Source: Meloidogyne chitwoodi (taxonomy: Eukaryota > Nematoda > Chromadorea > Rhabditida > Meloidogynidae). From it: a stretch of 64,000 bases of DNA. Shown one piece after another: positions 1 to 64,000 of this stretch (positions are counted from its first letter, which is position 1; each line of letters opens with the position of its first letter). Under the pieces are notes generated by a model. That model was not told where the DNA came from. It did not search any database and saw only the letters and a program-made list of their open reading frames with translations. A program made the position numbers and the translations under genes. The stretch lies in contig JACZZP010000016.1 of the NCBI GenBank assembly GCA_015183035.1, forward strand, positions 744,001-808,000. The letters run 5' to 3'.

Positions 1-3000
1 ATTTAATACAATTAGCAGATCAAGGATTTGGACAATCTAATGGTTTAATATTTTTATAAAAAATATTAATTAAATAATTTAATTTAAAGTCCAAACATTT
101 GGTGATATTGTCTTCTCTTGTATGCCTAGTGCACAAAATGCTCCTTTAGTTTTTTCTTTTAATAATGGCAATAATTATACAAAATTACCTGCTTGGCGTT
201 CTCCTTCTCGTGGAACTTTAGGTACAAAATTTTTTTTTAATTTTGATTTTTTAAATTAATTTTAAGCTTTCCAATTTCGAACATTAACTCCTGATGGCCT
301 AATTCTTTATCATGGAATGTCACAATGCAAAAATTTTACAATTTGTGATTATTTGGCTTTTGAATTAATTAATGGGCATTTATTTGTAAGTTAATTTTTA
401 ATTTTAAAAATATTTTATTTTTTAAGATGATTGTAAATCTTGGTTCTGGTGATATTAGACTTCAGGTAAAGAATATAAATTTTGAATTATTATTTTTAAT
501 AAATTAAAGGGACTTATTTTATATGTTCCTCTTTTACCTAAAATTCCAAAAAAAAATTTTTTAATTTAAAATTATATTAAAAATATTTATTTTTATGCCT
601 CTGCCAAAGCTTTAAATGATGGTCTATGGCACAGTGTAATTATGGAAAGAAGTGGACGTAAAGGTTAGAAACAGATTTTTAATTATTTTAAATTAATATA
701 TTGACTATAAAAAAATCAAATTTATTTAAATTTATTTATTATTTTTTGTTTAGGTTTTATCTCAGTTGATTCACTTAGAACAGAATTTTCATGTCCAGGA
801 ATTTCAGCTAATTTAGATATTGGTATATATAAATTTTTTTAAATATTTTAAATATTTAATAATTTAGATGAACCAATTTTTCTTGGAGCTGTTCCCTGGC
901 CTGACCCATTTTCTTCTCAACAAAATAATAATTATAATAATCATCCTAAAATTGAAGCTGTAACAATTATTCAATTGGAAGAGTCTTTCGAATTAAAAAA
1001 AAATTTTCCTTCATCTGTATATTAAATTATTTAAATTTTTAATTGTTTTTTTAAAGGTTTGGACAATAAATCTTAGACAAGGATTTTTTGGTTGTATGAA
1101 AAATATTCGTTTAAATGGAATAAATATAGAAATAGCACATATATTTCATTCAAATAAATTATTGGCAACAGAAAAGGAATTGGATAACAATAAAAAATTA
1201 AAATCAACGAATGAATGTAAATTAAATATAAATTAATTTTATTAAATAAAATAATTATTTTATACCTAAATTAATTAATAATAAAATATTTTATTTTTTT
1301 AATTTAATTTATAAAATAATTAATAATAATTCATTTACTTTTTAAATTTAAAAATAATTAATAATTTAATTTTAATTTTCTAGCAATATCACTTGGTTGT
1401 CCCTTCTCTTTTTCTTCTGATTTTTGTAAAAAATTTGGAAATAAAAATCCCTGTAAAAATGGTGGTATTTGTTCTTCTTCTCATAATACATTTAATTGTG
1501 ATTGTTCTGATACTCCTTTTGATGGAATTAATTGTCAACAAAGTTGTTTTTTTAATTTAATTTTTTAAATTAAATTAATTTTAAAGAGCCTCGTCCTTTA
1601 CCTTTTCCACTACCCGAATCTCTCTCTTCAAAATTTATTTTCTCAGATTCTTGGCAATTAGAGTCTGAAATTTTGGAAATTAAATTTAGACCAAAATTAA
1701 TTGAATTTAATGAAGAAAATAAAAAACAAAAAAAACTTTTTGTTTTAATTGATACAAAATTATTTAAAATTAAAGAAAAAAGAGAAGATAAAAAGAGAGA
1801 AGATAAACAACAACAACGTTTTTTAGTTGCAATTACTGCAAGTGGAGGAATACTAGTTAATTGGGTATTTCAAGGCAATGAAGAAAATGTTTGTATTTTT
1901 TTTAAATTAATTTTTAAAAAAATAAAAAAAAATGTCTTATTTCTATGTTTACACAATAATAATTAAAATACAATAAAATATTTATATAAAAAAAATCATT
2001 CATCAATATTATTTAAAAATAATTTTTTAGCCTTCTAATATATATTTAAAATTAAATTATATTTTTTATTTAATTTATTTTAAATATTAAAAAATTTTAG
2101 ACTTTTAATCTGAGCTCTGCAAATATTAAAAATAATGTTCATTGGCATTCACTTAAAATAATAAGACAAGGACAACGAATGGGACTTAAATTAGACGGAA
2201 AATGGCATAATCGTAATATTATTATTATTATTATTTTTTAATTAATATTTAATTAATATTTAATTTTTAAAATTAACAAAATAATAAAATAATTTTTATT
2301 TAATTTTAAAACAGAAACATTAAATAATAATGGAAATAAACGTTTAATTCTTACTATTAATGAATTAGCTATTGCCCAACCTATTGGAACTAATAAAATT
2401 GGAGGTTAATATTATTTTTAATTTTTTTTTTTTGATTTTTTAATTTTTAAAAAATATTAGATAAAATTAAAAAAATTAAAAATTTATTTCTTTAGATAAT
2501 TTGGAGCATTTGTTTCGTTTCCACGGGGATTTAAGGATTCTTTCTTTGAATGGACATGATTTATTAAGGCCTATACGTGTTATGAAACGACAAAAAGGTT
2601 AAATTAAAAATATATTTTTTTATTTTTTTTGTTTTAAATAATGAATTAAAATATAATTATTTTTAAATACTAAAAAAATTATATCTATATTTAGGTATAT
2701 AAAATAATAATTTTATTATTTTCCAATATTGGCTATATTTTTTTAATTTTATTTATTTTTAATAATGTAAAAGCTACTAAAAAAGATTAATTCTTTTGAT
2801 TTATTTTTATACATTAATTAATATTAAACAATTTATTTTCAAAAAGATGATTTTTATTAACCTAAAATTAAAATTTAAATAATATTCCAAAATTTTGACA
2901 CGTTGCAAAAAATATTTTTTGTCTTTTTTATATTAAAATCTAAAAATAAAAAAAAGAAAATCTCTTAAACTGGCTTTATTTAATTTATTAATTTTATCAA

Positions 3001-6000
3001 AAATTGTTTTTTATTCAATTTATAAAATATACTTTCTAAAAATTATTTTTTTATTTTTTCTGCAACATTTATTTATTTATTTATTTAAAAATAAGTAATA
3101 CTTTCTTTCCCTTTTTTTTCACGTTTTCCAATTTAACAACTCTTCCAACTTTATTAAAATAACTAGAATTTCCTTTTTTATACAAATTGGATTAAAAAAA
3201 GAAAATATTTATAAAAAATGTGTTTTTACTCATTCGCGCACTTTTCTTTTTTTTTATTTTTGAGAGAAGAAAAAAGAGGAAATTATAAGTACTTCTTCTT
3301 CTTTTCCCATTACTTTATTTTTTTCCTGACAATTCTTATTAAAGGAAGTAAGCTTCAAATTGTTGTTGTTATTTCCTTATATTTTCCATAAAAATATTAA
3401 AAATAATTTTATGCATATTTTGTTGTACAAAATCAAAAATATAGGAAATTGAATTTTTGAAAGAGTTTTTTAATAATTTTTAAAATAATTTTTAAAGATT
3501 TTTTAAATTAATTCAAAGTTTTTTGAAATTTTTTTTGGTTATTATAAAAAAATTTAACCAAAAATACTCTTAAAAAATATTTATTTTTCGATTTTGTCTA
3601 GTGGTTTTGCATGCATTTATTTATATATTTATTTATATATTTATCGTCACTTCACCCCAATATTTTTATTTTTTTACCAAATTCTCCTCTTTTTAAATTT
3701 CGTCATTATTTTCTGTTTAAAAACCCATTATTAACTCCTTTTCGGGCCCTAAATTTTTTTTGCTTTTCACCTCAATTTCCTCTTTTTTCCTTTCAAAATT
3801 TAGAAAATAATTTTTTATTTTTTTTCAAGTATTTCTCCTTTTTAATAAAGATTAAATTATTATTATTATTTTACTGAACTTTGTGCTTTTGGTACATATT
3901 TATTATTTTATAATTATTTATCAATGCAAAAGCACTGACATCCAAAAATATATAAATTATTATCATAAAGGCACGGTGCATAAAAATAAATAATATAATA
4001 TTTAATTAATTTAAATTGTAATTATATATATTAAACAAATTAAATTAATTTAATTGGTAATTTTGCTTAATATAATATATTTTAAAATAAAATACTATAA
4101 TAAAATAATATTTTTAATACTTAGTACCAGTGTTTTCGTGACCGGGTTTCGGTCATGACCAAAAGTGACCTGACCTGACCAGACCTGACCTGACCAGACC
4201 TGACCTGACCTGACCGAAATTTTTGGTCAGGTCAGGTCATTTTGGTGACCGGGAAAAGGCCGGTCAGGTCAGGTCAGATTTTTTGACCAAAAATTCAAAA
4301 TGGTCATGACCGGTCATATGACCGAAAATCGAAAAATTTCACTGACCGTTATTTAATTTTCCCCCTTTTCTTTCCCTTCTTTCACTCATATGCATGGGGG
4401 AAGAAAAGAATCATTAATGGGAAAGATTTATTTAGAATTAAATTGACTATTATGTTAGTGTGAGTGTGGTTGAGTGGTTAGTGTGTTAGGCTTGGATCCA
4501 AACTTAACCGTAGGTTCGAGTCCTTTGATATTTACAATTAATTTATCTTTCGTTTATTATTATAAAATTTGTTTATCTTTATTTTTCTTTCATTTTTAAA
4601 CATTTTAGAAGAAAAAATAATCCTATATTTTTGTCTCGACGTTAAAAAAGGTGAATTTTTGGCAACTAAAGTAATAATTTTTCAAAAATTTTCGCCTGCG
4701 GCGCAAAAACTACCCGACACCCGAAATTTATGTAAATCTACCCGAACCCGACACTTGAGCTCAACCCGCGGCAACCCTGGTCGGGATCCCAGAAATGTGA
4801 ATTTTTTAATTTTTAGTCTGCACCGATTGAGCATTTTTCGCAGTATTCTTTTGCTACCCATCTAAGCAACACAAAACCTAAACTGTTGAATGAACAACTA
4901 TTTATCTATTTAAATCATTCATTAATGGATTAAGTTTACTTTAAATGTATTTCTTTTTAATTTATTTCAATCCAATAGATAAATTTAAAACAAAAATTGA
5001 ATAAAATATACGCGAAAAAATTTTTTTAGCCATTATATTTCAAAAATTTTTCGGTCATGTTCGGTCATTTTCGGTCATGACCAAACGTGACCTGACCTGA
5101 CCTGACCGAAATTGCGGTCATGGTCAGGTCAGGTCATTTTTGATGACCGAAATTTCCGGTCAGGTCAGGTCATTTTTATGACCGGGAAAAGGCCGGTCAC
5201 GAAAACACTGCTTAGTACTCCATTCCTGAGCTAGAAACCTTTGTATTTTTGGATGTCAGTCATTCGACTGATAAAAATATGTCTACATATATATGTACTA
5301 GGTATGGCTAAGTTTCGTACTTCGGAACTTTCGTATTTTTCAGGTCACTTTTATTTCGTATTTCGGTTTTTATTTTCCAATTTTGCCCATCCTTGATATT
5401 TACTTTTTATTTTTGATCATAATTTAAAAAGAATCAAAAATATTATTTTATATTAAGAGATATGTGTTATTTTTCCCTTTTTTGAAATAAGATTTTTAAA
5501 AATTTTAAGAAAAATATTAATTAATTTTTTATCTTTTAAAATAATTCTCTGACAATTTTCGGTACTTTTTTCCGTTTTTAAGGATAACAAATTCTAAATT
5601 TTCCGTAACATGATTATATTAATTAAATTTTAATTATTCCTTAAAAATAAATAATTATAAAATGTTGCGGATAAAATTTAGAGACAAAAGCTATTTTTAA
5701 TTGTTTAAGAGACTAATATTTTTGACATTTTGTTTTTTTAAATAAAATATTTTAAAACAATTATTTTTAGAATTAAAATTCTCTCTTTTATTTTTAAAAA
5801 TTGTTAAAAAAATAAATATAAAATCCTCTTTCTTTCTTTTATTTTATTTCTTGCCTTCCATCATTTGTCAAAAACGTAAAAATGCCAAAAAGGCATTGCT
5901 TAAATATATTTATTATATCTGAACTGAGTTATTGAAATGCCAAAAGTCGAGGGGCAGAAAAAGAAAAAAAACTTCATATTTTGCTCATCCTTTGCTCATC

Positions 6001-9000
6001 CTTCAGAAAAAATATTATTTTTATTTTTCTTGCATTTACTAAAATAATAATATCAGTATTTACTCATCTTCCGTCATTTTACAAAATATTATTGGCATAT
6101 TATTATTGCACTTGGGAATATATAAAATTTTTATTTATGTATTTTTCATTTTTTTTAATTTTCTAAAAATTTGAAATTATTTAAATTTATTTATTTATAG
6201 CTAAAATAAATATTAAAAAATAAATTCCTTTTTGACAAAACCAAAAAAAGCTTTAAAAAAAAATAAAATTATATATATTTTTGGTAATAAAAAATATGTT
6301 GCATAATTTATTGAAAATTTATTTTCAAGTTATAAATTTATTTGTTCTCTTTTTTTATTTCTTTTAAAAATTAAAAAGCACCAAGACATTTTTTATTAAA
6401 TTTTCTTACTTCCTTGTTTTTTATTAATTTATTTTCGTAAAATAAAAAAATATTATAAATTTATTTTTTAATTTTTTAAAGGTTCTTCTTCCTCAACATC
6501 ATCACAAAACAACCAAGAATTAATTTTAAATTCTTTAGAAATATTACAAAATATTAAAATGAATAATAATAATAATAAAAGAAATTTGTCAGTAGATAGT
6601 AGTAAAATAATTTGGAAAAATGAACAAATAAAGCATCAAACAATTTTGGTAAAATTAATTAATTTATTTAATAAATATTTTTTTTTAAATTATTTTATCT
6701 TTTAATACACTTTTTTTTATTTCTTAACGTTTTAAAATTTTATTTTTTGTTTTTTTGAATATAGGAAAATTTTTTAAAATTTTATTTTTCTTTAAGCCCT
6801 TATTTTAAATAAATTTAAATAAATTAGTAATTAATTTCTCTTTTCTCTTTTCTATTCTTCTCTTAATAAACTATACAAAATTATTTATCCAACCGTTAAA
6901 ACTTTTTTGTTTTCATAAACTTTTAATGTGTCTGTCTATTTATTTATTTTTTAAAAATTAAAAGAATTAAAATATATTTATAAAAATATTTTTATTTTTT
7001 AATATTACAACACAAAGCAATATTTAGATATAAAATTGCTTTTATAAATATTTACTATTACTAAAATAACAAAAGAAACAAACAAACAAATTATCTTACC
7101 CAATAAATAAATAAATAAATACATTTCCTTTTTTATTTTTTATAAATACTTAGTGCTAAAATTAAAAAAAAAATATATTTAAAAAAATTAATATTTATTG
7201 AAAAATAATTTTATTATTGAATAAAATTTGTTTAATTTATTTATTTCATTAAAAAGCTATTTTCTTTAATTCGAGCATTTTTTAAATAAAAAATAGTTAA
7301 ATTAAAATTATTTTATTTTTTTTTATTTTTAGCCTCAACAATTAAAAAAATATCAAAACGATTCTTCTATTTCTTCTTCATTTTTCTTTACAAAATCTCC
7401 ACTTGGCTGTCTTAGACAAAATGCTCGTAATTGTTTACCTGAACCTTCTATTGAAGATAGTTAGTTTTTTTAATATATTAAATTTATTTGTTAAATTTAA
7501 TTTAAAATATAAATTTTTTTTAATATTTTTGATATTTTCCTATTTTTTTCATTTATTTTTAATTATTTTTAATTTTATTAAATTAATCATTGTTTATCAA
7601 AATAATATTTTTCACTTAAATTTTATTGATTTTTTAAATACTAAATATTTTAAAAAAATTTTAAATAATTTTTTTAATAACTAAAAATATTTATAAATAA
7701 TTTTTAACTTTTTTAAACTTAAACTTTAATTTTAAAAAAATTATGACGAGAGTGGGATTCGAACCCACGCCCACGAATGGACTGGTGATTTAAGCTTTCC
7801 TTAAACCAGCGCCTTAGACCGCTCGGCCATCTCGCCTCACTTTCACTTTTCTTTAAACAAATAGTTATTTAATAGAACAATGAGAAATATTAAATTTAGG
7901 CCAAATTGTTGATTATCTTTAAATTTAATTAATTTAAAATTCCAGTTAAGAGTTGGATTTTCGAATTTAATTTTTATCAATTTCGCAAAAATTTATTTTT
8001 TTTCAAAATTCGATTTAAAAGTACTCATTTTGATTAAAGTACATTTTCAATTTTGAAAGTTTTTTAAATTACTCTTTACTTTCATTACTTAAATTAATAA
8101 TTAGAGCTTTTATAATTTACTTTTCATTTTTAATTATTTTTTAAAAATTGTTTTTTACTTTTTTTTCATTTCATTAGTCAATATATATTTATTTTTTATT
8201 TTAGTATAGATTTTTCTAATAAATAATTTTTCTCTACAATTTCCTTAATTACTTCTCGTTCGCCATATTGGATTTTATTTATTTTTTCTTTCTTTTTCTG
8301 CTTTTTAGTTATCAAAAAACTTTTTTTCTTATTTTTTTTTGACTTTTACAGAGATTTAATTGACGTCAATCTTATATTTATTTTTTAAATTGTTTTATTT
8401 TTATTTTTACAGTCAAAATTGGAGGGTTTTGTTTCAGATTTTTTTAATATTTTTTGTTAATTTTTAATTTGCTAAATGTTCTTTTCTATAAGAAAAGTTG
8501 ATATTTTATTTTTTTCTTTTTCTTTATATTATATTATTTATTTTTTGTTATTTAAAACACCTCAGCTTTTATTATTATTTTTTCCTAAAATTATTTTTTA
8601 ATTTTTTAATATTTTTAATTCTTTATTAAAATAAATTAGGCGTTCTTGGTTTATTAATTTAATTTTTTCTTTCAATCTCATTTGTTTTACTTTTTTTATT
8701 TGGCTCTCTCCTCTCAAATAAAAGGTCAAAATTTAATAAATAATTAATTAAATAATTTATTTATTTTTTTAATTATTTTTAAATAATTCCCCCAAAATGT
8801 TATAATAATCTTTATTTTTATTTTTCTTAATTATTTAAAAACATATCTAAAAATAGCCAATTTAAATAAATTGAATGGTAGCCTTAATTTTGTTTTTAGC
8901 CTTTCCTTTTTAATTTTTTTTCAAATCTTTTCCCTCTTTTCATTTAATCTAATATAGTTTCCTTCAGAGATTTTGCATTTTTAGAGACCACTTATATTAT

Positions 9001-12000
9001 TGCGCGGTCAAAAATTTTATTTTTATTTAAAAATAAAATTTTTGTTATTTTTACTGATAATTTTGGTTACCTTAATTTACATAAATTTATAAAAAAATTT
9101 TTTTACTTCCCATAAATTTTTAAATATTTATAAATGTTTCTACATAATTTTGATATATTTTTTCATTTTATTTACTTTTTTAAATTTTAATATTTTTTCT
9201 CCATATTATTTATTATTTTTTAACTCAAAATTTTTTATAAAAAAAAAAGTTATGTATTTTTAAAATAAAAATTTCAATCTTTTTAACGGTCAGTGCATTT
9301 TCTCTCCCCTGGGAAGCCTTAAAAATAAAAAGAAAAAAATAAATGTTGTTGGGGATATAAAAATCACCTTTCAATTTTTCATTGTTTTTGAATGACCATT
9401 GGAAAAATAAAAATAAAATAATATTTTAAGGCTTTTAAAAATAAATGTAGTGTTTTGTTGTTTTTTAGGATATTTTTGCTTCATTTCTTTTAACTTTTTT
9501 TATTTTTTTAAATTTTTTCCGATTTTTTAACTCTCCTGAGAGGCTAAATAATATTTATTTATTTTTACTAAATTTTAAACTTTTTTATTTTATTATTATT
9601 ATTTTCATATTCAACACATTTTACTTTTATAAATTTAATTTTTTACTAACAATAAGTTTAATAATTTTTTTTAAATAAAATTCTTTTTTTTATTTTTTTA
9701 AAAATTAAATCCCCTCACTTTTTATATAAGGTAAGAATTATATTTATTTATTTTATCGAATCTTTGAGATATCTTTAATATTATATTTACACTTAGTTTT
9801 CAATAAATAAACAAAAAAATGCCAAGAAGGAAGTTTTGTCCTTACAAAGAAAAAAGGGGTAGAAGGGGCTATGTACATAGGTATATATTCTATTATTTAT
9901 ATCAATTTATAAATAAGGTGAATATTCAAATAAATATACTTTTTTATTTTTTACAGCCTTATAGAAAATAAAGAAATGAAAAAAAAAAACTTTAAGAAAT
10001 ATTTGTGTTTTTTACTTGCGCTTAATATATACAAGATATTTATTTATTTTATTTTATTATATTCCTTTTTGACTTTTCTTTCTTCTTCTTTTTTTGTTAG
10101 TTCATCAATGAGAGAGAAGATATTTTAAATTAATAAAAATATATTTTTATTTCTTTTTTTATTCAAAATTGTATACATTTTTCTTTCTTTCTTAAAAATT
10201 TCAATTAACGTAAAAAAAATATTTATTTTAAATAATTTATTTATCATTAGCTAATACTTATAGGCATATAAATAATAAAATAAAATAATTTAACTTTAGT
10301 CAATTAAAGTGTTTAAATAAATAAAAGTTAGTTTTTTATAAAAGAATATTTATAAAAAATAGCCAATAAAAATTTATTAGATATAAATATTCTTTAAAAT
10401 ATTTTTTATAAATATCAGGAACTAAAAAAACAAAAAGCAAGATATCTTTAAATTTTCGGTTTTGTTTCTGTAATACCCAATAATTCTACATATATTTACC
10501 CATAATAACCCTTTTATTTAATAAATTTTTATTTAAAGTAAAATAAATTTTTTTTCTTAATTTTTAAGCTTATTCTTTTTAAAAATACTATGTAACTTAA
10601 TAAATCTCTCTTATTTTTTTTAAATCCTTTTATTTTTGTTTTTAATTTTAAAAATAATTTTTTATTTTTAATATAATTTTTACAATTTTTTCATTTAACT
10701 TTAGTACATATTATTATTAATTTATTTATTTAATCTCCCCTTTTAAAATATAAATATAATATTTATAAAATGTCCGCGCAACAATTTCTTTCTTCTTTAT
10801 CTTCTCCAACAATTTTAACTAGTACTACTACTTCTTTGCCTATTCTTTGTCTCATCGATTGGCACTCACCAAAGTGTCGAGAACAACATTATAAAATTCC
10901 TGTTCCTAATTTTGCTTCTGCCCAATTTTTGCCTTTAAGTGAATCATTTGAAGAAGAAGAAAATATTAATAATAATAATAATAATGATTATTTTAATAAT
11001 AATGAAATTAATGGTAAATTAATTTAATTAATATATGTAAATAATTAATTTAATTATTTTATATAAATAAAGTAAAAGTTTAATTTATTTTTAAATTTAT
11101 TTTTTATTTAAATAAATTCTAAATTTACAAAATTCGGTAATTTTACTTTAATAACACTAAATCTTATTTAGATAAATTTTTTTATTTCTATTTTTTATTT
11201 CTATTTTTTATTTTCTTTAATTTTTTATTTTTTTTTTTTAAATATTTTTAGATTTTTTTAATTAATTATTTAAAATTTAAATAATTATTGTATATTAATT
11301 AAAAATAATTTTTTTTTAATATTTAAAAATAAAAAATTAATTTTGTACAAAAATTAATTTAATTAAAAAAATAAATTAAAATAGTAAATTTAAATTAAAA
11401 AAAAATATTATTTAATTTTTAAAAGGTTTTTTTACTCCAATAATCTCAAAATCACTTAATTTGGAAGAAGAACAAACAAAAACAACAAAAACATCTTTAA
11501 CAACAACAAAACCTTTTATTAAAGAATTATCAATTATTTCCTCTTCCTCTTCTTTTTCTTTTTTAACCTCAACAGTTTCCTCTCCTTCTACTACAACAAC
11601 AAAAACAAATAAAAAATTGCTTCATTCTTGGACAAAACAAAAAACTAGTGGTAAGTAAATAATTAAATTTTTTTATTTTTAATTAAATTTATTAATATAT
11701 TTTTTAATAAAAAATAAAATTAATTTTTGTTTTTTTAATTTTTTTAAACTTTTCTTTTTTAATTCTTTACACTTTTTTTCTTTCTTTTTTAATTTTTATT
11801 AATTATAAATTTTAAAAGCATTTTAATTAATATTTTTTTTTTAAATTAACATTTTATTTACTTTTTAATTTTAATAAATAAATGACTTGGAGTGTTTACT
11901 TATTTTTATTAAAATAATTTATTTTTCTAAAAAATAATATTATTTTTTTAGATAATTTTTAAAATAAATATAAAATACCTAAATAACTCCAAGTCACCTT

Positions 12001-15000
12001 TTTATGTTTTTTTTTAAATTATTTTAACTTTTGCTTTTTTAATCACGCAATTTTGCTTTGCTTTTTTACCCAAAACTTTTCTTTCCTAGAAATGCTTTTT
12101 AAATAAATAAAAATAAAAATATATTTTTATTTATTAAATATATTTGGTCATTTGCACAAATCTGGCACGGCCATTGGCCTTAATAAAAAATAAATAAAAA
12201 ATAAACAAAAATTGAACTTTAAGGGGAAGAAAATGTGAATAAATAAATAAATAAAAAATGCACTCCAGCACGCACTTGAGCACACAAATATAAAATAAAT
12301 AATAATAATTCTTACTTTTCTTTAAAAAATAAACTTTTTCTTTTTTTTCATTTCTTATTTTTTTTATTAATATCTCCAAAAGTCTATAATTAAATTTTAT
12401 AATTTTATTTTAAAAAGATATATTTTTAAATAATCTCTAAGGCAAAATTCAACACGAAACGAGTCGAATAGTTTTATTTTTATTATTTAAAATAATATTT
12501 AGAATTTACAATATTTTTTTAGTTTCGAAATACTTCTGATGCTTAGAAGCAAAAATAAATATATTCTTTAAAATTAGTAACTATATTAAGAGGGAACAAT
12601 CTTAATTTTTTGGTTAAAAATTTTAATTTTAAATTTAATTAACTAATTAAAATAAATTAATATTTATAACTAAAATAATTACTTTTTTTATATTTATTTA
12701 AAAAAGGTCCCTCTTTTTTAATTATAATAACTTATTTAAAAAAATATTTTTATTTTTTTAAAATTATTTTTAATATTAAAAGAAAAATTAAATTAGAAAA
12801 AAATATTTTTTATAAATTTCTTTTTTTTCTCATTTTATTTAATTCTTTTGCACTTAATTAAATTAGTAATATATGTTTGTTTATTGCACAAATTTATTAT
12901 TCAAAAAATTAAATAAAATTATTTTAAAAAAGAAATTTTATATTTTTAGTTTAAAAATGTTTTTTTATACATTTAAAAATGTTAAAAAATTCCAATTAAA
13001 TTTAATTGGAATTTTTTTGAAATTTTTAATTGACTGAAAAAGGGTTAATTTGTACTAGCAATTAATTTTTTCTGTTACTAAAATGGGGGTTTTATTTTTT
13101 ATAAATAAAAAAATAAGTTTTTATTCCAGAAACTTTTATTTTTTAATTTTTTTAAAATTGTGTACAATATATTTATTCATTTTTTAAAAATTAAAAAAAA
13201 AAATTTTTGAAAATTTAAATAAATTAATTTAATATTTATATAAAAAATTAAAAAATATTAAATTACAAAAATAGCCTCAATTCCATATTCTTCAACACAA
13301 CATTCTTCTTTAAATAAATTATTTTCTTCTTCTGAACAAACTTTAATGGATTATGAGAAATATGACAACTTTAAAAGTGACTTATCTTCCTCTGAAAATA
13401 TTAATTCTCCTCATAAATTAAGAATTAAACAAAAAGAAGAAAAAGAAATATTAAAATTAAAAAAACAAAATAATTATATTCCAAAAGGTGGTTGGCCTAT
13501 GAGAACAAGAACATGGCCAGATGGAAGAAGATTAGGCTCTGATGGATTAAAAAAATGGCAAAAATTAAAACCAAAAATTGAAGAAATTAAAGAAGAAAAA
13601 ATTAATAAAATAAAAGAAAAAAACCAACAAATAACAACAAAAAAATTGTTAAAAATAGAAAAAGAACAAAAATTGCCTTTAACAATAACACCCTCAATTA
13701 AAAAAACAACAAAATTGCCTTTAGAATTAACAAAATTAAATCAAATACATAATTTTAGTGTAGATCAGGGTATTAGGCCTGGATTAAATTTTACTTTTGG
13801 TAAATACCAATAAAATAAATTAAAGTTTTTTAATTAAATTATTTACTGCAAAATTATATTTAAATTAAATTTTAAGAGGAAAAAATATTAAAAAAAAAAT
13901 TAAAATTTTGAAAAAATTAAATATTGCACAATTTATCCATTTTTTAAATTTTACAAAATTTATCCAAATTATTTTCAAATTCACTTTTTGTTTTTAAAAA
14001 ATAATTGACTTTCTTTCCTAAAATAAAATTACTTTTTTATTGCACAAAACTTCTTTTTTTATTTATTTTTTTCTCATTAAAATATTTTACTAGTCAATGC
14101 TGTAATTTAAAAATAAATATTATAAAGCTTCTTTTTTTATTATTTTTAATACTTTTTATATTTTTTTCTATGTTTTTTTAATATTTTATTTTTTCTATTA
14201 AAATAATCTTTTCTTAATTATTTTTTTTTACCTAAATATATTTATATTTTCTGAGTTAGTGCTGCTCTGGAATGCTTTTTTTTTAAAAAAGATATATTAT
14301 GGATCCCCTTATTTTTAATTTATTTAAAAATTTTATCAGTTAAAAATAAAAATATTATTTATTAAATTTTTATTTTTTTGAATGCAGTGTGCCTTTACTT
14401 ACATATTTTAATGTCTGTTTGATTTATGTATTTATTTTTTGTTTTAAAAAATTAATAAAATCATATTCTTTTTATTTAATTTAAGTAAAATAGTTTTTAA
14501 TTAATTAAATAAAGAAAGTATTTTTTGATAATTCAGAATTAATCTCAAAAAATTTATTTTACATTCCTCAATTTTTTAGAGATTTTTTTTGTTATTAAAA
14601 TTTTTTTTTGAATTTTTTATGTTTTGATAAAGACCGATAATTTTTTGATATATCGAATATCAACGCTTAAATCCCCTGTCTATAGATTTTATATTATTTT
14701 AATAATTTTTATATTAATTATTAAAAACTTTACACTTTTTCTTCAAAATTATATTTTTTGCACATTTCTAGGAAAGAAAGTCACACTTTCTCTCTTTCAT
14801 TAATTTAAAATATTTATTTTTTATTATTTTAATTTTCTAAACTTTTAATTTTTTTAAATAAAATTAAAAAATAAATTATTTTCTCTGAACCTTATAAATT
14901 TGCAGTAAATTTATTAAAATAATTTTTATTAATTTAAAGAAATTAATTTAATTAAATTAATTATATTTTTTAGCTCCGACACAAAAGCCTTCAATTATTA

Positions 15001-16041
15001 CAACAAATAAAAAAACATTAGCTCCACGCTTTCAAGTTGGTCCAAATGATCCAACTTTGTATGCTGTTAGACCAACAACTCCAATGAATGGTGCTTCACT
15101 TTATAGCAGTCAAAACACTCCTTCAACTGTAAATAATATTTTTATATAAATAATTTTTTTTAATTTTTTTAATTCAAATTATTTTTAAAAAATATTTAAT
15201 TATTTAATAGCTTTTTAAAATAATATTTTTTAAATAAATTATTTTTAAAATTTTTAACACCATAATTTTTAAAATCTCTTCTAATAATCCTCATGTTGTT
15301 CAATATCTCTAAAAATTAAAATAAATTATATTGTAAATTATTTTATTTAAATTAATTAAAAATTAATTAATTAAATTACAGTCACTTGTTCCCTCTACCT
15401 CAAATAACCAATTGGGTGATAACAAAAAATATTTAATTGGCGGTATATTTCTTTTTAATTAATTTATTTTTAATTAATTATAGTTGGCTCACTAAGTATT
15501 GTTGTTATGCTTGGGGCAATATTGCTTTGTGTCTTTTGTAAACGCCCTCATCAATTTTGTGCTAAAATGGCTGCTGCAGCTGCTGGAAGTCATCAAAATG
15601 GAGGAATAAGAGGACAATCATCTTCTTCTGGACCAAAATCAGGATATACACCAATTCCTCCTAATGAATTTTCTCCACAAGTTCAACATCATCAAATGAG
15701 AGAATTTGAAAGTAATAATAATGGAATAGGTGCAACACGTGTTGGGACTCTTGTGGTAAAATATAAAAATATATTTTTTGTAATTTAACATATTTTTAAT
15801 ATTAAAAAAGGGTTCAAATCAATGTTTATTACGTAATGGAAGTGGAACAATTGGTAATGGAAATAATAATACTTCTTCTGCTGTTGGATTTACTGAAAGA
15901 ACAGGAGGGCCAAAATTTACAACAATATTAGCACAAGGAAATGGAGGTGGTAATATTGGTAATACTCCACGTGAAACAATTGCAATTTCAAGAGAAGCAC
16001 AACAATCAACAAAAAGAGAATTTAAAGAGTGGTATGTCTAG
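1..16041 (+). CDS. nrx-1: Neurexin homologue, 3' part of gene
   Basis: This is a presynaptic adhesion receptor; the 5' end lies outside the window. Exons read by eye include ..42, 90-221, 267-385, several between 430 and 1216, 1384-1542, 1587-1888, 2101-2212, 2315-2404, 2496-2597, 6482-6648, 7333-7459, 10770-11013 (start unclear), 11426-11650, 13275-13799, 14974-15128, 15382-15442, 15484-15755 and 15811-16041. Exons up to 1216 make a laminin-G domain ending GFFGCMKNIRLNG. Exon 1384-1542 is an EGF repeat (NPCKNGGIC). Exons 1587-2597 make another laminin-G domain. A long Ser/Thr/Asn-rich stalk follows, then a helix (SIVVMLGAILLCVF), a basic CKR stop-transfer and a cytoplasmic tail. The last residues, EWYV, match the PDZ-binding end of invertebrate neurexins. 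The order fits LNS5-EGF3-LNS6-stalk-TM of alpha-neurexin. I see the domains directly; nrx-1 orthology is an inference from the whole architecture. Confidence 0.9.
4120..4127. repeat. hAT target-site duplication, left
   Basis: CTTAGTAC directly precedes the left terminal repeat and is identical to 5211-5218. Confidence 0.85.
4128..5210. mobile_element. Non-autonomous hAT-type element
   Basis: The ends are inverted copies of CAGTGTTTTCGTGACCGG (start 4128) and its complement (end 5210). They are flanked by identical 8-bp duplications CTTAGTAC at 4120-4127 and 5211-5218. An 8-bp target duplication and a CAGTG start are hallmarks of the hAT superfamily. Both ends carry many direct and inverted CCTGACC/GGTCAGG copies, as expected of subterminal transposase-binding sites. 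No transposase frame was seen, so it would need a helper in trans. It lies in a neurexin intron. A tRNA-like A box and B box lie inside it. Confidence 0.88.
4462..4530 (+). pseudogene. tRNA-derived sequence inside hAT element
   Basis: The sequence has an A-box-like TGGTTGAGTGG, an arm resembling an anticodon stem, and a canonical B box GGTTCGAGTCC at 4513-4523. A convincing acceptor stem is not apparent. It is probably a captured tRNA or SINE head that retains RNA polymerase III internal promoter boxes rather than a working tRNA gene. Confidence 0.5.
5211..5218. repeat. hAT target-site duplication, right
   Basis: CTTAGTAC directly follows the right terminal repeat and is identical to 4120-4127. 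Confidence 0.85.
5300..5397. mobile_element. Degraded MITE related to the 48187 element
   Basis: The stretch begins GGTATGGCTAAGTTTCG and ends TTTTGCCCATCCTTG with internal TTTCGTATTTCGG motifs. It resembles the intact element at 48187-48339, which begins CAGGGATGGGCAAG and ends TTGCCCATCCCTG. No target duplication can be made out, so it is an old or truncated copy. Confidence 0.45.
7460..10769 (+). other. Neurexin intron, 3.3 kb
   Basis: Apart from the antisense tRNA-Leu near its start, I see no gene. The sequence is T-rich with homopolymer tracts, and the 7403 open frame is an exon running into this intron. No convincing splice acceptor precedes the next exon at 10770. Confidence 0.5.
7744..7836 (-). 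tRNA. tRNA-Leu(AAG) with an 11-nt intron
   Basis: Read on the minus strand, the acceptor arms GGCGAGA and TCTCGTC pair over 7 bp (one G-U) and a discriminator A follows. The D arm is GGCCGAGCGGTCTAAGGC and the T arm GTGGGTTCGAATCCCAC is perfect. There is a type II variable arm, as in leucine tRNAs. The anticodon stem CTGGT/ACCAG closes a loop reading TTAAGG, then AAAGCTTAAAT, then C. This places AAG at positions 34-36 and an 11-nt intron after base 37, the usual position. The gene lies antisense in a neurexin intron. Confidence 0.88.
10770..11013 (+). CDS. Possible alternative first exon of neurexin
   Basis: The exon opens with ATG and ends at a good donor in the phase used by the following stalk exons. 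No in-frame acceptor AG was found upstream that would join it to exon 7333-7459: the nearest AG (about 10707) leads to a stop in the needed phase. It may therefore begin a short neurexin form lacking the laminin-G domains. The first 30 residues are only weakly hydrophobic. An acceptor missed by eye is the alternative. Confidence 0.4.
11651..13274 (+). other. Neurexin intron, 1.6 kb
   Basis: AT-rich sequence without supported exons. The open frame on the minus strand at 12134-12379 is low complexity and has no splice or homology support. Confidence 0.5.
13800..14973 (+). other. Neurexin intron, 1.2 kb
   Basis: AT-rich; nothing recognised apart from splice borders. Confidence 0.5.
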
Positions 16042-16529
16042 GGAAAAGATAACAGTGAACTTTTAATTTTTTTATAATTTTATTTTTTATATTTTTTGGA
16101 ATATTTATCAATTTGTAACAAAATTAAAATATATTATTACATTAAAAAAATTAAAAATAGATGTGAATCATTAAAGTATGTCTAGTCATTAATTTTTTAT
16201 CAATCTCATTAATTAATTAATTTAACTTTATTTAAAAAATCATTTTTTTATTCATCTGCTCAATTTTTGCCTAATTTCTATTATATTACTCTTAACAATT
16301 TTTTGCTTTAAAATAAAAATATTAATTTGCCCAATAATTTTGTAATCTCTCACTTTCTTTATTTTTTAATTAAAAAAGGCTTTCCTTTAATGTATAAATT
16401 TTTTTTAAATTATTTAAAGAACTCAATGAAATTTTTTTTCTGTTTTTATTCTGAGACGACATTTAATCTAAATCCTAATATTTTGTTGTATTTAATTAAG
16501 TTTCCTATCCTTTAAATTTTCTTATTGCT

Positions 16530-16959
16530 TCAGGCGCATAACATTTGCCCATATTTATTCTTTTTACGCAGTTGTGAGCAACAATGGGAATCAGATGATG
16601 ATCCCTCTTAAATTAAAAAATATAAAATTTATTAGATATTTTTATAATTTATTTGTTTAAAAAATTTAATTTAATAATCTCTTTTAATATTTTAAATAAA
16701 AAATATTAAACTTACGTCCACTTTTTAAGCAACATCTTTCATATGTGCAGTATTGATTAAGTGGGCAGCATGTAAATTTTCCACAACAGTTCTGTGCTCT
16801 AACATCGCAAGCTATAATATTTAAAAAAATAATTACACTGTTACAATATATATTTTAATAACGTGTATCGTAATCTGATATACATCCACCTCCTTTTGAT
16901 TCATTAATTAAAGTTAAAATAATTGTTACAATAAAGAAAATAATTATATTATTAGCCAT
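16530..16959 (-). CDS. Small secreted cysteine-rich protein 1
   Basis: This three-exon gene was read on the minus strand. Exon 1 starts at 16959 and encodes a signal peptide (NNIIIFFIVTIILTLI) followed by ESKGGGC. Exon 2 (about 16707-16811) has paired cysteines CC..CC and ends with a CC pair before the donor. Exon 3 ends ...MLCA and stops at 16530-16532. Two paralogues at 21340 and 30068 keep the same exon phases, the HCCS motif and the C-terminal Cys-Ala. Twelve or so cysteines in a mature peptide of about 70 residues suggest a disulphide-rich secreted protein. The family is not one I can name; a parasitism effector or a defence peptide are both possible. It is tail to tail with neurexin. 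Confidence 0.75.
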
Positions 16960-18580
16960 TTAGTTAAATTAATTTTTTAATTCTAAATTATTTAAATTCA
17001 ATTACTTATATATTAATTTTAAAATAAAATATAAAAGTAATATTTAATGCTGAAGAAGGATTGTTAAACCTCAGCTAATCCTTAATAATAAATATAGATT
17101 TTATTGCTAAAATATCATAAAATTTTAATTTATCCAAAAATTATAAACTTGATATTTTATAAAATAAAATAAGTAATTTTTAAAATAATTAATTAATAAA
17201 ATTATATTTTTATATTTGATAATTTTGAATAAATAAATAAAAATTTTTTAGTAGATACTTATTAGTTGAGTGGAGTATTAACAATTCAAAATCATTTATA
17301 TATATCAATTTTTTTAGGTAAATGTCCAAAACACAATAAATTATTGTTCTAGGATTAACAGAATACACAAAAGTCCGCAAGTTTTTGTCAGCAAATAAAT
17401 AATATTTTATTACTTAATTATTCTTTTATAGAATATCATCAAATACATCAATTTCTCTTCTTTTCACATCTTCACTCATTAGAAATTTGCATTTTGAAAA
17501 ATAAATATTTTTATGCAGACTTTTTTGAATAAAACAATCAAGTACCAAAATGTTATTTAATCAGTTGATTTTGCATATTTATTTTATTAAAAAAGAATAT
17601 TTAAATACTATTTGCAATTTCTCTAATTAATAGTTAATTTTTTAGGGCTCTTCTCTAATCTTTCCCTTTTTTACAACAAAATTATCGTTTTGACGAGTAA
17701 TAAAATCAGTCAGGGCTTATAATTTATTCGAATGTTGAGCGGGATCGAGATCCCGAATGGAACGTGTCGGAAGTATCACAACTTTACTGAATCCCAATTT
17801 CGATTTTGTCAATCTCGAGACGTAATAATATCCAATTTTTTTCTTATATTGAAATTTTCAAATACCGATTTTGGTCGGGATCCCGATCTCTCTCAACTAA
17901 TTTATTCTAATCTTTTGTGTTTTTCTACCGCAACATTTATGATTGGTTCTTTTTCCATTAACAAATAAATTAAGTTGTTCAATATATGTATGTATTTTTT
18001 AATAATCTCACATTTTTCATAATTGTTAATACCATAAATGTTAATCCTTCTTACTTGCACAAGAAATTTTGTTGAAAAAAAAAACAGTGTGAGAAGGAAA
18101 AAAGGAAACAAGTTTAATAAAAATACAATAATTAATTTGTAAAAAATTCAAATATAAAATCAAAAATAGATGTAAAACCTTAGAATTATTAAAACAAGTC
18201 TAGTCATTAATTTTTTTGTCAATCTAGTATTTAAATTAATTAATTTTATTTAAAAAATCATCCTTATTTTTTACTTGGGTTTCTCACCCATGTTTTCAAC
18301 AACTTTAACCGATAATTAAAATTATTAAAAATTACTTTATTTTTTTTATTCAACTACTCAATTTTTGCCTAATTTTCTTTAGATTACTCTTTTCTAATTT
18401 TTGCTTTAAAATGATAATAATTTGCCCAATAATTTTATAATTTCTCACTTTTTTTAATTTTTTAATTAAAAAAAGGTTTTCCATTTAATGTATAAAAAAT
18501 TTTAATATTTATTATTTATTTTTGAATCGAAATTATATTTTTTTTTTAATATTTTTTTAAATTATAATTTTAGTTGATTC
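16960..18580. repeat. Duplicated upstream block, copy 1
   Basis: The stretch from about 17040 to 17990 matches 21840-22800 in order and strand. Shared landmarks are AATCAGTTGATTTTGCATAT, TTTATGCGGACTTTTTTGAA-like text, TTATCGTTTTGACGAGTAAT and a region rich in GATCCCGA motifs. It lies upstream of a cysteine-rich gene in both copies, so it may hold its promoter. Short frames at 17732 and 17902 are shadows of repeats. No gene recognised. Confidence 0.6.
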
Positions 18581-18589
18581 GAGAGAAAT

Positions 18590-19045
18590 ACTTTTATTTG
18601 ACAAAACAGCAGAACCATAACTTGCTTGAGGAGTTTATGGTCTAGCTAGCCTTTTGCATATCCAACTCCTGTAATTTTTTTTAAATTTATTTTTTAATAA
18701 GGAAATAAATTTTGTAAAAAAATAATTTATTTAAAAGAGTTGACAGGAAATTAAAGAAAAAATATATTAGGAAATACCTATTCTTAATCGGAAATAGATT
18801 TTTGATCAGGAATAGATTTTTAAGAAAATTAAATGGGAAGATAATTTATATAAAGGTGAGGGAGTGATCTTTTCTCATTCTATGGTAGTAATTTTAAAAT
18901 ACTTAATCTAATTATATTTTAATTTATTATAATTTAATTATTTTACCATCCTCTTCTGGAGTTCTTTTAACTCCACTATCTCCAATATCGCCTGAAAGTC
19001 CAATTTCTCCTTCAGGTCCTTCATTTCCAGGCTGCCCATCTCTAG
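18590..19045 (-). pseudogene. Collagen exon fragments
   Basis: Minus-strand text at 18947-19045 is a near copy of the Gly-X-Y exon at about 25205-25320 of the intact collagen, but interrupted. Text at 18590-18680 joins pieces that lie 400 bases apart in the intact gene (near 24370 and 24800). The fragments lie just upstream of kinase 1, as the intact collagen lies upstream of kinase 2. This is therefore the decayed collagen of the other array unit. Confidence 0.7.
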
Positions 19046-19075
19046 AATTTTTCTTATAAATATTAAAATATTTAG

Positions 19076-21188
19076 ATGAAGCTTAAAATAATTTTTTTAA
19101 TTTTTATTTTAATATTTATTCAATTTTCGTTTGAGGTTAACGAGGAACTAAGAAATAAAAGAAGAAGAGAAAAAGCAAATAGAAATTATAAAAGACAAAA
19201 ATCAAAAGAAAAATCAGAAAAATTAGTAGAAGAAAAAGCACAAATATGTTCTTGTCATCGAAAAATATATTATTCATTTCAGAAAATAAATGATTCAGAA
19301 TTTTATTATGAATTTAAAAATAATTCTGGTAATTTAAATTTATTAGGAGAAGGAGGAACAGCTAAGGTAAAATTTAATAAATATATTTATTTTTCTTATA
19401 AAAAATGATAAATATTTTAATTAAAAAAGCAATTTTTTAAAAATAAGATTTTCTTATGCTTGTCAAAGTTTTAAACATTTTTTTAAATTTAAAATAATTT
19501 ACAATTAGAAATAAAATAAAAAAATTCATTTTCCCATAGGTCTATCATGTATATTCTTTTGAAAAAAATAAATGTTATGCAGCAAAAAAATTTAAGGAAA
19601 TAGAATATTTTGAAAAAGAAAAAAAATTCTATAAAGATTTGAATGAAAGAGTAACTGAAAAAAATTTAAAACAAAATATTATAAATTTAATAAATTAGTA
19701 AAATATATTTATTTTAATTTATTAAATAATATAATTATTCAAAATATTTAATTATAAAAATATATATAATTAAATATTCATAAATGCTTAATTGTTATAA
19801 ATATTTTAATATTCATCCGAAAATTATTAATTTTTATTAACTACTTAACCCCTCTCTCAAAAAAATTTCAATTAAAACTTTTAAAAAATTTAAATAAATA
19901 TTTAATAATATTTAATATTTTTTAGTAATGAAAACAATAATACAATATTTATGGAAATTGCTGATATGGATTTAAAAGAATATATTAAAAATAAAAAAGA
20001 AAAAGTATATATTAAAATATTTTATTTAAAAAATATAATTATTTTATAAATTTAGTTAACGGAAAATGAATTTTTAAAAGAAGTTTATCCTTTAATTAAA
20101 AAAATAATTTTAGTAATTATAAACTTTCATGATGGTAAAATTTTTTAATTTTAAATATTAATTATATGTATATTTAAAAAAATAAAATATTTATTAGTTG
20201 CTGTTCATTTGGATTTAAAACCTCAAAATATTTTAATAATTGATGGAGAACCAAGACTTAGTGATTTTGGATTTTCACAATTAAAAATTAAAGTAATCTA
20301 TTTAAATAATTTATAAAAATAATTAATTTAAGCTAAATGATGAAAGAAATTATTATGGAACATTTCAATTTATGAGTCCTGAAGTAGCTATAAATGGACT
20401 TGTATGTTTTTTTTAATTATTTATTCTCTAATATTTAATAATTATTTAATTATTTATATTTTTTAAATTTTTAATAAAATATATAAGTGAAAAACAATTT
20501 AAAAAATAAATATTTTTAATTAAAATATTTTATTAAACATTTAACTATCAAAAATTAACATTTTTAGCAGTCAAAAAATGCAACAAAAGCTGATATTTGG
20601 GCTCTCGGTATTATAATATTTCAAATGCTTTTTGGCTTTGATAAATATCCATACACTGTTGTGGATAATGAACATCAACAAATTGTATTTTTAATTAATC
20701 AAAATTCCGAAAATTTTAAACAACTTGTCTATTCAAATATTTTAAAAATAAAAAATGAATATTATAATATTAACAATTCTTTAACTGATGAAATAATTAA
20801 AGTTATTAAGGTATTTTTTATTTTTATAGAATTTAAATTTCGATTATTCAAACATTTCTGAATATTCAAATAAGTGTATTTGGAAATTTTGATTTTCAAT
20901 TCGGTCCAATTTTTGATTGTTTTCTTTTTAAATTTTTATTTTCAATATTTTTTTACTTTCGAAAATCTCTAAATTCAAATCTCAATTACTTCTTATACCT
21001 GGAAAGTAGTTGGGATCTAAATTAAAAATTTTAAATCTTTTCTCGGTTTTGTTTTTCCGATTTCTGAGCTATTTTTTTCCATACCTATATTAAATTAAAA
21101 AATAATAATTTTATTATTATAGAATTGTTTAACTTCAAATCCTGAGGATCGTCAAGAAGCCTATCAACTCATTAACTTAATGAACTAA
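19076..21188 (+). CDS. Secreted protein-kinase-like protein 1
   Basis: Eight exons: 19076-19366, 19540-19697, 19926-20004, 20056-20134, 20198-20292, 20333-20401, 20568-20810 and 21123-21188. The ATG follows TTTAG directly, as at a trans- or cis-splice acceptor. A signal peptide (IIFLIFILIFIQFSF) is followed by a Lys/Arg-rich segment with a CSC motif. The kinase fold follows: glycine loop LLGEGGTAKV, lysine in CYAAKKF, catalytic loop HLDLKPQN, metal-binding DFG, FMSPE for APE, and the DIWALG motif of subdomain IX. The HRD motif reads HLD, so the usual arginine is replaced. A kinase with an N-terminal signal is unusual. It could act in the secretory pathway or outside the cell, including as a host-directed effector, which is speculative. 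It converges on cysteine-rich gene 2, 150 bases downstream. Confidence 0.82.
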
Positions 21189-21339
21189 AATTTAAAAAAT
21201 CAAAACTATTAATTCAAATAACTCAAAAAATTTTTTTCCCTATTTTTTATTCTGAAATGACATTTAATCCAAATTTTGAATTTATTTAATTAATTTTCAC
21301 CGAACATTTTTATTTTATTTTTTAAATTTTCTGATTGCT

Positions 21340-21765
21340 TCAGGCACATACCGTTCCATAAGGACTATTTGTAAGCTTACCTGAGCAACAATGTTGACTA
21401 TTTCCTGAGCCATCTTAAATTAAAATAAAATATTTGAATTAGGTATTTAAATATTTTATTTTTTAAAAAATTTAATTTAATAATTTTTTAAAATTAAATA
21501 AAAAAAATAATATATACATCTACTTACGGTTTTTTGGTAAGCAACATTTTAGTGCTATACAAGGTGAACCCGAGCAGCATACTGTAGGAGTACAACAATC
21601 AGTATTACGAATAGGATCGCATGCTATAATATTTATTATTTTAAAAAATTAAACATAAATTAATTTTTAAAAACCTCCTCCGACATTTGAACATCCTTTT
21701 GATTCATTAATTTTAATTAAAGTTAAAATAATTGTAACAATAAAGAAAATAATTATATTATTCAT
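21340..21765 (-). CDS. Small secreted cysteine-rich protein 2
   Basis: Three exons on the minus strand, paralogous to 16530-16959. The signal peptide is NNIIIFFIVTIILTLI, then ESKGCSN. The middle exon carries CD, DCC, VCC, PC and KCC cysteines. The last exon carries QHCCSGK and ends VCA*. The final codons overlap a motif (GATTGCTTCAGGC) conserved downstream in all three paralogues. It lies tail to tail with secreted kinase 1. Confidence 0.75.
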
Positions 21766-23058
21766 TTTATTTTTTCTAAATTTTTTATTAATTTAATTAA
21801 TTATAAATATTATTTTTTAAATAAAATTTAGGAGTAATATTACTTATATATCAAGGCTGAAAAAATTGTATTCTTAAAATTCAGCTCACCTAATAAAGAT
21901 AAATTTTATAGTTAAAAATATAAAAAAAGATTAAGAAATTAAAAAAATAATTTAAAGAATTATTTTTTAATTTAATGAAAAATTATAAAACTGATAAAAT
22001 ATTTTTTTTGGAATTTTATAAAATAGATAGATAATTATTTTTATTAAAATAATTTAGAATAAATAAATATACATCATTTTGTAGTAGATATTATTCATTT
22101 TATTTCAGTTGAATATTAACCATTTACAATAATTTATATATACAAATATTTTTAAGGTACAAGTCCAAATTCCAATAAATTAATGTGTTCGAGGATTAAC
22201 ATAAAATATTTTGGTACTTAAATATTTTGAGCACAAAGTCCGCAAGCTTTCAATAAATATTTTATTAATTATTATTTACTAGAATATCACCAAATGTATA
22301 AATTTCTCTTTTATTTACATCATCCCTCTTGTTGAGTAAAATAAATATTTTTATGCGGACTTTTTTGAATAAAACAATCAATTACCAAAATGTTATTTAA
22401 TCAGTTGATTTTGCATATTTATTTTATTAAAAAAGAATATTTAAATATTTCAATTTATCAATAGTAATAGTTAAGTTTTTAGGGCTCTTCTATCATCTTT
22501 CCCTTTTTTACAACAAAATTATCGTTTTGACGAGTAATAAAATCAGTCAGGGCTTATAATTTATTCGAGTGTTGAGCGAGATCACGCATTCGGGACTGAC
22601 TTTTCTGAATCCCGATTTGAGAGATCGAGACGTAACACGATACAGGTTTTTCCTGATCTCGGTCGAGATCGAGATTGAAATGTTCAAATCCCGTCTCTTT
22701 CAACTCTAATTTATTCTAATCTTTTGTATTGCTCTACCTCCACATTTATGATTGTTTCGTTTTCCATTAACAAATACATTAATTTATTCAATATTGTAAT
22801 GTTTTAATAAAAATGGTAATGTGACTCTTCTCACATTTTTCATAATTGTTAATACAAAATATTTTAATCCTTATTACTTGCACAAAAGAAATTTTGCTGA
22901 AAAATGGCGAAGGAAACTTAATAAAAATACAAATTGTTGTATAGTAAAAAATTTTTTGATTCATGAAATTTTACATCAAATTTTAAATCTAGATTAATAA
23001 TTTTTTAATTTAATTTAATTGCATTATGTATTTTTTAAATGCTACAAAACTAACTTAT
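21766..23058. repeat. Duplicated upstream block, copy 2
   Basis: This matches 16960-17990 over most of its length (see that entry), diverging in the GATCCCGA-rich part. It lies 5' of cysteine-rich gene 2. No gene recognised. Confidence 0.6.
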
Positions 23059-23540
23059 AAGGGAACATATCAACATGCTACTCCCCGATTTTGGTAAAAG
23101 TTATACCATTCGAAAGAGCTTATTAAATAGGTACAGAATCTCATTTTTTACGAGCCCTAGTTAAGGTATCGCAAAGTTACGAGCTTCTAAAGTTTCGAAT
23201 AAATGTTCCATTTCCTCATTGAAATTCGTTCCTTTCTCTCTACTCTTTACTGCGTCCTTAAGATCACTCTTCTCTTTCTTTTCTTTTCCTTGCAGCGGCC
23301 ATCAGTTACACGAAGAAAAAAGAGGAAAAGAAGAGAAGGCAAGTGGCCGCTACATGTAAAACAAAAAGAAAATAGTGTATAGAGGTTGTGGAGAGCCTTT
23401 TTTTGCAATTTTAAAAGCTCGTAACTTTAAGATACCTTAAATAGGGCACTTAAAAACTTAGATTCTGCACCTACTCATAAGCTCTTTCGAATGGTAAACT
23501 TTTACCTAAATTAGGGAGTAGCATGTTGATATGTTCCCTT
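23059..23540. mobile_element. Foldback element with long inverted repeats
   Basis: The left end, AAGGGAACATATCAACATGC, recurs inverted at the right end (finishing GATATGTTCCCTT at 23540). The inverted similarity runs inward for roughly 130 bases and includes TACCATTCGAAAGAGCTTAT. The centre has a second GC-richer imperfect palindrome around GCAGCGGCC/GGCCGCT. The whole 482 bp could fold into one hairpin. No clear target duplication and no reading frame were seen. Confidence 0.75.
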
Positions 23541-24105
23541 GTTAGCAAAAAAATATTAATTTTAAAATAATTAATAATATTAATTATTAGAAATATAATT
23601 TTTTAAAATAATTTTTTTTAATAAATAAAATTGTGTTTAAATTTAATTTTATGTAGAAGTAACAATTTTCAAAATTATTTATATATATAAAATTTTAGGT
23701 AGAAGTGTCTCCATTTATTTTTATGATAAAAAAATAAATTTTTAATTTTTAGTCATTAAATTTTATTTTATTTTAAAATAAAATTTATTTAGTTGATTTT
23801 ACCTTTAATTTTTAAAAATCATTCATTTGAAATATAAATTTTAGAATATTTTAATTTTTTATTTTCTCAGCTTTTTACTATATATATTTTTAACTTATTA
23901 TTAATAGATTTCAGATGATTTTCTCTTTGAAAAAAAATTGATTTGGTATGAATTAATATTATTTAATTAAAATTTTATTTACTTAATTAAAATATAAATA
24001 TTAATTTAATTAAAATATTTATTATTTTAATTAATTAATTTATTATTTTTGCTTGAAATTATTTAAAAAAAAATCAAAATTATAATGATAATATTATTAT
24101 TATTA
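23541..24105. other. Intergenic AT-rich stretch
   Basis: Nothing recognised. It is the 3' flank of the collagen gene that reads leftward. Confidence 0.5.
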
Positions 24106-26108
24106 TTAGAGAAGATGTCTTCGTCTTAATGCAGCATGGACAAGTTTATTATATGCAGATAAACGTCTACTTGAAGTTGATTGGTCTCCATTATTTTTTT
24201 CAGTATTATTTTCTGATACTGCTAAAAAATTAAAAAAATAAAATAAAATATTAATTAGTTACCTTTTTCTGTTCCTCCACTATAACCTCCTACTCCCTCA
24301 GTTTTAGTAGCTCCATAAACCCCAACAACTTCTGACTTTTTAGGTGATTCGGGAGGAATACTTTTATTCGGCACAGAAGAACCATAAGTTGCTTGAGGAG
24401 TTTCTGGTTGTTGTTGATATGGAGGTGATGGAGATGGAGAGGAAGGAATAGCAGGACCTACGTCTATTCCCTTTGAACGTTCTGGACATGGGCAATACTC
24501 TGCATCAGCACCTATTTTACAAAAGAATAGAGAAAATTATATTTAAATAATTAAAAAAAAACGATTTATAATTTACCAGGTAATCCTTGGGCACCAGGGC
24601 CTCCATTTATTCCATCCTTGCCTTTGTCACCGCGAGCACCAGGCGGACCAATCGCTCCTTGTGGACCTTTTTTTAATTTTAATTTTTATAAATATACACT
24701 TTATACCAGGAGGAGCATCATCGCCACGATCTCCTGTGGGGCCTTCATCTCCAGTCTCACCAGATGGTCCTCCAGGCCCTTTTGGTCCAGGTTCGCCTTT
24801 GGCATATCCAACGCCTGTAAACATTTTTTAGGAAATTATTTTTAATTTTTAATAAAGAAATAAGTTTTGCTATAAATAATTTGATTTAGAAATATGTCAG
24901 TACATTATCGAAAGGACTTTTAATTAAATATTTCTTAATCGGAAATAAATTTAAAGGAGAAAATATAAGAAAATCAAAGAAGAGGAAAATATGAGGAGGA
25001 AGTCATCCTTTTTCTCAGATTTAATAAAGGAAATAATTAATTAATATTTTAGGAAATATTTCTTAATCGGAAATATATTTTTAAAGGAAATTAAAGGAGA
25101 AGAGTGTCATTATTTAATAAAATGATATACATATGTCTTCCTTTTTCATTTAATTTTATGGGAGTAATTTTAAAATATTTATTTTAACTATATTTTAATT
25201 ATTTTACCATCCTCTCCTGGAGTTCCTTTAACTCCACTATCTCCAATATCGCCTGGAAGACCAATTTCTCCTTCAGGTCCCTCATCTCCAGGTTGTCCAT
25301 CTCTACCAGGTGCGCCGGGATATCCTTAAATAAAATTTGGTTCTCCTATTAATAATTTATTATTTAAAGACCTTTTGGTCCTTTTTCTCCTCTCGGTCCT
25401 CTTTTTCCTTTATACCCGGGCAAACCAGTTGGTCCAGCTGGGCATTTGCCACAACCTGTATTTGTTATACTACTTTCTCCATAGGCATTTCCCTCAGAAG
25501 TAACTTGACTACTTCCAGGAGAACCAGCTTGACCAGGCTCACCATCCATTCCTAAGAAATAAAATAAACAAATTAATAAAGACTCTAACGTAAAAAAATA
25601 ATAATTGAATTCTACCTGGTTCCCCTGGCTCTCCTCTAACACCTTTAGGTCCACTAGGACACTGGTTCTTCGGAGGTGTTGATTTAACATTTGCATTTTC
25701 ATCTTTTAATAAATTAAAAAATAATATTTTATTTTAATTAATTTAAGAACCGGGCAGTTAATTAAAATTTTAAATTTTTACATTGTCTTCGTTTTCGGGT
25801 ACTTTCTGTAGCTCTTTCTATTCGAGTTAAAACATTTTGTTCCATTATTGTATTCCACATTTGAGAACTCTATTTTAATAAATTTAAAAAATAATTATTT
25901 TATTAAATTACCATATCTTCAACAATTTGTCTCTTTTGTGTCATTTCCTTTTCAAGATTTGCCAAATCCATAATCCTTTAATATATTTAAAAATATTAAA
26001 TATTTTTAAATTTATTTACATTAATGGAACACCAAATAGCATAGTTACAAAGGAAATTAATGCAAGTCCAGCAGCTATATTTACCGTTACTTTTGGAAGG
26101 TCATTCAT
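24106..26108 (-). CDS. Cuticle collagen
   Basis: A multi-exon minus-strand gene. The start at 26108 is followed by a short cytoplasmic stub and a membrane helix ([15 protein letters not shown]). A conserved-type N domain follows with a basic cleavage site (TRKRRQ, as in subtilisin-processed cuticle collagens). Gly-X-Y blocks in exons around 25660, 25550-25375, 25320-25205, 24800-24700 and 24665-24575 are broken by cysteine clusters ([21 protein letters not shown]). The tail is Pro/Ser-rich and the last exon ends near RRRHLL. The layout is that of nematode cuticle collagens, which assemble as secreted trimers in the exoskeleton. Exact family is not assigned. Confidence 0.88.
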
Positions 26109-27377
26109 TTTTTGTAAATATTTATTATTAACTTTCTCTTAATTACTACGGGTAAAATCAATGTTACAGGACCGATTCTGTGGATTATAAATTTTTAGAT
26201 TTGAGTAGAGATCCAATTCGAATTTTCTGAGATTTAGTCCGTGGGATTAACCGAGAAATAATTAAAAATTGCAGACTCCGGACAAGGAAAAACCCGGCTT
26301 CTAAAAATTGTGTTAAAATTACTAGGAGAAATTGAAAAAAATATTTAAAATAAAAGTAAACCCAACAAAATTACTAAAATGACAAACAAAAATTTATTAA
26401 AGTAAAGAAAAACTTCTTTTATATTCTCACCAAAAACATAAGGATGTACAAAAAGCCTGTTCTCTCACCTTTCCGTCATTTTTTGAGTTATATATATGCC
26501 TTTGGCGGTGTTTTTTCTAATTAAGTTTTATGCTTGGGAGTGGTACTAGTCGCGCTGTTTTGCCCTAAAGGCTATTGTACATAGAGTACACAATTATGAA
26601 CATATGAGTGCTTCCTGATTCTCTCTTTTTCTAAAAATCCATTATATATCTTTTCTCACAAATAATTTATTAAAAAAAAACTTTTTAATTAATTTAATCA
26701 AAAAATGAATAATAAAAAAATAAAATAATAATTTATTTTTATTTTAAAAATAATTAAATATAATGTTAAACAATTAAAACATTCAATTGTAAAAGGTCAT
26801 CTCTCTAGACATTCATAATGGCTACTCGACATTTGCGGACTCGACAAATGCGGACCAGTGACTGTAAAAAAATTTCTAAAAAATAAAAAAAATTAACAAA
26901 AAAATTCTGTAAAATCTTTATGAATCTTTGAATTGAAATGAGTTGATCTTTTCAAAGGCCCATGATCATTATGTATCGGGTATTGATACTTTTTTGTTAT
27001 CAATGTCCCGTCCGCATAAGTCGGGTCCGCAAATGTCGGCACGCGTTCATAATACCTATAATGTTACTTTATTGGTTTTGAATATGGGCGACATCACTAT
27101 AGTATTATTACAAAATATTTTAGTTGTTATGTCTGGGGTAATGTCTAAAGGAGAGGAAATAATGTCTAGGGGTTGTATGTGTGTTTTAAACCCAAAATTA
27201 AAAATTTTGAAGTTGGCGTTAATCAATTAATTAATTGCCTAAATAAAGCATTCACAATTGAAAGAAAGATATAGAGAAAGGGAGATTAATTTTTTGGCAA
27301 TTTCTTAAATTTTTAAAAATTTATTTAATTAAAAAAAATATTTTTATTTTAATAGTTAATTAAAAATAAAAATTTAG
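26109..27377. other. Intergenic region with an inverted repeat
   Basis: No gene recognised. An imperfect inverted repeat spans about 26795-27170 (separate entry). The frame at 26943 lies inside the repeat and shows no domain. Confidence 0.5.
26795..27170. repeat. Imperfect inverted repeat, possible MITE
   Basis: CGACATTTGCGGAC near 26827 recurs inverted as GTCCGCAAATGTCG near 27026. CTAGACATT near 26808 recurs inverted as AATGTCTAG near 27160. The arms are broken by unrelated bases. It is more GC-rich than its surroundings. No target duplication identified. Confidence 0.5.
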
Positions 27378-29445
27378 ATGAAGATTAAAATAATTTGTTT
27401 AATTTTTACTTTATTATTTTTTCAATTTTCGCTTGAGAATGAATTTGAAAATACAGATAAAAGAAATAAAAGAAGAAGAGAATTAGCTAGTAAACAACAT
27501 TTTTTAAAAAAACAAAATTCATTGGAAGAATTAAAAAAAGAAAAAACATGTTCTTGTAAACGAAAAACATCTTTAAATTTATTTCAAAGAAAAGATAATT
27601 CAGAATTTTATAACTTAGGTTTATTAGGAGAAGGAGGAACAGCTAAAGTAAAATTTAAAATTTTATTTATTTTTCTTATAAAAAATAAATTTTTAATTAA
27701 AAAAAGGAATTTTTTTTAAATAAGATTTTCTTATGCTTGCTAAAATTTTTAAATATTTTTTAAATTAAAAAAAATATTTATTAAAAATAAAAATTAAAAA
27801 TATATTATAGGTATATAATTTTCCTATAGGTCTATCATTTATATTCTTATAAAAATAAAATCTGTTATGCAGCAAAAAAATTTTTTAAAAAAGAATATTT
27901 TGAAATGGAAAAAAATTTTTATAAAGAATTATATGGAATTGGAGAAAAAAATTTAAAACAAAATATTATAAATTTAATAAAATAGTAAAATATTTATTTT
28001 AATTTATTAAATAATAAATTAATTAAAAATAAAAATATTAAAATTATAAAAATATATCTAATTATTCATAAATGCTATAAATATTTTAATAAATAAATTC
28101 ATTCAAAAATTATTAATTAATTTTTGTAAACTTCTTCATCCTCCCGCCTCTCCTCACAAATTTTAATTAAAACTTTTAAATAAATTTAAATAAATATTTA
28201 TTTAATATTTTTTATTAATGAAAACAATAATACAATATTTATGGAAATTGCTGATATGGATTTAAAAGAATATATTAAAAATAAAAAAGAAAAAGTATAT
28301 ATTAAAATATTTTATTTAAAAAATATAATTATTTTATAATTTTTAGTTACCAAATAAAAATGAATTTTTAAATGAAGTTTATCCCTTAATTGTTAAAATA
28401 ATTTTAGTAATAATAAACTTTCATAAAGGTAAATTATACCCTTTAAATAAATAAAAAATAAATTTTTATTAGATGCTGTTCATTTGGATTTAAAACCTCA
28501 AAATATTTTAATAATTGATGGAGAACCAAGACTTTCTGACTTTGGATTTTCACAATTAAAAATTAAAGTAATCTATTTAATTAAATAATTTATAAAAATA
28601 ATTAATTTAAGCTAAATGATGAAAGAAATTATTATGGAACATTTCAATTTATGAGTCCTGAAGTAGCTATAAATGGACTTGTATGTTTTTTTTAATTATT
28701 TATTCTCTAATATTTAATAATTATTTAATTAAAAGTGAAACTTATTGATAATTTAGTAATTTTTCTTAAATAAATTAAAGTTAAACAAAAATTAAAATTT
28801 TTTAAAAAAATATTTTATTAAACATTTAACTATCAAAAATTAACATTTTTAGCAATCAATAAATGCTTCAAAAGTAGATTTATGGGCTCTTGGTGTTACA
28901 ATATATCAAATGCTTGCAGGCTTTGATAAATATCCATACACAGTTATGGATAACGAACATCAACAAATTGTATTTTTAACAACTATTTGGAATGGACAAA
29001 TTGACCTTTCAAATATTTTAAATGAATATTATAATATTGACAATTCTTTAACTGTTAAAATAATTAACGTTATTGAGGTATAATTTATTAAGTTAAAAAA
29101 ATAGATTTCTATCAAAAATGTTTTGAAATTTAGTATTTTAATATTGGTCCATTTTTAATGGTTTTTTAGATTTTCGTTTTAAATATTTTTTTAGTTTTCA
29201 AAATATATCTGAAATCCAATTTCAATTTTGCTTGTCATGGGGGCATGAATAGGTTATCTCTTTAATATATTTATATTTTCAATAATCTATTCACGGTCGT
29301 GTTTTTCCTATCCTGCTTTGCCATTGTTTTTTAATATATTAAATTTAAAAAAATAATAATATTTATTTTATAATTTTAGATTTGTTTAAATATAACTCCT
29401 AAGTTTCGTCAAGAAGCTTATAAACTTATTGACTTAATGAACTAA
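27378..29445 (+). CDS. Secreted protein-kinase-like protein 2, possibly impaired
   Basis: Paralogue of kinase 1 with the same eight-exon plan: 27378-27647, 27830-27984, expected 28216-28294, 28347-28428, 28473-28567, 28612-28680, 28853-29077 and 29380-29445. It has a signal peptide (IICLIFTLLFFQFSL), a basic segment with CSC, the glycine loop, CYAAKKF, HLDLKPQN, DFG and a WALG motif. The acceptor of the third exon is altered: kinase 1 reads TTTTTTAG before TAATGAAAAC, whereas here the two bases are AT, and no nearby AG restores the frame at that point. It may skip or shorten that exon, which lies between the N lobe and hinge. All other borders look intact and there are no stops, so it may still be expressed. 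Confidence 0.75.
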
Positions 29446-30067
29446 AATTTAAAAAACAAGCATTTTATTCGATTACAAAAAAATATTCTTGACTACCTAA
29501 ATATCTTTTTACTCGTTTATTTATTATTCATAAACTTTTAAATTGCATTTTAAATAAAAAAAATTTTTTATTTAATTGCAGTTTTTAAAATTTTTATAAT
29601 AGAACAAAATAATTGTTTAAATATTTTTAATGTTTTAATCTAGTAAAAAAAATTAAAATTCATTAAAATAATTTTTTCTCAAGAAATAACATTTAATCTC
29701 CAAATATTAATATTTTATTAAATTTCCTTTTATTATTTTTTTAAATATTTAAATTGATTCATTCAAATATTTTTTCCCCAATATTTCATTATCCGTTTAC
29801 ATTTTTACTAAATTTTTTGCAAAAAAAAATCATTGATCCTGATTCTTCTTAAATTATTAAAAGAGAAAATTTCAAGATTAATTTTAAATTTTTCGTTTTA
29901 TATTTTGATAAATAAAAGAAAAAATCTTTTGAAACTACTATATTTTTAAAAAAAATTAATTTTCAATAATATTTATTCCCTTTTTTATTTTGAAAAAACA
30001 TTAGATCCAAATTTTATTATTGTTAGTTTATTTAATTAATTTCCCATTCGTTTTACTTCTGATTGCT
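29446..30067. other. Intergenic stretch
   Basis: AT-rich 3' flanks of two convergent genes; nothing else seen. Confidence 0.5.
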
Positions 30068-30518
30068 TCAGGCGCATACTTGCCCTTGTGTAGTATGTTT
30101 ACGATGTTTTGAGCAACAATGGGCATCCGATTTTGATCCCTCTTAATTAAAATTAAAAATTTATTAAATATTTTTATAATTTATTTATTTCAAAAAATTA
30201 ATAATTTAATATATCTTTTAATATATTTAATTAAATAAAATAGTAAAATATATTTATCTCCTACTTACGTCCACTTTTTATGCAACATTTTCCAACATCG
30301 CAATCAAGGGGAACTAAAGGTAGACAGCATTCTAAATTAGGTCCACAACAGTTTTGACTGGTGCAAGCTATAATATTTATTTATTATTTTATATAAATAT
30401 AATTACATTTAAATTAATTTTAATAACCTTCATTTAATTTTAGGCATCCATCTTCTTTTGATTCATTAATTAATGTTAAAATAATTATAACGATAAAGAA
30501 AATAATTATATTAGTCAT
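30068..30518 (-). CDS. Small secreted cysteine-rich protein 3
   Basis: Third paralogue on the minus strand, with three exons. The signal peptide is TNIIIFFIVIIILTLI, followed by ESKEDGC. The middle exon has NCCG, ECC, DCD and KCC cysteines. The last exon has AHCCSK and ends QVCA*. Compared with paralogues 1 and 2, only the leader, the cysteine framework and the C-terminus are conserved. The loops differ freely, as expected of secreted proteins under diversifying pressure. It converges on secreted kinase 2. Confidence 0.75.
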
Positions 30519-32219
30519 TTTATTTATTTTTAATTAATTAAATCTTTTTGTTTTTAATTCTAAATATTTTTATAAATTTTTAAATTCAATTTATTTTAAA
30601 TTATTAATTTTAAAATAAAATTTAGGAGTTATAATATTAAATCTGCAAAACAATTGTTGAATCAGCTAAACTTTACTAATTAAAATAAATTATATATTAA
30701 TAGAAATATTGAGAATTTGTAAAAAATGTTTATTTAAAAACTAAATAGTGTTTTATAAATTATTTAATTTATTTAAATTTATTAAACTAGAAAAATAAAA
30801 AATTTTTTGGAATTTTATAGAATTAAATTAAGTAATATTTTTTAAATAATTAATAATAATAATATATTTCTAATATATTTTTAAAATAATTTTGAATAAA
30901 TTAATTAATTTTTTAGAAGAGATGAAGAGATACTCTTCTTGTGGAGTATTAAGAATTCAAAATCATTTATATATACAAAAAAATATCATGTAAGGATCCA
31001 AGGTTCAATTTTAAAGGATCGAGGATTAACAAACAAAAATATATTTTTAATTTTTAATCATTAAATATTTTATATTTTTTTAATTTTTAATAAAAATATT
31101 ATTTATTTAGTTGATTTTATATTAATTTTACGCTAAAAATATTTATTTGCCTCTAATTTTAAAATATTTTGAAAAATAAAATAAAATTAAATTTTATTAA
31201 AATAAACAAAAAAATTAAAAAAAAAATTTATTTTTGTTGACTAAACCACGTGTTTTATAATATTCTCTATAGAAATAAAAAAATTTATTTTGTGTAAATT
31301 ATAATATAATTAAATAATTAATTAATATATTTTATTAAAATTAATATAATAATTTTTAAAAATAATATATTTTTTTAATAAAATAATTGTTAAACTTTTT
31401 ATTAAATAATATTTTAAAAAGAGAGTTTCTTTATTTTTCGAGTAATATTTACCTATTAAAGAAATGCTTCATCTATTTATGATGACAGAACTGAAGCGAC
31501 TATAATTTGCTTTTTTTTTAATATCCTATAGCATATGTAAGTATTTAAAATTGTGTTTATTTTTTAATTTTTAAACAAACTATTCATTTAAAATTAAAAA
31601 AATTTTCATCTAGAAAAATTTTGTTAAAGCATAATTAATTTGCCCAATATGAGTCCTTCAGTCTAGAATTGGATAACTCAAATAAAATTTTATACTAAAA
31701 TTTTTATCAAAAATATATTTAAAATGAATTTTTACTAATTTAAATGTAAATATTTTTAAAATTTTATCTTTAAAATGTTCAATTTGTGCGTATAGAAATT
31801 TGCGTATCGCAAAACTTGGATTTCTACTTACTACAATGCAATAAAGATAAATGTGGTTGTATATGTATAAAAGTGGATATCCGCGGATACGGACAGATAC
31901 CGAAACAGATTTTTTAATGACGGATGTAGAAAATTTGAAGCAAAAATTATAAACGGATAGACAGAGAATTTTTGGTAAATTCCTCTTTAATAGAAAATTC
32001 CTTTCTAAATAATTACTAAAATGATTTTGTATCTCTTAAAAATTGTACTTTGTTAAAATAATCTTATTTAAAATTATCCAAAATTATTTAAAATTTTTTT
32101 CCAAAAATTTTCTCCAAGGGGAATTGTCCGATAAAAGAAGAATTGTTAGAAAAAATTGGAGAAAAATGTTCGGAATAAATAATCCGGAGAGGGATAATCA
32201 AGTAATCAGAATAGATATC
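30519..32219. repeat. Array and PAP flank; duplicated at 55740
   Basis: The first part (to about 31040) resembles the upstream blocks of the other cysteine-rich genes. From about 31290 to 32219 it matches 55740-56697 in order (TTGTTAAACTTTTTATTAAA, AAACTTGGATTTCTACTTAC, CCGGAGAGGGATAATC). The downstream flank of the PAP-like gene was therefore duplicated with the gene. No gene recognised. Confidence 0.65.
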
Positions 32220-32711
32220 CTACGGATCTAAATGGTTAGTAAAATCACCATGAACACCTCTTTGTATAAAATTATGGTTCACCATCCATTCCCGCAACTC
32301 AGCTTTTTTTAAAAAAATAGTACTCAATTTGTATTTTTGATGCTCAGTTCTTTTTCTTTTTGCATCAGCAGTATATCCATATGCTTCAATTATTTCTTCA
32401 CTAAATTTGGTCAATTTAACATTTTCTACATAAAAATTTTTAATTTCCTCATTTTCATTTTTTTCTTTAATTCCAATTAACCAAATAATACAATTACTTT
32501 TTTTAACTGTTAATTTATCTAAATATAAATCATTATGACAAGGCTTAGAATATTTTTTTGGGGATGCATGACAATATTCAACATTTTCCATTTTGTTCTC
32601 TATATTTGAAAGAAGAGAGAGTCGAATTCGTGTTTCAGCATAATTGCAAAAGAGCGGGCCAAATGTAATATTTTTTTCATGGGAACAGATAATAACAAGA
32701 TAATTATCATA
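32220..32711 (-). pseudogene. 3' exon of a poly(A)-polymerase-like gene, truncated
   Basis: On the minus strand, a TTTTCAG acceptor at 32712 opens an exon that stays open to 32220. It is a close copy of the last exon of the PAP-like gene at 56698-57156 and corresponds to the RNA-binding domain of canonical poly(A) polymerases (regions around HASPKKYSKPCH and IWLIGI). The homology continues into the intron up to 32755 and then stops abruptly where Polinton sequence begins. No catalytic exons are present on this side, so this is the remnant of a disrupted gene. Confidence 0.8.
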
Positions 32712-32752
32712 CTGAAAATTTTAAAAATTATTTGGATAAATTTCAAATTAGA

Positions 32753-33784
32753 CTAACAACGAACGAAATGTTTTATTCCTTCGGGAGTTTTACGTGTCTT
32801 TAATATTTCAGCAATTCTGTGTGTGGTATCGAGAATTGTTGGAACCAGTTCTTCGCGGTAAAATATTCCTTCAATTTTTGTTCCTTCTAGGTCTTCTAGA
32901 TGATATATAGTTGGTATGCGTGCGTCGTTTACAGTAATAATACGAAAAAGCTCGTCAGTGTAATTGGCTAAATATCTTTTTTCGAATGTTCCTTTTTCTT
33001 TAGCGATACGAACAATTTGTCCAATTTCAAGTTTTTGTTTAGAATCCTCAACTTTATTATCTTTATATAGTCTTTCAAAAAGTTTTCTAGCATTTTTAAA
33101 ATTTACAGAATTAGGTTTTACACCTGTTATACGATTTACACTTGCATTTATTCCAGTTACAATATTTTGAACAGGTTCTATCCATCTCAGAGTATTTTAT
33201 TCGCTAAAATACCTATAAAGTCTTTCTTTAATTGTACGATTTGCTCGCTCGGCCATCGAAGCATGGACATCAGGACTGAATACAACACGCTTGTCTATGT
33301 CTTTTGATGAAAAATATTCCCGCATTTTTTTAGCTTGAAATTCTAAGCCTCTATCTGTATATAACTTATGTGGAAGGATTCCTTTATTTTCTATAAAAAT
33401 TTTCTCAAAGGCATTTATCATATCATTCGGACTTTTAGATTTTACAGGGGCAACAATCATCTTTCTGCTTAATACATCAATACAAACCAATAAATATTTA
33501 TATCCATCATTTTTTGAAGAGAGTTTATCAAATATTGCCAAATCAGCTTGCCAATCTGTATGAAGACCACTTGGATGTGTGACCAGTCTTGGAAAGCGTT
33601 TTTTCAAAGGCATGTGCATAGTATAAACACGCTGTTTATGCATAAAATCCTTAACATCCTGCATTTTTAATTTTGGAAATTTCCGTTTCGCCTCTTCAAA
33701 AACTCGTCTAACTCCTGCGTAAGAAGCCGGGGAATTTAACGAATAATAAATGTGCTCCAAATGTTTTTCTAAAGTTTTTCCCAT
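32753..33784 (-). pseudogene. Polinton integrase, broken
   Basis: Retrovirus-like DDE integrase of Polinton/Maverick elements, which inserts the linear element DNA. The catalytic core shows the first Asp in HTDWQADL, the second in YTDRGLEF, and the Glu in SMAERANRTIKERL. An in-frame TAA at 33197-33199 follows FSE. The same frame then stays open to 32753 and encodes the rest of the core, an SH3-like linker and the start of a chromodomain. That domain ends after about 20 residues exactly at the junction with the PAP intron at 32755, where a TAG is borrowed from flanking DNA. The start overlaps the upstream gene by 16 bases. The element is therefore doubly damaged at this gene. Confidence 0.88.
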
Positions 33785-34536
33785 ATTTTTGGTATAAATT
33801 TATTTTTTAGGGAATTTATAGGAGGGATTTTTACTAATACGGTTCTCTTCTTTTTCTTTCCTCCTCCAGTTTGATCACTGCTATTCCCATCTGTTTCTTC
33901 TTGAGACATACGAATCATTTCCTTAATTCGAGGATCTTTAGAAATTCGCCGAAAAAGAAAATTAAATCCTTTTGCTTTGTTTTCTCTCTTCCCAGTAATA
34001 TATTCAAGTACATGTTTAAAATTACTTTCACCAACACGTCTTCCTGGAACAAGAGTTTCAAACGTTCCATCTTCATGAATTTTAAATTTTTTCTTATTTT
34101 TACTTACATATTCTTCCAGATCATCTAAATATTCTCCTGCAATTATTCCTTTAAATCTTTTTGGATATCTTTTCGGTTGTACTGTTGAAGCAGGTTCAGT
34201 TTTTTGATGTTCATCCTCCAACACAGGTTTTTGGGGTATAGCGTTCCCTAAATAAGGAGTAACATCTGGCGTATTATTTTTTTTTGATTCTTCAATAATT
34301 ACCTTTTGAGGACGATTTTCAATTTCTTGTTTTAACTGACGTCTTTTTTTGTACAACCAATTATACTTGTTGGCTTTTGTTTCTTCACTAATTTTTTGAT
34401 CATCTAGAGTTTCTTTAAGTTGACCATCTGTTTGCGCTTTTTCTGTTTGTAAAAAGTCGTCTTTTCCTTTTATCATTTTAAGTAGAACAAGATATTCACT
34501 CTCAGGAACCATTATCATTTTCTTTGTGTGCTTCAT
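33769..34536 (-). CDS. Polinton protein of unknown role, 255 aa
   Basis: A single open frame with charged coiled-coil-like N-terminal half and a more ordered C-terminal half (residues about 125-215, including EYLDDLEEYV and a Phe/Arg-rich stretch). A Gly-Lys basic segment (GGGKKKKR) and a final hydrophobic tail follow. It overlaps the 117-aa gene upstream by 4 bases and the integrase downstream by 16 bases. It therefore belongs to one compact leftward gene string. The family is not recognised beyond its Polinton context; a structural or DNA-bound role is conceivable because of the basic tail. Confidence 0.7.
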   Translation of the reverse strand: MKHTKKMIMVPESEYLVLLKMIKGKDDFLQTEKAQTDGQLKETLDDQKISEETKANKYNWLYKKRRQLKQEIENRPQKVIIEESKKNNTPDVTPYLGNAIPQKPVLEDEHQKTEPASTVQPKRYPKRFKGIIAGEYLDDLEEYVSKNKKKFKIHEDGTFETLVPGRRVGESNFKHVLEYITGKRENKAKGFNFLFRRISKDPRIKEMIRMSQEETDGNSSDQTGGGKKKKRTVLVKIPPINSLKNKFIPKIWEKL

Positions 34537-34886
34537 TCTGTAATTTTATGCACAAGGTGTTCGGCTAAGGCCCCTAATATAGGAACTAGTATTGCTGCCA
34601 ATGCAGGACTACCTCCTTCTTGTAAATGTTTTCGCGCACTTTTTTCTGTTCTCGTTCTTGAAATCTTCCTATAAAAATCAGCAAAATTGACAAGTTTCTG
34701 TCTTTGTTTTTTATTTAAAATAAAATTATGTTTTAGAACGTTGGCACAAATTTCTACAATTGCCAAAATTTGATCGGCACTAGCAGTTAAAAGTAAGGCG
34801 TTTTTCTTTTTATTAGACTTTGTTTTTGCAAGCTTTTGAAGAAATTGATAATTTTCGCGAATATAAGGGCTGAAATTGAGTGGCAT
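34533..34886 (-). CDS. Small Polinton core-type protein, 117 aa
   Basis: The N-terminal half is a helical Lys-rich segment (LLTASADQILAIVEIC). A basic KKQRQKLVNF stretch follows, and a Gly-Gly then a hydrophobic C-terminal segment (PALAAILVPILGALAEHLV) end the protein. That plan, basic helix bundle then QEGG then hydrophobic tail, is found in small proteins next to the ATPase in many Polintons and resembles adenovirus-type core or membrane-active small proteins. Its start lies 25 bases after the ATPase stop. Its stop overlaps the next start (ATGA). Confidence 0.7.
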   Translation of the reverse strand: MPLNFSPYIRENYQFLQKLAKTKSNKKKNALLLTASADQILAIVEICANVLKHNFILNKKQRQKLVNFADFYRKISRTRTEKSARKHLQEGGSPALAAILVPILGALAEHLVHKITE

Positions 34887-34911
34887 AATAAAATTTATTT
34901 AAAGAATAAAT

Positions 34912-35514
34912 TTATAACGGTAAATATATACACATTTTTTCTCCTGGAAAAATTTTTGTGGATAGGCGAAAGTGTTCATCAGCGTTTGGTTGCATGTTTA
35001 TCAATAGATAAGAAAATCTCTCAGATGTAGCATCGCGATATGCTTCCAAAAAATAATCTAATCTTTTTGGAAATAGTTGAGAACCTAGTGTTCTTACCTG
35101 TAATAATCCTTGAGGATTTTTTGTCAAGAGTAAATAATGTGCATTAGCTCTTGCTGTTTTAATATTTCGGCCATATAAAGACTGAGTAACGAATATAATA
35201 CTAACTCCCCAATTATGAGAGCCCTTCGTGAAAAGCAAGTCAAGGAAATCATTTTCGATATTTAGCATTAGGTCATCAAGGACAAGAAGTTGATGTTTTT
35301 TAATAAGCTCTGGCTCCGGGACCCCGTTATATGTTTCTATTCCCATTTCCTTAAGTGTGAATATTGTTTCATTTATTTCGCCGAAACAATAGAGTATTTT
35401 TTCGGGTGGGGGCTCTACAAGTAATTTGCAATTTTTAAGAAATTTAAGAAGCCATTGCGTTTTACCACTTCCTGTAGCCCCAGAAATTATCATTGTAAAA
35501 GGTGCTTCAAACAT
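34912..35514 (-). CDS. Polinton packaging-type ATPase
   Basis: A FtsK/HerA-superfamily (A32-like) ATPase that in virus-like elements pumps DNA into capsids. The Walker A motif GATGSGKT lies at residues 12-19, the Walker B motif LLVLDDL at about 75-81, and a sensor-like IIFVTQSL at about 104-111. Its 200-aa length is usual for Polinton copies. It is uninterrupted and is the first gene of the leftward string. Facing it across 215 bases is the TBP-like gene on the other strand, so the two may share a divergent promoter. Confidence 0.9.
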   Translation of the reverse strand: MFEAPFTMIISGATGSGKTQWLLKFLKNCKLLVEPPPEKILYCFGEINETIFTLKEMGIETYNGVPEPELIKKHQLLVLDDLMLNIENDFLDLLFTKGSHNWGVSIIFVTQSLYGRNIKTARANAHYLLLTKNPQGLLQVRTLGSQLFPKRLDYFLEAYRDATSERFSYLLINMQPNADEHFRLSTKIFPGEKMCIYLPL

Positions 35515-35729
35515 TATATATTATTTTTTCTCATTATTAATTTTTATAGGGTATTTATATTAATAATTTCGCTTATGATGTGTGGCTTAGTGGATTGTTG
35601 CTATAATCTTTGTTAAAAATATATTCCATTACATTCTTAAATATAAAAGATAAACAAGGATGTAGTCGAATATATCATTAACAGGGATATAGAACAAACC
35701 CATAAGGCAACCATCATGAGTTTTTTTAG
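35515..35729. promoter_or_regulatory. Divergent intergenic region, ATPase and TBP-like genes
   Basis: 215 bases separate two divergently read start codons. The region is AT-rich with TATAAAAG-like and TATATT motifs near its middle. It ends TTTTTTTAG immediately before the TBP-like ATG, which is the form of a nematode splice acceptor and could receive a spliced leader. The promoter role is inferred from position only. Confidence 0.5.
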
Positions 35730-36351
35730 ATGAATACACCAACAATTCAGAATGTAGTTTCAACTATTACCTTAATAAACAAAGGTCATAACTTAGATCT
35801 TAAATTTATTTCTGAACAACTTGAAAATGCTAAATATAACCCAAAGAAATTTTCTGCTCTTATTATTAAGAATGTAGAACCTATTAAATCTACAGCTCTA
35901 TTATTTTCTAATGGACGGCTTGTTTGTGTTGGAACTAAATCTTCGTCGCAAGCTCTTGAGGCCACTAAAATGTTTTCTCAACAGATTGCAAAGGTTCAAA
36001 CATCAACTATTAAAGCAAATACGTTTAAAGTTCAAAACGTAGTTGCTTCGTTTAAATTTCCAAGAACGTTAAATTTACCAGGTAAAATTTTTTAATTTTT
36101 AATTTAATATTTTTTTTTATTAAGCTTTGTACGACACATTAAGATTTTTTCCTTCAGAAAATTTTGCAGCAAACATTTCCTTTAATCAGGAAATATTTCC
36201 TGGAATGTGTCTAAGGATTAAAAATTCTAAAATTGTAGTTTTGCTCTTTACAACAGGAAAATGTATAATTACCGGTGCACAAAAAGAAGAAGATATTTAT
36301 GATATTTATCATAAAATTTATAACGAAATCTCTATGTTTATGAAAAATTAA
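35730..36351 (+). CDS. TATA-binding-protein-like factor carried by Polinton
   Basis: Two exons, 35730-36081 and 36125-36351, joined across a 43-base GT-AG intron, give 192 residues: the whole TBP saddle. Both direct repeats are visible. Repeat 1 has PTIQNVVSTITL, AKYNPKKFSALII and ALLFSNGRLVCVG; repeat 2 has FKVQNVVASFKF, EIFPGMCLRI and VLLFTTGKCIITGA. The four phenylalanines that kink TATA DNA in known TBPs all have counterparts (KKF, LLF, EIF, LLF). It is divergent from the nearly invariant cellular TBP and lacks an N-terminal extension. It is on the opposite strand to its Polinton neighbours, between ATPase and NADAR genes, with its stop 2 bases from the NADAR stop. The element may use it to direct its own transcription, which is an inference. 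Confidence 0.9.
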
Positions 36352-36353
36352 TA

Positions 36354-36942
36354 TCAAAATATGCTTTCATTTATTTCACGGCGAAGTTCCATTAATAAAA
36401 TTCCTAGTTTATTGTCTCCATCCCATGAGCTTGGATCCTTTAATCGTTGTATATCGGAAATCATAACACCATTTGTCCAATATTTGTTAAAAGATGAGGC
36501 TTCAGCTATAAGTCCATTCCCAGTTCCTCGGATTTGTGAAAAAAGTTGAGCATTTTGTGTGAATTTAGCCCATAGGCCCATGTACATAATCTAAATATTT
36601 TAGGATGTCTTTACTGTATTAATGGATTACCTTTTCTCTAACGTTATTCCATTCATCAGAACGAAACCCTCGAATGCGTAACCCAATACGATGAATTTGG
36701 TCTGGATTGTTGAGTAGAAGAACATGTTCCGCAATTTCAAAATCTGCAAAATAACGAGCTTTTTGCCATACAAAATATTTTTCCATAGTTGAGAATTGGA
36801 TTCCTAATAAAGAGAAGCTTGATGGAAATCTGTTGCTGAAACCACATTGACGAGATTGGAAAATAAAAATTTTTTGTCCTTCATTTCCTATTAACTCTTT
36901 TGGAGGTAGAGAATTGTATGTTTGTTGTTGTTGAATATTCAT
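36354..36942 (-). CDS. NADAR-domain protein carried by Polinton
   Basis: Two exons on the minus strand, 36631-36942 and 36354-36590, with a 40-base intron, give about 182 residues. The fold of the NADAR (YbiA/RibX-type) family is visible: FSNRFPSSF near the N terminus, TMEKYFVWQKA with the conserved Glu and Lys, AKFTQNAQL, GTGNGLIAEAS, a YW in the WGxG position, and NKLGILLMELR at the end. Family members hydrolyse N-glycosidic bonds of riboside or ADP-ribose substrates; bacterial ones paired with DarT1 remove ADP-ribose from guanine in DNA. A role in reversing ADP-ribosylation of element DNA or of host targets would fit, but is inferred. It is tail to tail with the TBP-like gene and follows PolB on the same strand. 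Confidence 0.85.
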
Positions 36943-37129
36943 TCGTGTGAAAAGCCCGGAAATAGTTTCTAAAATTTAAACATTATATCTCAAAATAAAA
37001 TAAGTAACCTAGTTCGGGATCGCTTATCATTAACTAAAATTTTTTAAAAAAATATTTTATAGATTTAAAAAAATAGATATAGCAGTAAAGATTAACAAAT
37101 ATATACAAAAAAAAAATATTGAAAAGATT

Positions 37130-40100
37130 TTATTCAAAAGGATTTTTAATTGGATTTCCTCTATAACCGAAAGGGTAACAATCGAGATTGTCGTCGATAA
37201 ATCCTTTGTCGTATATTGGTGCGTAGCGACTAAAATTGTAAGAAAATAAAAATATATAAGATTTTGATTTTACCGTTTTTGATTGCGTGTTGTAACTTCT
37301 CCTTTACGCCAATTTGGTCGAAAATGAGTCCTTTCTAATGTAACAGGATCCTGTTCTTCTCCATATGCGTTGACCATTTTCTTAAAAATTAATTTTAAAA
37401 CCGTTTTTTTAAATTTTTAACCTTGATCTGATTGAAATCAAGTGGAGAATTTGCACTATCCCAACATCCACGACATTTGACAGTGTATTTGATCTCTCCA
37501 TTTTCTGTGCGCATTTTCATCGCGTACTAAACAAAAATTTTCATAATATTAAAATTTAATACCTGTTTACAACCTCCAATGTAAATAGAAATTATATGAT
37601 TATTTTCATATTCTCTGCTCATCATTCCAAGCATATCCCCAATACGAAAGGGTGGTGCTTTTCCCTTTGGATGCACAAAAAAGCAGCTGTCAGTATCAGT
37701 ATAAAGTAGTTTACATCCCGGAGCTATAAAAATGTTTTCCATGTATTCATACAGAAATACACGGGCTGTTGCTGTAGTTATAAGAGCTATGACTATATTG
37801 TACTTATCATGTGGACGAACGAACTCTTTTTTTGATTGATATGGCACCGCAAACAGGTCATTCGCTAACATTTCTACCGCTCCAATCTCTAGTTTAGGAT
37901 CGTTAAGCACACGATGTAATTCAACCGGGCATCGTGTAATTAAATCCTTTAAAAAAACTAAAAATTTTATTTTTATTTTACTAACCTTTGAAAGATTGCA
38001 TCTTAATGCCCACCGCCCCCATCTAAATTTTTACATTAATGAAAATAAAATAATAAAAAAAACAAGGAATTGTTGCAAGTTTTAGCCATATATCGCATTC
38101 CTTCATTTCGTTCGATCTTTTCTTTATCTAATAATATGCCATATTCCTTTTGATTGCGATTTAAAAAATTCTGTTTGAGACTTTCTTTTTTATCAGGATT
38201 TTCAGCATCACAAACGGAGTTAGGCCATCCGCTTGCTTGTATTTTTAGCTTCATCATATCCTGTACATAGGGACGTAGTAATTTGTCGGTCCATCTATCC
38301 CAATGATATACGCTGTAAATCCATATTGCATGGTATCCTTTCTTCAATGCTAATTCAAGTTCCACTGTACAAACAGTAGCTACATATCCTCTCTTTTTTT
38401 CTTCATGAGAACAAAGATTACGTCCCAATTCTTGACTGTATTTTTGTTCCAAGCGCCATGATATACCTGATGGTGCCTCGATTGCACATTGATGACATAC
38501 ATGAAAAATCTATTTAATTATAATTAATATAAAAATATTAACCAGTTTTCCATTAATCCTTTCTGGAATAACAGGAAGATAAAGATCCTCTGGAGGAATG
38601 ATAAATAATTTAAAAATTCCGCGATATGGAGATAGTTGGTTTGGAGTTCTCCAATCCACAGCCTTATTTATTTGAATTACTTCTGGATGCCCTAATTTAT
38701 TGAGTTTTCTTTTTTTTAATATAAATATTACCAATAGGATAGAATCCATAAAAATTCACGGCAGGGTAGAGACTAACTACATCATAACATGTGATTTCAT
38801 ATTTTTCAGATTGCCCCATTTCTTCAAGATCACATTTTAAACTTTGGGGTCCTGTTCTTCCACCCTTTATATTAATGAATTTTTTTGATTTTACTTAAAT
38901 TTACGTGAAATGCATCTCTCGGGAAAAGGGGACCAATATCAGGTAATTCATTGAAAAAGAGCTCCATTTCCTTGTTTTCCTTTAACTGCTTTCTAACATT
39001 GCATTCCCAAATCATTAAAGGACACAATCCTGCTTCTTCGATAAGTTTTCTTCGTTCTTTCATCTTATCCCTATTATACAGTGCTGTTTTTCCATTCAAA
39101 CAAATCTCATGGGGTTTATAAAGACTTAAATAATATTTATTTGAATAGAAATAAAAATACCATTTATGTCCGTGCCATGCACATCCCAGAAATTCAATTG
39201 CAATATCTTGTTCGTTTGGCATTCTTCGTACATATCCATCTAATATTAAAAGTTCTCCACTGGAAAGCCTAAGTCTGAACTCTCCCATAGCACTGTCTCG
39301 GTGTTGTACATCCGTACCTGTTTCATGGCATAACCATTGCATGTATTTCCGACCAATAACAGACTGATTACTATCCCTATGATATCCTTAAGCTCTATTT
39401 AAAATTTATTTTTTTAATAACAAACCATTATCAGGAATTATACCAATTTCCATAGGCTTCAAGTAATTGATACCTAAATTAATTTTAAAATTAATTCAAA
39501 AAAATTTTTTACAAAAATGACGAAGACAGGCACTAGATAACGTCAGAGACGATGATAAAACATCATCTTTTTTTGAAGAGTCTGGAGCAAGATCAAAAAA
39601 GAGTTGTTGGAATCTTACAATTGCGTAAGTTAGGATACGAACATCTTGCTCGCAGTATAAGCCAATCTGCTCTGCTAGACAGAATGGAACATTTTTGTTT
39701 TCCTCGTACCATGATTCAAAATTTGCTCGCCTCTCTATTCCCATTGATTCAGGATAATAATATTGACGATCGGGAAGCCCTTGTAAACGAATATTCATAT
39801 GATTGTTATAGTTCCATCCATGTGGAAAAAAGGCCTTTCCTCCTTCATCAATTTCAAGTCCAAGAGCTTTTGGTAATTGTTCAAGCTTTAAAGCCATCCA
39901 GTTAAACGAATCGCGAAAAGATATCATTGGAAATATCCCTCTCCTTCTTTTAAGCAAAACTTCGTAAAGTTTATTTCCTAAAATTTTTTGAAATTTTGAA
40001 GTAATAATTTTAAACTTGCCAGATCTTGTGATGTTTAGCTCTATTCCTGTTAATTTGATTAGTTCACCCAATAACAAGTGCATATCATATCTTCTAAATA

Positions 40101-42083
40101 AACATTTTCTATTAAAATGTTTTAACAAACCCTCCATAGTGAGATATCGCATAAGTATTTACTCTTCTTTCTTGTCCTAAGCCATAAATTAGCCAATTTA
40201 AAAATTCCGCTAGTGGGTTTTCATATGTTGCTGCTGTCCATGTATTCATGCGCTTACTTCTTTGTCCACAGATATTACAATTTGACGAATATTCTGTCTT
40301 CCACATGTTGTTTAAAATACATTGCGAACATAGTAATAAAGCCTAATTTTATATATATATATGTAAAATAATATTGAACAAACCGATACACAGTTAACGT
40401 GGTGAAGTTGATAATTATCATCTTTAAAATGAGTGTCTTTTTTTAATACAACCTCGAGTTTTTGCCATTCTTCATAATTGCGTGTAGGTGAAATTAATGC
40501 ACATTCAAAATCAAAAATTATCTAAAAAAAGTAATTATTAATTTTTATAAATATTTTTTACCAGAATATAGTCTTTTTGTTTATTTAGAACTATTGGTTG
40601 TACAAAACAAGGTTCCTCCGTTCTGTGAATTGAATGACAAAGTGCACAAAATCGAGAATAACAAATATGTCCGTGTTTATTATTAATCGATCTTATCTCA
40701 TCCGATTCTTCTGATGTTTCTTGATATCTCTCTCTTTTTGTTCTATAAATTTGCCCACATTCCAGACATCTATATTTATATGTATTGTGTTTTATTTAAA
40801 AAATTTTACCTATTAAAAAGTTTACAAATATTCTTAATAATATGTTCGTTATAGCATTTAGGATTTCTGAAGATGTTATTACAATTCATACATTGCGTAA
40901 TATATCCTGAAATTTCCTTACAAGGATAATCTATTCCAATTCCACAACATCGTGCACATTTTGCTATACATTTTGCTCGATGTTCAGTTTTCGATTTGTA
41001 TGTTGATTCACAATCAAGACAATAATAATTTGAGCCAAATAAAGTATTGAGTTTTCTAATTCCCCAAAAATGCTCATCCTTCAAATATAGACATATTTCT
41101 TTTTTTGCGCGTGCTTTTGCTTTCCAAACAGGTCTCATTCTTCCATATTCTCCAAAAACAGAAATACGATATTGCCCTGGATATTGGAGATCAAGTAATT
41201 TTTGAACAAGCGGTATATGTTCTTCCACATTGTAATTTTTCTTATTTAAAGGATAAATAATTCGTTGTTTTATCATTTCCATAATCATAGTTTTTATAAG
41301 ATGGGTCCTTTTCTGCCGCGATTTATTATCACACCCTTGTGTTAACCTTTGAAACTGCATATTGGAAATTGCTGCGTTTGATTTTTCATTATAAAGCATC
41401 GTAAGTTGAACTGCCAGGAGCAAACAATGTCTATTGTATGGAGCTTGCAAATCATCATTTTGAACCTTAAATTTAGATTTCTATAAAATAAAATTATTTT
41501 ACCGGAATTAAATTATTGACATTAATCCCATGATGTATTTCTCTTCTTTTTCTCCCCCCACCTTCACGATCCAACCGCGATAATCTAAGAGCCTCTTCAG
41601 TCGACGGACCCATTACAATCTTAATAAATAAGATTAATAGAAACTATTAAATACCTCTATATGAATCGGTTGACTGTAAATAGAAGGTCTTCCCATCCTT
41701 TGCCCACTTTGATCAACGGTATCGAACTGTTCCATGACAACTTGAGGAGTATTTTGCGCTAGACCTCGATATGGTACTTGTATGGGCCTTTCAAGTACAG
41801 AACTTCTAATTATTATTGAGCATTTTTGAGATCTGGCTCCTGCCGCACGATAAGCACGAACAAAGAAGTGATCAATCAATTGTTCTAATAATACTTCTCT
41901 TCCATTTGGAGCTTCGTCCGCATTGATAACTGTAAACGATGCTCTAAAAAAATTAATTTTTATCTATTTTTTAATTTTTTACTACCTGAATACCCCAATT
42001 TTAAAGCGCGCACTTTTAATATGCTCCACTGAATCTTCCCTAAAAAAGCATCTGATTTCTGCAGATGAATGTTTGTAGGCCAT
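37130..42083 (-). CDS. Polinton DNA polymerase B, about 19 exons
   Basis: Protein-primed-type family B polymerase, read from an ATG at 42083 to a TAA at 37130-37132. Exons by eye: 41986-42083, 41655-41943, 41503-41619, 40810-41465, 40562-40769, 40384-40521, 40131-40342, 39513-40093, 39426-39473, 39161-39386, 38905-39124, 38732-38864, 38543-38692, 38064-38509, 37986-38022, 37563-37946, 37422-37526, 37274-37380 and 37130-37229. Cysteine-rich segments (CLDC, CARC, CMNC, CLEC) precede the exonuclease motif IFDFECA in exon 6. Exo motif II is YAISHYGGRYD and exo III is YCEQDV. Polymerase motif A is DVVSLYPA, motif B CNNSLWGR and motif C YTDTDS. No stops or frameshifts were found once introns are removed. 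It appears intact while the integrase is broken. A 42-base in-frame segment at 39978-40019 may be an extra GC-AG intron. Confidence 0.9.
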
Positions 42084-42200
42084 CTATGAAATAATTTTGT
42101 TTATTAAAATTACAAAATATTTCGGTACAGAACCAATGAAAAAACAATGAACATAAAAAATTTATATTTATTGAAAATTAAAAGTTGTTAAATCACTATT

Positions 42201-42881
42201 TCACCAAGTACTATCATCTTCATTTGTATCTAAAATTAGTCTAAAATATTTAAAATAAATTTTATTTACCTTCATGTGAAACAGTCCAATCAGTAGATGA
42301 AACTTCATTATTCCCTTGCGTTGACGTACTTGCTTCTCTCGTTATAATTATTGGAGTTTCTAAATTTTAAATATTAATCTTACACATTACAAAATATTAC
42401 CATCTTCTCTTTTTGGTCTGTTAAAAAGACCCAGAGTATTTGCCGTGTGCATGTCTATTTTTTTCCACATTTCATTTTCTGGGTCTCCTAAGCGCCAAAA
42501 TAAATTCTTTTGTATAAGATCAATCATTTCCTAAAATTATATTTTTTAACCTTCAAATTTTAGATAACTGTATTGTCCATTATTTCAAGATTTTTGGCTA
42601 ATAGCATATTGATTTGATCAGTAGAAAGTCCTGGGTAGTTTTTTCTATGCCAGCTTAGTGTTGAAAGGTAAAGTGCAGACATTAGCATTTTAGACTCCTT
42701 TTTGGTTTCTTTTAGAACCTTTTCGCTCTCATTTGTTTTAGTACACTTCTTCTTCAGGATTATCTTCATCTCCTCTTTTTGCCACCAGTTCATCTTAATT
42801 GCAAAAAAAATATAACGTTGATTGAATAAAACTAACAGTATCCCTATATTGCTCGTATTGTCCGTTTTGATTTTCCTTCAT
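42201..42881 (-). CDS. Polinton gene of unknown function, acidic tail
   Basis: About five short exons on the minus strand, from an ATG at 42879-42881 to a TGA at 42201-42203. The first exons are polar and Lys-rich (MNWWQKEEM). A middle helix region (MSALYLSTLSWHRKNYPG) follows and the end is acidic (TNEDDSTW). One donor (before 42560) is weak, so that border is uncertain. No family recognised. It lies immediately upstream of PolB and in the same direction. Confidence 0.55.
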
Positions 42882-43012
42882 TCTAAAACTGGTTTTTTTA
42901 ATTTAAAAAATGCAAAAAAAATATTAGTCAGTAATTTTACAGAAAAAAACTCATAATATTTGTTTAACATTTTATTCTTCACTATTCAAAATAATTTTTT
43001 CACTAAATAAAA

Positions 43013-44470
43013 TCATTTTGTGACTGTCTTGAAGTTGCAAAAGTTCTTATAGATGAGTGATTGGTAATCGCGATTCATTATTCTGCAGTCCGAGCAACAC
43101 TTGAAATATTTTTTTAATTTTAATAATTATAAGTACTATATAGTGCAGCGCATATGTAAGACCAAGTTCAAAAGAAACTCCATTCTTATTAAGAAACAAA
43201 TCACGCGCCTGGCTTTTCTGTAACTGTTCGCACTTAGCACACTAAAATAATTTTATATTTTTTTATTATATTTAGTTTTACCTGATAAAGAACCCACACA
43301 TATTTCAATTTAAGAAGTTTCTTATCAGCTTCAGTTTGACAGCTTTCTCCAAGTTTATAGTACATGACCCCTGCCACTAAAAAAAGTTTTTATCTAAAAA
43401 GTATAAAATACCTTTGTCAAATGTTTTTGTTTGCGAACTTCCTTCTCCATTTTTTTTTACTCGTCCATCAGTTATTGCCCCTAAGTATTTTAATTTTTTA
43501 ATTTACAAGAACTTTTCCTTACCGATACTTCGACTGTAATAATCTCCGAGTGTAATATTTTTATCAAGGTCATCACCACATATCACTATTTTAAGCACGA
43601 ACGTCCCTCCTTCCCCAGCTTTATAAAGATATTCTTCTTTCTTCAGCTGGTTGTCCTTACAAACGTTGCATAAATGAATGAATATACCCTTTCTAGGCTT
43701 TTTTAACAAATCAGCTTGGTTTAGAAGTTGTTGCGGCACCAGTTTTGAATAGCGTTCATGACCTATATAGTTTTATTTAATTAAATATTCAAAAAAAAAC
43801 GTACGTTCTTCTTCTAGGCGTTTATATTCTTCCTCGTCATCTCCCAAATCAATAATATCATCATACTCTGGTTCATCTGACTGTACTTCATCGGCACAAT
43901 TCAAAATTTTAGCCCACTTTTCTTGTTTATTTACCTCTTCTTGTTTCTTAAAAAAATAATAAATAATATAATTTAAATTATAAGTACATTTTTTATTCCT
44001 ATCTTTGCCTTCTTTGGTATAGGTGGATGACATCCTGATTTTCCTGAATTGGATGAAGTAATTGAGCGTCGTCGTTTTGCATCCGCCGCCTCTTTCTTTT
44101 TTTTCTGGTCTTTCATAAACGCACGGATTTCTTCTAATTCTCCAGAATTCAAATCCTCTATCGAATCGCCTTAAGTAAAGAATCTCTTAAGTATCTAAAA
44201 CAACATAAGATATATCTCTACTTACCTTTTTCGCATACGCTATCATGCCTAACGTTTCCATTTGCTTGCTCAATGACACCTGCAGAGAATAAAACCAATT
44301 TAAAAAAACTATAAATTGATTTATTTCCTGCCTTGTTCATTGTTTTCCTTAGATCCTGCTAGTTCTTCGCTATTCTCTTGTCCTGTAATTTAAAAATGTT
44401 TTTTTATTTTATTATTCTTACCTTGTTCCTTTTTTTCTCCAAAATTTTCTTTATTGGAACTGTTGGACAT
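43013..44470 (-). CDS. Polinton gene of unknown function with CXXC pairs
   Basis: About ten small exons from an ATG at 44468-44470 to a TGA at 43013-43015. The N-terminal third is polar, with Asn/Glu runs and a KKKKEAADAKRRRS basic patch. An acidic stretch (DDIIDLGDDEEEY) leads to a cysteine-bearing domain: HLCNVCKDN, then CQTE, CAKCEQL and CCSDC. The spacing suggests one or two zinc-binding knuckles. No match to a Polinton capsid, protease or terminal-protein family is visible. One intron near 44330 appears to start with GC. It is the last gene before the element fades out, and could be replication- or transcription-linked. Confidence 0.55.
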
Positions 44471-44530
44471 TGTTTTATCTAATTCGAACGGTTCCTTAAA
44501 TAAAATAATTTGACAACAATTTTTATTAGA

Positions 44531-45395
44531 AAATTCAATATAATGATAATATAAAAGAATACTTAAAACTTATAAAATTAAAAATAAATGTTTAGATTAC
44601 TATGAAAAATTTATATACAAAAATTATTGGGAGTTTGGGAACCTCTTTTAGAGGTAGATGATTGCAGAATGATATTCACTGCAAAAATTTACCGGGTTTT
44701 ATAGTGCCACGAATTTGTACTTTGCACATCCATTATCTTTTTTTACATATTTTTTTCCACCTCTTTATTCGCTCGACATTTATAATACTTACTTTCTTGA
44801 TTGGCTGCTATTTGTAATCTAATAGTTTCCCATCAATTAAGTCGCCAGCTTAATGTACTTTACTCTTTTTTACATAATTAACATTTACTGATAGGCTATT
44901 AACGGACGCTCATTTTTTATCCTACCAGTTTTAGTCCCTACTTGTACTTTGCTTTCTTAATGTAATATTTTTTATACGAGAAAGCTCTTTACTTTTGTTA
45001 ATTGACTTCTTATTATTCTCTTTTATTTTTCCCACACTTAGCCTTTTTTGTCACTTGCTCTTTTACATCTGCTAAGAACAATGCCTGATTATAGCTTACT
45101 CTACGCAATTATTAACTAGCTGCCATATCTTATTTATATATTTTTAAAATATTTTACAAATATATTTTATTCATAACACAATTTTTCTGCTACGATGTAA
45201 GTATATGTAAACGATCTTATTGTTATTGTTTTATTACATTATGTTTTTTTTATTTTTTCAGATTACATTGATTTTGTGTCCTGTTCATTTTATGTAAATT
45301 TCTTTATTTTTCTTTTTTTATTATTATAATTTTTTATTTAAATTTTTTATATCGTTTGTTTATTTAATAATATACTTTTTTATAAAAATTATTTT
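44531..45395. other. Non-coding stretch right of Polinton
   Basis: No gene recognised. The first part has higher GC than flanking introns and many short T-rich segments (CTTTACTCTTTTTTACATAA). It may be the decayed end of the Polinton or unrelated DNA. No inverted copy of any sequence at 32756 was found. Confidence 0.4.
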
Positions 45396-45448
45396 TACGG
45401 AGGTTTTATAACATTTTTTTGTAAAAAAAATGTTATAAAACCTCCGTA
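45396..45448. repeat. Perfect AT-rich palindrome
   Basis: ACGGAGGTTTTATAACATTT and its exact complement are joined by a short spacer. The stem is about 25 bp, with a loop of a few bases around GTA. It lies between the Polinton remnant and the lysine-rich gene. Confidence 0.85.
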
Positions 45449-45576
45449 TATACTACTGTTAAATTTTTATAAAAAAATGTTTCTAACAAAAGTAGTAAAG
45501 AAAAGGGATTTCCCTAAGTTTTTAAAGTTTCCAACTTTAAAGGCTCAATGCCTTCAGCTTATCGAGCTATTATAAA

Positions 45577-46003
45577 TTAACCTTTATAAAACTTTTTACC
45601 TAAAACATTTTGTTTTTCTTCTCTTGCTAACTGAGCTAAATAATTTTCTTTTCTTTTTTGCTTATTTATTTTTCTTTTTGAGTCACCCATTTCATTGTCC
45701 TTTTTAATAGTAATTGGAGCTTTTTTATTTAAATTTTTTTCGTCAATTTTTTTTTGATAATTCTAAATTTGTTTTTTTAAGTTCAGCTTCTTTTTTCATT
45801 CTTTCAGCTTCTTTTTCATTTTCTCTTCTTTTAATAGGACTAATTTGATTATTTTTTTCATTTTCTATTAATTCATTTATTTCTTCTTTAGTTATATCAA
45901 AATCTTCATAATTAATTTCAAAATTTAATTTTTTTAAAATTTCTTCAATTCCGATATATCCAACAAGATCTTTTAAATATACTTTTGAATTTTTGTTTGT
46001 CAT
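45577..46003 (-). pseudogene. Lysine/glutamate-rich protein, copy 1, frameshifted
   Basis: The start MTNK at 46003 follows a TTTTTTAAG acceptor-like site. The first 80 or so residues match the intact copy at 60379-60837 closely (KVYLKDLVGYIGIEE, then RRENEKEAERMKKEA). A run of nine adenines (plus-strand T run 45747-45755) puts the frame into a stop. After it, a different frame resumes similarity to copy 2 (SKRKI..K, LGKKF) and ends at 45577. A one-base homopolymer change, or an assembly error, explains this. Function unknown; it is predicted to be a soluble coiled-coil protein. Confidence 0.7.
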
Positions 46004-46254
46004 ATCTTAAAAAACAAAAAAATTCTTGTTAGAAAAAACAAAAATTTCTTTACTTTTAGGAAAAGAATATATTTAAATATACAAAAAAGGAATGTAAAAA
46101 TTCCAAAAGTAAATTAAATATATTTATTATAGCAGCCGAGACTATCCCAAAAAACGCATAAATTAATTTTGAAAGATCTCCAAAAGCATCAATCCAAGCA
46201 TCACCTTTCCCCAAACGCACAAACAACAGGCTTGAAGGAAACAGCCGACTATTT

Positions 46255-48871
46255 TTAAACAAAAAACTCACAATTTTTTAAAGCTTCAACGTTATTAGGA
46301 TTTTGTAGAAAAATAGAAGAATATTCTTTACACATACCAATAATCCAAATATTGTATGTATCATATATTTCTCGGGTACTTTTTTGTTTATTGTCATATT
46401 CAATTTCTTTCCATTCATTTTCAATAACTTTTGAACTTTTTTTATTATTTTTTAACTCAAGTTGTTCCAAAACATATTCTGTTATTTCTGCCTATGAATT
46501 AATTTTTAATTAATAAAGTAAAATATTTTTAAATAAAATTACCAGTAATATTAACATTTCTTTTTCTTTAGTTTCAGCAAAAATAATCTCATCAGTCTCT
46601 CTACATTCCATTAAAATTTTGTCATATTTAATTAATAAATTTATTTGTTTATCTTCCCAAATTTTATTCAATTTATATTCTATACTTGTTTTAATTTGAG
46701 AATTATTTTCAAGAAAAAGATTTTTCATCCAACGGACCCAAAGTATTATTCTCAAAGAAATTCTGTTTGCAATAATTGATTGTTTATTTGATTCTGGATT
46801 TATGGCATTGGATAAATGTTCTTTAGTCCGATTATCGTCAGAAAACCCTAAAAACAATTTATTAAATATTTTTTAAATAATTTTTATTAATATATCTTAA
46901 ACAAATTTTTTCCCATAAAAATCAGAAAATTATGCGTTTAAAAAGTTGCAACTTTTATCTAAGGAAATAAATTCAATCAAAAAGTAAAAAAATACAATCG
47001 CAATTATTTAATAAATCAGTCATCAGTCCATTATCCGCAACAATTTTCCTCATTCTTGTAAGACTTCCAGGAGTCTTTTTTATTATATCTTGAAATTTCT
47101 TCAAATTATCTCTCACTATATTAACATTCTTATCTTTTATAAGAATTTGGACAATAAAGTAATAATTATCTAAATTAACTTTATCATCAATACAATTATC
47201 AGCATTCCATTCATCTAATTCTTTTTTATAATTTATTTTATCAGATTTTTTTACCGTACTGTCAAGATAAACGTAATTAACCTTTTTACTAAATTCATAG
47301 ATCAAACATAAAGTACGGGTTGTAAAGATATTTTCGTATTGTTTAACGTTTAAAATTTCATGTTTGAATTTTTCTATAAGCTTTGAAAACTAAATTTCAA
47401 AGATTAATTTTAAATTAAAGTTTTTATAATTTTATACATGCTTTTCTCGATCTATCTTTTCAATTGGAAATTCGGATCGATTATTAAAATTGTCAATTTG
47501 CTGTCTTAGATATAATGGGACATAAATGCGAAGTTCAATATTTTTAGATTCTTCAGATTCGATTTTTTCATCAATAAATTTTTTTAAAAGATAAAGATGT
47601 GATTCAGGTAACAACTTTTCTGAAAACAACAAATAAATATAAAAACTAATAAAAACTTTTATAATAAATAAATAAATATAGGTAACTTAAGTCAGTCAAA
47701 CTAATAAACGCTAACACGCCGATCACTTACAAAATAGATCGTTGCAAACTTAAGAATAAATTACTTCTGTTTATATTATGTATTTATTTAAGATAAATAT
47801 TCTGAACTAAAAATATTCTGACGTATAAAAAATTAAAAATACAAAACAGAATTACCCAAACAATTCAACATTATTCACTTAAATATTAATGTTCTGATTT
47901 TAATTCTGAAACTATTAAATAAAAGTACACCTAGTTGTAGCAATTCTGGAAACTTTTCTTCAAGTTTAAGAAAATAATCGTCTTCCACTAATTTAAGCAA
48001 ACGTTTTTTAATATTAATTTCATTATCTTTTGTTCTAATTTCAGTTATAATTGTAGATTTTGATAATATTTGATCACTAATATAGTAAAACAAAATGTCA
48101 TTTTTTACCTAAAATTAATATATGTTAAATTAAATTTACATATAATTTTAGTAAAACAAATATCACATATGGCTCATTACCTGTATCAGGGATGGGCAAG
48201 TTTCGGGTTTCGGAAGTTTCGGATTTTTCGGGGTTTTAGGTCATTTTTATTTCGGATTTCGTATTTCGGTTTTTATTTTTTTACATTTTATTTCGGATTT
48301 CGTATTTCGGATTTCATTTTCCAATTTTGCCCATCCCTGACCTGTATAATAATTATTCATATAAAATCATATTTTACATATATCAAAACCCGAACCAGGA
48401 TTAGAACGTGTAGTTCTTGCTTTTTAGAAAAATATATTTTAATTTAAATCATAATTGTGTATAATTCAAAAAAAAATCACTAATATTCTTAAGAGCAATA
48501 TGTAGTTGAAGGAAGAGAGCGATAAGTTACTCTGCGCTCTCTGCATTTTTGCACTTGTACACTTTCATTTTTTATCAATTTTATTTTAAATTTTTTATTT
48601 TACTTTTTAGAAAAATAAATCTTAATTAAAAAAGACCTTTCTCTATTTTTAAAATAATTATTAATTTAAATAGAATTTATTTAGGCTTTTAACTATTTAA
48701 ACAGAATTATCAACTTTTTGCGTATAAATTGGTAGCTAAAGGAAAATTTAAAAAACTTACAGAATTTAAACGGGACATTATAGCCTTCGCTGGATTTGAA
48801 TCCTTTCTGTCAATATTCCAAAATTCATATTCTAATTTATCATTAACATGTTTTATATCAACTTTAGGCAT
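46255..48871 (-). CDS. Unknown multi-exon gene, family A copy 1
   Basis: Six exons by eye: 48761-48871, 47931-48108, 47438-47619, 46996-47389, 46543-46847 and 46255-46491. The protein begins MPKVDIKHVND and is about 465 residues, rich in Lys, Asn, Ile and Glu and mostly helical. Recognisable conserved stretches versus copy 2 are SDQILSKSTIITEIRTKDNE, LLPESHLYLLKKFI, PGSLTRM and LRIILWVRWMKNLF. No signal peptide or known motif is seen. Its second copy lies at 61054-63458. The first intron is interrupted by a hAT-type MITE at 48187. I cannot name the family. Confidence 0.7.
48187..48339. mobile_element. 153-bp hAT-type MITE
   Basis: The ends CAGGGATGGGCAA and TTGCCCATCCCTG are exact inverted copies, flanked by the 8-bp duplication ACCTGTAT (48179-48186 and 48340-48347). 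The inside consists of TTTCGGATTTCGTATTTCGG repeats. It sits in the first intron of family A copy 1 and is absent from copy 2, so it inserted after the duplication. Confidence 0.9.
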
Positions 48872-49013
48872 TTTTTTATTAAAATTTTTAATTTAATTCA
48901 AAAAAACATATTTATAATCTAAATTTTTAAGAGCTTTCATTGAATTTTTAATGCCCTTAAAATTTTTCAAAATTTTTTGTTGGATTTTCAACCAAAAGAA
49001 TCAATCGACCCTT

Positions 49014-52000
49014 CTATCGGTCTTTTAAAAACTTTACCAATTCCTCAAGAATAATTGTCTTCCGCATTTCTTCATTAAACTCTTCGGTATAAAATAATTT
49101 TTTATAAAAGAAGTTTAGAAGATTATTTATTCTATTTTCATCTTTCAAAGCAATTGTTATGTAATCATTTCGCAATTTATCTAATATATTTTGTTTTTCG
49201 TGATCATTTTGACTTAATGTCTTAAATTAATTAATTAATTAAAGTTCAGATATATAATTATTAGATTTAAAAATCGATGCCAATTAGGTGTTTTTGGCCA
49301 GAAGAATTTTTTCACAGAATTTTTGTTAATGGAGAGGGAAAATCTCTCAATCACCCCAGAGTTATATCTAAAATTCTCATATTATAATTAATTAACGGTA
49401 TATATTCTTTGGCGAGGACTTCAAAATTTCAAGTATTGCAGTTGTATTTATAAATTTAAATATTTACCTTAAATACATTAATTATAAACATTTGAATATA
49501 CCACAAAATAGCATCAGAAAACACTTGTTTATCTTCCAATTTATTATTAAGAAGAAAGTTTTTAAAATTATCTTCGAATAAAATATTATCTTAATAAACT
49601 AAATTAATTTTAATTTCAATAATGTTTTACCTAAAGAATTTATTAGTTCATTATTTTTATTAAAAAGTTGGATTGAATTAAATTTTAAAGATGGTTGAAT
49701 TTCCTAAATAAATAATAATAATAATTTTATGTTATGGAGTAATTTAGATCTTTTCCAATTTTTTGAGTCCTATCGAATTTACGAGTCCATTTAAATATTC
49801 AATATTAATGTTTATATTAGTCAAAACAATTTTTTAAACAATCTAAGATTTAATTAAATGATTATTTTTTGAATTAGGGACAAACGACCACAATGTCATA
49901 ATGGTGCTGATTAACCCTTTTTTTTATCGTAAATTTTTTTGACACATATAGGTATATGTCAATTGAACCAATAAACAGGACATAAACCCAAAAATAAATA
50001 AATATTCCTACCTTTATTTGTTGATAAATCTCTATTACTGTTTTACGGCCTATTAGTTTAATTAAACTTAATTTACCCTTTCTATTCAAATCTTAAAATA
50101 AATAATTTAAATATAAGTAAATATAAAATAGGTTAATATTAATACCTATAATCTTTTTCTTAAATTCTTCATTTTGTTTAATAAATCGTTCAATATAAGT
50201 TTTGTGTTGTTCTTTAAACCATTGTTTTTGAACATTTTCTGCAAGTAATGAATCTGGATCAGGATATTTATCTTTTTCTTTACTTGTTTTATATTCAGTA
50301 ATTCTTTCTTCAATAATTTTTCTCTCCAGATCAATTTTTTTCCCTTAAAACTTAGAAAATTAATATGTTAATTTTTTTAATTTTTTTTGTTAAAATTAGA
50401 TTTTAGAGCAAATTTTCCCCGACTAACCATCTTTGGGTTCATTTTCTTTCTTCTCGTTAGACAAATTTCTAAGTAAAAACAAAATATTTTTTTATTTATT
50501 CATTTCTTTTACAGAAATTTCTTTTTGTTCATTAATACTTTCAATAAATATTAATATTAATGATTTATAATATTCCCAATTTTTGTTTAATTGCTTTGAA
50601 TTATTATTAGTTGATATTTGTTCATTCATTTCACAACTTGAAACCAAAATATCTAATGACTTTAAAGCATTATCTTTACTCAATAAATCATCCTCATTAA
50701 GAAAATTTAAATAATTTTTTAACAGAAATTGACAAAGTTGATCAGTGTTTTTTTCTGAAAAAATTAAAATTAATTTTTTAACTTAACTTTAAAATTTTTA
50801 ACACAAAAAGTTATCATTATGACTAGCTTTAAATGGGTCCACTCCTATACATCGAAATACTATTCATGGATGAGTCCAATTGGTCCAATTGCCATTTCGG
50901 TCAAATCTCGTTTAACTAGTTGGTCTTCGCCCAAATTTGGTTTTATTGGGAGTGTTTTATTACTTCTTCCTTTTTAAGCCTTGACAGATAGGTCTTCGCA
51001 TAAACTTGGCCTATTGGGAGTGTGTTATTACTTTTCCGTTTAAGGGATTGGACCTATTGGTTCACGATGAATAGGGTTTCGATGTAATAGGGTTGACACG
51101 ATTTAAATAAACAATTGACCAAAACTAATTTAAAAATTACCACTTTTAAGCATAATTGCAAAAGGCTCATCATTTAATAAAATTTTATTATAATCATTCT
51201 CTATTTTTAAAAATTTAATTATTTTCCATTTCACATTTTTTTCATTTAAATATAAATCATGAAATTGTTCATCTCCATTGTATATATTAAGCAATTCATT
51301 TAAATTTTCATTTAAAAGTTTAGAATTATAATCATGATAATGTTTGTTTATCTCATCTTGATTTCTTTTTTTAAATTCTACAAGATTTCCATCTTCATTG
51401 CAATAATACGTAATAATCATTTTTATCAAATCATTGATTGCTACATCTATTTTGTAATCAGTATCATGTAAATAATAATAAAAAACAGCACCCTTTTTAA
51501 AAAAATCTTCAGAACATTTTAATTTTTCTTTTTTTTCTTCTGATTTCTTTAATAGTTTAGCCTGTAAATTTTTTAATTAAAAATAATACCTTCGTATCAT
51601 ATTTTCAAGTGTTATGATTTTTTTAATATTAATTTTGGAATTTGGATTAAAAAAATGTGTTTGATTTCATCGCCCAGTTTAGGGTTCAGAAAAATTAAAA
51701 TCGGGATTTAAAAGAAGAATACTTTTAAATATCTTACTAGTGAATAGTTTATTTTTGCGGGGTGCGACCGATGAGAACCGGCATTTGAGGATAATGAATC
51801 TTTTTCCTTCATATTATTATATTCTTCCGCTTTTATGATTTCTCTCCATCCTATTTCTAATATCTTTGAAATTTTTAATCCAAATATTATGTTTTGTGTT
51901 TGTTCATCATCGAATGATTTAGTGATAATTTTTTTGTACAATTCTTTTTTATATTCAAGTGCAAGTATATCTAAATATTTATATAATAAATTAAAAAAAA

Positions 52001-53348
52001 AAATATTCATAAAGCATTCAAATAAATTAAATAATATATAAAACCGATTAAAGGTTTACTGAATTGAACTTTTCTGAAGAGAACAATTTAGATTATTCCA
52101 GGTAAAATTAAAACGGTTTTTAGTGTTTATAAGCTACTCAAGTCAGGTTTGAGTTGAACCAAACAAATTTAATTTTTCAGATTTAAGTAAAAATTAATTA
52201 ATATTTTCCATCTTTACCTATGCGCATGTGCATGGGATATTCCATTTCCAAATTTTCAAACAATAAATCTCCAAAAAATATTCGCACATTTGCTTTTATA
52301 CGCTTAATATTTTCAAAATCATTTTTATCTTGTAATTCATAAAAAATTTTAGCAAAGTCATTATTAACATTATCAACCAGCAAAAATCCTATTTGGTCAG
52401 CATTAAGAATATCAATTTCTTTTTTTTGTTCTGATGAACAAGTATCTTTTTCGATAGACAAAGATTCAGTTTTTGATAAATTTTTAAAAGTAATTTCTTC
52501 TTTTTGTTGTGGCTTAAATTAAATATTATTTAAACACGGACCAGTAAAAATTGAGAATGATAAGATTCCGTCGAGATTTTTAGGACAAAATACCTTACAG
52601 CTTCAATATTTACATGCAAGGAAGACGTTACTTCCCCACTTTGAGTGATTTTAAATGCAAATTAGTAACTACACCGAAGCAGTCACTAACTGTGCCGCTA
52701 AGCAATGTACTTGGATCATTTGTTTTGTACAAATCCAAGTGAGTTTCCTAAACACCACAACACTGATTAATAAACTAATATTTGACAATATTATCTAGGC
52801 TTTAAGGAAAATCATCTCCTTAGCTTTTTATTTTGCGAATGGTATTATAATTTCGGTAAATTTTCGAAACTTAAAAATTACCAAATTTTCCAAAACGTCA
52901 GATCTTAGAAAATTTTTTTATTTTAAAAATTTCCATACTTTTGGTTCTTTAAGACTAGAAATTTTTTCTTCAACAAATTTTAACACAGATTCTATTTTGG
53001 TCTTAGTTGATAGATCATTTTGAATGACTTCAAAATCTTTTTTCTTTTTTTCTTTTTCAGTTTCAATCATGCTGCTGTAATCTTCTAAATCTTCATTTAA
53101 AATAAAAGCGCTAATTTTATAATATAATTTTTCTTTCTCTACAATGTCTATGTTGTCCTCAATAAATATTTTTTTATAATGTTTGGGAAAGTCCTCTTTT
53201 TTTATTTCTGTAAGTAAAAAAGTTTAAAAAATTAATTATTTTTGGAAAAATAAAATTTACCATTTTCATTTGATGTTGCTTTTATCCAAAAGTATTCAAG
53301 AAGAAATACCATTAACAAAAAGTTAATTAAATAAGATAAAAACCTCAT
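49014..53348 (-). CDS. Long secreted protein, unknown family, copy 1
   Basis: Start at 53348. A signal peptide (FLSYLINFLLMVFLLEYFWI) is followed by an acidic, Lys-rich region. Supported exons include 53262-53348, about 52948-53209, 52198-52510, 51720-52010, 51140-51560, 50492-50690, 50146-50345 and 49014-49220. They code for Asn/Lys/Glu-rich helical sequence with no domain I recognise (for example NADQIGFLLVDNVNNDF and CEMNEQISTNNNSKQ). Several exon borders are unresolved. The same 3' end reappears near 63600-63790. Low complexity and secretion fit a rapidly evolving nematode-specific family; other roles are equally open. Confidence 0.55.
50830..51110. mobile_element. Imperfect inverted repeat in intron
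   Basis: ACATCGAAATACTATTCATG near 50850 recurs inverted as GATGAATAGGGTTTCGATGT near 51075. The interior carries two direct copies of a motif with GGTCTTCGC and TTGGGAGTGT about 75 bases apart. It has the size and shape of a MITE. Target duplication not evident. Confidence 0.5.
52511..52947 (-). other. Intron of the secreted-protein gene
   Basis: A less AT-rich patch (52600-52760) contains several stops in every frame and no recognised feature. Confidence 0.4.
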
Positions 53349-54280
53349 TTTTCCTTTTTATATAAATTAATTTAATTTATATATTTTTTAATATTTAATA
53401 AAATATTAAATATTTAAAAATTCTTTTTTTTTATGTTTAATCGAATTAAAGAATGGGAGAAAAGCTAGGCAATATAACTAAATGCCAATGAATAATCCTC
53501 TCTCATTATTTGTGTGGGGAAGATTTCGAAAGTCTTTTGAGTGTTATATCTAGCTAAAATAGATTTTCTCTGAGTGTATAACAAGATTTTTTTATTAACT
53601 TTAATTTTTCATTTTCTATAATCTCCTTAAATTATTTTAAAAATTTTAAAAGAAGGATAGTGTAAAGAGCAAAATCAGACATGTGTTGCCTATTGAATTT
53701 TTGCATGTGACAAAATTTGTATTTTGTATTTTTTCCTTTTAATTATAAATGTTGTGAACTTTAAAAATGTTTTGGTAATTAAGAAAAAATATTTATTCTA
53801 AAATTTATATTTATTTTTTCAATTAGATTGGGATTATAATAATTTTGCTTGCATCAAATAAATTCTCAAAAAATTTTTTTTTGTAAATTTTTATATTCTA
53901 AGTTGTCTATATATTTTTAAATTGTCCTTTTTAAAAAATAAAGGTGTTCCAATTTAGCCCTTATCTCTTGTTCATATAATGTACTATTAAATTGCTTTGG
54001 TAATATAAATTCTGATAAAGAATAATTGCCAAATTTGTTATATTTTTTTGTTTCAAAGGGAAAACAATATTTACACTTTTGGTTTACTTAACTTTTCAAA
54101 AATTTCATTATTCAATCAAAAGTAAATAAAGAATTTCATTTTTTATTTCGTTTCCGGTTACTCTTTTATATTAATTTTATTTTTTTCTTTTTTCTAAAGA
54201 ATATCTTAACCATTCCCTCTTTCTTAAATATATTTATTTGAAATAAGAGGCAGAGTAAAAATAAGGATTGAGAAAAGCCT
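53349..54280. other. 5' flank of the secreted-protein gene
   Basis: AT-rich; likely holds the promoter of the leftward gene. Nothing specific recognised. Confidence 0.4.
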
Positions 54281-55015
54281 CAGAGACGCTTGAGTCAGAG
54301 ACGCTTGAGTCAGAGACGCTTGAGTCAGAGACGCTTGAGTCAGAGACGCTTGAGTCAGAGACGCTTGAGTCAGAGACGCTTGAGTCAGAGACGCTTGAGT
54401 CAGAGACGCTTGAGTCAGAGACGCTTGAGTCAGAGACGCTTGAGTCAGAGACGCTTGAGTCAGAGACGCTTGAGTCAGAGACGCTTGAGTCAGAGACGCT
54501 TGAGTCAGAGACGCTTGAGTCAGAGACGCTTGAGTCAGAGACGCTTGAGTCAGAGACGCTTGAGTCAGAGACGCTTGAGTCAGAGACGCTTGAGTCAGAG
54601 ACGCTTGAGTCAGAGACGCTTGAGTCAGAGACGCTTGAGTCAGAGACGCTTGAGTCAGAGACGCTTGAGTCAGAGACGCTTGAGTCAGAGACGCTTGAGT
54701 CAGAGACGCTTGAGTCAGAGACGCTTGAGTCAGAGACGCTTGAGTCAGAGACGCTTGAGTCAGAGACGCTTGAGTCAGAGACGCTTGAGTCAGAGACGCT
54801 TGAGTCAGAGACGCTTGAGTCAGAGACGCTTGAGTCAGAGACGCTTGAGTCAGAGACGCTTGAGTCAGAGACGCTTGAGTCAGAGACGCTTGAGTCAGAG
54901 ACGCTTGAGTCAGAGACGCTTGAGTCAGAGACGCTTGAGTCAGAGACGCTTGAGTCAGAGACGCTTGAGTCAGAGACGCTTGAGTCAGAGACGCTTGAGT
55001 CAGAGACGCTTGAGT
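54281..55015. repeat. Perfect minisatellite, 49 x 15 bp
   Basis: The unit CAGAGACGCTTGAGT is repeated 49 times without a visible change over 735 bp. Because 15 is a multiple of 3 and the unit holds no stop in several frames, long frames run on both strands, giving five-residue repeats (ETLES, SQRRL or SSVSD). None has a signal peptide, splice sites or flanking domains, so I treat it as non-coding. Degenerate half-units continue to about 55140. A copy number this uniform implies recent expansion or gene-conversion-like homogenisation. Confidence 0.95.
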
Positions 55016-55225
55016 CTACGTAAGAGGCACTTTGCTGAGGAACATGAGTAAAAGAAACGTGATTTTGAGAAAGAGATAGTTGAGTCTGAGTAAGAAGCAC
55101 TTAGGTGAGACACTGAGTCTGAGTCAGAAACATTTGAGTCTCAGTATTTATGTGTTTTGTTCTTTTAAAAAGTTCGTAAGTTAAATGTTCTTATTGTCAA
55201 GATATTTTAAATTTATTATTTTTTG

Positions 55226-55266
55226 CTAGCGGAGTTGGACGCCCGAAGGGCGTCCAACTCCGCTAG
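55226..55266. repeat. GC-rich perfect hairpin
   Basis: CTAGCGGAGTTGGACGCCC and its exact complement are separated by GAA: a 19-bp stem with a 3-base loop. It is far more GC-rich than its surroundings, and lies between the minisatellite and the tRNA-like gene. Confidence 0.9.
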
Positions 55267-55362
55267 TATTTATAATAGTTATATGTGTAAGGGAGATCGC
55301 TGTTAGCAGTTAAAACGCTTAGGCGGGGGTTTAAGATCTATAAAAGAGAAAGTGAAAGCAGC

Positions 55363-55459
55363 GCCCCGGTAGCTCAGTCGGACAGAGCACCTAAGATGGT
55401 GAGCGAAAGCGCCTAGCAATAGCCGAAGGAGGTCGCAGGATCGACGCCTGCCCGGGGTT
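55363..55459 (+). tRNA. tRNA-like cloverleaf with an aberrant central region
   Basis: The acceptor arms GCCCCGG and CCGGGGT pair over 7 bp (one G-U). The D arm is GCTC/GAGC preceded by TA, as at tRNA positions 8-9. The T arm is GCAGG-ATCGACG-CCTGC. Between D and T arms lie 46 bases instead of the usual 22-37. They can form a CACC/GGTG stem with a 6-base loop and a small GC-GAAA-GC hairpin, but no standard 5-bp/7-base anticodon arm. An upstream TATAAAAG lies about 25 bases before. It may be an intron-bearing tRNA, a nematode-type long-variable-arm tRNA or a tRNA-derived small RNA. Identity not assigned. Confidence 0.55.
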
Positions 55460-55480
55460 AAACTTTTACATTTCTTTCTT

Positions 55481-55732
55481 ATGTTTGATGGATATAAAAA
55501 TAAAATAAATGATGATACACTTTATAATCTTGAATTAAAATTGTTTAATGAAATAAATTCTGGAATTTTAAATAATTTAACATTTAAAACATTAATATAT
55601 ACTGATCAATTAGCAAATCATGAAATGATGAGAGGATCTAAAAGAATAATAAGTTTATTGGTTATTGGAGTTATTGCAATGATTTTATTTTTATTATTAG
55701 CTTTTTGGAAATTTTGTTGGAAATCTCAATAA
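55481..55732 (+). CDS. Small membrane-anchored ORF, 83 aa
   Basis: A polar N-terminal 55 residues (YKNKINDDTLYNLELKLF, heptad-like) is followed by one helix (IISLLVIGVIAMILFLLLAFW) and a short KFCWKSQ tail. This is a tail-anchored layout. It begins 21 bases after the tRNA-like sequence and shows no introns. It could be a small membrane protein or an exon of a longer gene. No homologue recognised. Confidence 0.45.
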   Translation: MFDGYKNKINDDTLYNLELKLFNEINSGILNNLTFKTLIYTDQLANHEMMRGSKRIISLLVIGVIAMILFLLLAFWKFCWKSQ

Positions 55733-56697
55733 AATACTAAATTAATATATTTTATTAAAATTAATATATAGGTATTTTTTTAAATTAAATAATTGTTAAA
55801 CTTTTTATTAAATAATATTTTAAATCAAAGTTTCTTCATTTTTTTGAGTGATATTACAGAAAAATATGCTTCTCCTGCTGACTGGAATGGGAGATGACTC
55901 AAATAAAATTTTATAATAAAATTTTTATCAAAAATATATTTAAAATGAATTTTTCAATAAATTAAAAAACTGAATGTAAATAATATTTTTAAATTTATAC
56001 AATGTCCAATTTGTGGGTCAAAAAATTGCTAATTGCAAAACTTGGATTTCTACTTACTTAACTTACTATTTAATTAAAATAAATGTGAGGGCAAAGGTAT
56101 AACAGAAAATTAAATTATAAATGCTACTATTGAACGATTAAAAATTAGCTATAATTCGGAACAGCATTTAAAGAAAATAAGGTAATAAAATATAAAAAGT
56201 ATCAAAATTTAAATTTTTAGAGGTAAAAAAGAAATTTTGACAAATTTCTTTTTTTAATCTCAAAATCTTTTTTGTTTTATAAATTTGTTTTTCTTTTCTA
56301 CATAGATGTACATTGATACATATAATATCCGGATACCCGCAAATACGGACGGATATCGAAACAGATTTTTTGATGGCGGATCTAGAAAATTTGAAGCAAA
56401 AATTATAAACGGATATTCTCTGAGAATTTTCGGTCAATTCCTCTTTTAATAGAAAATTTCTTTCTAAATAATTATTAAAATGATTTTGTATTTCTTAAAA
56501 ATTGTAATTTGTTAAAATAATCTTATTTAAAATTATCCAAAATTATTTTAAATTTTTTTCCAATAATTTTTCTCAGAGAGGAATTATCCGCTAAAAGAGG
56601 AATTGTCATAAAACAATTGGAGAGAAATTTTCCGGGATAAATAGTCCGGAGAGGGATAATCCGGATACAGATATATATCCTACATTAAAATCACCAT
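55733..56697. repeat. PAP 3' flank, copy 2
   Basis: Collinear with 31290-32219. It contains ATCCGGATACCCGC near 56327 and, inverted, ATCCGGATAC near 56660, so part of it may be a small inverted-repeat element shared by both copies. No gene recognised. Confidence 0.6.
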
Positions 56698-59625
56698 TCA
56701 CTCTTTTTGTATAAAATTATATTTCTTCATCCATTTCTGCAAAGCATCTTTTTTAAAAAATAAAGCACTCAATTTGTATTTTTCAGATTCAGTTCTTTTT
56801 CTTTTTGCATCAAATGTTTTTTTATATGCTTCACTTATTTGTTTACTAAATTCGGTCAATTTAACATTTTCTACATAAAAATTTTTAATTTCCTCATTTT
56901 CATTTTTTTCGATAATTCCAATTAACCAAATAATACAATTACTTTTTCTAACTGTTAATTTATCTGAATATAAATCTTTATGACAAGGCTTAGAATATTT
57001 TTTTGGGGATGCATGACAATATTCAACATTTTCCATTTTGTTCTCTATATTTGAAAGAAGAGAGAGTCGAATTCGTGTTTCAGCATAATTGCAAAAGAGA
57101 GGGCCAAATGTAATATTTTTCTCATGGGAACAAATAAGAACAAGATAATTATCATACTGAAAATTTTAAAAATTATTTGGATAAATTTCAAATTAGACTA
57201 ATAATAAAAATTAAATTTTGAAAATAGGCCTTAAAAGTCAAAAAACCATAGGGAGAACCAAGTTCACATTTGTGTTTAAAAATCAAAAAGTAAAAGAAAA
57301 GCTCATTCGAAAGAGCTAGTCAAGATACGTCGAATGATACCAAAATCATCGATATTTGATGAAATTGCAAAAAGTTATGATTTATTTAAACTTGTAAGAT
57401 ACAAAGAGAGCAGCCGCGGTAATCACTTAAGCTATTTCCTTTCAATTAAATGCAGAAGAGAAAGATAACTTACTCTGCGCTCTCTTCCCTTGTTTTTAAA
57501 TTTACCTACTACATTTGGTTATTTTATCATGACTTTTTTTTTAATTTATTTAAAAATATGAACTAAAATTTAAAAAATAAATAATAAAATTAGATTTATT
57601 TAAAAACTAAAATTTATTAAATTATAGGCCAATTTTTGAGAAATAGTTTTACCTTTTCTCCAAACGGTCCACCATCAAGCCATTTCTTCCATGATTGTTC
57701 AAATAAAGATAAATTTTCTTTGTTCTCACTCAACTTTAGTTCATTAAAATCTTTTAGTAATAAAAGTCCTAAATTTTAAATATTTCTCAAATTTATATCA
57801 AAATTACCATTATTTATCTCATTTTTGATAATAATCTCAGTACTTGCATTAATATTAAATCCAACATCTTGTGATGGGTAACCAAGATCAATAATAGGCC
57901 AAACTGCTGTTTGATGTTTTTCTCGCTGTTCTTTGCCCAAAGTTTTATAAAACCTATATTCTTGGCGTTCACTAATAGCTTCATTAAAATCCCAATCAAT
58001 CGGATTTTCCAAGTTTATAACTCTTTCTTTACTTAAAGGCAAATTAAACAGTTCAACAAGAAATACAAATAATTTTTCAATTAATTTATTTGTCCCAAGC
58101 TTTGGATTTTCTATAACAATTTTGCCTACAATAATATAAATTGAAGTACTATTTAAAAAGCCAAATTGACCACTATATATAAAATGCTCTTAAAATGTTT
58201 TTAAAAAAATTATTTTAATTAAATTAAAAAATAAATTTACTTTCAGCCCATAATTTAATTGTTAAAAATATTATTTTCAATTTATCAATATTATTTCCAA
58301 GCAATTCTTTCATACGCAGGGTTGATCGAAGAGCTAAAAATTTTTTAAATACTAATTTTATAAAATCAGCGTGTTTTTTTTAATTAAAAAAAAGATATAT
58401 ATTTATATGCACAATAGAGGATTTTCATTATTAATTAAAATTTACCAGAAAGTGATAGAATCATTCCTAAACGTCTACTCGACTTTGCAATAAAATCAGT
58501 TTCATTTTTAAAGTATTTATAAGGGTATTTTTCATTAAATAGTTTAATTTCTTGATCCAATTTTTCTACTGTTAAAGATTTGTTATCTTCAAATAATCTT
58601 TCAAATGAATCCTCTTCGATAATCACAAATGAAAGATCAAAATCTATACCATAAAATTTTAAATTAATCAATTTTAATCTACGATTATTAATTCGTTTGA
58701 CATAATCAACTGATTTATTCTGAAAAAGAATTTAGTAATAATGTAAATTCTCACAAAAAGTATTTATGTAGAAGCTATTTTTAAATCCCCATTAGTGATG
58801 GGAAAGTTCCAGTTCCGGAACTATGCAGTTCTAGTTCTGGAACTACCAAATTTCTGGAACTTGTTCCGGAACAATAACTGGTCCTGAACTAGTTCCTCAC
58901 CCCACAATAGTTCCAGAACTGGAACTATGAAAATTAAAAATGCAGTTCCAGAACTGGAACTAGTTCCGTGGAAATTTTGGAACTTTCCCATCACTAATCC
59001 CCAGGGGTTTATTTTAAAGTAAAACAGTTTCTGAGAATTTTGATAATTAAATTTAAAAAATAGAATTGATGATTAAAATGAGTAATTTTAATTACTGAAA
59101 ACCAATAAAATAATTTAATTAATAAATTATTAGTAATTCTACCTCGCATAAAATACAATAAAGTGAATAATCTCCTTTTTCCATGCCAAAAATAGTTTGA
59201 GTTCTTTTTAATATATTATTAACACATTTTCTTTGATAATTACAATCATAATCACCGAGAAAGTCAGTTTCAAATTGTGTATTTGAATAACTTTTGAATG
59301 GGACAAAAATAATTCCATCAATATCAGATTTATTTGTTGAAACGCCTAGCGTTTGTGAACCGTAGATTATTAATTTTGCAATGTTTTTAGGGTCTTCCAT
59401 TTTTTCTTTTTTAGCCTCCTCAGTTTTAGTCTCCTCAGATATTTTCTCACGATAAGAAAATGGGGTCTTAATTTTAATTTAATCGAGTTGGTCTATAATA
59501 AAATAAAATTTTACCCAATTTGTGATTAATGTGTTCATATCTCTAATAGCCTTTCTAATGAGTTTCCATTTAGGATCCATCTTATTTATTAAATAAAAAT
59601 CATTTTCTTTAAGCTTTTTTTGAAG
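56698..59625 (-). CDS. Poly(A)-polymerase-like protein
   Basis: Exons by eye: 59515-59625, 59143-59466, 58446-58719, about 58237-58340, about 57811-58198, about 57654-57775 and 56698-57156. The nucleotidyltransferase core reads YGSQTLGVSTNKSDIDG, giving the Gly-Ser and the Asp-x-Asp pair. The third Asp lies in FYGIDFDLSF. The central domain has KLWAE and, near its end, YPSQDVGFNINASTE, corresponding to the YPxQNxxxNVxxST segment of nuclear poly(A) polymerases. The last exon is the RNA-binding domain. It is strongly diverged from canonical PAP but keeps its full domain order and catalytic acids. The true start is not found; an open segment at 59755-60180 may belong to it. A truncated copy of its 3' end lies at 32220. 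A hAT MITE sits in the 58720-59142 intron. Confidence 0.82.
58793..58996. mobile_element. 204-bp hAT-type MITE
   Basis: Ends TAGTGATGGGAAAGTTCC and GGAACTTTCCCATCACTA are exact inverted copies. Flanks ATCCCCAT (58785-58792) and ATCCCCAG (58997-59004) match in 7 of 8 bases. The inside is built of GTTCCAGAACTGGAACTA-like units. It lies in a PAP-like intron and is unrelated in sequence to the two other hAT-type elements here. Confidence 0.85.
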
Positions 59626-59754
59626 CTGAAAATATATTTTTTTAATTTTAAAACTTCAAATTTAAAAAAAAAATCCCGGCTAGGACATTTTTAAAGCCTT
59701 AGGCTTCAACACCCCCAGAATTATACACTTTCCCAAATTATATTATTTATTTTA

Positions 59755-60180
59755 TTAATTATTCAAAAAATTAAGTAATTTTACAATTTTTTGTTCATTA
59801 GCATCCTTCATATTTTCCAAAATATTATTTAATTCTATTTTAATATTTTCACAATTCATATATTCCTTAAAAAATGTTTTCTCCTTTTTACCATCCCATT
59901 GAAGCTTAATGTTAATAAACCATTTTCTATCTTCATTATTTTCATAATCTGCTATATTATTTGATATATTTAATGTTTCTTCTATATTTCTTAATATTTT
60001 GTAAAAATTTTCCAATTTTTGGCAATGTTCATTTTCCAATTTATTTTTAAATTTGTTCAAAAAATCGTCGTCGAGAAATATTGATTTAACTGTTACATCG
60101 CTTTCTGTTCCTTTATACAAAAATTTAATTAAAAACATATGAATCCGAAAGGACCGAAATTTTTTTTGTAAATTTTTCAA
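59755..60180 (-). CDS. Hypothetical exon upstream of PAP-like gene
   Basis: An open segment of about 140 residues, helical and Lys/Asn/Glu-rich (LENEHCQKLENFYKILRNIE). It may be a 5' exon of the PAP-like gene or a separate small gene. An acceptor-like ATAAAG lies inside at about 60115, so the first residues may not be real. No family recognised. Confidence 0.4.
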   Translation of the reverse strand: MKNLQKKFRSFRIHMFLIKFLYKGTESDVTVKSIFLDDDFLNKFKNKLENEHCQKLENFYKILRNIEETLNISNNIADYENNEDRKWFINIKLQWDGKKEKTFFKEYMNCENIKIELNNILENMKDANEQKIVKLLNFLNN

Positions 60181-60378
60181 TTACATATTTAAATGTCAAA
60201 ATCTAAATTAATCACACAATTTAAGAGGATTATAAGCATTGAATTCATAAATTTTTCTCAACATTTTTTCCTTTATAAAATTGAGGAAATTTTTGTAAAG
60301 GTAAAGGAAAGGGAACGCCCTGACAAATAATAAAATTTTCCCACTCTAGAGGATCAATGCCTATGATTCTTGTGCTTA

Positions 60379-60837
60379 TTATTTACTCTTAAACTTTTTA
60401 CCTAAATCTTTTTGATCTTTCCTTGTCTTCATCAATTCTTGCTGAGCCAACAACTTTTCGCGTCTTTCCTGTTTTTTTATTTTTCGTTTCGACATTTGAC
60501 CCTTTTCTTTGGCCTCTTTAAAAAGTTGAGCTTGTTCCTTTAATTTTTCTTGTTCAACTTTTTTTGATAATTCTAAATTTATTTTTATAAATTCAGCTTC
60601 TTCTTTTTTGATTTTCTCAGCTTCTTTTTTCATTCTTTCAGCTTCTTTTTCATTTTCTCTTCTTTTAATAGGACTAATTTGATTATTTTTTTCATTTTCT
60701 ATTAATTCATCCAATTCTTCTTTAGTTATATCAAAATCTTCATAATTAATTTTAGAATTTAATTTTTTAAAAATTTCTTCAATTCCGATATATCCAACAA
60801 GATCTTTTAAATATACTTTTGAATATTTGTTTGTCAT
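60379..60837 (-). CDS. Lysine/glutamate-rich protein, copy 2, intact
   Basis: A single frame of 152 residues from MTNKYSK to KKFKSK. A short N-terminal domain (VYLKDLVGYIGIEEIFKKL) is followed by a long charged helix, likely coiled coil (ERMKKEAEKIKKEEAEF), and a basic end (SKRKIKKQERREKLL). The start follows TTTTTTAAG. It is the intact counterpart of 45577-46003. Soluble, no signal; function unknown. Confidence 0.7.
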   Translation of the reverse strand: MTNKYSKVYLKDLVGYIGIEEIFKKLNSKINYEDFDITKEELDELIENEKNNQISPIKRRENEKEAERMKKEAEKIKKEEAEFIKINLELSKKVEQEKLKEQAQLFKEAKEKGQMSKRKIKKQERREKLLAQQELMKTRKDQKDLGKKFKSK

Positions 60838-61053
60838 ATCTTAAAAATTTTTTTTGTATAGAATGAAGATTCTGAACATTTTGGAAGAGAAAAAGTATAT
60901 TTTAATATATGAAAATGGGATGTAAAAATGCCAAAAGTAAATTAAATATGCAGCCGTGTCCACCCCAAATTAATTTTGAAAGAACTCCGAAAGCATACAT
61001 TCAACCATCCCCTTTCCCCACAAACAAAAGGCTTGAAGGAAACAACCGACTAT

Positions 61054-63458
61054 TTAATAAAAACAAAAAAACTCACAATTTTTTAAAACTTCAACGTTAT
61101 TATGATTTTGTAGAAAAATAGAAGAATATTCTTTACACATTTCAATAATCCATAAACCGTATTGATAATATATTTCAGGGTCATTTATTTGTTTTTTTCC
61201 ATTTTCAATTTCTGTCCATTCATTTTCAATAATTTTTGAACTTTTTATTTCACTTTTTAAATCAAGCTGTTCCAAAACATATTCTGTTAGTTCAGCCTAT
61301 AAATTAATTTTTTAATTAAAAAAGAAAAATAATTTTAAATTAAATTACCAGTAATATTAACATTTCTTTCTCGCTTATTTCAGCAAAAGAAATATCATCA
61401 GTCTCTCTACATTCCATTAAAATTTTGTCATATTTAATTAATAAATTTATTTTTTTATCTTCCCAAATTTTATTCAATTTATATTCTATAGTTGTTTTAA
61501 TTTGAGAATTATTTTCAAGAAAAAGATTTTTCATCCAACGGACCCAAAGTATTATTCTCAAAGAAATTTTGTTTCCAATAATTGATTGTTTATTTGATTC
61601 TGGATTTATGACATTGGATAAATGATCATTAGTCTTATTATCGTCGGAAAACCCTAAAAAATTATTAAAAGCTCATTTTTTCTCAGAAAAATGAGAAAAT
61701 GGTTGTCATGCGTGTCCGCAACTTTTATCTAATGAATTAATGAAAATTAAAAAAAAATTACAATCGCAATTATTTAATAATTCATTCAACAATCCATTAT
61801 CATCAACAATTTTTATCATTCTTGTAAGACTTCCAGGTATCTCATTTATTAAATCTTTAAATTCCTCTAAATTACCACTCACTATACTAATATGCTTATT
61901 TTGTATTCTTTTTAATAAAATGTAATCAACTTTTTCATCAATACAATTCCTATTAACATTCCATTCATATAATTCTTTTTTATATTTGTTATAATCAGAT
62001 TTATTTATCTCACTGTTGATATGATAAACGTAATTAACCTTATTACTAAATTCATAGATCAAACATAACGTACTGGTTGTAATGATATTTTGACCTTGTT
62101 TAACATTTAAAATGCTAGCCTTGAATGTTTCTGTGAGTTTTGAAAACTAAATTTTAAGAATTAATTTTAAATTAAATTTTTTGTATTTATTAAATTTTTA
62201 CATACTTTTTCGCAATCTACATCTTCAATTTTAAATTCGGATTTATTATTAAATTTTTCAAAGTAGTTGTGACTTAAAAATAATGGGATAAGAAAACGTA
62301 GTTCAATATTTTTAGATTCTTCAGATCCGATTTTCTCTTTAATAAATTTTTTTAAAAGATAAAGATGTGATTCTGGTAACAGCTTTTCTGAAACAACAAT
62401 AAACATAAAAACTTTTTTTTAATAAATAAAGTAGTTAACTTAAATAAACGCTCACATACTGGATGACTTAAACTAGACCGTTACTAACTTAAGAAATAAA
62501 TTAATTCTGTCGTATATTTTTTATTTAAATTTGATTTAAAATAAATATTCTGAAATACAAAAATATTCTGAAGTTTAAAAAAAATAAAAATACAAATCAG
62601 AATTAACTCAAACAATTCAACATTATTAAATAAATATTAATATTTTAATTCTGAAACTATTAAATAAAAGTACACCTAGTTGTAGCAATTCTGGAAACTT
62701 TTCTTCAAGTTTAAGAAAATTATCGTTTTCCACTAATTTAAGCAAACGTTTTTTAATATTAATTTCATTATCTTTTGTTCTAATTTCAGTTATAATTGTA
62801 GATTTTGATAATATTTGATCACTAATATAGTAAAACAAAATGTCATTTTTTACCTAAAATAAAATTTTTATAATTTAAATATTATTTTAAAAAGACAAAT
62901 TACAGATGGATAATTAACAGTATAATAATTACATATAAATATAAAATCAAATCTTTGCATATATAAAACCCTAACCCGATTAGAACATTTGTTTTTGCCT
63001 TAAAATATATTATTAATCTAACTCATAATATGTAAATTCAAAAAAAAATAAAAGATAAACTATTCTTAAGAGTAATAGTTTAAGCCATGAGAGCGATAAC
63101 CTACTCTGAGCTCTCTGTACTTTTTCATTTTAACTCTTTTCTTTATTTTTTATAAATTTTATTTTAAATTTTTTATTTTAATTTTTAGAAAAATAAATAT
63201 TAATTAAAAAAGACCTTTCTCTATTTTTAAAATAATTATTCATTTAAAAAGAATTTATTTAGGCTTTTAAGTTTCTAAAATTTATTGATTTTGCGTATAA
63301 ATTGTAGTCAAAGGAAAATTTAAAAAACTTACAGAATTTAAACGAGACATTATATCTTTTGCTGGATTTAAATTCATTTCTTTAGATTTAGCTCTGTCAA
63401 TATCCCAAAATTCATATTCTAATTCATCATTACCATGTTTCATCTCAACTTTTGGCAT
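61054..63458 (-). CDS. Unknown multi-exon gene, family A copy 2
   Basis: The same exon plan as 46255-48871, starting MPKVEMKHGND at 63458 and ending near 61054. Exons lie at about 63339-63458, 62682-62859, 62203-62390, 61760-62140, 61350-61650 and 61054-61300. The most conserved part is exon 2 (SDQILSKSTIITEIRTKDNE identical). The first intron lacks the MITE present in copy 1. The region between 60838 and 61053 corresponds to the 3' flank of copy 1. Confidence 0.68.
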
Positions 63459-63601
63459 TTTTTTCTTAAAATTTTTAATTTATTATAATTATAATCTAAA
63501 CTTTTAAGATTTTGAATTCAAAATTCTTTTAATTTTTAATGCCCTTAAAATTTTGCTTTAAGCAAAGGAATCAATCGACCCTTCTGCCGGTCTTTTTAAA
63601 A

Positions 63602-63790
63602 CTTTACCAATTCCTCAAGAATAATTGTCTTTCGAATTTCTTCATTAAACTCCTCGTTATAAAATAATTCTTTATAAAAGAAGTTTAGAAGATTATTTAT
63701 TCTATTTTCATCATTCAAAGCAATTTTTAGGTAATCATCTCGCAATTTATCTTGATTTTTCTGATCATTTTGACTTAATGCCTTAAATAA
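63602..63790 (-). CDS. 3' exon of the secreted-protein gene, copy 2
   Basis: Closely matches the last exon of the gene at 49014-53348 (INNLLNFFYKKL and EELVKF). The rest of the gene lies beyond the window end or was displaced by the element starting at 63827. Confidence 0.6.
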
Positions 63791-63826
63791 ATTAATTAAT
63801 ATAATTAATGAAAATGGAGTTATTAT

Positions 63827-64000
63827 CAGTGGTTGGAAATTTCAATTTTGCTCGTACTCGTACTTCGTACCAGCCAATTTTTTTCCCTCGTACTCGTACT
63901 CGTACCTCGTACAGCCATATTTTTTTCCTCGTACTCGTACCTCGTACCAGTCTTATTTTTACCCTCGTACTCGTACTCGTACCTCGTACTTTCCTTATAT
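63827..64000. mobile_element. Start of a repeat-rich element, cut by window end
   Basis: It begins CAGTGGTTGGAAATTTCAAT, the CAGTG start shared by hAT-type ends, and continues into many CTCGTACTCGTACCTCGTAC units broken by short T-rich spacers. The other end lies outside, so size and target duplication are unknown. Confidence 0.5.

Follow-up and report, generated by a model that had tools for sequence, protein, structure and literature searches.

A TATA-binding protein gene carried by Polintons of the nematode Meloidogyne chitwoodi

The TBP gene and its Polinton neighbourhood

The TATA-binding protein (TBP) marks where the reading of a gene starts. In this study, we analysed a TBP gene in a 64,000-nucleotide stretch of M. 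chitwoodi DNA (the window), whose GC content is about 16-32% per 4-kb block. A partial Polinton, a virus-like mobile element, spans roughly 32.7-44.2 kb of the window. Its gene order is integrase, two small genes and ATPase (all on the minus strand), TBP (plus strand), and then NADAR, PolB and further frames (minus strand). The rve integrase, A32-like ATPase and PolB neighbours were confirmed by Pfam or by copy-to-copy homology, which identifies the element as a Polinton. TBP-carrying Polintons of this genome were assigned to two families, A and B, and the window copy belongs to family A. The features are as follows.

32753..33196, minus strand: integrase, second part, end missing (homology between copies)
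33197..33799, minus strand: integrase (rve), first part, ending at a stop (PF00665, E 6.6e-11); a single unbroken frame in several other copies
33769..34545, minus strand: Polinton gene U258, function not assigned (homology between copies)
34533..34898, minus strand: Polinton gene U121, function not assigned; common to families A and B
34912..35520, minus strand: packaging ATPase of the A32 / IVa2 kind (PF04665 26.1 bits, PF02456 23.3 bits, both above cut-off)
35521..35729, no strand: intergenic region of putative function that separates the divergent ATPase and TBP genes, with TATAAAA at about 35642, 88 nt ahead of the TBP start codon, and a further TATAAAA 34 nt ahead of the start codon of the ATPase
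35730..36081, plus strand: TBP exon 1, open frame with a GT donor, kept in 16 family-A copies (PF00352)
36082..36124, plus strand: TBP intron, 43 nt, GTAAAA..ATTAAG, phase 1; position and phase as in the host TBP and TBP2 intron
36125..36351, plus strand: TBP exon 2 including the stop, conserved in the other family-A copies
36357..36590, minus strand: NADAR-domain gene, second exon (PF08719, E 1.9e-15)
36619..36975, minus strand: NADAR-domain gene, first exon (PF08719, E 3.8e-12)
37527..40158, minus strand: PolB, four large exons (37527-38030, 38036-38509, 38872-39387 and 39496-40158), conserved between copies; DNA_pol_B_2, E 1.1e-9, on 39496-40158, whereas Pfam matched none of the three remaining exons
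40541..41480, minus strand: cysteine-rich exons ahead of PolB, probably its N-terminal part, with same-order homologues in other copies; no Pfam match in 40806-41480
41634..44186, minus strand: conserved Polinton frames (41634-41963, 42560-42877, 43506-43772 and 43773-44186) with homologues in loci L013, L022, L032, L033 and L034

The integrase has a stop and a missing end, and beyond it the window yielded no match to a capsid or protease; we therefore regard this Polinton copy as damaged or partial. Damaged as it is, it still has an open TBP frame. A sequence-only reading of the window had placed the TBP gene between the ATPase and PolB genes. The ATPase does adjoin TBP on the opposite strand, but the NADAR gene (36357-36975) intervenes before PolB.

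Three other observations were made in the window. Beside the element, minus-strand frames at 32220-32720 and 56701-57165, 24 kb apart, are 84% identical in protein; they may be a different mobile element, one that has cut into the Polinton. A long short-tandem-repeat array at 54224-55100 is open in several frames (SETLE / TQASL / SDSSV). Similar minus-strand frames of unassigned kind lie at 45580-47690 and 60382-62420, with a repeat spacing of about 14.8 kb.

The TBP gene at 35730-36351 (plus strand) has two exons and a 192-residue product with both repeats; the gene model and PF00352 agree with the earlier description of such a gene with four DNA-kinking phenylalanines. A 181-aa gene model with a later acceptor was ruled out, because it drops an LYDTLR-like segment that is present in the 15 other family-A copies and in database relatives. 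Searched with the 181-aa model, PF00352 covered both repeats in two stretches (135 bits, whole-protein E 6e-40 in Pfam), and a plant TBP in PDB was a sequence match (E 6e-36). F41, F59, F142 and F159, which we take to be the counterparts of the four DNA-kinking phenylalanines, are present together with both central asparagines. Judged by its sequence, the window gene is a true TBP. Predicted models of two database relatives had a pLDDT of 93 each, with TBP-DNA complexes as best structure matches: 1cdw_A for the A-type relative P0003 (E 2e-18) and 7egb_P for the B-type relative P0146 (E 9.5e-16). By extension from these models, the window protein most likely adopts the TBP saddle.

Recurrence, constraint and origin of the Polinton TBP

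The genome (47.5 Mb, 30 contigs) was searched for TBP and Polinton ATPase genes. PF00352 gave 46 matches at 22 places; 16 of these are family-A Polintons, 3 are family-B Polintons and 3 are host genes. A search for the ATPase, whose counts are lower bounds, gave at least 62 matches: 16 in family A (84-100% identity), 3 in family B, 35 other near-full-length ones (44-49%) and 8 fragments. An intact GT-AG two-exon TBP gene was found beside the opposite-strand ATPase at all 16 family-A ATPase loci, and a chance insertion is excluded by this recurrence. The sequence-only reading had asked whether other elements of the genome have a TBP at the same site, and family A thus answers it in every copy. 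In family B, TBP lies beside the ATPase at 3/3 loci, with the frame split in two in the C3 copy. The family-B protein is about 22% identical to that of family A, and its gene is without intron, between PolB and an ATPase-adjacent PAZ-like gene. None of the 22 PF00352 places falls at the 35 other near-full-length Polinton ATPase loci, and a 2.5-kb stretch read beside one of these contained no TBP. Past the TBP, the family-A stretches that were read contained NADAR in 10/16 and PolB in 8/16, so that a position between ATPase and PolB holds for 8 copies. The NADAR-domain gene (ADP-ribose / NAD-linked) is itself Polinton cargo adjoining TBP in those 10 stretches.

Further Polinton features were found in other family-A copies. 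In copy L031, an adenain-like protease was detected (PF00770, 23.4 bits against a cut-off of 21.3). A 461-aa frame between a pX-like frame and the protease is the putative capsid gene, which we name from its place and size; it had no sequence match in Pfam, PHROGs or PDB. One family-A copy has Polinton termini, with a perfect 34-bp terminal inverted repeat (TIR), ends about 21.4 kb apart and the 6-bp target duplication GCAGAA flanking both sides. No TIR was found in the window copy or in 57 other loci examined. A small PAZ-like gene was observed in family-A and family-B Polintons (L031:4128-4622, plus strand; L030:6255-6814; L009:3659-4024; L028:5420-5727, minus strand). Its PF02170 score of 24.4 bits is under the cut-off of 28.8, and an Argonaute-2 PAZ matched with E 4.6e-4; such a stand-alone PAZ might serve the element as a decoy against silencing by small RNAs.

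Relatives were also found in other species. Family-A-type proteins (24 in total) occur in M. hapla, M. incognita and M. enterolobii entries. Family-B-type proteins also occur in Meloidogyne; the 33 in total include some that are unlabelled, one from a tunicate and some archaeal ones. The M. enterolobii entry P0145 is a PAZ-like region fused to TBP, and since this fusion mirrors the family-B neighbourhood, the gene context is probably shared with that species. Many annotated TATA-box-binding proteins in Meloidogyne proteomes are thus probably element genes rather than host paralogues. A scan of IMG/VR for TBP relatives gave 101 pattern matches, none of which was confirmed.

We compared nine of the 16 family-A copies for constraint. 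The dN/dS of TBP was 0.14-0.37 in 34/36 pairs; in the two remaining, near-identical pairs it was 1.44 (L009/L010) and 0.86 (L014/L016), from a handful of changes. For the ATPase, dN/dS was 0.02-0.16 in 21/36 pairs, dS being saturated and the ratio not computable in the other 15. For the integrase, it was 0.06-0.14 in 27/28 pairs. The element TBP is under purifying selection, which is weaker than that on the ATPase and integrase.

Next to this overall constraint, the DNA-binding surface was compared with the rest of the protein, using the 111 columns that do not vary among 16 cellular TBPs; 15 of these columns we take to be DNA-contact columns. Family A (16 rows) kept 85% at DNA-contact columns versus 37% elsewhere, a level reached by 0 of 10,000 random sets of columns. 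Family B (10 rows) kept 80% versus 36%, with 1 of 10,000 random sets as good. The host TLF, used as control, kept 27% at DNA-contact columns versus 39% elsewhere. Among individual positions, T222 is V in 16/16 family-A rows; in family B, V169 is T and a tyrosine replaces the fourth phenylalanine. Positions presumed to contact TFIIA and TFIIB were changed in several rows. Position 191, on the TFIIA side, has the charge reversal E191K in 14/16 family-A rows. On the TFIIB stirrup, position 284 is altered in 16/16 family-A rows (E284N in 15, C in one), and E286 is lost in 10/10 family-B rows and kept in 16/16 family-A rows. E191 and R205 are retained in 10/10 family-B rows.

In a 48-row tree, family A (100/99), the nematode TBPs (97/98) and family B (100/100) each formed a clade. 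In a 53-row tree, the AU test rejected family A grouped with nematode TBPs (p 0.0067) or with host TBP2 (p 0.0145), for groups that were named partly after the tree was seen and in the presence of long branches. This places the family-A TBP outside the host TBP group, as the sequence-only reading had expected, and the TBP was neither tightly grouped with host paralogues nor unique to one Polinton. When 12 of the 14 family-B-side rows were held together with family A, the grouping was rejected (p 0.0066, 53-row tree), but this constraint split off two B relatives; with all 14 rows it was not rejected (p 0.235, 48-row tree). Family B with nematode TBPs was not rejected (p 0.206). The family-A Polinton TBP intron is in phase 1 and lies exactly 15 residues past the conserved second-repeat asparagine; host TBP and TBP2 have an intron at the same point and in the same phase. 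Because position and phase are shared with host TBP, descent from a cellular intron-bearing TBP gene by DNA capture is suggested. A recent copy of host TBP was ruled out by the identity of about 39% to host TBP and the two AU results above. A TLF-like paralogue was also ruled out, since the share of DNA-contact columns kept is 27% in host TLF and 85% in the Polinton TBP. The earlier argument against a recent host copy therefore stands, and the intron adds an older capture to it: the sequences point to an old capture from a cellular TBP gene and not to recent copying of the gene in this host.

The host genes themselves lie apart from Polintons. The canonical TBP (L025) is 97% identical to a Meloidogyne TBP over the stretch compared, as fits a root-knot nematode host, and two further host genes encode a second TBP (L024) and a TLF (L027). 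Within ten-kb stretches surrounding L024, L025 and L027, no Polinton gene apart from TBP was matched. L024 (G000 C29:1699859-1700972) evolves faster than the canonical TBP.

TATA boxes and the role of the element TBP

Polintons are thought to depend on host transcription. We searched for TATA-like motifs before the element genes. TATAWAW was present within 110 nt of 15/23 hand-picked gene starts, compared to 6.5 (sd 1.9) in shuffles, with 0/300 shuffles having as many. The shared upstream motif that the sequence-only reading had proposed to look for was found at the putative capsid gene, which is preceded by AGTATATAAG in 15/15 family-A copies (77-100% protein identity). GTATATAAG lies 37-40 nt before the capsid ATG in 14 of these copies and 50 nt in one. 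The box AGTATATAAG is unchanged across family-A subfamilies although the spacers diverged, and it also stands before later virion-module genes in two subfamilies. Genome-wide, AGTATATAAG-N20-32-ATG had 40 matches; 21 were in family-A elements, 14 of them at the capsid start and 7 further ones 0-3 kb downstream of capsid starts. There is no excess outside family A, because 19 matches were found there compared to 25 for a reversed-pattern control. Neither AGTATATAAG nor GTATATAAG occurs in the window. AGTATATAAG was also seen at G000 C16:67480 and C22:19602, in each case 1.3-1.4 kb upstream of the ATPase of a Polinton without TBP.

Outside family A, the capsid gene was not preceded by AGTATATAAG in two family-B loci and one B-like locus (0/3) or in 13 other-family loci (0/13, several being near-copies of each other). 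Family B and B-like loci had no TATA before the capsid gene (0/3), though B carries TBP; in family B, TATAAATA lies 45-48 nt ahead of three genes. TATAWA was present within 90 nt of the capsid gene in 2/13 other-family loci. In TBP-less family-C Polintons, TATATAAA or TATAAAA lies 38-41 nt before the protease-preceding gene in both loci read. Since the family-C sites and the two TATAWA sites lack an element TBP, TATA use needs no element-borne TBP. The link between box and TBP is thus circumstantial, weakened but not removed by TATA-like sites in some TBP-less elements.

Because the DNA surface is kept and an exact conserved TATA box stands on a late-type gene, the best reading is an element-encoded TATA factor that serves the Polinton's own promoters, and we consider it probable that the gene was captured long ago and kept as a working part. 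A Polinton lineage would long ago have captured an intron-bearing cellular TBP gene and retained its function. The saddle-folded product would bind and bend TATA boxes on element DNA, the putative targets being AGTATATAAG before the capsid gene and two later virion-module genes. It may then draw in the host RNA polymerase II machinery via host TFIIB, and the altered TFIIA and TFIIB contact points could lessen dependence on, or control by, host TBP regulators. As the sequence-only reading proposed, the protein may thereby redirect the host polymerase or insulate the element from host control. That the protein binds the AGTATATAAG box, which polymerase it serves and what the element gains are all parts of this proposal. 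More tentatively, animal Polintons may have acquired TBP, possibly twice (A and B), as an element-specific promoter factor acting on AGTATATAAG before A virion genes and TATAAATA before the three B genes.

It is also conceivable, though unlikely, that the element TBP competes with the host, occupying TATA boxes or host factors and thereby dampening or shifting host transcription during replication, with the element promoters using host TBP. The DNA surface is kept while E191K, E284N and the loss of E286 alter the presumed factor contacts, and TBP-less family-C elements apparently get by on host TBP, both as expected of a competitor. However, E286 of the TFIIB stirrup is intact throughout family A, as are E191 and R205 throughout family B, and the element's own capsid gene is marked by a conserved TATA box. 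TBP functions with all three polymerases and bends DNA, and the sole TIR seen includes TATATA; on these grounds the protein might serve Pol III or another DNA transaction, such as replication start or packaging, and not Pol II. We consider this quite improbable, as the boxes lie 37-50 nt before coding ATGs in all 15 capsid copies, like Pol II TATA promoters with short leaders. A host TBP copy carried as a passenger without function would fit the host-like intron position and the evolution of TBP faster than ATPase and integrase, but it is very improbable given 16/16 intact family-A copies, dN/dS of 0.14-0.37 between diverged copies, the kept DNA surface, and TBP in other Meloidogyne species and in two element families.

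If the more tentative reading of an element-specific promoter factor is right, a mobile element would start its own pre-initiation complex with host polymerase II. A Polinton with its own selected, family-wide TBP would be a small natural test of re-addressing a promoter factor to private promoters.

Comparison with known systems

Searches of an open-access library turned up no paper that describes a Polinton with a TBP, and a term search of PMC11071308, PMC11071296, PMC10120064 and PMC12220804 did not return the TBP term. The family-A elements resemble other Polintons / Mavericks in their integrase, A32-like ATPase, adenain-like protease, PolB, putative capsid, and TIR with target duplication; they differ in carrying TBP, plus the NADAR gene in 10/16 stretches. 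The element TBP shares with nematode cellular TBP, a TFIID subunit, the two-repeat saddle, the four kinking phenylalanines, the central asparagines and one intron position and phase. In contrast to it, the element protein is about 39% identical to the host's, has no N-terminal tail, has an insert before the second stirrup and changed TFIIA/TFIIB contact positions, and groups apart in the tree. TLF/TRF2 is likewise a TBP paralogue, but host TLF and Polinton TBP differ in the DNA-contact columns kept (27% vs 85%).

DNA viruses with their own TBP are the nearest parallel. In the parts of these papers that we consulted, TBP is reported in 59% of mirusvirus genomes (PMC10132985), among the conserved genes of Mimiviridae and relatives (PMC3620924), in Yellowstone Lake phycodnaviruses (PMC4602308), and sporadically, as TATA-binding proteins, in putative mirusvirus-derived elements of an alga (PMC10675990). 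Mirusviruses, mimivirus relatives and algal viruses have large genomes, and the cited mimivirus and phycodnavirus lists include other transcription genes. In contrast, TBP is carried here by an integrating animal element of ~21 kb, with no other recognised transcription factor in the stretches read. Capture of a core transcription factor by an animal transposon would be rare.
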